IMG/VR virus record: IMGVR_UViG_3300049856_000060
Location: 1-35,982 of that record
Reading direction: 5' to 3' (one strand)
Length of the DNA: 35,982 nt
Origin: a virus
Under the pieces are notes generated by a model. The model did no database searches and was not told where the DNA came from. It worked only from the letters and a program-made list of their open reading frames with translations. A program made the position numbers and the translations under genes. Shown here one piece after another: positions 1-35,982 of the stretch. How positions within the stretch are numbered: position 1 is the first letter of the stretch; every line of letters begins with the position of its first letter.

Positions 1-127
1 TAAACTTCTCTAGGTATCAATAGACCTTTATCTACAACATTATCCATAGATGGATATACAGGCTTTACATCTGTTGAACTTATATTCATAATTAAATTAT
101 ACCACTAATATATTATCATGCAAATAA
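1..127. repeat. Left copy of the 127-bp identical terminal repeat
   Basis: Bases 1-127 are identical to 35856-35982. This copy contains the first 29 codons of the leftward gene annotated in full at 35528-35944 (its ATG here is at 89-87) and that gene's promoter (-10 at 96-101, -35 at 118-123). An exact end overlap of 127 bases is what an assembler using a k-mer of 127 leaves on a circular molecule, so it most likely marks circularity. It could also be a short physical direct terminal repeat. Confidence 0.95.
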
Positions 128-157
128 AAAACACCTCCCTATTACTAAAGAAGTGTT
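125..157 (-). terminator. Intrinsic terminator after the capsid gene
   Basis: Read leftward, an 8-bp stem (arms 150-157 and 130-137, one G-U pair) closes a 12-nt loop and is followed by a run of U (A-tract 125-130 on the + strand). It lies 20 bp beyond the capsid stop codon and just before the next leftward promoter, so it separates the head operon from the accessory/glycan operon. Confidence 0.7.
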
Positions 158-178
158 TCTTATATAAAACAATATAGG

Positions 179-1111
179 CTATGAACCTATGAAACTGGTT
201 GAACCATTCAATACAACACCTGCTTCCTGCCTTAATACCGCTACACCGTAGAGTATATCTACAACTGCTAGCATACCAAGGTTTCTAACTGCATTCTCCA
301 TCTGTACTCTTATCTTATTACCTCCCTTTGTCTGTATAGCAAATCCAAAAGCTCTCTTATGGAGTAAAAGATTTCTATAAGTCAAAAGTCCAGAAACTAT
401 GTTAGTCGTAGTATACACTGGTAGACCATAAAGTACTCCCTTATAGTTTTGAGCATAACCTGCTATACCAAAGTTTCCTGTCTTAACTGGACCAGCCTCA
501 TTTACTGGACCCACAGAGTATTGCTGGTAGTATTTAACTACAGCATGTAACTGTTGCCAGTAAATGTAAGGGTGGAAGAAGAAAGCACAATCAGTAAGCT
601 TATACTTCAAGTTCTCTAGCGTATATATACCTGTTCTGATTTCTGCATCTGATAATACTGTTGCCGTGTCTCCGACTACATTAGTAGTCAAAGAAGCCCA
701 TAGTGCCGCTAAATCCTGCTCCAAAGCTTCTGCAAGAAGATTGCTAGCCTCCCTAGCATATATCTCATTCACTGAATACTTCATAGCTATCTGCTTCAAA
801 TCCTTATCACCTATAATCCATGACACATACTTATGTGTAGAGATTGTAAGTGTTACATCTCCTTGGTTAGCTAGAGATGTAGTTATTTCTTGACCTTGTA
901 CGGATTGTGTAACTACTGTAAGTGCAGCAGTATATAGATCAGGAACATGGAATATATCACTACCTTCTGTAGCAAACTCTGATAAATCTGTAACATGGTT
1001 AGCTAATACAGTATCATTGAAAGTCTTTTCATTGACAATACTAGTCCATGTCTCACTTATAACTGCCGCCAAACTTGTCCCCGTCATCGGGTTCGATGTT
1101 ACTGCAAACAT
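179..1111 (-). CDS. Major capsid protein (HK97-fold type)
   Basis: A 310-residue protein with the size, composition and position expected of a phage major capsid protein: last gene of the TerS-TerL-portal-scaffold series, directly after a charged scaffold-like gene, and ending at a strong terminator. The sequence has the usual look of HK97-fold coat proteins of small podoviruses: an N-terminal arm, a helix-rich middle around residues 100-140 where the spine helix is expected, and a C-terminal segment rich in Ala, Val and Leu with an RVQMENAVRNLG stretch. The start at 1111 has no Shine-Dalgarno, only an AT-rich leader, as for most genes here. I recognise the class from context and sequence style, not from a single diagnostic motif. 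Confidence 0.8.
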   Translation of the reverse strand: MFAVTSNPMTGTSLAAVISETWTSIVNEKTFNDTVLANHVTDLSEFATEGSDIFHVPDLYTAALTVVTQSVQGQEITTSLANQGDVTLTISTHKYVSWIIGDKDLKQIAMKYSVNEIYAREASNLLAEALEQDLAALWASLTTNVVGDTATVLSDAEIRTGIYTLENLKYKLTDCAFFFHPYIYWQQLHAVVKYYQQYSVGPVNEAGPVKTGNFGIAGYAQNYKGVLYGLPVYTTTNIVSGLLTYRNLLLHKRAFGFAIQTKGGNKIRVQMENAVRNLGMLAVVDILYGVAVLRQEAGVVLNGSTSFIGS

Positions 1112-1152
1112 ATATTTATATTAAGATTAAATTAATAATCCTATAAAAAATA

Positions 1153-1680
1153 CTAATTAACTCCTGTTATCTTTGTCCAATTTTTGGCTCTATCTTCTGG
1201 AGTCATCTCAGTGAAGGTCTTACCCTCTATCTTTTGACCTCTCCCTGAAGAAGAAGGAATAGCGTCCTCCACTTTCTTATTCTTTCTGAATTCCTTCAAT
1301 CCTCCTTGGAAAAACTCATCTTTTAGAGCCTCCTCTGGCGGTCTATCTCCAGCGAAACGAAATAATCTATCCGTCTCCTCTGGCGATAAACTATTAGTGT
1401 AACCAAACTGTCTTTTCTTCTCAGATAGTTTCAACTCAGCTACATCTTTGATAAAAGAGTCCTCAATATTTCTTTTAGGTTCGGGCGGTTTCTCTTTAGG
1501 CTTATCATTAACATTCTTCTTGTACCTTTGAGCCATCGCCCTATAAGCCTTTGCCTGCTTCCTAGCTTCCTCTATATCGGCTATATCATCTAGAGGGTCT
1601 ATATTCGTATCTGGTATCATGTCTGTAGTATCACTACTATCAAGAGTGATGTTCTCGTTTATTATTTCATCAGGATTCAT
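1153..1680 (-). CDS. Scaffold-like head assembly protein
   Basis: A 175-residue, highly charged, low-hydrophobicity protein placed directly before the capsid gene, the classic scaffold position. Residues 1-35 are very acidic (Asp/Glu with Ile), residues 38-75 are Lys/Arg/Ala-rich and likely helical, and the middle contains a SLSPEETDRLFRFAGDRPPEE stretch of the kind I know from scaffold-like phage proteins. No enzymatic motif is visible. The role (a temporary internal frame for the procapsid) is inferred from position and composition. It could instead be another minor head protein. Confidence 0.6.
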   Translation of the reverse strand: MNPDEIINENITLDSSDTTDMIPDTNIDPLDDIADIEEARKQAKAYRAMAQRYKKNVNDKPKEKPPEPKRNIEDSFIKDVAELKLSEKKRQFGYTNSLSPEETDRLFRFAGDRPPEEALKDEFFQGGLKEFRKNKKVEDAIPSSSGRGQKIEGKTFTEMTPEDRAKNWTKITGVN

Positions 1681-1769
1681 AATGATGATGTTATGTTTAG
1701 CACTTATATTTATTGAGGCAGTGTTACCTCGTTATTAAGTCATTTTTGGTCGGAATGATAACCGTTATA

Positions 1770-1892
1770 CTACTTCTTCGCCTTACCTTTCTTTGTATAC
1801 TCTATAGTATCTCCTGTCTTCTTTGACTTCTTCATCGCTTGTTTATATCCCTTCTTTGTATATGGGAAATGTTTTTTTCCTACTTGTGGCAT
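1770..1892 (-). CDS. Small basic head-region protein (40 aa)
   Basis: A 40-codon ORF beginning MPQVGKKHFPYTKKGYKQAM and ending in a Lys-rich tail. Tiny basic proteins opening with this 'VGKKHFPYT..G' pattern recur in phages in the portal-to-capsid interval, so I consider it real despite its size. Its ATG lies one base beyond the stop codon of the upstream 78-aa gene (TAA-T-ATG), which suggests translational coupling. The basic tail suggests nucleic-acid contact, perhaps as a minor virion component. No function is known to me. The 89 bp between its stop and the scaffold start contain only a weak GAGG/CCTC hairpin (about 1717-1732). Confidence 0.7.
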   Translation of the reverse strand: MPQVGKKHFPYTKKGYKQAMKKSKKTGDTIEYTKKGKAKK

Positions 1893-1893
1893 A

Positions 1894-2130
1894 TTATATA
1901 TGTTCATTTAAATCTGGGGGGCTTATTTCTCCTGACATTATCCTCAATTTATCAATTAAGAATACATCTAGAGCCTCTATAATACCTATCCTTACCTCAT
2001 TAGCTATCTCTGGACGGCTTTTTATAGGTGTCCTAACATCAGCGATGACACTCTGTACCCCCTTCAATATCTCTATTAAATCTTCACCGTATCGACCTTT
2101 AGCTAGCCTTTTAATCTTCTCGTCTATCAT
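1894..2130 (-). CDS. Hypothetical protein between portal and scaffold (78 aa)
   Basis: A helical, charged 78-residue protein with no recognisable domain. It overlaps the portal stop by 4 bp (ATGA-type junction), so it is translationally coupled to the portal, and it is followed almost directly by the 40-aa basic gene. Size and place fit a minor head or head-completion protein, but that is context only. An overlapping rightward ORF at 1823-2143 is a shadow. Confidence 0.65.
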   Translation of the reverse strand: MIDEKIKRLAKGRYGEDLIEILKGVQSVIADVRTPIKSRPEIANEVRIGIIEALDVFLIDKLRIMSGEISPPDLNEHI

Positions 2131-3938
2131 TGTAGTGTACTAGCCCCTGTAGGCTGTTGATTACTTAATAATAACTTAAGCTGGCTCTGTGCATCTTGAG
2201 GATTCCCTCCTGTAGGTTGTCCTTGAATAGCTTGTGGGGTCTGTTGCGGATTAGCCCCGACTAGTAAATCATAACTCTCCCCTGTATAAGCCAATATCTT
2301 TGATAATACCTTCTCTGCCCTAGGGTCTCCCTTTTGAGATAATGTCGTATACAGATTAGTTAATGTCTCTAGTTTCTTTGGTATATCTATCTCCTCACCG
2401 ACAACACTCAATAATGTAGTAAACTTATAATTATCATACAGTTTCTCTGTTATTTTGCCTGATAATAACCTTTTACTATCTAATTCAGTAGATATTTGTT
2501 GCTTAATTTCATCTATATTTATGGTATGGTTACCTAATAAAGCGGTCTTCAATCTCTCTATAAGATTAACCTCTGTCAATACCTTTTTTAATGCCTCGTA
2601 ACCTTCTTCACCTGCAAATATAGTTACTAGATGTTCCGCTGTATTATCCTTCTTGAATTGAGGTATTACCAACTCATCTATCACCCTCTTAAAGAAGAGT
2701 CCTAGCTTCTGTCTTTTTAACTTAAAGTGAGAATTAACGGCATTTGATAATATAACCCCTAGCCTAAATGGTGTACCTGACGGCAATGATTCACCTGTCG
2801 CCACTTCATAAGTAAATGACTTCTGGTCTGCGTTCTTATTCATTGTCTCCATAAAGTTATTGAAATCTGCTCCGACTCTATCGCTCATATCTACTTGCGT
2901 AATATTCCCATTGGGGGCTATCTGCATAATATCTCCATCCTTAACATCTCTTATAAGATTCTTTGCTACGCCTTCATAGGGTGATTGAAATACTTTTTTA
3001 GATGACCATAATAATTGTCTCCTATGAAGATTGACTGCAAAGTTTATACCTATCTGATTCTCAATCTGACTCTCCATCTCCCCTACAGGCATTAGTCTTC
3101 CATACTGGTCTGACCATCTAGCTTCCTCAAAAGGTCTTTGACTTATCTCCTCTATAAATAATATCTTACCCGTGGCACTCTTTTTATCACTCTTGTCTAG
3201 TGTACATATAGCTATACAGTCTACAGTATTATCATAATCTTCATCCTTAACTTTCTCTCCTTTATTTTCTTTTAGAAAAGCTACAGGGATATGACCATAT
3301 CTTTCGTAAACAGTTATCTCATCATCATAATCCATATCTAATCCATCACTATCCCACCCTTTCATATTCTTTATATCATTAAGACACATTTTATCATGCT
3401 GTATAATGAAATATTTAGCGTCATGTACGGACTTTGCGTCTTGTTGACATCTTATTTGTTGAAGCGGTACTAGGTCTATACTATCCTTAACACTTTTTAA
3501 TATAACCCAACCATACTTTGGGAAGTGTTCCACACACTTATTTATTAACTCTGAGAAATAACTATCTTTAGCCCACATAGTAAATCTCTTTTTAAAAAAA
3601 TAAGAAATCCATTCGTTGTTACCCTCCTCTGGGAAATAATTAAAATCTTTTAAATCTATATCTATCTGTTTAGAAGCTACATCTGAACGAAAACGAGAGG
3701 TATTAAGAAAAAACTTCCTCTGTCCCTCACTATCTTTTTCCCCTGCCTCAAATTTTGAATTCCAGTACAAGTCTATAAAATTTATCATCTCATTTTGAGA
3801 GAATAGATAATCTCCACCCTTCTTTGCGTCCAAATATCTAGCCGTCTCCTTACCTTGCACACCAGCAATACTAATCTTATTATTGAAATAATCGTCTAGC
3901 TCTGATTGTATTTGTGTATATAAATTAAATTTCTTCAT
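2127..3938 (-). CDS. Portal protein
   Basis: A 603-residue protein immediately downstream of the terminase genes, with the length and mixed alpha/beta character of podovirus portal proteins. The N-terminal half has Trp/Tyr-rich segments (about residues 50-150) typical of the wing domain, the middle contains a long helical stretch after the NFAVNLHRRQLLWSSKK segment, and the C-terminus (from about residue 560) is Gln/Pro/Gly-rich and probably disordered. The portal forms the dodecameric vertex through which DNA is packaged and ejected. The start at 3938 is unusual: the ATG directly follows the T-tract of an intrinsic terminator (3939-3965), so no normal ribosome site is available. Confidence 0.82.
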   Translation of the reverse strand: MKKFNLYTQIQSELDDYFNNKISIAGVQGKETARYLDAKKGGDYLFSQNEMINFIDLYWNSKFEAGEKDSEGQRKFFLNTSRFRSDVASKQIDIDLKDFNYFPEEGNNEWISYFFKKRFTMWAKDSYFSELINKCVEHFPKYGWVILKSVKDSIDLVPLQQIRCQQDAKSVHDAKYFIIQHDKMCLNDIKNMKGWDSDGLDMDYDDEITVYERYGHIPVAFLKENKGEKVKDEDYDNTVDCIAICTLDKSDKKSATGKILFIEEISQRPFEEARWSDQYGRLMPVGEMESQIENQIGINFAVNLHRRQLLWSSKKVFQSPYEGVAKNLIRDVKDGDIMQIAPNGNITQVDMSDRVGADFNNFMETMNKNADQKSFTYEVATGESLPSGTPFRLGVILSNAVNSHFKLKRQKLGLFFKRVIDELVIPQFKKDNTAEHLVTIFAGEEGYEALKKVLTEVNLIERLKTALLGNHTINIDEIKQQISTELDSKRLLSGKITEKLYDNYKFTTLLSVVGEEIDIPKKLETLTNLYTTLSQKGDPRAEKVLSKILAYTGESYDLLVGANPQQTPQAIQGQPTGGNPQDAQSQLKLLLSNQQPTGASTLQ

Positions 3939-3965
3939 AAAAAAATCCCCTCATCTATTGAGGGG
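3939..3965 (-). terminator. Terminator abutting the portal start codon
   Basis: Read leftward: a perfect 6-bp stem (CCCCTC at 3965-3960 with GAGGGG at 3952-3947), a 7-nt loop, one A, then seven U (A-tract 3939-3945 on the + strand) and immediately the portal ATG at 3938. Structurally this is a good rho-independent terminator. Placed between the terminase group and the portal, it would limit or condition transcription of the head genes unless antiterminated. Confidence 0.75.
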
Positions 3966-3994
3966 CATGAATAATATCTATGCTTGTCATTATT

Positions 3995-4186
3995 TTACTC
4001 CGTATGTCCTGTAAAGTCAAATACTCCCTTGTCCTTACTTGTCAATATCCATTGCAACTCACCTTGTTTAGAGTATTTTATCTCTACACTATCAAACAGT
4101 TTAAGTCTTCTTATCAAGTATAATATCTTAACTTCTGTATCAGTTATATTATTGAAAGTCAAAATGGTCTTTTGATGTAGAATCAT
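3995..4186 (-). CDS. Small hypothetical protein between terminase and portal (63 aa)
   Basis: A 63-residue leftward ORF overlapping the 3' end of the large terminase gene by 38 bp. Its residue pattern is protein-like (alternating hydrophobic and charged, no low complexity), and it shares the operon's orientation, unlike the competing rightward ORF at 3984-4175. No domain recognised. Its only Met is the first residue, which fixes the start. It is followed by the terminator in front of the portal, so it is the last gene of the terminase transcript. Confidence 0.6.
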   Translation of the reverse strand: MILHQKTILTFNNITDTEVKILYLIRRLKLFDSVEIKYSKQGELQWILTSKDKGVFDFTGHTE

Positions 4187-5417
4187 TGTTATTTAATAAA
4201 TGACTTAACCTAGAGCTTGTAGTATGAATTATAGGAATACTTACTCTTTTCGCTGGTAGATAGCCATGTATAGCATACCTCATAGCGTCCATTAAGTGAT
4301 TATTCTCCGGAATAGGGTCATCCTTCTGCCCATTATCAGGATATACATAAGTCTCAAATTCCGCCCTTGTATTCTTTAAATCATTATACACTAATATCCT
4401 ATTTTCATTAAGTAACTGTTGAATATGAGACACTCCATTACTTATAGAATCCTTTTTCTTTTCATAAGGTATAACATATAGACCTGTATTTATACTCGCC
4501 TCAATAATCTTCTCAGGGTTAGCACTATCTGCATACCAGCGATTAACTCTCCATTTATTCTGTAGCTTTATAGCCTGCTCTATTATCTCTGCTGTTGTCT
4601 TCTCTGTCTGATACCACTCATCTACTATTTTATATTGTCCGTCATAATATTTAATAACTATTAAGGAAGCAGGGTTTCGGAACCCCCAGTCAATACCACC
4701 CAACACTATATCCGCCCTCGTATCTTCTTTATCCCTAGGTATTATATGCCAGTTATGTACACTGTAAACAAGCCCACTCATGCGTGTAAACTCTCCCAGG
4801 TATCTTCTACCGTACTCCTCAGATCTCAATCGTATCTTTTCCTTTTCTGCAAAGTCTCTAGGAAAGTAAGGGCTGTCTACAGATGCCCAAGTAACTACTG
4901 TCAAATCTTTATCTGTGCCATCTCTCCAAGGGATATAAAAATCTTGATATAACCAACCCATGTTATAGGGGGTAGTAGTAAATAATATTTTACCTTTCTT
5001 GATAGATGTCCTTGACCTTAACACCACCCAAGCCATAAGTGAGAATTGCCCAGCTTCATCACCCCAAGCCCAATCTAGTGTCATACCTTCTACACCGAAT
5101 GGGTCATCCATAGAACGTACATAAATCATTCTACCGTCTGGAAATTCAATCTGTCCTTTCTGCTCTTTATAAAATTGCCTATACTGTGAAAACTCTTTGA
5201 AGAACTTTGGTAAAGTAGACTGTTGTAATATTTTATATGTAGGAGCACATATAAGACCAACACCATCTTTTGGCATACTAGCCAACATCATGCCCGCCCA
5301 ATAAGCCCCTAGAAAGGTCTTACCTGACTGTACCCCTGCAATCGCGGCACAATATTGAGTATTAAAACTAAAAGCCTCTAGCTGTTTAGGATGTAGATTT
5401 ATCTCTTTCGTTTGCAT
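4149..5417 (-). CDS. terL: Terminase large subunit (packaging ATPase/nuclease)
   Basis: A 422-residue two-domain motor. The N-terminal ATPase has a Walker A AGVQSGKT (residues 27-34), a Walker B ending in Asp120-Glu121 (LDWAWGDE) and a coupling motif TTTP (about 147-150). The C-terminal RNase H-like nuclease shows its acidic residues in GGIDWGFRNP, WYADSANP and HLMDAMRYA. It cuts concatemeric or circular phage DNA and pumps it through the portal. The start overlaps the small terminase gene by 32 bp. Length and motif set are normal for a complete TerL, and all catalytic motifs appear intact. Confidence 0.95.
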   Translation of the reverse strand: MQTKEINLHPKQLEAFSFNTQYCAAIAGVQSGKTFLGAYWAGMMLASMPKDGVGLICAPTYKILQQSTLPKFFKEFSQYRQFYKEQKGQIEFPDGRMIYVRSMDDPFGVEGMTLDWAWGDEAGQFSLMAWVVLRSRTSIKKGKILFTTTPYNMGWLYQDFYIPWRDGTDKDLTVVTWASVDSPYFPRDFAEKEKIRLRSEEYGRRYLGEFTRMSGLVYSVHNWHIIPRDKEDTRADIVLGGIDWGFRNPASLIVIKYYDGQYKIVDEWYQTEKTTAEIIEQAIKLQNKWRVNRWYADSANPEKIIEASINTGLYVIPYEKKKDSISNGVSHIQQLLNENRILVYNDLKNTRAEFETYVYPDNGQKDDPIPENNHLMDAMRYAIHGYLPAKRVSIPIIHTTSSRLSHLLNNNDSTSKDHFDFQ

Positions 5418-5778
5418 TATTTATAACTATTTGAGTCGGAGTGAACCCTGTCCCTTCATGCTCAAATGTATCTTTCCACCCAAAATTCTTTAGAGCAAAT
5501 ATGGCTCCACTGCCCCCTCTTTTTCTTAAATCTATCTCATAACCATTATGGACTTTCATCCTTGCATTTTTTATGAGCCGAATAATATCTTGCCCGACTT
5601 TCTCTGAATGTTCTTCATTATCGTAGAGCTTTTCATAGTTGAGAATCGTCTCCCTATCACATTCTAAAGTCATACATAATCCTGTAACAGTCCACTGCTC
5701 CTCACTAGTAGTGTTGAAATACTTATCTATATCATCTTTTAATTTTCTAGCATTTGTAAATTTATAAGGTCTTGCCAT
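5386..5778 (-). CDS. terS: Terminase small subunit (DNA recognition)
   Basis: A 130-residue protein opening with a helix-turn-helix-type segment (residues about 5-60, YKFTNARKLKDDIDKYF then TVTGLCMTLECDRETILNYE) and closing with GAIFALKNFGWKDTFEHE, a hallmark of small terminase/DNA-packaging proteins. It recognises the packaging site and loads TerL. It has its own promoter: TATAAT at 5785-5790 puts the predicted +1 exactly at the A of its ATG, so a leaderless message is likely. It overlaps terL at its 3' end. Confidence 0.88.
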   Translation of the reverse strand: MARPYKFTNARKLKDDIDKYFNTTSEEQWTVTGLCMTLECDRETILNYEKLYDNEEHSEKVGQDIIRLIKNARMKVHNGYEIDLRKRGGSGAIFALKNFGWKDTFEHEGTGFTPTQIVINNANERDKSTS

Positions 5779-5784
5779 TTATAT

Positions 5785-5813
5785 ATTATATAACTTTTTA
5801 TTTATTCTAGCAA
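5785..5813 (-). promoter_or_regulatory. Promoter of the terminase operon, predicted leaderless
   Basis: Leftward promoter with -35 TTGCTA (5813-5808), a 17-bp spacer and -10 TATAAT (5790-5785). The -35 overlaps the TAG stop of the upstream gene. Six bases separate the -10 from the ATG at 5778, so +1 coincides with the start codon. Confidence 0.65.
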
Positions 5814-6124
5814 GCTGGTACATAAACATTACTAAGGAAGTTCTTTGCCATGAAATCAATTATATCATTTCTATTCTTATCAAATCCCCCAACACTCCAG
5901 ACATCTATATCAAATGGGTTTCTTTCATCCTTGTAGTCATAAATAGACATAACAACACCATTTTTGGTATAGAAATTCCACTCACATTGAACCTTATCCC
6001 CCCCAACATTATCAGGATACCCTAACACATCACAAATATCTCTAAAACTAGCATTTAATGTCCCTTGTTTACAAGAACCATTCCTAATATCAGAATCCTT
6101 AAATCTTATTATATCTTTATCCAT
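5807..6124 (-). CDS. Hypothetical protein at the head of the leftward arm (105 aa)
   Basis: A 105-residue soluble protein, first gene of the leftward arm, divergent from the replication initiator. The middle (about residues 45-80) has a Trp/Tyr-rich beta pattern (CEWNFYTKNGVVMSIYDYKDERN) followed by WSVGGF. I have the impression of having seen this motif order in small phage proteins of unknown function, but I cannot name a family. A regulator role would fit the divergent position, but no DNA-binding motif is visible. The upstream promoter is at 6162-6189 with a leader of about 30 nt and no Shine-Dalgarno. Confidence 0.65.
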   Translation of the reverse strand: MDKDIIRFKDSDIRNGSCKQGTLNASFRDICDVLGYPDNVGGDKVQCEWNFYTKNGVVMSIYDYKDERNPFDIDVWSVGGFDKNRNDIIDFMAKNFLSNVYVPAC

Positions 6125-6161
6125 AAATTTTATATTATTTTTAATAATTTACTGTCTAATA

Positions 6162-6189
6162 ATTATATCGGATAGCCGAAGTATTGCAA
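6162..6189 (-). promoter_or_regulatory. Divergent leftward promoter
   Basis: Leftward -35 TTGCAA (6189-6184), 16-bp spacer, -10 TATAAT (6167-6162), predicted +1 near 6155. It faces the rightward promoter at 6212-6239, with a perfect DnaA box (6197-6205) between the two -35 elements. The spacer contains a small CGG/CCG inverted repeat (6169-6178). Confidence 0.65.
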
Positions 6190-6196
6190 ATATAAT

Positions 6197-6205
6197 TGTG
6201 GATAA
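6197..6205 (-). promoter_or_regulatory. Perfect DnaA box between the divergent promoters
   Basis: The leftward strand reads TTATCCACA, the consensus DnaA box. It lies between the two divergent promoters and 40 bp upstream of the initiator leader, so host DnaA could act on origin function, on promoter choice, or on both. Two of the other exact copies in the window fall inside late genes (14480-14488, 15872-15880), so a single copy is not proof. Confidence 0.5.
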
Positions 6206-6211
6206 CTTTTA

Positions 6212-6239
6212 TTGCTCGGGTAACTGGATAGTGTATAAT
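6212..6239 (+). promoter_or_regulatory. Rightward early promoter, predicted leaderless
   Basis: -35 TTGCTC (6212-6217), 16-bp spacer, -10 TATAAT (6234-6239). The predicted +1 is 6246, exactly the A of the ATG of the 23-aa leader ORF. This drives the early/replication arm. Confidence 0.7.
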
Positions 6240-6245
6240 AAATAA

Positions 6246-6317
6246 ATGAAAAAAATATACAAAAATGTCTTGCTTTTTTTACTAAAAATAATCTATAAAT
6301 TATACATAAAAATATGA
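6246..6317 (+). CDS. 23-aa leader peptide coupled to the initiator
   Basis: A 23-codon ORF (MKKIYKNVLLFLL... rich in Lys, Ile, Leu and Tyr) that starts at the predicted transcription start and ends TGA overlapping the initiator ATG by 3 bp (ATGA junction at 6314-6317). The arrangement suggests translational coupling: a leaderless start delivers ribosomes to the initiator, which has no ribosome site of its own. The peptide is amphipathic and cationic and could also sit at the membrane. It may function only as a leader. Confidence 0.55.
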   Translation: MKKIYKNVLLFLLKIIYKLYIKI

Positions 6318-7060
6318 CCAAAAATACTACCATAAAGTTACCTGATTTTATCATAATTCCTTACCCCCTTTTACAGGACGAAAAAATTACTTTAATTGAT
6401 GAAAGATTATACGGTGTTATTTACTGGATGTCAAAAATGAGGAATGAAAGATGTATCGCTTCTAACCCTACTTTAGCCTCCCTAGTTAAGACAACAGATG
6501 CCACAATTCAGAACTCTTTGACCAAATTAGAGCAAAGAGGGTACATTAAGAGAATTTATGGTGATGAAAACAGAAAAATACGGCTAGAAATAATACCTTT
6601 AGTGGTGTTTAGTAAGATAAAATTTACCCCCTCGGAGGTATCACCCACAAATGATACGGTATCACTCACAGATGATACCGAGGTATCACTCACAGATGAC
6701 CAGAGTATTAGTATATACAATACAAAATACAAGAATAAGAATAATACTAGCAAAACAGAAGTTTTGCAGGGGAAGGACTTTAATGAATTTATAGATTTGT
6801 TTAAAGACGTAAATCCGATGTACACAGATTTCTACAAAAATCGGACGGAACGAAAAGCTCTAGAAGATATGGCAGAGAAATGGGGTAGAGAAAAACTCCT
6901 CTCTGCGATTAAAGAATTACCTAGAATTATTACCATCCCTTTTGCCCCTAAAATTACCAAGCCAAGTGAACTCAGAAGGGACATCGGAAAATTGATAGCT
7001 TTTTATCAACAAGAAAAAAACAAAAATAAAAAGATAGATAATAAAATTGCATTTACATGA
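6314..7060 (+). CDS. Helix-turn-helix replication initiator (lambda O-like role)
   Basis: A 248-residue protein. Residues about 10-100 form a winged-helix domain of the phage replisome-organiser type (CIASNPTLASLVKTTDATIQ, then KLEQRGYIKRIYGDENRKIRLE as the wing). A Ser/Thr/Asp linker (about 110-145) is encoded by three iteron-like repeats, and a C-terminal domain (from about 150) has a helical FIDLFKDVNPMY...RTERKALEDMAEKWG pattern seen in small phage initiators. It probably binds the iterons inside its own gene and recruits host replication proteins. It is the first main gene of the early arm, coupled to a leader ORF and overlapping the next gene by 4 bp. No helicase or primase gene follows. 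Confidence 0.75.
   Translation: MTKNTTIKLPDFIIIPYPLLQDEKITLIDERLYGVIYWMSKMRNERCIASNPTLASLVKTTDATIQNSLTKLEQRGYIKRIYGDENRKIRLEIIPLVVFSKIKFTPSEVSPTNDTVSLTDDTEVSLTDDQSISIYNTKYKNKNNTSKTEVLQGKDFNEFIDLFKDVNPMYTDFYKNRTERKALEDMAEKWGREKLLSAIKELPRIITIPFAPKITKPSELRRDIGKLIAFYQQEKNKNKKIDNKIAFT
6637..6701 (+). repeat. Three iterons inside the initiator gene: candidate origin
   Basis: Three direct repeats start at 6637, 6658 and 6682, with common core GGTATCAC-CACA-ATGA. The middle unit is itself a dyad (GGTATCA, 8 bases, TGATACC at 6658-6679). Unit spacing is 21 and 24 bp, so the reading frame is kept and the repeats encode a disordered Ser/Asp/Thr linker. An AT-rich stretch follows (about 6703-6755). Lambda has the same design: iterons in the middle of gene O followed by an AT-rich unwinding region. 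The function is inferred from this likeness. Confidence 0.65.
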
Positions 7061-7413
7061 TTAACTTAAAATTAAAAATAATAACAGGTTTTAGGAAAGA
7101 CCAATCAATCACGATTGACGCCGAGGAAGCTCATAAAGCATATTTTCTTTTTCTTAATCCTGATAAGCGGGGGATATTCAAAAATGGGGTAGCTCTCTGT
7201 GGGCAAAATATTCAGAGCATAGAGCCTGACTATCACGCCACCCTTGGTTGGAACCCGTCTCATGTTTTGACTGGAGAAGATTACAACGAGATAAAAAATA
7301 AAAACCTAGATACTAGATTCCGAGAAGCTTTAGCTTTAGGGAAAAATAAAGCTCAAGAGATTAAACCCCCCGAGTTATCCACACTCGGTAGCTTGAGCCT
7401 CTCGGCTACTTGA
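7057..7413 (+). CDS. Early hypothetical protein (118 aa)
   Basis: A 118-residue protein coupled to the initiator by an ATGA overlap. The N-terminal half is beta-rich (INLKLKIITGFRKDQSITIDAEEAHKA), then a NPDKRGIFKNGVALCGQNIQ segment that looks like a small binding fold, and a C-terminal helix. No family recognised. Position suggests a replication partner (the lambda P slot), but there is no Walker motif. The last codons contain a DnaA-box hairpin and the start of the next promoter. Confidence 0.65.
   Translation: MINLKLKIITGFRKDQSITIDAEEAHKAYFLFLNPDKRGIFKNGVALCGQNIQSIEPDYHATLGWNPSHVLTGEDYNEIKNKNLDTRFREALALGKNKAQEIKPPELSTLGSLSLSAT
7370..7388 (+). promoter_or_regulatory. Hairpin with a perfect DnaA box as its loop
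   Basis: CCGAG (7370-7374) and CTCGG (7384-7388) form a perfect 5-bp stem, and the 9-nt loop (7375-7383) is exactly TTATCCACA, the DnaA-box consensus. It sits at the end of the 118-aa gene, directly before a promoter. A second hairpin (GTAGC/GCTAC, 7389-7393 with 7405-7409) follows. Confidence 0.5.
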
Positions 7414-7421
7414 GATATAAT
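7393..7421 (+). promoter_or_regulatory. Internal early promoter
   Basis: -35 TTGAGC (7393-7398), 17-bp spacer, -10 TATAAT (7416-7421), predicted +1 near 7428, about 25 bases before the first downstream ATG (7453). It would drive the 32-aa ORF and the SSB/recombination genes independently of the initiator promoter. Confidence 0.6.
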
Positions 7422-7452
7422 TTACATAGGTCGATAATAAAAAATATAAATC

Positions 7453-7551
7453 ATGGATAGAAAAACAAAACATGATAGATTAAAAAAGAAAAATATAATT
7501 AGCAAAATATTAAAAAAAATAATAAACGAAATAAAAACTTATGGAATTTGA
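7453..7551 (+). CDS. Small Lys-rich ORF (32 aa)
   Basis: An ORF of 32 residues (MDRKTKHDRLKKKNIISKIL...), strongly basic, first after the promoter at 7393-7421 and overlapping the next start by 11 bp. Composition could reflect the A-rich leader rather than selection, so it may be only a coupling leader. If real, a nucleic-acid-binding peptide is conceivable. Confidence 0.35.
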   Translation: MDRKTKHDRLKKKNIISKILKKIINEIKTYGI

Positions 7552-7774
7552 CTACTCGCAACAACAAACAAAAAATAATGATGAAATGTTATCTTACCCA
7601 TGGGACGAAGACGAACCGCATGAAGACTTAAAAATATGGCTTCGTGGTGATAGAGATAAAAAAGATTATGCTGAAATATTAAAAAATAGAAAGATAGAAA
7701 ACATTTACGGATTGAGCGGACAAATAGAATTTGATATAGTCAACGCATTAAACGCAAATAATAATAACAAATAA
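7541..7774 (+). CDS. Small acidic hypothetical protein (77 aa)
   Basis: A 77-residue acidic protein with Asn/Gln-rich ends and a Trp-containing middle (LSYPWDEDEPHEDLKIWLRGDRDKKDYAE). No family recognised. It sits 10 bp before the SSB gene, in the same transcript, and has no Shine-Dalgarno. Co-expression with the SSB suggests an early DNA-metabolism accessory or host-takeover protein, which is inference only. Confidence 0.6.
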   Translation: MEFDYSQQQTKNNDEMLSYPWDEDEPHEDLKIWLRGDRDKKDYAEILKNRKIENIYGLSGQIEFDIVNALNANNNNK

Positions 7775-7784
7775 TAAAAAAAAT

Positions 7785-8312
7785 ATGAACGATAAAAACT
7801 TTGAAGAACTTTTCCTAGGTGAAGATTATAAAATACCAACAACATCTAACTACATGAGATTCCAAGAGGGTGATAATAAATTTAGGGTATTATCTTCTGC
7901 GATTGTCGGATTTGAATACTGGAACACAAAAAATAAACCTATCCGTTCTCGTGAATGTCCTGATGTCATCCCCGAAGATATTAAAATAGAAAAAGATGGC
8001 TCCACGAGAGTTAATCACTTCTGGGCGTGTATTGTTTGGAATTATGGAGAATCTAGAATACAGATACTTGAGATTACTCAAAAGGGAATTATGAAAGCTA
8101 TCCAAACACTTGTAAAAAATCCAAAGTGGGGACACCCAAAAGGTTATGATATAACTATTACAAAAACTGGCTCTGGTTTTGACACAGAATATACCACGAT
8201 TGCAGACCCTCATTCTCCAGTAGATTTGAAAATAGCCGATAAACATAAAAATTCAAAGATAAATCTTGAGGCTCTTTACGAGGGAGCAGACCCCTTCACG
8301 GTTGACCTATAG
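7785..8312 (+). CDS. Single-stranded DNA-binding protein (phage type)
   Basis: A 175-residue protein whose pattern (FRVLSSAIVGFEYWNTKNKP, HFWACIVWNYGESRIQILEITQKGI, then NPKWGHPKGYDITITKTGSG and an EYT segment) matches a widespread phage single-stranded DNA-binding protein with an OB-like core. The C-terminus is short and acidic (GADPFTVDL), as in proteins that use an acidic tail to recruit replication or repair partners. It would protect and organise ssDNA during replication and recombination, and the RusA and NinB-like genes follow in the same operon. Confidence 0.75.
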   Translation: MNDKNFEELFLGEDYKIPTTSNYMRFQEGDNKFRVLSSAIVGFEYWNTKNKPIRSRECPDVIPEDIKIEKDGSTRVNHFWACIVWNYGESRIQILEITQKGIMKAIQTLVKNPKWGHPKGYDITITKTGSGFDTEYTTIADPHSPVDLKIADKHKNSKINLEALYEGADPFTVDL

Positions 8313-8361
8313 TCATTGATATAATCAATTTTAAGCCCTGTATGGTAGGGTGTAGGTATGG

Positions 8362-8414
8362 TATAACCTATAAGAAGGTTAAGACACCACCACGGGGCGG
8401 ATAGATAGGTTATA
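8362..8414 (+). promoter_or_regulatory. Inverted repeat with two alternative pairings before the resolvase gene
   Basis: TATAACCTAT (8362-8371) is perfectly repeated inverted at 8405-8414. The left arm can instead pair locally with AGGTTA (8376-8381), so two exclusive hairpins are possible in the 116-bp leader before the RusA gene. A 20-codon ORF (8342-8404, MVGCRYGITYKK...) lies across it, and a TATAAT at 8320-8325 may start a short transcript. A regulatory leader is possible but no known riboswitch class is recognised. Confidence 0.35.
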
Positions 8415-8428
8415 AGAGATATTAAAAT

Positions 8429-8803
8429 ATGTTTCCATTCAAAATAGTATTAAAAGGGCAACCTATAAGCACAAATCATATTTACTTAATATCTTGTCGT
8501 GGTGGTTACCCTCAAAAATATCTCTCAAAACAAGCTAGTATTTTAAAGGAAGATTACCAGTGGCAAGGTAAGATACAATGGAGGGGTAAGAAGATGTTGA
8601 AAGATAGATTGTTTTTAGACATAAAAATATACTTAAAAAATAAAAGAATAATTGACTGGGACAATCTACATAAATTATCAATGGATTCACTTAATAAAAT
8701 TATCTGGGAAGATGATAAGCAAATACATAAAGCAACCGTAGAAAGATTGTATAATAAAAAATATCCTAGAATAGAAATAATAATAAATAAATATGAACTA
8801 TAA
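8429..8803 (+). CDS. rusA: RusA-like Holliday junction resolvase
   Basis: A 124-residue protein, about the normal length of RusA. It shows the N-terminal VLKGQPISTNHIY strand and the acidic active-site cluster: Asp76 and Asp78 in IIDWDNLHK, then Asp86 and Asp95-Asp96 in MDSLNKIIWEDDKQIHKA. E. coli RusA uses Asp70, Asp72 and Asp91 in the same spacing, with a lysine close by. It cuts four-way junctions during phage recombination and clears branched DNA before packaging. Its 3' end overlaps the next small gene by 11 bp. Confidence 0.88.
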   Translation: MFPFKIVLKGQPISTNHIYLISCRGGYPQKYLSKQASILKEDYQWQGKIQWRGKKMLKDRLFLDIKIYLKNKRIIDWDNLHKLSMDSLNKIIWEDDKQIHKATVERLYNKKYPRIEIIINKYEL

Positions 8804-8957
8804 AATAAAATCACCGAGCATGGAGATTGTAGGAAACTACTCTTTAGTAATAGACTTGGCTATGAAAGAAGGTTATATTTTTGATACTTTCATGGAGAAT
8901 ATTATGACAGCTAAAATGTATCTAACCGGACTAGGTTATGAGATAACAATAACATGA
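8793..8957 (+). CDS. Small hypothetical protein (54 aa)
   Basis: A 54-residue ORF opening MNYKIKSPSMEIVGNY that overlaps the RusA stop by 11 bp and the NinB-like start by 4 bp (ATGA). Overlaps at both ends and a balanced residue composition make it a convincing small gene. No domain recognised. Its place between two recombination genes suggests a related role. Confidence 0.65.
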   Translation: MNYKIKSPSMEIVGNYSLVIDLAMKEGYIFDTFMENIMTAKMYLTGLGYEITIT

Positions 8958-9454
8958 AAATAGCCCTAACACCTCCAAAAAGAAGCAGGGGAGTAAGTAG
9001 CTATAAGACATTAAATTTTGCTTGTGAAATTGTAATGGACAGAGATAAAAAAAGAGTGAGATTGAAGAATGATAGGTACTATTATACAGAGATAAATAAA
9101 TTTAAACTAGGTGATAGTGTGAGTATGTATATTACAAGTAAAAAGGCAAGTAGAACAGATAGACAAAATAGGTACTATTGGTTATATATAGCAAATATCT
9201 CACGAGAAACTGGAAACGATAAAGATGAGTTACACACTTTATTTAAAAACTTATTTTTGAAGAAGTATAGTAAAGAGATTTATGGACATAAGATAATAGT
9301 TACTAAAAGTACGACAGATTTATCAAGTAGCGACTTTATAGACTATATAAAAAGGATAGAGATTGAAACAGGGATATTATCTCCACCGACAGAGGTTAAG
9401 GAAGAGACTCAGTATATAGATTACCCAGTAGAATTATTAGAACCAACAATATAA
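8954..9454 (+). CDS. NinB-like recombination protein
   Basis: A 166-residue protein with the NinB/Orf-type pattern: a basic N-terminus, then KKASRTDRQNRYYWLYIANI followed by a helix with ISRETGNDKDELHTLFKNLFL, a STTDLSSSDFIDYIKRIE segment and a C-terminal acidic tail. Lambda Orf/NinB helps recombinases load on SSB-coated single-stranded DNA and replaces host RecFOR functions. The SSB and RusA genes just upstream fit this role. The assignment rests on motif order rather than on a full alignment. Confidence 0.72.
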   Translation: MKIALTPPKRSRGVSSYKTLNFACEIVMDRDKKRVRLKNDRYYYTEINKFKLGDSVSMYITSKKASRTDRQNRYYWLYIANISRETGNDKDELHTLFKNLFLKKYSKEIYGHKIIVTKSTTDLSSSDFIDYIKRIEIETGILSPPTEVKEETQYIDYPVELLEPTI

Positions 9455-9456
9455 AA

Positions 9457-9645
9457 ATGGATACACAAAAATCATACGAAAAATTAAGGGAGACAAGCGA
9501 GTTAGATATTAAGGATATAGGAATACTGAGCTATAAGATACATGATTACCCTAATCACTTCCCTAATATTAAGAAACCTACTAATAAGACTATAGTCGCA
9601 AGGATTAGATTAGATAAGAAATTAAAAGAATACTTAAAAAAATAA
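9457..9645 (+). CDS. Small hypothetical protein (62 aa)
   Basis: A 62-residue basic protein starting 2 bp after the NinB-like stop, with KYNPNHFP-like aromatic/proline residues in the middle and a Lys-rich C-terminus. No family recognised. It belongs to the early operon by orientation and spacing. Confidence 0.55.
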   Translation: MDTQKSYEKLRETSELDIKDIGILSYKIHDYPNHFPNIKKPTNKTIVARIRLDKKLKEYLKK

Positions 9646-9648
9646 ACT

Positions 9649-9825
9649 ATGGAAAAAGATACTCTGAAAGATTTAAGAGAAAAATTATCATCTACAATAG
9701 CACATGAAGAAAGACAGCTTAAAAGGATAGATGAGAACCCCGCACAGATTGAATTTATTAAATTACTACTGATGTTTCTAATTGGAGCCATGCTTGGACT
9801 GACAATATTTATCTTTAAATGTTAA
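9649..9825 (+). CDS. Small single-pass membrane protein (58 aa)
   Basis: A 58-residue ORF with a charged helical N-terminal part (MEKDTLKDLREKL...) and a C-terminal hydrophobic segment of about 20 residues (LLLMFLIGAMLGLTIFIF) ending Lys-Cys. It starts 3 bp after the previous stop and overlaps the next gene by 7 bp. It is predicted to be anchored in the inner membrane with its N-terminus in the cytoplasm. An early membrane protein could serve in host takeover or superinfection exclusion, but this is speculative. Confidence 0.6.
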   Translation: MEKDTLKDLREKLSSTIAHEERQLKRIDENPAQIEFIKLLLMFLIGAMLGLTIFIFKC

Positions 9826-9992
9826 GCCAGAGACCCAGAAGACTCGAAGGCAGAATCGTCTACAACAAGACATTGATGAGGGCAGAGTTCACCCCGACGA
9901 ACATACCTTTGTATTTACAAGAAATGCAGAAGTATATGATAGGGGACAGGGTTACTATGATTATAAACAAAGTTAAACATAAGAGAGTATAA
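9819..9992 (+). CDS. Small basic hypothetical protein (57 aa)
   Basis: A 57-residue ORF (MLSQRPRRLEGRIVYNKTLM...) overlapping the preceding gene by 7 bp (ATGTTAA). The second half has a regular pattern (IPLYLQEMQKYMIGDRVTMI) typical of a folded beta/alpha mini-domain. No family recognised. The stop codon overlaps a TATAAT (9988-9993) that may act as a weak promoter for the next gene. Confidence 0.6.
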   Translation: MLSQRPRRLEGRIVYNKTLMRAEFTPTNIPLYLQEMQKYMIGDRVTMIINKVKHKRV

Positions 9993-10008
9993 TAAATAAA
10001 AAAATAAA

Positions 10009-10335
10009 ATGAACATACCAATCAGAAATGGTGATATAAATTTTCACCCAGTAGATAAAAGAGAAGGGGATATAATAGAGAATAAAGATAATAAGTTTGT
10101 AGTAGGCTATGGTGAGACTACAGGACATAAGCATGTCTTAACTGTAGATAGACCACAAGACATGATTATCAGTAGAGATAGTCTAGGTAATTATTACTTT
10201 GAAATGCTAGAAGACGGTATATTAACACATGAGGAGCATAAGACTATAAAGCTACCTAAGGGGATATACAGAAAGTTCCAAGAGGAAGAGGTAGACCATT
10301 TTGCTGGCTCTGTAACAAGAAAGGTAATAGATTAA
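10009..10335 (+). CDS. Conserved small protein paired with the DUF6745-like gene (108 aa)
   Basis: A 108-residue beta-rich protein with the pattern VGYGETTGHKHVLTV, an L.HEEHKTIKLPKGIYRKF segment and a C-terminal RKVID. I recall small proteins with GEATGHAH and HEEH..I.LP.G.Y motifs next to DUF6745-type genes in phages and actinobacteria. The pair here is 4 bp apart (10335 to 10340), which supports a shared function, though none is established. The two His-containing motifs could bind metal. It has no Shine-Dalgarno. Confidence 0.65.
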   Translation: MNIPIRNGDINFHPVDKREGDIIENKDNKFVVGYGETTGHKHVLTVDRPQDMIISRDSLGNYYFEMLEDGILTHEEHKTIKLPKGIYRKFQEEEVDHFAGSVTRKVID

Positions 10336-10339
10336 ATAT

Positions 10340-12055
10340 ATGATAGAAAGAACACCAACAAGAGCTACAGGAGGTATCACTGAAAAAGAGAAAATAGAAA
10401 TGGAGGGTATATCAAGAAAGTGGATTGCCAATGCTTTTAAGACTGGTCGAACTGATAAAGGGAAAATAACTGAAGCTATAAAAATGTTATACAAAGTATC
10501 AGGATTAAAAGAACCTAGAGTCGTAGTCGTCCCTAGCCCATTAGTAATGGCTTACGCTTATGGTATATCGGCAGGTATATGGCATTTGAGAAGGACACAA
10601 AAAGGTTCGGAAATAAGGTCGGCAACAGATTCGGCAACATATTCGGCAACAAGGTCGGCAACATTAATAGATTCGGAAATAAGGTCGGCAACAGATTCGG
10701 CAACATATTTGGCAACATTGGCAACATATTCGGCAACAAGGTCGGCAACATTAATAGATTCGGAAATAAGGTCGGCAACAAGGTCGGCAACAGATTTGGC
10801 AACATTGGCAACAAGGTCGGCAATAGATTCGGCAACAAGGTCGGCAATAGATTCGGCAACATATTCGGTAATGACGGCAACAAGGTCGGCAACATTAATA
10901 GATTCGGAAACATATTTGGCAACAGATACGGCAACAAGGTCGGCAACATCGGCAACACATTCGGCAACAAGGTCGGCAATAGATTCGGAAACAAGGTCGG
11001 CAACATCGGCAACATATTTGGAAACAAAGTGGGCAAGATATTTGGCAATAACGTCAACAGATATGGCAACAGATTCGGAAACATATTTGGCAACATATTC
11101 GGCAATGGATTCGGTAATAACGGCAACAGATTCGGCAACAGATTCGGAAACAGATTCGGAAACAAGGTCGGAAACAAGGTCGGCAACATATTCGGCAATA
11201 TTGGCAACAGATTCGGAAACAAGGTCGGCAATAGATTCGGAAATAGATTCGGCAACAGATTCGGAAACAGATTCGGAAACAGATTCGGAAACAAGGTTAA
11301 AAAAAGATTCTATAATAGATATTATAAATCTCTTCGTCTCGAAAGAACATAAAAACTTTGTAATTGAATGTATTATAAGATGGGAAAATGTATATCAAGG
11401 AGGAAATATGTGGCCATCTCACCCAGCATATTTAGAAGCCTGCCGTGATGTCCTAAAATTAGATGGTTTAGATTGTTGGGATAAATATAAAGCATGGGAG
11501 GATTCAGCAATACATGGAGGTTTTCGTGTAATGCACGAAGAATTTTGTATAGTATCTGATTTTCCAGATATATTAAAGGTAAATAAAGATAATCAACCTC
11601 ATAGTGATACGAGTCCAAGTCATAGGTGGTCGGACGGCTTTGAAATATACCATCTTAATGGTGTCCGATTTGAGAAAGACTTATGGGAGAAAGTAGTATC
11701 CAAGACTATGCCTTTTAAGGATATACTAGCTATAGTAGATGTAGACCAGAGGACACAAGCAATGAAGTACGGGGACTTCCATGAGTTTGCTGATAATCAG
11801 GAGGCTAGTAAGATTGATAGTTATATAAAGTCCGATATAGACGGCAATGATGTAACCTATGAATTATGGAGATTCCCAGCAGGTGGTGTCTTCAGTAAAG
11901 ATGTCCACTATATGTACTATAACTGCCCTTCTACTAATAATAAGTATGCTACAGGTGTTTGGGAGTGTTCTAGGGTATCAGAAGCCATGGCAAGGAAGCA
12001 GGGCATAACAGAAGAGCAATGGAAGCTACAGGTACCATTAGTGCATGAAAGCTAA
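10340..12055 (+). CDS. DUF6745-like protein with a repeat-encoded Ser-Ala-Thr insert
   Basis: A 571-residue protein in three parts. Residues 1-88 form an N-terminal domain (EAIKMLYKVSGLKEPRVVVV, then YGISAGIWHLRR). Residues about 90-319 are an almost pure run of four-residue repeats (SATD, SATY, SATR, SETD). Residues about 330-571 form the conserved C-terminal domain with IIRWENVYQGGNMW, CWDKYKAWEDSAIHGGFR, a SHRWSDGFEIYHLNGVRF segment and a C-terminal CSRVSEAMARKQGITEEQW. The end segments match, to my recollection, DUF6745-containing proteins, whose members often carry a low-complexity Ala/Thr stretch at this point. Function is unknown. The other two frames across the repeats are open by chance of the repeat unit. 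Confidence 0.7.
   Translation: MIERTPTRATGGITEKEKIEMEGISRKWIANAFKTGRTDKGKITEAIKMLYKVSGLKEPRVVVVPSPLVMAYAYGISAGIWHLRRTQKGSEIRSATDSATYSATRSATLIDSEIRSATDSATYLATLATYSATRSATLIDSEIRSATRSATDLATLATRSAIDSATRSAIDSATYSVMTATRSATLIDSETYLATDTATRSATSATHSATRSAIDSETRSATSATYLETKWARYLAITSTDMATDSETYLATYSAMDSVITATDSATDSETDSETRSETRSATYSAILATDSETRSAIDSEIDSATDSETDSETDSETRLKKDSIIDIINLFVSKEHKNFVIECIIRWENVYQGGNMWPSHPAYLEACRDVLKLDGLDCWDKYKAWEDSAIHGGFRVMHEEFCIVSDFPDILKVNKDNQPHSDTSPSHRWSDGFEIYHLNGVRFEKDLWEKVVSKTMPFKDILAIVDVDQRTQAMKYGDFHEFADNQEASKIDSYIKSDIDGNDVTYELWRFPAGGVFSKDVHYMYYNCPSTNNKYATGVWECSRVSEAMARKQGITEEQWKLQVPLVHES
10606..11297 (+). repeat. Degenerate 12-bp tandem repeat array within the DUF6745-like gene
   Basis: About 690 bp built from 12-bp units such as TTCGGCAACAGA, TTCGGCAACATA and GTCGGCAACAAG, richer in G and C than the surroundings. 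A higher-order motif (ACATTAATAGATTCGGAAA) recurs at 10661, 10748 and 10892, showing duplication of larger blocks. The unit keeps the frame, giving four-residue Ser-Ala-Thr repeats. Such an array should expand and contract by slippage or recombination. Confidence 0.9.
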
Positions 12056-12059
12056 TAAC

Positions 12060-12173
12060 ATGGATATATGCGACTTGTGTGGGGGATTAGAAAAGGTTAG
12101 TTATAAGAAGATTGTGGAGAATTACACAGTAATCATTATTAAGTTGTGTGATGATTGTAAAAATATAAAATAA
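12060..12173 (+). CDS. Mini zinc-ribbon protein (37 aa)
   Basis: A 37-residue ORF (MDICDLCGGLEKVSYKKIVE...) with two CxxC knuckles, Cys4-Cys7 and Cys30-Cys33, spaced as in a zinc ribbon. It starts 4 bp after the DUF6745-like stop and ends 4 bp before the next gene. The paired knuckles make it unlikely to be a random ORF. Such tiny phage zinc proteins often bind host transcription or DNA proteins, but no function can be assigned. Confidence 0.6.
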   Translation: MDICDLCGGLEKVSYKKIVENYTVIIIKLCDDCKNIK

Positions 12174-12177
12174 AATA

Positions 12178-12612
12178 ATGAAAGAAATAATAAAGCAAGA
12201 TTATGATGTGTATAATTACTTATCTAAGGGAAATGAACTTCATGGTACTGCTTATGGTAAGATACCAAACCCAGTGTATGTTAATCGTAACAAGACCTCT
12301 GATAATAATTACCCAGTGATAACTTTAGTATGTGAAGGTGATAATACGACTGTAGTTATCACAGATAATCAGAATGTTAATTTTGATTACAAGGAATGTT
12401 GGGTTATAAATACTACGGTGCATGTAACAAATATGCAGGTAGAAGAACATACTACTATACATGACTATAGTATAATAGTTACAATCTTTCTAGCCGTACT
12501 AATAGGACTATACTATTTAGGTATCTTTATTGTTCTACTCGGATATGGTGATATTCATAAGTATTTTTCTAATTTATTATCTAATCTAATTATCTGGTAT
12601 AAAAAAAAATAA
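12178..12612 (+). CDS. Membrane-anchored hypothetical protein (144 aa)
   Basis: A 144-residue protein with a soluble N-terminal part of about 95 residues (Asn/Thr/Val-rich, beta-like, two Cys) and a long C-terminal hydrophobic stretch (YSIIVTIFLAVLIGLYYLGI, continuing to about residue 126) followed by a basic tail ending in four Lys-type residues. One long or two short membrane segments are possible. It lies in the early operon just before a 29-aa membrane peptide. No family recognised. An exclusion or membrane-remodelling role is speculative. Confidence 0.6.
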   Translation: MKEIIKQDYDVYNYLSKGNELHGTAYGKIPNPVYVNRNKTSDNNYPVITLVCEGDNTTVVITDNQNVNFDYKECWVINTTVHVTNMQVEEHTTIHDYSIIVTIFLAVLIGLYYLGIFIVLLGYGDIHKYFSNLLSNLIIWYKKK

Positions 12613-12617
12613 ATTAT

Positions 12618-12707
12618 ATGATAAAAGAAATAATATTAAATCTAGCTACAGCTTCCTTGGTTACTCTAATTATAGTTGCAGTGTATATAATTATAAATAA
12701 TAAATAA
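12618..12707 (+). CDS. 29-aa single-span membrane peptide
   Basis: A 29-codon ORF (MIKEIILNLATASLVTLIIV...) that is almost entirely one transmembrane helix with a Lys/Glu start and an Asn-Asn-Lys end. It begins 5 bp after the preceding membrane protein and ends just before the next gene's ATG (12709). Compact spacing and a textbook membrane span support it, but random AT-rich ORFs can look alike. Confidence 0.45.
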   Translation: MIKEIILNLATASLVTLIIVAVYIIINNK

Positions 12708-12708
12708 C

Positions 12709-13197
12709 ATGTCCCGCCATACAACAGAACAGGACTTTGAGCCGAGGAATAAATTAAAAGAAATGATGAATACATACTTGTTTAATATGAAGATACGCAT
12801 ATCAGGTATAGTATACAGGGCATGCAAGAGAATATCTTATAAATCTAAATGTAGGATATATAAATACTTAATAAAATATATACCACATTCTATAATGAAG
12901 TCTAAGTTATTAAAGAAGATGATAGTATTCTCATACCTACCGCATAGGTATATAGATGTAAAAGTTAGAATACATAAAAAGGTAACACGCCCTTATGAAT
13001 ATTGTGCAGAAGGATATATAGGGAATAGGTGTCATGTATGTGGAGATACTGATATAGATTATGGTGGTTATCATCAGATCGCTGAAAGTCTACATAAACA
13101 TAGATTTCAGGAAGATGAAAGACCTAGAGTAAGGGATACTAGGATTATATGTAAGGTATGTGATAATTTAAAAGATAATAAAATACATGTTAAATAA
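12709..13197 (+). CDS. Basic protein with C-terminal zinc-binding domain (162 aa)
   Basis: A 162-residue protein. The N-terminal two-thirds is strongly basic and Tyr-rich (KRISYKSKCRIYKYLIKYIP). The C-terminal part carries CHVCG and CKVCD knuckles separated by about 45 residues with several His (GGYHQIAESLHKHRF), consistent with an HNH-like or treble-clef zinc domain. The His cluster between the knuckles makes an HNH-type endonuclease conceivable, but the canonical catalytic His-Asn-His order cannot be confirmed. It overlaps the next mini zinc-ribbon gene by 11 bp. Confidence 0.6.
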   Translation: MSRHTTEQDFEPRNKLKEMMNTYLFNMKIRISGIVYRACKRISYKSKCRIYKYLIKYIPHSIMKSKLLKKMIVFSYLPHRYIDVKVRIHKKVTRPYEYCAEGYIGNRCHVCGDTDIDYGGYHQIAESLHKHRFQEDERPRVRDTRIICKVCDNLKDNKIHVK

Positions 13198-13363
13198 AAT
13201 AAAAAACTATATAGCAAGTAAATTATACACCCCTCCAGATATAGCTTCTTGGGAGGTTAAAAGTAAAGTAAATTGCGAGAATTGTGGCAGTAAAGATACT
13301 GTGTACAATATGAGAAATTGCAGTTTAGTGTGTACTAGGTGTACGAAGTATAAAGTGTTATAA
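13187..13363 (+). CDS. Mini zinc-ribbon protein (58 aa)
   Basis: A 58-residue ORF with a helical basic N-terminus (MLNKIKNYIASKLY) and a zinc ribbon: Cys30-Cys33 and Cys49-Cys52 (CENCG ... CTRC), with an extra Cys45. It overlaps the previous zinc-domain gene by 11 bp and is the last clear gene of the early operon. Its stop codon overlaps an extended -10 promoter motif. Likely nucleic-acid or protein binding. Confidence 0.65.
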   Translation: MLNKIKNYIASKLYTPPDIASWEVKSKVNCENCGSKDTVYNMRNCSLVCTRCTKYKVL

Positions 13364-13364
13364 T
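13356..13364 (+). promoter_or_regulatory. Extended -10 promoter, predicted leaderless
   Basis: TGTTATAAT is an extended -10 (TGn plus a perfect TATAAT at 13359-13364). No convincing -35 is present. The predicted +1 (13371) is exactly the A of the ATG of a 21-codon ORF. Confidence 0.45.
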
Positions 13365-13370
13365 ATCCCC

Positions 13371-13436
13371 ATGGCGATTTGGAAGAGGAGGTATAGGGTT
13401 ACTCCACCAACCAATGAGAAAAATAAAATAACATAA
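13371..13436 (+). CDS. Possible 21-aa peptide at the end of the early arm
   Basis: A 21-codon ORF (MAIWKRRYRVTPPTNEKNKI plus one residue), cationic, starting at the predicted +1 of an extended -10 promoter and ending 80 bp before the early terminator. Support is only the exact promoter-to-ATG spacing. It may instead be part of a noncoding transcript. Confidence 0.3.
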   Translation: MAIWKRRYRVTPPTNEKNKIT

Positions 13437-13515
13437 CATAATAAATAATATTGAATTGATAATAAATATACTGAAGGTGATAAATCAAGGACTTAATTGA
13501 CCCGCCATGCAAAAG

Positions 13516-13540
13516 ACATCTGTAAAGATGTTTTTTGTTT
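13516..13540 (+). terminator. Rightward terminator of the early arm
   Basis: ACATCT (13516-13521) and AGATGT (13526-13531) form a 6-bp stem with a GTAA loop, followed by a T-rich run (13531-13540). Upstream A residues extend the stem. It is the first good rho-independent terminator after the early genes. Confidence 0.75.
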
Positions 13541-13545
13541 TATGA

Positions 13546-13680
13546 TATACTTACTTCGCGACCAGTAGTTCGCAAAGCACTCGCAAGAGAAATGAGAATC
13601 CCCTCTTCAATAATAGCTTTTAGGGGGAGATGAGAGAAGACCTCTCCTGTTTATAAGACCTCCTAGGAGGTCTTTGTCGT
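13546..13680 (+). ncRNA. Candidate structured small RNA
   Basis: An extended -10 (TGATATACT, 13543-13551) is followed by about 120 bases with several stems: TCCCCT/AGGGGGA around 13600-13625, GAGAG/CTCTC (13632-13636 with 13642-13646), and a perfect 20-bp palindrome (13655-13674, AAGACCTCCT and its complement) followed by a weak T-run. AAGACCTC occurs twice (13637-13644, 13655-13662), so GAGGTCTT (13667-13674) can pair with either copy. No known RNA family is recognised. Confidence 0.3.
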
Positions 13681-13681
13681 T

Positions 13682-13711
13682 AAAAAGAAGCCCCTAGCTT
13701 GTGGCTAGGGG
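13682..13711 (-). terminator. Leftward terminator of the late arm
   Basis: CCCCTAGC (13691-13698) and GCTAGGGG (13704-13711) form a perfect 8-bp stem with a 5-nt loop. Read leftward it is followed by CTTCTTTTT (13690-13682). It closes the lysis end of the leftward arm and insulates it from the early genes. Confidence 0.8.
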
Positions 13712-13797
13712 TATAGGTAGGATTGTTGATGTAACATGACTCCTTGGAAGAGAAGTGTATGTGATTCAAACAACACTATGTATTATATCATACCTAC

Positions 13798-13986
13798 CTA
13801 TGCTTTATAATCCTGTGAAGGATTGACATGGAAGTAAGTGGCTAGGACACTTAATATTAAGTCCACTATCTGTAGATACTCCGCAGGGATAGAACCCTTA
13901 ATAGCCCCTGTACCATTGATAATAAACATTACTGCGAGTGTATAAAATGTCCTACTTTTGAATATCATTAAAAATTTATCTTTCAT
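13798..13986 (-). CDS. Holin-like small membrane protein (62 aa)
   Basis: A 62-residue protein (MKDKFLMIFKSRTFYTLAVM...) with two hydrophobic segments (about residues 10-25 and 35-52) and a C-terminal YFHVNPSQDY motif. Small phage proteins with 'SRTF.T..VMF' and 'YF.VNPSQ' patterns near endolysins are common and usually treated as holin or lysis-associated. The ORF is open up to 14112, but the upstream part is Cys-rich, spans a terminator hairpin (14007-14032) and does not fit, so I choose the Met at 13986. It is the last gene of the leftward arm. Confidence 0.6.
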   Translation of the reverse strand: MKDKFLMIFKSRTFYTLAVMFIINGTGAIKGSIPAEYLQIVDLILSVLATYFHVNPSQDYKA

Positions 13987-14006
13987 ACTACAAGTATACA
14001 CCATAA

Positions 14007-14032
14007 GAAAAGGCGTGCAACATGTACACACC
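14007..14032 (-). terminator. Weak leftward terminator/attenuator
   Basis: Read leftward, GGTGTG (14032-14027) and CACGCC (14017-14012) form a 6-bp stem with a 9-nt loop, followed by TTTTCTTAT. It lies between the zinc-finger gene and the holin-like gene. A strong Shine-Dalgarno (AAAGGAGGT, about 14058-14050) just upstream has no well-spaced start codon, which is odd. Confidence 0.4.
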
Positions 14033-14054
14033 TTTACTAGATGACCACCTCCTT

Positions 14055-14267
14055 TCAGTTGGTTTGTTGAAGTCTTACAACATTGAACATTGGCAATGTT
14101 TCCTGTCTCCAAATTTGTGGTACAGAAATTTGATTGTTGAGTTCAATCTCTCTTCTTCCGTAGATAAGACATTCTTGTCCACAGAAACTATAACCTTTGT
14201 GGGTAGCGAAACTTTCGCAAAAAGCCCCACAATGGTGGCACCGAACAGACTGTAGTACTGGTATCAT
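14055..14267 (-). CDS. Small treble-clef zinc protein (70 aa)
   Basis: A 70-residue protein with Cys10-Cys13 (CHHCG) and Cys29-Cys33 in YSFCGQECLIYG, a pattern like MYM/FCS-type (TRASH) zinc knuckles. The rest is polar with no clear domain. Unlike most genes here it has a Shine-Dalgarno-like GAGGT five bases before the ATG. It sits between the endolysin and the holin-like gene, preceded by a 175-bp leader with a long inverted repeat. A regulatory role in lysis timing is speculative. Confidence 0.65.
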   Translation of the reverse strand: MIPVLQSVRCHHCGAFCESFATHKGYSFCGQECLIYGRREIELNNQISVPQIWRQETLPMFNVVRLQQTN

Positions 14268-14442
14268 AATTACCTCTAGTTAATCCACCCTCCGCACCGA
14301 GTTGCAGATAATCTAGTACCTACTCATATAGCTATGCCATACTTTCAAAAAAAGATAATCTAGCAACCCCGTGCGGAAGGAAGATTAAAGAACTTCTTCT
14401 ATAATTATACCTTACTTGGAAATTATAATCTATACACACCTT
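14268..14442 (-). promoter_or_regulatory. Structured leader with long inverted repeat and paired 11-bp direct repeats
   Basis: A 14-base arm (14292-14305, CCGCACCGAGTTGC) pairs with 14363-14376 at 12 of 14 positions. Inside, AGATAATCTAG occurs twice in direct orientation (14306-14316 and 14353-14363). A TATAAT (14409-14404, read leftward) without a good -35 may start a transcript of about 130 nt before the 70-aa gene. The near-palindromic AGATAATCT copies could be protein sites. The large stem could act as an RNA switch. Confidence 0.4.
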
Positions 14443-15093
14443 TTACTTCCTCTTAAAAAAGAAAATAGGGAACCCTCCTTTATCCACATATCTAATCTTC
14501 CATGTATCAACATTATACCCAGTTTGTAATAACCCATTATATGAGTTATTAGACATAATCTTGCCGTCTTCTCCCATTATACCCACATGACCATGTATCA
14601 TCTTTCCATTACCATATCCTGTAGGACTTATAATTACACACCCTCTACTTGGTATAGATACTAGCTCCCACTCTGCAGGCTTATCAAGTAAGTATTTATA
14701 CATTTCAGTGGTAGATACTATATTACCTATAGGATACCCTGCCATTTTTAATATTGTACTTACTGTATCAGCACAATCTACTTCATCAGGTACTTCATCG
14801 TTAGGTGTTACATCTTTCTCTAGGTTAGAATATGCCGTAAGGTATATATCATCGCACCTTTTCTCAGATAATTTTATCTTTATATATGCCATAGTTATAC
14901 TATCAACATCACCCGTAATAGTTAAGTTACAATCTCTTTGAAATTCAGTAACTGCTTTATATGTCCTTGTACCGAAGAAACCGGTACACATAAAATTTGC
15001 ATAACCTAATATTTTTAAATTCTTTTGAAGGTCTCTAACATCTTGACCGTACATTCCGTATTTTAATGTATCTATCTTTTTTAATATATTCAT
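14443..15093 (-). CDS. Endolysin: peptidoglycan-binding plus CHAP/NlpC-like domain
   Basis: A 216-residue protein. Residues about 9-73 form a PG_binding_1 domain (YGQDVRDLQKNLKILGY, FFGTRTYKAVTEFQRD). Residues about 100-213 look like a cysteine peptidase/amidase of the CHAP or NlpC type: nucleophile Cys107 in EVDCADTVS, His in IHGHVGIM (167/169) and a polar SNNSYNG motif near 182. It would cleave cell-wall peptidoglycan at lysis. I start at 15093, where the ATG overlaps the TGA of the coiled-coil gene, rather than 13 codons upstream. No signal peptide is visible, so export would depend on the holin. Confidence 0.82.
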   Translation of the reverse strand: MNILKKIDTLKYGMYGQDVRDLQKNLKILGYANFMCTGFFGTRTYKAVTEFQRDCNLTITGDVDSITMAYIKIKLSEKRCDDIYLTAYSNLEKDVTPNDEVPDEVDCADTVSTILKMAGYPIGNIVSTTEMYKYLLDKPAEWELVSIPSRGCVIISPTGYGNGKMIHGHVGIMGEDGKIMSNNSYNGLLQTGYNVDTWKIRYVDKGGFPIFFFKRK

Positions 15094-15422
15094 CTTAATG
15101 CTTGAAGTATTATATACTTTATGAAAGCCCATACCATAGCTATTGCACCACCAAATAACATTACACCTTTTAGAATATTGACTACAGTCTCTCCTTTCTT
15201 TTTAAATATCATCTTTACTTCCTCGCTTTCCCTGAAAGCATTTATTACAGGACTAATATCATTATTCATTTGCTCTAGCTTTTTTGTAATATTATCTAGT
15301 TGTGTTTTCACATCGTTTACATCTTTCTTGACATTATACACTACATTTGACAAAGACTGTATAGAGGAATCTGTCGCCTTTCTAATAGTATCATTTATAT
15401 CTGTCTCTGTTCTCTTTTTCAT
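15090..15422 (-). CDS. Coiled-coil protein with C-terminal membrane anchor (holin/XhlA-like)
   Basis: A 110-residue protein with a long coiled-coil (about residues 10-75, repeated Val/Ile/Leu with Asp/Lys, e.g. NVKKDVNDVKTQLDNITKKL) and one C-terminal transmembrane helix (about 84-106, VVNILKGVMLFGGAIAMVWA). This is the layout of XhlA/hemolysin-type lysis accessory proteins and of some phage spanin or holin partners. It overlaps both the LamG gene and the endolysin gene by short ATGA-type junctions, forming a lysis cassette. Confidence 0.65.
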   Translation of the reverse strand: MKKRTETDINDTIRKATDSSIQSLSNVVYNVKKDVNDVKTQLDNITKKLEQMNNDISPVINAFRESEEVKMIFKKKGETVVNILKGVMLFGGAIAMVWAFIKYIILQALR

Positions 15423-16228
15423 TATGGTAGAGTTGTCCTTATCTTATACTGTCCTGCTTTTGCTAATTGTGCCACTTCTGTTCCAGTTATAGCTCTATTA
15501 TATATTCTCACATCATCTATTATACCATTGAATGTGAACGATGTGCTGAAATAAACACCTATATAGAACGCAGAGCTAGCAGTATCTGTTATATTCGTGC
15601 TGAAAGCTACAGAGTTATTACTTACACCATTAACATATATTATCTGACTTACTTTGTCGTATGTCCCACATATATGAGTCCAAGTATTGAATGGTACTGC
15701 ATTGTTAGTAGTGAAGACATCTGACCCTGCACCGTTTAGCCTAAACAGTATTCTATTTGTTGTAGACATATCCAAGCCATAATCAGGTTGCCCACTAGCT
15801 ATAGTCCCCTTATGAAGTATGCCGTTATTAGTACCTGTTCTAGGGTATACCCAAGCACACAAGGAGACTGCTGTGGATAAGTTGAGTGTAGAGTTTCTAG
15901 GTACAGATACATAGGTAGCATTAGCTCCTGTAAGCCCTCCATTTCCTCCCCATGCCTGCCCTAATTTTCCACTAGTAAATAATGAAGATGTAGCTGTCGT
16001 AGAAGGGGTTATAATAGAGCCATTGTTTCCTGTACCACTTATATCACTAACTGTAACCGCCCCTACATTATTACCATTTAATGTCCAGTATCCTACTAGA
16101 CCACTAGGCACAATCATGTATGGAGAGGTATCTTGGTATATCTTCTTTGATAAAGTAGGTCTTATAACTACTTTAGCAGAGACGGGAGACCCTAGAAATA
16201 GGGCTAGTATTATTATTAGGTATCTCAT
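15422..16228 (-). CDS. Secreted LamG/concanavalin-like protein
   Basis: A 268-residue protein. Residues 1-18 form a signal peptide (MRYLIIILALFLGSPVSA then Lys). From about residue 45 a LamG-like jelly roll starts with GLVGYWTLNGNN and runs through SLCAWVYPRT, FNTWTHICGTYDK, IYVNGV and IIDDVRIYNRAIT, the standard order of a LamG_3 domain. LamG domains bind sugars or proteins. The GLVGYW opening is very common in Patescibacteria surface proteins. A cleavable signal peptide is unusual for a virion fibre: it may be exported to the host surface or it may be a host-derived adhesin gene. Confidence 0.8.
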   Translation of the reverse strand: MRYLIIILALFLGSPVSAKVVIRPTLSKKIYQDTSPYMIVPSGLVGYWTLNGNNVGAVTVSDISGTGNNGSIITPSTTATSSLFTSGKLGQAWGGNGGLTGANATYVSVPRNSTLNLSTAVSLCAWVYPRTGTNNGILHKGTIASGQPDYGLDMSTTNRILFRLNGAGSDVFTTNNAVPFNTWTHICGTYDKVSQIIYVNGVSNNSVAFSTNITDTASSAFYIGVYFSTSFTFNGIIDDVRIYNRAITGTEVAQLAKAGQYKIRTTLP

Positions 16229-16233
16229 GTCCT

Positions 16234-17673
16234 TTATTGTCCTTTACAGATATAATCAAACTTATTACCACCTAATCCCGTCTGTGTTACTACTATAGTT
16301 GTTGAACTTAATGTATAACTGAAACTATTTACTAGACTCATAGTCTGTTGGCTTAATGTACAGTGTGGAGAAGCCACATACGGAGCATTGAAGGTTACAG
16401 TACATGCTGTCGCTCCTGTACCTGCGGTAACTGTTCCATCGGCGTCTGTACCATTTATTGTCGGGGAAGTCCCACATGATGATAGTACAGGAGCTGTTGA
16501 ACTTGAGAACTCATGACCATTAGTCATGACCCCGAATAATGTCTGCCCTGTTACATTTTTCACATCTAGTGCTATGGGTGTCGCTGTAGTTGTAGTAGCT
16601 ACCCATATCGTAAGCATAGCTGTTGGTGTACTAGTACCTATGGCTACACCAAGGTTTTTCATATTACCTGCACCGTCTGCTAGACCATAGACACTAATCA
16701 TATTATTGCCGTCTAGTTTCGCTATATAGCTCTCTATAGTGTTATTTGAAGCACCACTAGTTACACCCATGTCTAGCCAAGTAGACTGCCCGGAATTGTC
16801 TATAAAGCTCAATAAGCCTGTTTCTAGGTTATTTACTGTAGTCGTACCTGTAGACCTTTGATATGTGAAGTCATTATTGCCTAGTACGAAGTTACCTAAC
16901 ATAGTACTCGTTGAGGTAGTAGCATAGCTTGTAAAGTATGAAGATAGTGTTTCTCCAACCACACCAAGTTTACCTGAAGTGGTAGTTGTCCCTATACCTA
17001 AGTTACCTTCTAGGTAATTCTTACCCCCTGTTATAGATAGACCATAACCACTAGCATTGTATTGCACCCCTGATATTGTCGCTCCTGTCGCTGTATTACT
17101 CTCGCCTACGACTCCATACTCTGTACCATTACCATATACACCTGTAGCTGTAGATTGAGCGTATAGACCGTAATCTGTACCGCTAGTATAGCCTCCATAA
17201 GAGAAGCCTGCCGTATTAGTAGCATTTGATATAGCATATAAACCATAACTAGCATAAGCAGATGAGCCATTAGCACTAAAATAACCTGCTACTTCATCTC
17301 TAGTCTGTGTATTGGCGTCATACATAGCTGTCGTACTATATACTCCATATATGTTTTTAGTTGCGTCATTTTGTACCGAGGTGGCTCTTACGGCGGTTGA
17401 TATATCTGTAGTCTTTGCTACTGTTAGATTAGCTAAAATGGTTGATGTGGCTATAGTAGCATAATCATACAGTGTGGATGTCCCGTGTACTTCTAAATTA
17501 GAGGTTGTACTAGCTACTGTAGCATTTATAAGTACATTATCTGTAGAATATTGCGGGCGGATAGTTGTCGTACCTATTCTCACCCACCCTACTGTAGCTC
17601 CAGTTGCGAGTAGAGGTAACACAATCAACCCTGCTATTACTAATATTAACTTATTATTTATTTTTAATCTCAT
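16234..17673 (-). CDS. Secreted Ser/Thr-rich fibre-like surface protein
   Basis: A 479-residue protein, chosen to start at 17673 where MRLKINNKLILVIAGLIVLP opens a signal peptide. The ORF extends 17 codons further upstream into the preceding gene. The body is rich in Ser, Thr, Ala and Gly with 'TSTST', 'ATST' and GLGIGTTTTSGKLGV-type repeats, a YGLYAQSTA/YGVYSTTA alternation (about residues 110-230) and a C-terminal domain (about 400-479) with SSCGTSPTINGTDADGTV and SPHCTLS. Proteins of this style are typical of Parcubacteria and their phages. Likely a fibre or surface adhesin. Confidence 0.65.
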   Translation of the reverse strand: MRLKINNKLILVIAGLIVLPLLATGATVGWVRIGTTTIRPQYSTDNVLINATVASTTSNLEVHGTSTLYDYATIATSTILANLTVAKTTDISTAVRATSVQNDATKNIYGVYSTTAMYDANTQTRDEVAGYFSANGSSAYASYGLYAISNATNTAGFSYGGYTSGTDYGLYAQSTATGVYGNGTEYGVVGESNTATGATISGVQYNASGYGLSITGGKNYLEGNLGIGTTTTSGKLGVVGETLSSYFTSYATTSTSTMLGNFVLGNNDFTYQRSTGTTTVNNLETGLLSFIDNSGQSTWLDMGVTSGASNNTIESYIAKLDGNNMISVYGLADGAGNMKNLGVAIGTSTPTAMLTIWVATTTTATPIALDVKNVTGQTLFGVMTNGHEFSSSTAPVLSSCGTSPTINGTDADGTVTAGTGATACTVTFNAPYVASPHCTLSQQTMSLVNSFSYTLSSTTIVVTQTGLGGNKFDYICKGQ

Positions 17674-17689
17674 ATATTTTTTAATTACT

Positions 17690-18592
17690 TTAATAAAACG
17701 ACTTAATAAAATCTGTTGGAGCAAGTGAAGCGTTCATAGTTATAGTCCCCCCACTATAAGTAAAATCAGGATTACCTGCTGGGATATTTAGGAATCTAAC
17801 AAGGTTATCTGTAACTATATATATAGGTGTATTTAATACTGTAAATATTCTGTTCACACCATTCACCGTCCCTGTCGGTGTCTCATTATTAGAATTCCCT
17901 CCACTACTTGTAATCACCCAGCTCCCTGACCCGTCTTTAGTTATAGATATACCATTCCCAGATTTTATAGGTGTCTCTGTAAACCCCCCCTGTACTCTTT
18001 CTATTACCCTTTCAAAATACTTAGGGAGGTTCTTTATGTGAGTAGCGTCTATTTGTACCTCTGGCTTAATAGGAAGGTTATTTATATCTATTATAATCTC
18101 CTCTACCGTCCTTTCTTTACCCTCTGGAAGGCTCGCCATAACATCTAAACTTATGTTTGATATATCTTCACTGGTGAAGTAGTCTATACCCTTTCTAGGG
18201 GTGTAGCCGTCTAAAGGAGGAGGCATATTATCTACTAACTTATTTATATACTCTGTTATTTGTTCTCTACTAGGATAATCTTTACCTGCTATAGGGGTTA
18301 TACCATTGACTGGGGGAGGAAGTACTATCTTACCATATACTTCATCTACTAAAGCTTGCTTCTCCTGCTCTGTGTAATAATCTTTACCTAGTATAGGGTT
18401 ATTACCGTCTTTACCTTTTATATTCTCTATTAAGTATTTGTAGTCCGGTATAGTCTTCTTTATATCATCTAGCTGTTTCTTATACTCATCTTCCATGTCT
18501 AGTATATACTTGGCTATAGCGATGTTACCTCCATCTACTATTCTAGCTATTTTCTCTAATCTATTTAATTGTTCTTGTGTTATATTTGGCAT
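17690..18592 (-). CDS. Tail fibre/tail-tip protein with repeated GKDY modules
   Basis: A 300-residue protein. After a helical N-terminus (residues 1-60) there are three modules with the pattern G.TP..GKDYxT..E followed by an amphipathic helix (about residues 60-80, 95-115, 127-150), then a linker and a C-terminal domain (about 225-300) with ETPTGTVNGVNRIFTVLNTP, a pattern common in phage tail and baseplate proteins. Likely a structural tail component whose N-terminus anchors it. Adjacent to the fibre-like protein and the large internal protein. Confidence 0.65.
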   Translation of the reverse strand: MPNITQEQLNRLEKIARIVDGGNIAIAKYILDMEDEYKKQLDDIKKTIPDYKYLIENIKGKDGNNPILGKDYYTEQEKQALVDEVYGKIVLPPPVNGITPIAGKDYPSREQITEYINKLVDNMPPPLDGYTPRKGIDYFTSEDISNISLDVMASLPEGKERTVEEIIIDINNLPIKPEVQIDATHIKNLPKYFERVIERVQGGFTETPIKSGNGISITKDGSGSWVITSSGGNSNNETPTGTVNGVNRIFTVLNTPIYIVTDNLVRFLNIPAGNPDFTYSGGTITMNASLAPTDFIKSFY

Positions 18593-18593
18593 G

Positions 18594-21476
18594 TTATTTA
18601 TTTAAATTAAAAGGATTATCTTTTTTGGTAGTCTTCTTATTATAATAATTACTAGTCTCTCTCAACCCGTTCTTACCAAATAAAATACCTCTAATTTTAT
18701 TTGGTAAATCCTTACCTACCTTATATTGTATCTTATTATTAGATGTCTTTACTGCCCCAGCACTTGTAGCTTGTATGCCTTGGATAGTCTTTCTCATTTG
18801 AGAGCCTGCGGGAATAAGGGGTAATAATGAATTTTTTATATCCTGTAATTTCCTATTTAAATTCCTATCATTACCATATTTATCCTTAGTATCTAATATC
18901 GCTTTTGATACCTCAACTGGAGCTTTCAGAGATGGGGGGGTATCAAATCTAAGGGTGGGTAATAATTCTTCTGGTCTCATACTAAATACCTTACCTATAG
19001 TATAGACAAATGTTAACCCTGCAATGGTGTATCTTAATAAACCTATAAAGTTTTTATCCCTAACTAAACCTGATAAAAATTCAATTTGTTTAACATTATA
19101 CGTTTGAAAATGTAATAATGTTTTTACTATATCACTCTGTAATGCTACTGGTATATCTACTGGAGAGAAGGAAAATTGTGTCTTTCTAACAACCTCTTTC
19201 GCATAATCTATAGCTTCATTAATATTTTTCCCTTGAGATAAAGCTCTGGCTTTTGCACCAAAATATGCAGAGCCTCTATTTATATACTCAGCACTCTGAA
19301 ATAAAGAGAACAGTCCTTTGTCAAGAGATTGCAGTACTTTTTTATTAGTACTTAATACTCTATCCTGAATAAAAGACTCCCCTAATATACCACTTTCTTT
19401 AACCTCCTTTATAGCGTCTGTACTAAATAATTTTAGATACCCTAATACAGTATATTTTTCTCCTAATACAGAATAAGTATTTAGTCCTTGAAATAAATTT
19501 CTTAATGCCGAACTAACATTCCCCCCAAGTACTCCCCTTGAAGTTACTTGCCTTAATAATCTAGTAATAGTATTTACTGGTCTTTGACCGAACCTATACC
19601 CTACAAGACTCTTAATACCATTGTCTAATAGATTATCAAATTCTGTAGGTCTAAAGTTTAGACCATTTATATACCTTTGAATAAACTTAAACTGAGAAGC
19701 TTCTATATTTGACACATCTATATATGCACCTGTTTTATATTTAAGATTTTGTAACACATCATCCATATATACCTTTCTAGTACCCCTATTAACATAAGCC
19801 TCTAATGCTCCCCATGTATCTTCTTTATATCCTTTTGCTCCTAATCTTTTCAATACAAATGGGTCGTAGACACTACCAGGTATTTTATCTTCAATTATTT
19901 TTGCTAAATCTTCATCAAATTCCTTCGCTATGAATTCTTTATCAAAGATATGAGTAATATAATTAGTTATCCTATTATCTTCTGGAAGCTTAAGCCTCAT
20001 TGCCCATTCTCTCAACCAATCTTTTATCTCATTTGCAGTCTTTAATTCTTTATCATCTAACTTTATATCTTTACCATCTAGGTATCTAAATATATTTTTA
20101 TTACTTTCCTCATTAAAACCTTTTGCCCACTCGGATATCTTAGGTAGATTTATGTTATTTAATTCTTTCACATACCCACTATAAGCCGTTCTTATATCAT
20201 CTATATTCTTTTTAAATCCTATCTTCTCAAATACTTTATCTGGTGTACGAAGGTAATCTAAAAGATTAATCTTATTCTTTACAAGAGTATTGTTTTTTAA
20301 TACAATATCAGGTAATGAAGAAATTTTTCCATGGAATGGTTCATCTATTTTATCTAATACTCCTTTCGCTGTTATTTCTAATGATTTTACCTCTTCTTGG
20401 GGCACTGCAATTTTCTGAACTGATTTTGGTAGAGCCGAAGATTTCTCTATAACTCGTTTTGATAAATTAGATATATCTTGTCTTAACTTTTTATCTTCAA
20501 GAAGAATACTACTCTTCTCTACCTTATACTCATCAAAAGCTTGACGAGCATGTTCGCTATCATTAAACCCTAATTCAGTTACAATACTATCTCCTCTCCT
20601 GCCAAATATACTTTTATCATTCCCAGTAACTTCCTTCAATGTACCTTTGTAGTCTCCTTGTCTAGGGGAATATCTTTCTAATTGACTTGCGGGGTTTTCT
20701 TTTAATAATTGTCTCCTAATATCCAGACTAACTTGCCTGTCTTTTATATCTTGAGGTAAATTATCCACTAGAAAATTAGATTTTACATTCTTAATAGACT
20801 CTTCATTTTTTATTTCATGATAAGCTATGTCTGAAGCTCCTTCTATCTTCTTTAATTTATTAAAACTATCGGATATATTTAGTATATCTTTTATATTAAT
20901 CTCTGAAGATGTGTTTGCTATTTTCTCAGAAAAAGGTTTTATTAAATATTCTGCTACTCCTATATCTTTTAATATCCCTGATACTTTTACGACATCTGTC
21001 TCTTTAGCTAATTGTTTTAATACATTCTTCTCTCCTCCAAAAGGTAGTAAATCTAATCCTGTAGATAGACTTGTACCGGCAAAAGCTAATGGAAAAGAAT
21101 ATTTATCCAATCCTAATGACTTGGCAAATTCAGATTTCTTTATAGAAGAATCGTTCTCCTTTATCCTTAATCCAATATTCTTTATAGGTTCATCTCCAAA
21201 TATTGTTTTGAAAAACTCTTTTCCTACTGTGTTTTGTACATTATCAGAAGATAATTCTTTTGGTACATAATCTGTAATATCCCCGTAATTAGCAAAGAAT
21301 CTAGACAAAGATAACCCCGCACTGGCAATACCCCTAGCAGTAGATTGTAATATATCTTTACCGACTTGTAATGTCGCTTTTGGTAATCCTGTTATAGTAT
21401 TAGATACTATACCCAAATTAGTAGCATCAAATGGTACTCCTACTGTAGTTTTTATATTGAAAGGATTATTATCCAT
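18594..21476 (-). CDS. Large virion-associated protein, candidate ejection protein (960 aa)
   Basis: The longest gene (960 residues), mostly helical. The C-terminal half has the features of large phage internal proteins: YGYRFGQRP-like and GNVSSALRNLFQGLNTYS segments (about 620-650), QSAEYINRGSAYFGAKARAL, then FSFSPVDIPVALQSDIVKTL, a hydrophobic stretch near 830-850 and a C-terminal RKTIQGIQATSAGA...IRGILFGKNGL motif. I recognise this as the large polyvalent/internal-virion type seen in podoviruses (LPD38-like), presumably ejected with DNA. No lytic transglycosylase or polymerase motif is evident, so the enzymatic role is unknown. Confidence 0.62.
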   Translation of the reverse strand: MDNNPFNIKTTVGVPFDATNLGIVSNTITGLPKATLQVGKDILQSTARGIASAGLSLSRFFANYGDITDYVPKELSSDNVQNTVGKEFFKTIFGDEPIKNIGLRIKENDSSIKKSEFAKSLGLDKYSFPLAFAGTSLSTGLDLLPFGGEKNVLKQLAKETDVVKVSGILKDIGVAEYLIKPFSEKIANTSSEINIKDILNISDSFNKLKKIEGASDIAYHEIKNEESIKNVKSNFLVDNLPQDIKDRQVSLDIRRQLLKENPASQLERYSPRQGDYKGTLKEVTGNDKSIFGRRGDSIVTELGFNDSEHARQAFDEYKVEKSSILLEDKKLRQDISNLSKRVIEKSSALPKSVQKIAVPQEEVKSLEITAKGVLDKIDEPFHGKISSLPDIVLKNNTLVKNKINLLDYLRTPDKVFEKIGFKKNIDDIRTAYSGYVKELNNINLPKISEWAKGFNEESNKNIFRYLDGKDIKLDDKELKTANEIKDWLREWAMRLKLPEDNRITNYITHIFDKEFIAKEFDEDLAKIIEDKIPGSVYDPFVLKRLGAKGYKEDTWGALEAYVNRGTRKVYMDDVLQNLKYKTGAYIDVSNIEASQFKFIQRYINGLNFRPTEFDNLLDNGIKSLVGYRFGQRPVNTITRLLRQVTSRGVLGGNVSSALRNLFQGLNTYSVLGEKYTVLGYLKLFSTDAIKEVKESGILGESFIQDRVLSTNKKVLQSLDKGLFSLFQSAEYINRGSAYFGAKARALSQGKNINEAIDYAKEVVRKTQFSFSPVDIPVALQSDIVKTLLHFQTYNVKQIEFLSGLVRDKNFIGLLRYTIAGLTFVYTIGKVFSMRPEELLPTLRFDTPPSLKAPVEVSKAILDTKDKYGNDRNLNRKLQDIKNSLLPLIPAGSQMRKTIQGIQATSAGAVKTSNNKIQYKVGKDLPNKIRGILFGKNGLRETSNYYNKKTTKKDNPFNLNK

Positions 21477-21481
21477 ATCTT

Positions 21482-22831
21482 TTAATTACCTCCAAAGAAA
21501 TTTAATATACTATCTTTTATTCTACTCCATATACTTACTCCCTGAGAGATAGGAGAAATATCATCTATCTTTTTCTTTAAATAATCTTTAATTGAAGGTA
21601 AGAGGTTCGAATCATCAATCAATTTCTTTGTGTCTTCGGGATTAGAATTCCCTCTCTTTACTAAATCTATCTCATTATTTATCGCTTGGATATCTTTAGA
21701 AGGTGTATTTATATAGAAGTTTTTAATATCATCTGAAAGCCTATTAAATTCATCTATACCTAGAGAAGCATTGATTGCTCCCTTATTAGACTGTGTAGGA
21801 CTAAATATTTTATTGACTTTGCTATTTGTAGTAGAATTATTATTTTTATCTATTAAAGATAATTTATACTGTCTATCAGTACTACCCAAAGTATTACCCG
21901 CTAACTGTATAGCCTCTTCTGGTGTAGTAGCCTTCAATATCTTCGCTTGTGTAGCACTATCCCCACCATTTTGACCATACTCTATTGCTATCTTATTTAT
22001 CTGTTCTTTATTATCCTTCTGTAAAGTTAGTTGTTGTTTATTACTATCTATAACAGATTGTACTTGGTCTCTCTCTGCTGTAGTAAGTCTATTAGCAATA
22101 CTATTAAATATAGACTGTTGGTACTCTATCTTTAGCTTCAATGGTTCTAATTCTGCTTGCACCTTTTGGTCTGCAACATCTTTCGCTATGTCATATCTCC
22201 TTAATGAATTATTCTGTAGTATAGCTAGGTCTGCTTGTTTAGAGATAGACTGGCGATTCGCAACATCAGCTTCTAGATTACCTTGAGCAATAGAACCTCC
22301 ACCCCCTCTTATAGCCTCTATACGCCTCCTATTAGCTAGTTGTTCTGCATCTATCTGGTCTTTATAACCCTGCACTTCATCTCTCAAGGCAGTAACACCC
22401 CCAGTGTCATAAGCTGTAGCTTTATGTTCTGTTGCAGTACCGAGACTCTTATATAACTCATCCAATACTTTCTTTTGGTTATCCCTTTCAGCTCTTGTAT
22501 TATTATAATAATCATTTATAAAATTAGAATTAGAAGTATTATTGCTTCCTATATACCCAGATAGACCTTCTGCCCCTGTAGCTGTAGGTAGATTAGGTAT
22601 AGTTACACTAGGTGTACCTGAATTTAATCTTCCAATATCTGCGGTAGTAGTTATAGGAGTATTGTGTATTATTCTAGCACCTGTATTAACATTATAATTA
22701 TCTGTAGGTAAAGTAGAATATTGACCTGCTCTAAGCCTCTGTCCTGTAGTTATATCGTAATTAGTAACTGCTCCTGTATTAGGGTCTAAGTCTCCTTGTC
22801 TTGGTCTATTTTGTGTTGTTGGTAGTGACAT
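21482..22831 (-). CDS. Coiled-coil virion protein, candidate internal/ejection protein (449 aa)
   Basis: A 449-residue protein: a Thr/Asn/Gly-rich N-terminus (residues 1-100), a long coiled-coil core (about 100-280, with ERDNQKKVLDELYKSL and LANRRRIEAIRGGGGS), and a C-terminal part that is helical with a hydrophobic end (IWSRIKDSILNFFGGN). It lies directly before the 960-aa protein, as paired internal proteins do in podoviruses. Helical, Gln-rich proteins at this place often form the trans-envelope channel on infection. The role is inferred. Confidence 0.55.
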   Translation of the reverse strand: MSLPTTQNRPRQGDLDPNTGAVTNYDITTGQRLRAGQYSTLPTDNYNVNTGARIIHNTPITTTADIGRLNSGTPSVTIPNLPTATGAEGLSGYIGSNNTSNSNFINDYYNNTRAERDNQKKVLDELYKSLGTATEHKATAYDTGGVTALRDEVQGYKDQIDAEQLANRRRIEAIRGGGGSIAQGNLEADVANRQSISKQADLAILQNNSLRRYDIAKDVADQKVQAELEPLKLKIEYQQSIFNSIANRLTTAERDQVQSVIDSNKQQLTLQKDNKEQINKIAIEYGQNGGDSATQAKILKATTPEEAIQLAGNTLGSTDRQYKLSLIDKNNNSTTNSKVNKIFSPTQSNKGAINASLGIDEFNRLSDDIKNFYINTPSKDIQAINNEIDLVKRGNSNPEDTKKLIDDSNLLPSIKDYLKKKIDDISPISQGVSIWSRIKDSILNFFGGN

Positions 22832-22842
22832 ATTTTTTTATA

Positions 22843-24666
22843 TTAAACTGCTTGTTTATAAGGGGTATTTACAAGTAATAATTCATTTAACTCGTTTCTC
22901 CCTGTAAAGTACATCACACATTTTAGTTGTATCCAATTAGATACAATATTAAGGGCAAATTCCGCTATATCTTTTGTCTGATTATTTATAGTACCCAGTT
23001 TAATCCACTTCTGGAATCTTGCTCGTGATGTACCTGTAGCCCCCGTAACTGCATTCTCTAGTGTTACTGTATATGTCCCCGCATTTACAGATATAGATGA
23101 GATATGTTCTATCTGCCCCCCACCTGTAGCAGATATTATCTCTACTTCATCACCTGCCACAATAGTACTTAAATCTACTGTAGAGGTAAATACTGTGGTA
23201 GATGACCATGTGATAGCCCCTTCAATAGGGGTACTATCAGATGTCCTATATTTTAAAACTATTTTATCACTAGAGTCTAATAGTTTCTTGTGTTTCACAT
23301 ATAATTTATTCCAATTATCTTGAATACCTTGAGATTCAATTTTAGTTGTAGTTATATAACCACATTTGGACTTATTATCATTTGTATCTGTAATAAATAT
23401 TCCATACTTACCTGTAGATGTGCTACTTGTAGTTAGGTATTTACATGAGAATAACACATCTCCTGTAATAGTAGAAGTAAAATCATGGCTATTTATCAAA
23501 GCCCCTACTTCATCACTCCTAGCTTGCTTAAAATCATTTCTAGTTGTAGTACTATTATATTTCCATATAGAAGGGGATAATCTGTGGTAAAAACCTACCT
23601 GCTCATCAAATTCCCATACTCCATAATGAAAATTTTCATTTAATAATATATCTTTTTGTGTGTTGGCATTTACTAGAACATTTATCTTTCCGTCTCTTAT
23701 GCACATACCATTCCTGTGGATATAAGCTTGATACCCATTCTGTACAGTACCCCCAGTTACTGAATTATACTTTGGTATAGGTAGTCTAGCTTCTACTCCA
23801 GAAGTTGTCCGTACTGGTACAAATGATGAACCATTAAATTTCAACAATCTACCTGTTAAATCCATTATATAGGGAATATCATCTTTAATAATCATAGCTA
23901 CTACACCTTGATTTTCAAGACTGTACTCACTTATGTATCTGGCATTAACTCCGTCCCACGCATATATTCTACCTATAAGACTATAGTTATATGAGGTATT
24001 ACTCGTAGTATCTATACCCATGCTAGCTATCCATATTTTATCAGAAGAGGATACCATTGATATAACCCTATCACTGAATGATGAGCCATTATTTTGTTGG
24101 TAAGGCAATACAAATGTATACGGTGTAAGATTTGGTACTGTACTTGTTACTGAGACAGCTTCATTAAAATCCATAGAACCTATGATTTGATAATTATGTA
24201 CAAAATATAATCTATTCCCGAACACACACATAGATGGATACCACACTTGAGGGAGTGTACTTACTGTAGACCATACTCCACCAGTATATTTATATAGTGT
24301 ACCATTTCCTAGGACATATAAAGTGGTGGCAAAAGATTTAATAGATACATAATCACCCATACCTGTTGGGCTACCTGCTGTCGCATCTTGTTCCCATGTA
24401 GTAGATAAATCTCCCAATGTACTTGACTGCCTAAATACTCTTCCCCCAGATACACCCCATAATCTTCCATCATAATATTCAAACTCGTGTATGATAGTAA
24501 GATTAACTAAATCATCTGAATTATTAACATAAAAAGACCTAGGGGATACTCTCACTCTACCTCTATTATCAGCCAATTCTATATTTGAAGTAGCACATAA
24601 GTTACCCAATACATCAGATGTAGGATGTTGTAGAAAAGATTTTGTCTCATTTGGTATTTTAATCAT
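22843..24666 (-). CDS. Tail hub/stabilisation protein with beta-propeller-like N-terminus
   Basis: A 607-residue beta-rich protein. Residues about 60-290 contain repeated 'GRLWGVSGGRVF', 'TLYVLGNGTLYKYTGGVWST', 'RLYFVHNYQI' and 'IYAWDG' blades, suggesting a propeller. Residues about 290-370 carry GYQAYIHRNGM. The C-terminal 200 residues have a jelly-roll pattern (WNKLYVKHKKLLDSSDKIVL, VDLSTIVAGDEVEIISATGG). This matches the packaged-DNA stabilisation/tail accessory (P22 gp10-like) position and style. Likely closes the portal channel and holds fibres. Confidence 0.65.
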   Translation of the reverse strand: MIKIPNETKSFLQHPTSDVLGNLCATSNIELADNRGRVRVSPRSFYVNNSDDLVNLTIIHEFEYYDGRLWGVSGGRVFRQSSTLGDLSTTWEQDATAGSPTGMGDYVSIKSFATTLYVLGNGTLYKYTGGVWSTVSTLPQVWYPSMCVFGNRLYFVHNYQIIGSMDFNEAVSVTSTVPNLTPYTFVLPYQQNNGSSFSDRVISMVSSSDKIWIASMGIDTTSNTSYNYSLIGRIYAWDGVNARYISEYSLENQGVVAMIIKDDIPYIMDLTGRLLKFNGSSFVPVRTTSGVEARLPIPKYNSVTGGTVQNGYQAYIHRNGMCIRDGKINVLVNANTQKDILLNENFHYGVWEFDEQVGFYHRLSPSIWKYNSTTTRNDFKQARSDEVGALINSHDFTSTITGDVLFSCKYLTTSSTSTGKYGIFITDTNDNKSKCGYITTTKIESQGIQDNWNKLYVKHKKLLDSSDKIVLKYRTSDSTPIEGAITWSSTTVFTSTVDLSTIVAGDEVEIISATGGGQIEHISSISVNAGTYTVTLENAVTGATGTSRARFQKWIKLGTINNQTKDIAEFALNIVSNWIQLKCVMYFTGRNELNELLLVNTPYKQAV

Positions 24667-24670
24667 ATAT

Positions 24671-25174
24671 TTAATACTTTGTTATAAAGTTTCTTATTGT
24701 GCCTACTGTAGTTATATTTATCGCCGCTCCACCAGAAGTAGCAGAAAGTTGAAAGGTGTCCGTAGTAGAACTAATAATATAATAACTTGTACCTGTAGAA
24801 AATTCTTGTAATGGAGCTGGAGTCGTCCCTGTACTTAATACGAATATTCTATCAGTATTAGAAAATCTATGCGCAGGAGAAGTGAATATATCCGTAGTAG
24901 TGTCTACTGTAAATTCATATATAGTAGAATATGCTCTTACTAATACCTCCCCCAAACCATTGACATCATTCATAATATACCCGTTAAAATTCAATGTCCC
25001 ATCTGACCTTAAAAATATAAATCTATTTTTTATCACCAATAAATCTCTTTGCGATATAGTTGTACTAACTTTATCTAATGGATAAGTCAATTGTTGTTGC
25101 ACCTTCTCCCTCTTCCAGTCAATAAGCTCCTTAACATCAGCCTCTAATTTTGTTATTTTTTCTTGATTATCCAT
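24671..25174 (-). CDS. Structural protein with coiled-coil N-terminus (167 aa)
   Basis: A 167-residue protein with an N-terminal coiled coil (residues 1-30, EKITKLEADVKELIDWKREK), a QQQLTYPLDKVSTTI motif near 27-40 typical of small phage tail proteins, and a beta-rich C-terminus (FTVDTTTDIFTSPAHRFSNT, IISSTTDTFQLSATSGG). The pattern at the end is found in many phage fibre/tail adaptor proteins. Likely a minor tail component in the connector-to-hub operon. Confidence 0.55.
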   Translation of the reverse strand: MDNQEKITKLEADVKELIDWKREKVQQQLTYPLDKVSTTISQRDLLVIKNRFIFLRSDGTLNFNGYIMNDVNGLGEVLVRAYSTIYEFTVDTTTDIFTSPAHRFSNTDRIFVLSTGTTPAPLQEFSTGTSYYIISSTTDTFQLSATSGGAAINITTVGTIRNFITKY

Positions 25175-25175
25175 A

Positions 25176-25889
25176 TTAAGATTTTAATATATTATTATAT
25201 GAAGTATAGGCATATAAGTAGAAGATTGTATCTGAATCTGCATCTGAGTACCACACTCCTCCTAGATAAAGTGATAGATTACCATTATGATTAGGCACAC
25301 TAGTGCCTTGGTCTAAATCTACGCCTATAAAAGATGGTGCTGTTATAGCGTCTGGCTCTATAGATACACAATAGTTACTTCCTCTAGAAAGAGTTATAAC
25401 ATTCACTCCTGTGAAATAGAAATCTACAAGGACATAAGCACTATTATCTATACTAGATATAACTACATTATCACTGGTAGCTAAAGCTGTTCCTGTCGGT
25501 ATACTAGATGTCCCAAAAATACCTGATGTAGCATATATCTTTGATACTACATTACCAGCGATAGTACCTGACCTTTTAAGATAAAAAGATACTTTATATA
25601 TAACACTATCCCCAGATACAAGTATAGAATGAGCTAGTTTTGTAAAAGCACTATTATTCAAACTTACTGCCCCTGTTACATTCTCAACACCATGACTATC
25701 TATAAGTGATGGGGTAGTACCTACCGCACTACTCTTACTTATTCCTGAATAAGATGATGAAGACTTGTTAGGGTTACTATAACTAGGTGAACCCGCTTCA
25801 ACTATATTATTATAACTAGAAGCTACTTTACTTATATTTGTAAAAGTCGGTATACTGCTTTTAGTTATACTTGTATAGGTAGTCGTCAT
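25176..25889 (-). CDS. Tail protein with YxNISKSS repeats (237 aa)
   Basis: A 237-residue protein with an N-terminal run of about five repeats of the type (S/T)YxNIxKxS (residues 1-55), then a beta-sandwich with LSRGSNYCVSIEPDA and a C-terminal FYLYAYTSY end that look like a carbohydrate-binding jelly roll. Overlaps the connector gene by 4 bp. The repeats may mediate trimerisation or docking on the tail. A host-binding role is plausible for the C-terminal domain. Confidence 0.55.
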   Translation of the reverse strand: MTTTYTSITKSSIPTFTNISKVASSYNNIVEAGSPSYSNPNKSSSSYSGISKSSAVGTTPSLIDSHGVENVTGAVSLNNSAFTKLAHSILVSGDSVIYKVSFYLKRSGTIAGNVVSKIYATSGIFGTSSIPTGTALATSDNVVISSIDNSAYVLVDFYFTGVNVITLSRGSNYCVSIEPDAITAPSFIGVDLDQGTSVPNHNGNLSLYLGGVWYSDADSDTIFYLYAYTSYNNILKS

Positions 25890-26602
25890 ATATTATCCAT
25901 TACATAATCAGCTACATGCATATTAGCAGGAAAGTTTTCAGCAAACCTCCTAGAGAAACTTTCTTTAATCATCTTTTCATACCTAGCCCATTCTATCTCT
26001 AGAAAGTTTACTACTGGTAGAGAGTTTATCTTTGCATACATAAGAGCCATGTATACAGCTATTGCCTCGTGGAAGGCTGTATCAAAGCCCGGTACTTTAG
26101 TAGTATCCGTTGTAGCAAAATATGATATATCTCTAGTATAATATACCTTAAGCCCGTCTGTAACATTTACATTCGCTGGAGGGTATATAATTATAGAACC
26201 TCCTATAAGTCTATAATAAAGAGGACTACTACTAACAGAAAGAAATTGTGTTTCAGAACCTTGCCCCTGAATCTGCTCAAGTGTTACAGGAGACATTTTA
26301 TACCATACCCCTGAAGAAGTTAATTTATACTCTACCCCTTTTATGTATGATGTATCTGTAGGTACATTATAATTAGTCTGACCACTTACAAGATTAGTAG
26401 TAGCCTGTGGAAGTGTTGTAAAGTTTCCATCATCATACCCCCAACCCCCATAACTCTCATGTATCCATGATTGTATTATTCTACCTGCCTGATTTGCATA
26501 TAAAGTTTTCTCTGCTATAGGAAATGAAACAGAATCTGATTTGCTCAATTTCTCTGCTAATGTTACCAAGTCTTGGTTTGTAGCGTGTGAATTATATTGC
26601 AT
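25886..26602 (-). CDS. Head-to-tail connector/adaptor (P22 gp4 or T7 gp11-like role)
   Basis: A 238-residue protein, first gene of the tail operon. N-terminal helical segment (residues 1-45), a beta middle with LVSGQTNYNVPTDTSYIKGV and PLYYRLIGGSIIIYPPANVN, YYTRDISYF, and a C-terminal helical part starting VPGFDTAFHEAIAVYMALMY (about 175-195) and ending in YEKMIKESFSRRF. This order is characteristic of podovirus head-tail adaptors. It is preceded by a promoter and an intrinsic terminator within its leader. Confidence 0.7.
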   Translation of the reverse strand: MQYNSHATNQDLVTLAEKLSKSDSVSFPIAEKTLYANQAGRIIQSWIHESYGGWGYDDGNFTTLPQATTNLVSGQTNYNVPTDTSYIKGVEYKLTSSGVWYKMSPVTLEQIQGQGSETQFLSVSSSPLYYRLIGGSIIIYPPANVNVTDGLKVYYTRDISYFATTDTTKVPGFDTAFHEAIAVYMALMYAKINSLPVVNFLEIEWARYEKMIKESFSRRFAENFPANMHVADYVMDNI

Positions 26603-26612
26603 ATTTATATAT

Positions 26613-26636
26613 AAAAAATACCCCTTTAGGGGGTAT
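26613..26636 (-). terminator. Terminator in the leader of the tail operon
   Basis: Read leftward: ATACCCC (26636-26630), loop CTAAA, GGGGTAT (26624-26618), then a run of six U (26618-26613), followed by the connector ATG at 26602. It lies about 20 nt after the predicted start of transcripts from the promoter at 26664-26693. Such a leader terminator fits attenuation or antitermination, like the lambda pR'-tR' pair. Confidence 0.75.
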
Positions 26637-26663
26637 CAATGAAAAACATCTATTGATAAAGAT

Positions 26664-26693
26664 ATTATACTCTACTAGGGTAACATGTGTCAA
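26664..26693 (-). promoter_or_regulatory. Strong promoter of the tail operon
   Basis: -35 TTGACA (26693-26688), perfect; 18-bp spacer; -10 TATAAT (26669-26664), perfect; predicted +1 near 26657. It lies in the gap between the aminotransferase stop (26713) and the connector gene. It is the only promoter here with a full TTGACA. Confidence 0.8.
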
Positions 26694-26712
26694 TAATAGC
26701 TTTATTCCATAT

Positions 26713-27753
26713 CTAATAAATGCTCTGACATATATACCTTATATTATCTTTCGTCAAACTATCATACACTGGTAAATATAACCCTCTTAATGACCATTTA
26801 TAGGCATTAAGTTTATATAACCTACTATCATCACCTATTGTCTCTTTATACATAGGTTGTGTAGACATAGGCTTGAAGAAATACCTACTATCCACACCCC
26901 TATCCTTTAGTCTAGCCTTAATTATATCTCTCTTATCGCCACAATTTATATCATACATCCACAATACATCTCTTTTTGGCATGAGATACTCATGTGGTAA
27001 ATAATCATTATACATCTGTTCAATATCTCTCCTTCTCTCTAATACATTATCTATCCTCTCTATTTGAGCTAGCCCAATACTAGCTTGAATATTTGTCATT
27101 CTAAAGTTATGCCCAATCTTCTCATGTATCAATGTTCTATCTTTATCAAAGTATAAAGAAGAAAACTTTCTTATCTCCTCTGCTAGTTTCTTATCATCAG
27201 TCAAACACATACCCCCTTCTCCTGTAGTTATAATCTTATTACCTTGAAAAGAAAAACATGCTATATCTGAATGAGGGATAATTCCATGTGCTTCTGCCAT
27301 ATCCTCCACTATGTATAAATTATACTTTTTTGCTATTCTCTTTATCTCTTTCATATTACATGCCCGACCATAGATATGTACAGGCATTATAACTTTAGTG
27401 TTAGGTGTTATCTTCTCCTCAACCTTATTCATATCCATATTAAGCCTATCATCACAATCTACAAATATAGGTTTTGCTCCTGTATATGTAACTGCCCAAG
27501 CTGTAGCTATCATAGTAAATTCAGGCACGATAACCTCATCACCCTTCTTAATTCCTAAAGCTAATAGAGCTAAATACATAGCTGTAGTACCTGAATTACA
27601 AGACACGCCATACTTATAACCATTATAACTAGCCCACTTATTCTCAAAGTTATCTATAAAATACCCAGAACCGGATATATATCCTTCGTCTATAGCCTGA
27701 TTAAGATACTTTTTTTCTAATTTAGTTATTGATGGTTTTGCTAGAGGTATCAT
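26713..27753 (-). CDS. DegT/DnrJ/EryC1-family sugar aminotransferase
   Basis: A 346-residue PLP enzyme that transaminates a nucleotide-bound keto-sugar. Visible features: PLAKPSIT start, EGYISGSGYFIDNFENKWA, SCNSGTTAMYLAL (phosphate-binding), DVIVPEFTMIATAWAV-type strand, VHIYGRACNM, the Asp in VEDMAEAHG and PLP lysine Lys173 in FSFQGNKIITTGEGG, and a C-terminal GVDSRYFFKPM motif. With the linked GDP-mannose dehydratase the likely product is a 4-amino-4,6-dideoxy sugar such as GDP-perosamine, although the exact carbon is inference. Complete in length, catalytic residues present. Confidence 0.9.
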   Translation of the reverse strand: MIPLAKPSITKLEKKYLNQAIDEGYISGSGYFIDNFENKWASYNGYKYGVSCNSGTTAMYLALLALGIKKGDEVIVPEFTMIATAWAVTYTGAKPIFVDCDDRLNMDMNKVEEKITPNTKVIMPVHIYGRACNMKEIKRIAKKYNLYIVEDMAEAHGIIPHSDIACFSFQGNKIITTGEGGMCLTDDKKLAEEIRKFSSLYFDKDRTLIHEKIGHNFRMTNIQASIGLAQIERIDNVLERRRDIEQMYNDYLPHEYLMPKRDVLWMYDINCGDKRDIIKARLKDRGVDSRYFFKPMSTQPMYKETIGDDSRLYKLNAYKWSLRGLYLPVYDSLTKDNIRYICQSIY

Positions 27754-28094
27754 AGTAACGGCTCATCTAATTTATATGTATCAAGACTATAATCTGTCCC
27801 CTTCCTTACACCTTTTGTCATGGTTATCAATATAGACTTTTTTAATGCTTTATATGCATGTGGTACTCCTTTAGGGTGGACTATTAGTGTATTCTCTTTT
27901 ATTATCTCTATACCCTTATCTGTAGCCATCTTCAATTGTCCCTCAAGAAGATAGTCATATTGTATTGTATCTTTATGATAATGATTACCCCTCAAAGCTC
28001 CTTTATTGAAAGTAACATAAGTAACCGCGTCTATATCTACCCCTATCAATAAATCCTTTATTATACCTCTTTTATCCTTGTGATTGTGTGTCAT
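27750..28094 (-). CDS. Cupin sugar-modifying enzyme (RmlC/FdtA-like)
   Basis: A 114-residue single-domain cupin: beta strands, the metal-site-like motif RGNHYHKDTIQYDYLLEG (residues about 35-52) and a second half with HPKGVPHAYKAL. It overlaps both neighbours (methyltransferase by 23 bp, aminotransferase by 4 bp). In such clusters cupins isomerise or epimerise keto-sugar nucleotides (WxcM/FdtA or RmlC types). Which reaction it catalyses cannot be told from sequence alone. Confidence 0.75.
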   Translation of the reverse strand: MTHNHKDKRGIIKDLLIGVDIDAVTYVTFNKGALRGNHYHKDTIQYDYLLEGQLKMATDKGIEIIKENTLIVHPKGVPHAYKALKKSILITMTKGVRKGTDYSLDTYKLDEPLL

Positions 28095-29265
28095 ATATTT
28101 TTATCTCTGGTAATGGTACTATCCACTTACCTTTATAACCTTTGTTATTATTCATAATCTCATTTGCAAAATTCCAAGCTAGTATAATTGCATAATCAGG
28201 TTGTTCTTCTATTAGTTTACTATCAGGGAATATCTCTATATTAGTGAGAGGTGTATACCTTCCTATCTTCAAGTGAGACTTCTCTGTCGCAAAAGATATA
28301 TATTTTCCTATACCCGTACTATTTAATAATGTATTACCTTTGGCGGGTGTAGAAACACAAGCTATCTTATTCCCCTTAGAAGATAAATCAGATATTAAAC
28401 TACATAAAGATTCTCTATGTTGTGAACATTTATTCCCCCATTCTATGAGAAAATCTTTTGTATAAGTATCTTCTGTAAAGTTTAAGTCTCCAGAAAATAC
28501 ACACGGCTCCTTGCACATATACACTCTAAAACCTCCTCCATGTATAGCCACCTTCTCTACTTTAAATATACTAAACCCATGTTTCTCTACAAACTTCTTA
28601 ACGGGATTAAGAGATAAATAAGATAGGTGTTGATGATAGACTGTATCGTATTCTAAACCTTTTATAAAATCTCCAAAGTGAGGGGATTCAAATACAAATA
28701 CCCCTTCATCTGTGAGCATACTTTTTATATCTACCATTAGAGTATCTAAATCATCTACATGAGCAAATACATTAGTCATAGTGATAATATCAAACTTCCC
28801 CTTATCTTTTAAGATATTATAAGAGAAAAAGTTATTTATTGTTGTGATACCTTTACTATTTGCTATATCTGTTACCTCCTTACATGGGTCTATTCCTGTA
28901 ACTTCAAACCTTTTATCTTTAAACTTACTCAATAAAGTGCCATCATTACTTCCTATATCCAATACTTTACCTTTCTTTATCTCTGAATTTGTAATGACTG
29001 ATTCTGCAAACTCCGTCCAATGGCTATCGGCTGTGCTAGTTATAGATGATTCATATAGATAATCTTTTGTATATAAATAACTAGCGTCTACTATATAAGA
29101 CAACTGTCCTAGCCCACAATCTTCACACATCATGACTTTCAATGGAAACTTATCAGGTGATTCATTTTTCTCTTTAAGAAACTGGTCGCTATGAGGGTGT
29201 TCCCCTAAGTCTAGAAACATATACAACTTATCACTTCTACACATTCTACAATTTTTCTTTTCCAT
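28072..29265 (-). CDS. Sugar C-methyltransferase (three-domain TcaB9/TylC3 type)
   Basis: A 397-residue enzyme. N-terminal zinc domain (Cys6, Cys9, Cys47, Cys50; CRMC and CEDCG), SAM-binding Rossmann fold with VLDIGSNDGTLL (about 101-112) and IDPCK, the catalytic-type YHQHLSYLS motif near residue 213, and a C-terminal Methyltransf_14-like domain with GGGFRVYM and VSTPAKGNTLLN. This is the full domain set of enzymes that add a carbon methyl branch to a nucleotide keto-sugar. It sits between dehydratase and cupin in an overlapping operon. Confidence 0.88.
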   Translation of the reverse strand: MEKKNCRMCRSDKLYMFLDLGEHPHSDQFLKEKNESPDKFPLKVMMCEDCGLGQLSYIVDASYLYTKDYLYESSITSTADSHWTEFAESVITNSEIKKGKVLDIGSNDGTLLSKFKDKRFEVTGIDPCKEVTDIANSKGITTINNFFSYNILKDKGKFDIITMTNVFAHVDDLDTLMVDIKSMLTDEGVFVFESPHFGDFIKGLEYDTVYHQHLSYLSLNPVKKFVEKHGFSIFKVEKVAIHGGGFRVYMCKEPCVFSGDLNFTEDTYTKDFLIEWGNKCSQHRESLCSLISDLSSKGNKIACVSTPAKGNTLLNSTGIGKYISFATEKSHLKIGRYTPLTNIEIFPDSKLIEEQPDYAIILAWNFANEIMNNNKGYKGKWIVPLPEIKIYDTQSQG

Positions 29266-30184
29266 ATTTATTTTTTACCATTAAATTTGCTAATAATTTC
29301 CCCTTAACCTTCGGCTCCCAACCTAATTTATCCCGAGCCTTGGTACTATCTCCACATAATACAGGCACATCATTTGGTCTTTTATACTCTTTATCTATGA
29401 TTATCTTAATCTCTTTACCATAAGCTTTAGATACCCATCCTACAAATTCCTTAACAGAATGTGTCTCCCCCGTAGCGATAACATAATCATCAGGCTTTTC
29501 TTGTTGCAACATTTTCCAAGCCATTTCCATGTATTCTGGAGCATATCCCCAATCCCTCATCGTATCAACATTGCCTAGATGAACCTCTTCATTTATGGCT
29601 TCGTTCACTATCTTCTTTGTAACAAAATTATCACCCCTTCGTGGGCTCTCATGATTGAATAATATCCCATTACATATAAACATACCAAAAGCATCTCTAT
29701 AGTTCTTGCATATCTGATACCCATATAGTTTTGCTGTACCATACGGTGATATAGGGTCTTTTGGTGTATTCTCATTTTGTGCCTCACCCTCAAGTCCAGA
29801 GAATAATTCAGAAGTAGAGGCTTGATATATTCTCACCTTCTTTTCCATTCCCAACACCCTTACACTTTCTAGAATATTAAGTACCCCCACACCTGTAGCT
29901 TGTGCGGTATACCACGGTGTCTCCCAAGATATACCCACATGACTCTGTGAAGCTAGGTTATATATCTCATCAGGTTGTACACTCTTTAATATCCATAAAA
30001 TAGAAAAAGGGTCTATCATATCCCCGTAGTGATAATATATCTTATTTCTTAAGTGGTCTATATTCTGTTTATTAAAAGTAGATGTCCTCCTTATCATTAC
30101 ATGCACCTCATATCCTTTTGATAGGAGTATTTCTGATAGGTAACTCCCGTCTTGCCCTGTAGCTCCTGTTATAAACGCTTTCAT
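29246..30184 (-). CDS. gmd: GDP-mannose 4,6-dehydratase
   Basis: A 312-residue short-chain dehydrogenase/reductase. GATGQDGSY (residues 7-15) is the NADP site typical of Gmd; YHYGDMIDP, NLASQSHVGISWETP, the catalytic Ser/Thr-Ser-Glu (about 123-126, STSELF), and Tyr148xxxLys152 in SPYGTAKLYGYQ follow, then LFNHESPRRGDNFVTKKI, a signature of this enzyme. It converts GDP-mannose to GDP-4-keto-6-deoxymannose, the common precursor of fucose, rhamnose and perosamine. It is slightly shorter than many bacterial homologues, but the motifs are complete. Confidence 0.93.
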   Translation of the reverse strand: MKAFITGATGQDGSYLSEILLSKGYEVHVMIRRTSTFNKQNIDHLRNKIYYHYGDMIDPFSILWILKSVQPDEIYNLASQSHVGISWETPWYTAQATGVGVLNILESVRVLGMEKKVRIYQASTSELFSGLEGEAQNENTPKDPISPYGTAKLYGYQICKNYRDAFGMFICNGILFNHESPRRGDNFVTKKIVNEAINEEVHLGNVDTMRDWGYAPEYMEMAWKMLQQEKPDDYVIATGETHSVKEFVGWVSKAYGKEIKIIIDKEYKRPNDVPVLCGDSTKARDKLGWEPKVKGKLLANLMVKNKYGKEKL

Positions 30185-31125
30185 ATATTAAGATATTTAT
30201 CTTTTAAATTATGCCAAGAATTTTTCTCTCCCCATTCCTTGCCAAGTAAAGAAAACCTTGTTATGTCTAAATTATACCACGCGTCTATCTTTTCTGCTAT
30301 ATCTCTAGGATTAACTACCGCCACATCTATCTCATAACCTATCTTCTCTTTTTTATAACCCTCTATCTTTATAAGTGGTTCTTTAGGTAACCATGTATTA
30401 TTAGGGAATCTGTCTGTAGTCATAACTAGCATACCAGAAGCAAAAGCTTCTTGCATAGGTAAAGATAGCCCAGCGAATTTATCAGGGAATACAAAAACAT
30501 CGCCTTCTGTAAACAATTCTTTATAAGGCACGGTACCATATCTTATCTCTATTCTAGGGTCGTCTGACTTATATTTATTAGTCTGTGTCCTAATAATTAA
30601 CTTAACTGGTGATTTTACCCATTTAAAAGCCTCTATAAGCTCCATAGTGCCATTTCTACCACCTAGACCACCATGTCCAGCATTATGTAAGAAAGTAACG
30701 GCATTCTGCCTTAATTGCCATTTAACATCAACTGGGACGGGGATAGATACAGCCTTCTTATGTCTGAATATCTCTGCCTCTAATTGAGAGGGACATAACA
30801 CTATATCAGGCTCATACAAAAAACTACGAGTACACTCATTGGGTTGGAGTATTGTCTTTATACCTCTTTCTCTAGCTAGGGGTATAAGTCTCCAATCAAA
30901 AGGAGTCTCAAAGAAGATAATCTTCTCTAAATCTTTGAAGAACCACTCATAATTATCTTTACCGAATAGCTTCCAATTTTTACCTTCTTTTCCATACCAT
31001 TCATATTGAGTAGCATGAGTAGAATGTGGGACTATGAGTACTTTATTTACTATCTTATGATAATAAAAATCCCTAGCCATTATTCCCAATCCTTGGTCTG
31101 TAGCGTAGACAATAGAACCTATCAT
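30181..31125 (-). CDS. GT-B glycosyltransferase (GT4-like)
   Basis: A 314-residue glycosyltransferase. C-terminal half has VTFLHNAGHGGLGGRNGTME and KSPVKLIIRTQ, followed by GDVFVFPDKFAGLSLPMQEA, the classic acceptor-loop/nucleotide-binding E-x7-E region of GT4 enzymes, and FASGMLVMTTD. The N-terminal part has HSTHATQYEWYGKEGK. It overlaps gmd by 4 bp and the upstream methyltransferase by 4 bp. Acceptor and sugar unknown. Confidence 0.8.
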   Translation of the reverse strand: MIGSIVYATDQGLGIMARDFYYHKIVNKVLIVPHSTHATQYEWYGKEGKNWKLFGKDNYEWFFKDLEKIIFFETPFDWRLIPLARERGIKTILQPNECTRSFLYEPDIVLCPSQLEAEIFRHKKAVSIPVPVDVKWQLRQNAVTFLHNAGHGGLGGRNGTMELIEAFKWVKSPVKLIIRTQTNKYKSDDPRIEIRYGTVPYKELFTEGDVFVFPDKFAGLSLPMQEAFASGMLVMTTDRFPNNTWLPKEPLIKIEGYKKEKIGYEIDVAVVNPRDIAEKIDAWYNLDITRFSLLGKEWGEKNSWHNLKDKYLNI

Positions 31126-31610
31126 AAAATTTCATATTTATCAGGCTCATCCATTTCCAATATAAGAATCCTATTAGCATAAGACTTTATACCCTTAATA
31201 AAACTATCCCATTTATCAGGAGCATAGTTCTTAACCATATTGCCTATACCAACTAATAAAGCCCAATCGTATTTTTTATTAGTGTTAAAATTAAAAAAAT
31301 CATCTACTAATATAAAATCTTTTTCTGGATATTTATCTTTAGCGATAGATATATACTCTGGAGAGAAATCTATCCCAAGATAATACTTAAACAATGGAGC
31401 CATTCTACCATATCCACATCCTATATCTATAACATTATCATTAGACTTAATGAAATTATTGATAATAGTCTTATGTGTAATGGTAATCTCTGATAATCTA
31501 CCTGTATATATAGAAAAATCTACTGCACCACGAAACTCTTTTATACGATTAGCCCAAAACTGTGGATTACTTACACTCTCTTTATTCTCTTTAATATATA
31601 TATCTACCAT
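31122..31610 (-). CDS. SAM-dependent methyltransferase
   Basis: A 162-residue class I methyltransferase: motif I VIDIGCGYGRMAP (residues about 60-72), followed by LGIDFSPEYISIAKDKYPEK (motif II) and WALLVGIGNMV. Short relative to many sugar methyltransferases, but complete for a minimal Rossmann core. In this cluster it may O-methylate a sugar, a common capping modification, though nothing in the sequence fixes the substrate. Overlaps both neighbours. Confidence 0.78.
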   Translation of the reverse strand: MVDIYIKENKESVSNPQFWANRIKEFRGAVDFSIYTGRLSEITITHKTIINNFIKSNDNVIDIGCGYGRMAPLFKYYLGIDFSPEYISIAKDKYPEKDFILVDDFFNFNTNKKYDWALLVGIGNMVKNYAPDKWDSFIKGIKSYANRILILEMDEPDKYEIL

Positions 31611-32494
31611 AGATGTTCTATTAACTCCTTACATTTCATGCTCATAATATAATTATCTTTAACATGATTAAAATTCTTATGTACAATATCCATCCTTTCA
31701 TCTTCATGTTCAAGATAATAATCTATCTTACTTAATAAATCTTTAGCATCCCCTCTCTTATATGTAACCAAATCAGGGTATTCTTCTTTTATACCTTCTA
31801 CTTCTTGATGAATAAGAAATCCTCCTCTACCTAAAGTCTCTACCACTCTATTACTCCAATAATATGGAGAGTAGACACTATCTCCGACAATTATCTTTGT
31901 CCTAGAAAACATTTTATTAAGCTCCTTATCTCTTATGAAGTTAGTATCTCTTCTACCATACCAATTAAATCCTTTATATTTAGATTGTAATATCCCCATT
32001 ATAACTGTCCTCTCTCTATAAAAAGGATTATCAGAGCCTATAAAAGCTATACTACCTTCATTCAGTCTATCAGATAACATATAACAATCTTCAATATATA
32101 TACCCTGTCTAACACATTTATGCCTGATACCTTTCTTCCTCCACATATCATCATGCCCTCCATCGGTGGTGAATAGATAATCTGCTTTGAAATAATTATC
32201 TGTATCTATCCAATGTTGTCTCTCATACCCCCAGTACAAATCAAATAACCAACAAGCTGTCTTCATTCCCCATTCTCTACCCTTTATCATCAAGTCAAGC
32301 CCCCGACTATCGAACCTCCATTTAAAGAATAAAAGTAAATCTGGTTTTGTAAGCAATATTTTTCTTGATATAAGATTAAAATCACTCTTTTGGTCTATCT
32401 TAATAACATCATGCCCTATAGCCTCTAAAGAATACATAACATGCTCCTCATCTTGAGCTATAGAACCAAAATTAGCAACAAATACTATTTTCAT
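31604..32494 (-). CDS. CgeB-like glycosyltransferase
   Basis: A 296-residue protein with the CgeB/DUF3880-type pattern: MKIVFVANFGSIAQDEEHVM start, KPDLLLFFKWRFDS, a middle DYLFTTDGGHDDMWRKKGI, then NPFYRERTVIMGIL, YKGFNWYG and a C-terminal YSPYYWSNRVVETLGRGGFL. These GT-B-like proteins are common in phage and surface glycan clusters. Acceptor unknown. It overlaps the methyltransferase by 7 bp. Confidence 0.7.
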   Translation of the reverse strand: MKIVFVANFGSIAQDEEHVMYSLEAIGHDVIKIDQKSDFNLISRKILLTKPDLLLFFKWRFDSRGLDLMIKGREWGMKTACWLFDLYWGYERQHWIDTDNYFKADYLFTTDGGHDDMWRKKGIRHKCVRQGIYIEDCYMLSDRLNEGSIAFIGSDNPFYRERTVIMGILQSKYKGFNWYGRRDTNFIRDKELNKMFSRTKIIVGDSVYSPYYWSNRVVETLGRGGFLIHQEVEGIKEEYPDLVTYKRGDAKDLLSKIDYYLEHEDERMDIVHKNFNHVKDNYIMSMKCKELIEHLW

Positions 32495-32496
32495 TT

Positions 32497-32751
32497 CTAG
32501 GCAAATGACTTACTAGCCTTATGGAACCTACCCTTGTGCATTTTCAATGTTATCTCTGTTTTAAATACCTTATCACATATAGGACAGATAAAATCAGTCT
32601 CATCTTTTACCTCTTCTTTTATAGCTCCTACCTCTCCCTCATTTATCCATTCCTTATGTCTCTTTAGAGTAACCTCTAAATCTCTTTCAGGAATATCTAC
32701 AATCCCACAATCCTCCCCTTTTATAATCCTCCTTACATAAAAATATCTCAT
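32497..32751 (-). CDS. Small C2H2 zinc-finger protein (84 aa)
   Basis: An 84-residue protein. The C-terminal part is a single C2H2-like finger: FICPICDKVFKTEITLKMHK followed by a second His (CxxC-x12-HxxxxH). The N-terminal part is charged (RRIIKGEDCGIVDIPERDLE). Single fingers of this type are found in phages and archaeal viruses. It is unclear whether it binds DNA or protein. Embedded between two glycosyltransferase genes, with a 4-bp overlap with the GT2 gene. Confidence 0.65.
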   Translation of the reverse strand: MRYFYVRRIIKGEDCGIVDIPERDLEVTLKRHKEWINEGEVGAIKEEVKDETDFICPICDKVFKTEITLKMHKGRFHKASKSFA

Positions 32752-33488
32752 AGTTTTGGCAATTTAATTTTATCTCGCTTTTTACACTCGCTAGACTCTT
32801 TTAATTTTAATAATAAATTATCTCTATCAAACACCTTCGGTTTTAATTCTCTCCTCAAGTCATCATAGTACTCTCTCCCTTTCATTTTAGCATTTGGGTC
32901 GTATAAATCATACCTTCTAGCCTTCCTCTCTCTATCCTCTTTTAACATAAGTCCATAATGCTCAAGATAGTATGGAGCATGCCAGCCATACCCATACATT
33001 ATAGGTGGAGCTAACCCACAATGTAAATTAGTCTTTTGGAAATAAAGCCCATATTCAGGCATATACTTATAATATCTAATATTCCAGAACCTCTGTATAC
33101 CTACATCATGGGCAAAATGGTCTTTATCATTATATAGATTGATAACTAGGAAGTACCAAGCTATCTCACCTAGTGTGGACAATCTTTCTGCTTCCTTCCT
33201 ATCAAACTGTGGAGCAAATATTTCATCCGAGTCTATCGCTATAATCCAATCAGGTTTTAGACCTCCCACCTTCTTTAATAAATCTGTCTTTATCTTTGGC
33301 TGGTTTAATCCCCATTCTCTATTATCTTCGTACTGCCAGTACCCATATTTATCAATTAAATCTTTGGTAGCTTGGTCTGCATTATTAGTAGCTATAATAG
33401 CGTCATCACACAACCTCTTAAATTCCTTTAATGAATTTTCAAGGTATCTCTCATTTCCTCCACACACCATAAATCCTATTATACGCAT
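32748..33488 (-). CDS. GT2-family (GT-A) glycosyltransferase
   Basis: A 246-residue GT-A-like enzyme: N-terminal strand MRIIGFMVCGGNERYLENSL, a KPDWIIAIDSDEIFAPQF segment with the Asp-Ser-Asp DxD metal/nucleotide site (near residue 90), HCGLAPPIMYGYGWHAPYYL, and a C-terminal HYGLMLKEDRERKARRYDLY. The family transfers a sugar from a nucleotide donor with inversion. Substrate unknown. Confidence 0.75.
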   Translation of the reverse strand: MRIIGFMVCGGNERYLENSLKEFKRLCDDAIIATNNADQATKDLIDKYGYWQYEDNREWGLNQPKIKTDLLKKVGGLKPDWIIAIDSDEIFAPQFDRKEAERLSTLGEIAWYFLVINLYNDKDHFAHDVGIQRFWNIRYYKYMPEYGLYFQKTNLHCGLAPPIMYGYGWHAPYYLEHYGLMLKEDRERKARRYDLYDPNAKMKGREYYDDLRRELKPKVFDRDNLLLKLKESSECKKRDKIKLPKL

Positions 33489-33490
33489 AT

Positions 33491-34042
33491 CTAATTATAT
33501 ACTTCACTATCTTTCATTATCTCAGGATACTTTCTAACCCCAAATATATCCTCCCTATCATCTTTTAATTTATTTATATCTCTAACAAATAAACTCTTTA
33601 ATTGTATACGATACCTATCTTTCATTTGCAAGACTTCATTATAAGCTTCTTCAATTTTATCTCTATCTCTACCGCCAAACATACATCTCTTTAGGTGTTC
33701 TATAAAACAGGCTGGAGGCGTAGAAGGTATTTTATCTCCATAATTCTTTATAGAATCGTATCCACCTAAAATCTCTACATAAGAGCTTAAACCTCTCTCT
33801 ATATCATCTTGATACCCTGTCATAAGTATCCCAAGTGATTTCTCTCCCCATAAAAGAGCCTTTAACCCTTCTGTATAATCAGAATTACCAAGATGTGTCT
33901 TATACCCTTCAGCAGTACATTTATAGAAGTTTACTATATCTGCATGTAATAACTTATTTAAGAAATTACTATAATAAGTGCTATCTGAAAGTACATACTT
34001 CAGTACATCTATATGTGTCATCATTTTTTTAGATATTCTCAT
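33491..34042 (-). CDS. Hypothetical protein within the glycan block (183 aa)
   Basis: A 183-residue, helical, basic protein with no motif I recognise. It lies between two glycosyltransferase-like genes and shares their orientation and close spacing (2 bp to the GT2 gene, 20 bp to the next). It could be an accessory of the glycan pathway or an unrelated moron. No signal peptide or membrane segment. Confidence 0.55.
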   Translation of the reverse strand: MRISKKMMTHIDVLKYVLSDSTYYSNFLNKLLHADIVNFYKCTAEGYKTHLGNSDYTEGLKALLWGEKSLGILMTGYQDDIERGLSSYVEILGGYDSIKNYGDKIPSTPPACFIEHLKRCMFGGRDRDKIEEAYNEVLQMKDRYRIQLKSLFVRDINKLKDDREDIFGVRKYPEIMKDSEVYN

Positions 34043-34062
34043 GTAAGAGGCTTTTTATATTA

Positions 34063-34665
34063 TTATTTAATCTCATTCTTCTTTATATATTCCTCATCTA
34101 TAGCCACAGTACGGATATGACCTAATTTTATAGTATTATCTAAGACTATCTTATACCCCTTTTGCCTAGCCACATGACAAAATGTTATATCTTCTCCTAT
34201 AAGTCTTCCATTATGCTTAGTGAACCCGAAACTAACACCAAACAACTCCTTTTTTATGATAGTAAAACCCATACCAACACCATCTACCAATCTCTTTTTA
34301 CTCCAGTCTTTTATAGGAATATAGTATTTATCATCTACATAATCAAAAGCTACTGCGTCATGAGGTGCTTCACCCTTAAAATATATTCCTGTACCTATAT
34401 GTGTGTCAAACTCCTTCATAGTCTTCAATAACCTATCAATCCCGTCCGCCGGTACTATCATATCACTATCTAACATACACACATAATCTACTTTAGCTTG
34501 TAGAGCCATAAGAAGTAGATGATTCCTAGCCATATCTATAGCTCCTATATTCGTATACACGACCCCGCAACCAGATTTGTTATTAAGCTCTAATAGAGAC
34601 TTAATGAAAGACCAACTAAAACTATTCCTTTCTGTTGTCGCTATAGCTATCAGACCTTTTTGCAT
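34063..34665 (-). CDS. GT-A-like glycosyltransferase
   Basis: A 200-residue protein with the GT-A pattern: GLIAIATTERNSFSWSFIKS, VDYVCMLDSDMIVPADGIDR carrying Asp-Ser-Asp (DxD, about residues 62-64), then GEAPHDAVAFDYVDD, DGVGMGFTIIKKELFGVSFG and GEDITFCHVARQKGYKIVLD (acceptor/catalytic Glu-Asp region). Shorter than typical GT2 enzymes but with both key sites. It overlaps the HEMVH protein by 16 bp. Confidence 0.7.
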   Translation of the reverse strand: MQKGLIAIATTERNSFSWSFIKSLLELNNKSGCGVVYTNIGAIDMARNHLLLMALQAKVDYVCMLDSDMIVPADGIDRLLKTMKEFDTHIGTGIYFKGEAPHDAVAFDYVDDKYYIPIKDWSKKRLVDGVGMGFTIIKKELFGVSFGFTKHNGRLIGEDITFCHVARQKGYKIVLDNTIKLGHIRTVAIDEEYIKKNEIK

Positions 34666-35015
34666 AATAGTTTCTTTATTTCTTTACTTGATAATTTAAA
34701 CCCATAAATAGGTTGCTTCATAGCTTTAACCATACTATCTACTGTCTCGCCTTCTTTTATACTAGCCCTACAAGCCTCAATTTCGCATTTTAAGCGGTAG
34801 TTATGACTATACATATATCTTATGATACAAAAGAACCCAAAGAGCCTAGAGTGGCATTGTTGCTTCAAATGAACCATCTCATGAGCAAGGTACTTTCTAT
34901 CTAACCTATCTGGTCTACCTGTATATATTGTATCCCCCCAAGAAAAACCTATAACTTGATTAAAATCAACTTTCATTATAAACCACCACCAAGGTCTTTT
35001 ACTTATCACCTTCAT
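34650..35015 (-). CDS. HExxH zinc-peptidase-like protein (121 aa)
   Basis: A 121-residue protein containing HEMVHLKQQ (about residue 45), a canonical zinc-metallopeptidase HExxH helix, followed by a basic-aromatic stretch and an EIEACRAS segment where a third metal ligand (Glu) is expected. Similar small proteins occur in many phages without a known substrate; they may be host-derived or act on a virion or host protein. It could also be an inactive metal-binding fold. Confidence 0.6.
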   Translation of the reverse strand: MKVISKRPWWWFIMKVDFNQVIGFSWGDTIYTGRPDRLDRKYLAHEMVHLKQQCHSRLFGFFCIIRYMYSHNYRLKCEIEACRASIKEGETVDSMVKAMKQPIYGFKLSSKEIKKLLCKKV

Positions 35016-35211
35016 CTTTTGATAGCTTCTTCAAGTAAGCCATAGTCTTCTCTATATTTATCATATTCACCTTCGCCATCTCCACTTGTTTCTTTGCTTC
35101 TGGAGTCTCAAGAGTAGATTGATACTTCATAGCAACATAATTAGTCGCCCACTCATACCCATTATGGTCTAGCTTATCCTTAATACATTTTAATATATAC
35201 TTTTTCATCAT
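34999..35211 (-). CDS. Small hypothetical protein (70 aa)
   Basis: A 70-residue helical, charged protein (MMKKYILKCIKDKLDHNGYE) with overlaps at both ends (17 bp with the HEMVH gene, 4 bp with the next upstream gene). No domain recognised. Tight overlaps support that it is translated. Confidence 0.55.
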   Translation of the reverse strand: MMKKYILKCIKDKLDHNGYEWATNYVAMKYQSTLETPEAKKQVEMAKVNMINIEKTMAYLKKLSKDEGDK

Positions 35212-35531
35212 TTATGTAACTCTACATTAAACTTCTTTGGTAAATTACCCTTCTTTATCTCTTTCTTTATCTCTCTAGATACGAACTCGTCTATCATCTT
35301 GGCTATCCTTGGCTCCTCTCGTATTTTCTTCTTAGAGAAATCCCCCGCATCTCTAGCGACCTTTAATGCTTCCTTCTTAAATTCAGGAAAATCTTTATCA
35401 TTGATAGCTAATTCAATCAATTCCTCAAGGTGAGGGGTGGCTTTAAATTCTCTAACAACATTACTCATTAACCCCTTAGGGATTCTACTATGTATACCTG
35501 CCAATACTTTATTTATTTTATCTTGTGTCAT
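35208..35531 (-). CDS. Hypothetical protein (107 aa)
   Basis: A 107-residue, highly charged, helical protein with a Lys-rich C-terminal half (KKIREEPRIAKMIDEFVSRE). No known family. It overlaps its neighbours by 4 bp on both sides, so it is translationally coupled. Position directly after the promoter-proximal gene suggests a DNA-binding, head or regulatory role, but none can be assigned. Confidence 0.55.
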   Translation of the reverse strand: MTQDKINKVLAGIHSRIPKGLMSNVVREFKATPHLEELIELAINDKDFPEFKKEALKVARDAGDFSKKKIREEPRIAKMIDEFVSREIKKEIKKGNLPKKFNVELHK

Positions 35532-35944
35532 ATTCTTATACCATAACTATTAGTTAGATTACCTTTAGGGTCGGTACTATCAAAATCTCTAGGCTTCTTT
35601 AACTTACCCCTAGCACTTTCTAATTCCTCCTTTTCACCTTGTCTTATCCTCTCTTGTGCTTGGGCTAAAGAATTAGTAGTTTTGAATATCTGTTTAGCTT
35701 CTATAATGGCTTTAGCAAATAACTTTCCGTCGCCTACACCTATCAATTTATGTCTTTTAAAAGGTACACCTATCTCTGCGACTCTACCTTTCAAAAACCC
35801 AGAAGCTTCTTTTTCTTCCATATTTATAACTGTTCCATCCTCTCTCTCAAAAAAGTAAACTTCTCTAGGTATCAATAGACCTTTATCTACAACATTATCC
35901 ATAGATGGATATACAGGCTTTACATCTGTTGAACTTATATTCAT
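35528..35944 (-). CDS. Hypothetical protein, first of the accessory/glycan operon (138 aa)
   Basis: A 138-residue protein starting MNISSTDVKPVYPSMDNVVD, charged, with helical C-terminal half. No family recognised. Its start is defined by a strong promoter whose predicted +1 is its own ATG (leaderless). The gene crosses the arbitrary end of the assembly: its first 29 codons are duplicated at 1-89. Confidence 0.6.
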   Translation of the reverse strand: MNISSTDVKPVYPSMDNVVDKGLLIPREVYFFEREDGTVINMEEKEASGFLKGRVAEIGVPFKRHKLIGVGDGKLFAKAIIEAKQIFKTTNSLAQAQERIRQGEKEELESARGKLKKPRDFDSTDPKGNLTNSYGIRI

Positions 35945-35982
35945 AATTAAATTATACCACTAATATATTATCATGCAAATAA
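35856..35982. repeat. Right copy of the 127-bp identical terminal repeat
   Basis: Exact duplicate of bases 1-127. It contains the promoter and first 29 codons of the gene at 35528-35944 plus a non-coding 38-bp end. Joining the two copies gives a circle of about 35,855 bp in which the capsid terminator (125-157) is directly followed by this promoter. Confidence 0.95.
35951..35978 (-). promoter_or_regulatory. Strong promoter of the accessory/glycan operon, predicted leaderless
   Basis: -35 TTGCAT (35978-35973), 16-bp spacer, extended -10 TGGTATAAT (35959-35951, TATAAT at 35956-35951). The predicted +1 is 35944, exactly the A of the downstream ATG. It is the promoter that follows the capsid terminator on the circle. 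Confidence 0.75.

Follow-up and report, generated by a model that had tools for sequence, protein, structure and literature searches.

Leaderless ('TA-led') bacterial genes have been described by Zheng et al. 2011 (PMC3160421) and Nakagawa et al. 2017 (PMC5397173), and the established way to recognise them in a genome is a box lying about 12 bp upstream of the start codon (PMC3160421, PMC5397173). Their features, namely a TANNNT/TATAAT box at this distance, often preceded by TG in low-GC genomes, and no Shine-Dalgarno (SD) motif, recur in the phage described here, where we found -10 boxes 6-8 nt before the ATG, a -35 or extended -10 element and no SD, and where a leaderless start is predicted. 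The known cases, however, come from Actinobacteria, Deinococcus-Thermus and others, phages of the Candidate Phyla Radiation (CPR, Patescibacteria) are not treated in those studies, and a word search of PMC5397173 returned neither Saccharibacteria nor candidate divisions. The present signal differs further in being phage-borne and conserved behind the terminator of a capsid gene.

Phage lambda provided the first leaderless mRNA to be found, according to PMC3160421, and the predicted phage mRNA starting at AUG would resemble it. In lambda this concerns a single repressor message in an SD-using host, whereas here several operon heads are involved, structural genes included, and the lineage is mostly SD-less. 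Flavobacterium johnsoniae (PMC6847099) resembles the CPR in having SD-less genes although the anti-SD of the 16S rRNA is retained, but there a Kozak-like context is read on leadered mRNA. A literature search, weak as evidence owing to its incomplete coverage, returned no report of leaderless genes in CPR bacteria or phages; as leaderless genes are an established feature of bacteria, this would be a known mechanism in an apparently unreported lineage.

Our reading, to which we assign a probability of about 0.8, is that this probable CPR phage produces leaderless transcripts from sigma-70-type promoters, in a layout matching that of its presumed hosts.

Phage genome

The window, i.e. the whole stretch of 35,982 nucleotides analysed, is IMG/VR record IMGVR_UViG_3300049856_000060, in which bases 1-127 recur at 35856-35982; owing to this terminal duplication the record represents a circular phage genome with 35,855 unique bases. 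Its G+C content is 34%. The late genes run leftward, from 6124 through the small (TerS) and large (TerL) terminase subunits, the portal-position gene, the capsid gene and the 35944 gene to 14443, and the early genes, headed by a replication initiation protein, run rightward from 6246/6314.

4149-5417, minus strand: TerL
2127-3938, minus strand: portal-position gene
179-1111, minus strand: major capsid protein gene (PHROG major head protein, E 5e-11)

Against named phages, neither megablast with 20 kb of the genome nor tblastn with the capsid gave a match, and TerL reached about 27% identity at best; an Rfam search over the whole window gave no match either. Additionally, about 700 bases at 10579-11305 (plus strand) consist of degenerate 12-nt units encoding FGN/VGN-type repeats inside a 571-aa ORF (10340-12055), a repeat protein with no Pfam match. 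A run of sugar-nucleotide/glycan genes at 26713-32494 (minus strand; by sequence look of NAD epimerase, aminotransferase and methyltransferase types) sits between structural genes, and a similar run is present in the G201 prophage introduced below.

Candidate leaderless starts

The pattern TATAAT-N6-ATG has five matches in the window, corresponding to four distinct sites, as the match at 87-101 is the 35942-35956 site again because of the repeated ends.

5776-5790, minus strand: site 5778
6234-6248, plus strand: site 6246
13359-13373, plus strand: site 13371
35942-35956, minus strand: site 35944

All four TATAAT boxes named in the original prediction were thus present, each precisely six bases before an ATG, and the TTGC-type -35 elements claimed for three of them were recovered as TTGCTA-17-TATAAT (5778), TTGCTC-16-TATAAT (6246) and TTGCAT-16-TATAAT (35944). 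Site 13371 is without a -35 but reads TGT-TATAAT, and site 35944 additionally reads TGG-TATAAT. The claimed scarcity of SD motifs was borne out as well, with any SD-like 4-mer in only 4 of the 38 window genes.

Site 35944 belongs to the gene after the capsid gene, whose product carries a WFFER-DG motif and whose start is very probably leaderless.

130-157, minus strand: terminator-like hairpin AACACTTC/GAGGTGTT plus T-run where the capsid gene ends, abutting the promoter
35973-35978 (= 118-123), minus strand: -35 box TTGCAT, 16-nt spacer to the -10
35951-35956 (= 96-101), minus strand: -10 box TATAAT of the 35944 gene promoter, extended (TGG precedes)
35528-35944, minus strand: 138-aa gene following the capsid gene, its start predicted to be leaderless; L135 and L002 have homologues of 42-44% identity

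Site 5778, at which a leaderless start is probable, belongs to the small terminase subunit.

5808-5813, minus strand: -35 box TTGCTA, 17-nt spacer
5785-5790, minus strand: -10 box TATAAT, separated by 6 nt from the ATG at 5778
5386-5778, minus strand: small terminase subunit (gp3 type; PF16677, 4e-10), predicted leaderless

Site 6246 stands at the head of the rightward operon, and a leaderless start there is reasonably likely.

6212-6217, plus strand: -35 box TTGCTC, 16-nt spacer
6234-6239, plus strand: -10 box TATAAT, separated by 6 nt from the ATG at 6246
6246-6317, plus strand: 23-aa ORF, predicted leaderless; its stop overlaps the next start (ATGA, 6314-6317)
6314-7060, plus strand: gene for the replication initiation protein (phrog_270, 4e-11), the first large one in the rightward operon

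The ATGA overlap suggests that ribosomes are loaded at the short ORF and re-initiate at the replication gene, to which this ORF would be translationally coupled. In L134, the only relative of the replication gene, this leader ORF is absent and an ordinary ATGA-coupled gene lies upstream instead. The promoter region (6230-6261) recurs at 9984-10015 (plus strand; 81% over 32 nt) before the 10009 gene, and in this copy the ATG is 15 nt away from the TATAAT.

Site 13371 is doubtful as a coding start.

13356-13364, plus strand: extended -10 TGTTATAAT before the ATG at 13371, without a -35
13371-13436, plus strand: 21-aa ORF, reality doubtful

The chances are about even that this promoter instead serves a small RNA, about 165 nt long, which stops at the terminator-like hairpin 13509-13538, the ATG being incidental: the ORF spans merely 21 codons and the hairpin lies downstream, whereas the 6-nt spacing of the TATAAT to an ATG speaks against a small RNA, as does the lack of an Rfam match, though such absence says little. 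The surrounding convergent, gene-poor region (13436-14020, plus strand) holds several hairpins, the terminator-like one at 13509-13538 and others up to 13711, and TGATATACT, an extended -10, follows hairpin 13509-13538; the region resembles one or two small RNAs and has no Rfam match.

Technical validation

The original prediction held that the coincidence of four such spacings is hard to explain otherwise, and here it failed: the four spacings alone lie inside the range of shuffled sequences, in which the five matches compare with a mean of 2.4 (sd 1.5) and at least five were attained in 10 of 100 shuffles. The raw count therefore proves nothing by itself and was rejected as evidence, and TATAAT is not enriched in the window (109 vs 116). 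At the ATG starts of genes of at least 50 codons (n = 49), TATAAT at gap 6 was found twice against 0.19 expected from shuffled upstream regions (P = 0.015), and with one mismatch allowed four times against 0.89 (P = 0.014).

A second promoter element, taken as either TTG in the -35 position (spacer 16-18 nt) or TG separated from the -10 by a single base, is present on 13 of 108 TATAATs. Gap-6 ATG sites make up 4 of these 13 and 0 of the 95 others (Fisher P = 1.3e-4, a somewhat flattering value because the test was devised after the elements were known at three sites), and the comparison relies on bases lying outside the TATAAT-N6-ATG pattern. Counting against a leaderless reading, other strong promoters in the window (7416, 8320, 6167, 3997, 26669) have leaders of 37-119 nt.

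Relatives of the phage

A family of uncultivated phages related to this one was found via searches with TerL (44-61% identity) and the capsid (45-74%). The order terminator-promoter-ATG after the capsid gene is present in the window, L135, L002, L207, L214, L218 and L004/L221, with the following sites.

Window: TGG-TATAAT-TTAATT-ATG
L135: TGT-TATAGT-GAAATT-ATG
L002: TGT-TATACT-TACCTCA-ATG
L207: TATAAT-GTATATAT-ATG
L214: TGG-TACAAT-TTACGC-ATG
L218: TGT-TATAAT-AATACCT-ATG
L004/L221: GATAAT-ATAAAC-ATG

Since hexamers and discriminators vary among these sites, the distance is the conserved feature. A -10 box (at least 5 of 6 matches) at gap 6-8 was found at 8 of 18 post-capsid loci, which are phages or prophages that are related and hence not fully independent, against a shuffle mean of 0.85; eight such loci were attained by none of 20,000 shuffles, and no -10 hexamer stands at gaps 9-16 before the post-capsid gene in the 18 loci. 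The remaining 10 homologues are without the spacing, mostly with a hairpin and no promoter, or with neither. The expectation that related phages keep the spacing thus held at post-capsid loci and not at the terminase gene, where the nearest relative, L067, has TATAAT 18 nt before the ATG of the small subunit and other TerS relatives have no box.

The same layout stands at portal-gene starts in L135 (TGG-TATAAT-6), L216 (TTGACA, TGA-TATAAT-7) and L004/L007 (TGT-TAAACT-7). As a single-sequence query the portal protein found no relatives, and its homologues were found on contigs retrieved by other genes. Over 296 genes of the family, a -10-like hexamer at gap 6-8 occurs in 18, vs 7.5 in shuffled sequences (maximum 15 in 500 shuffles).

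Several further features were observed around these genes. In the window, a promoter, a 50-60 nt leader and a terminator-like hairpin (CCCCTCAATAGATGAGGGG-ATTTTTTT) abutting the portal-position ATG lie at 3936-4020 (minus strand); promoter, leader and hairpin likewise precede the portal-position gene in L002 (2700-2796) and L210 (3265-3354), and in L215 a hairpin with a T-run stands close to this ATG (about 200-250). A similar promoter-terminator-gene order, with the terminator preceding the gene, is known from lambda pR'-tR', which works by antitermination; as an 11-codon ORF in the window stops (TAG) in the hairpin loop, attenuation is also possible. The same promoter-leader-hairpin order is seen at the 26602 gene (26595-26700, minus strand), with a TTGACA/TATAAT promoter (26669), a 61-nt leader and the hairpin ATACCCCCTAAAGGGGTAT plus T-run immediately before the ATG. 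Further, the capsid gene of L002 (5479-7082) is interrupted, probably by an intron or intein: the insert has a LAGLIDADG/HNH-like ORF (6233-6703).

Probable host

Members of the phage family are present in two Patescibacteria genomes, and from these relatives only we infer that the host is most likely a CPR bacterium. The only good cellular TerL match (L090, 43%) is in Candidatus Andersenbacteria RIFCSPHIGHO2_02_FULL_46_16, where the element carries a large serine recombinase and adjoins chromosomal genes, among them those for tRNA-Thr and a class I tRNA synthetase. When 380 genomes of that phylum were searched with the capsid, a second, full-length match appeared on contig 5 of G201 (E 2e-125), in which the genes after the capsid resemble those of the window (MRIIGFMV..., ...FVYVRR..., sugar epimerase and aminotransferase types). 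This prophage of the family in a CPR genome (L236) also has GroES- and GroEL-like genes (2008-3826). A deltaproteobacterial TerL match (L091) was dropped as a host clue, with 29% identity and the signal absent from 7 such genomes.

Signal in CPR genomes and alternative explanations

TATAAT-like hexamers were counted per distance before the ATG starts of the longest ORFs in the Andersenbacteria MAG (G001) and three further genomes of the same phylum. At gap 6 they precede 17 genes in G001, 22 in G006, 17 in G013 and 7 in G018, vs means of 2.3, 2.9, 3.7 and 0.6 at other gaps; G201 has 7 vs 0.9. Across 59 genomes of the phylum, TGNTATAAT-N6-ATG occurs 278 times vs 24 for the reversed pattern, and TGNTATAAT with an 11-nt gap to the ATG 76 times vs 38. 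Of the operon-head genes in G001, G006, G013 and G018, about 8-23% have a -10 at gap 6-8. SD-like motifs before starts are hardly above the control stretch in G001, G006 and G018 and are above it in G013 (53 vs 25), and the 16S 3' end retains the anti-SD CACCTCC in all five CPR genomes (terminus GGATCACCTCC). In the controls, E. coli and two Firmicute phages (of Staphylococcus and Thermoanaerobacterium), no -10-like hexamer stood at gaps 5-8.

That the promoters are real and a short leader remains (transcription starting at -1 to -5), making the messages near-leaderless rather than strictly leaderless, is the alternative that survives best, though we consider it rather unlikely: the gap does range from 6 to 8 nt across homologues and CPR genomes, but its most frequent value is exactly 6 in the phage homologues and in three of the four CPR genomes studied in depth, which places the A of the AUG at +1.

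The TATAAT-like box could also be an AT-rich, Kozak-like translation signal of the Bacteroidetes type (Flavobacterium, PMC6847099) and no promoter at all. The family lacks SD motifs, which are rarer before the starts of its 296 genes (34) than in the control stretch (50), and therefore needs another start signal; A-rich bases precede many starts, and in a Cellulophaga phage used as a control, gaps 5-8 are slightly overrepresented (2, 2, 1 and 2 vs 0.65). In Bacteroidetes, the promoter consensus differs. Among 63 pooled gap-6 starts of CPR genomes, T and G stand at -15/-14 (57% and 56%) and T at -35 (63%), which are marks of a promoter and not ribosome contacts; additionally, the sites sit behind terminators, and in three of the four CPR genomes it is chiefly operon heads that account for the gap-6 excess, all of which makes a pure translation signal improbable. 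The weakest explanation, that the spacing arose by chance in an AT-rich genome and transcripts start elsewhere with ordinary 5' UTRs, agrees with a raw site count inside the shuffle range and with TATAAT not being enriched, and is highly improbable in view of the association of the sites with second promoter elements, the conservation of the spacing in post-capsid homologues and the host-wide gap-6 peak.

Leaderless transcription thus best explains sites 35944 and 5778 and accounts well for 6246, while 13371 may be a small-RNA promoter; the basis of this reading has shifted from the coincidence of four spacings to the second promoter elements, the conserved distance and the peak in the genomes of the presumed hosts. 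Promoter elements and their spacing, the conservation of the latter and its enrichment in CPR genomes are direct observations, and they suggest that the phage and CPR bacteria both make leaderless messages needing no ribosome-binding site.

Proposed mechanism

Read from sequence, transcript ends and translation from a 5' AUG would come about as follows. Sigma-70-type promoters (TTGNNN and/or TGn, 16-17 nt, TATAAT) would position the start at or within about 2 bases of the A of the AUG, as polymerase starts 7-8 bases past the -10 and hence on or beside the AUG. Such promoters would head operons, the mRNA beginning at the AUG of the first gene, and the host ribosome (presumably the 70S, or the 30S with initiator tRNA) would accept this 5'-terminal AUG without an SD. 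Downstream genes would be reached via translational coupling or other SD-independent initiation. Judging from the layout, the terminator and leaderless promoter after the capsid gene may keep the following operon apart from the abundant capsid message.

Significance

We lean towards the broader view that Patescibacteria start operons leaderlessly as a major mode, with the anti-SD retained, and that their phages share this grammar, including the post-capsid terminator-promoter unit, which would provide the following gene with a transcript of its own. The CPR represent a large, mostly uncultured share of bacterial diversity with reduced ribosomes. If these bacteria and their phages do commonly begin at the AUG, gene-start prediction in CPR genomes could be corrected, the fixed distance from -10 to ATG would be a usable marker linking phages to such hosts, and the choice of start codons by reduced ribosomes would become a testable question.
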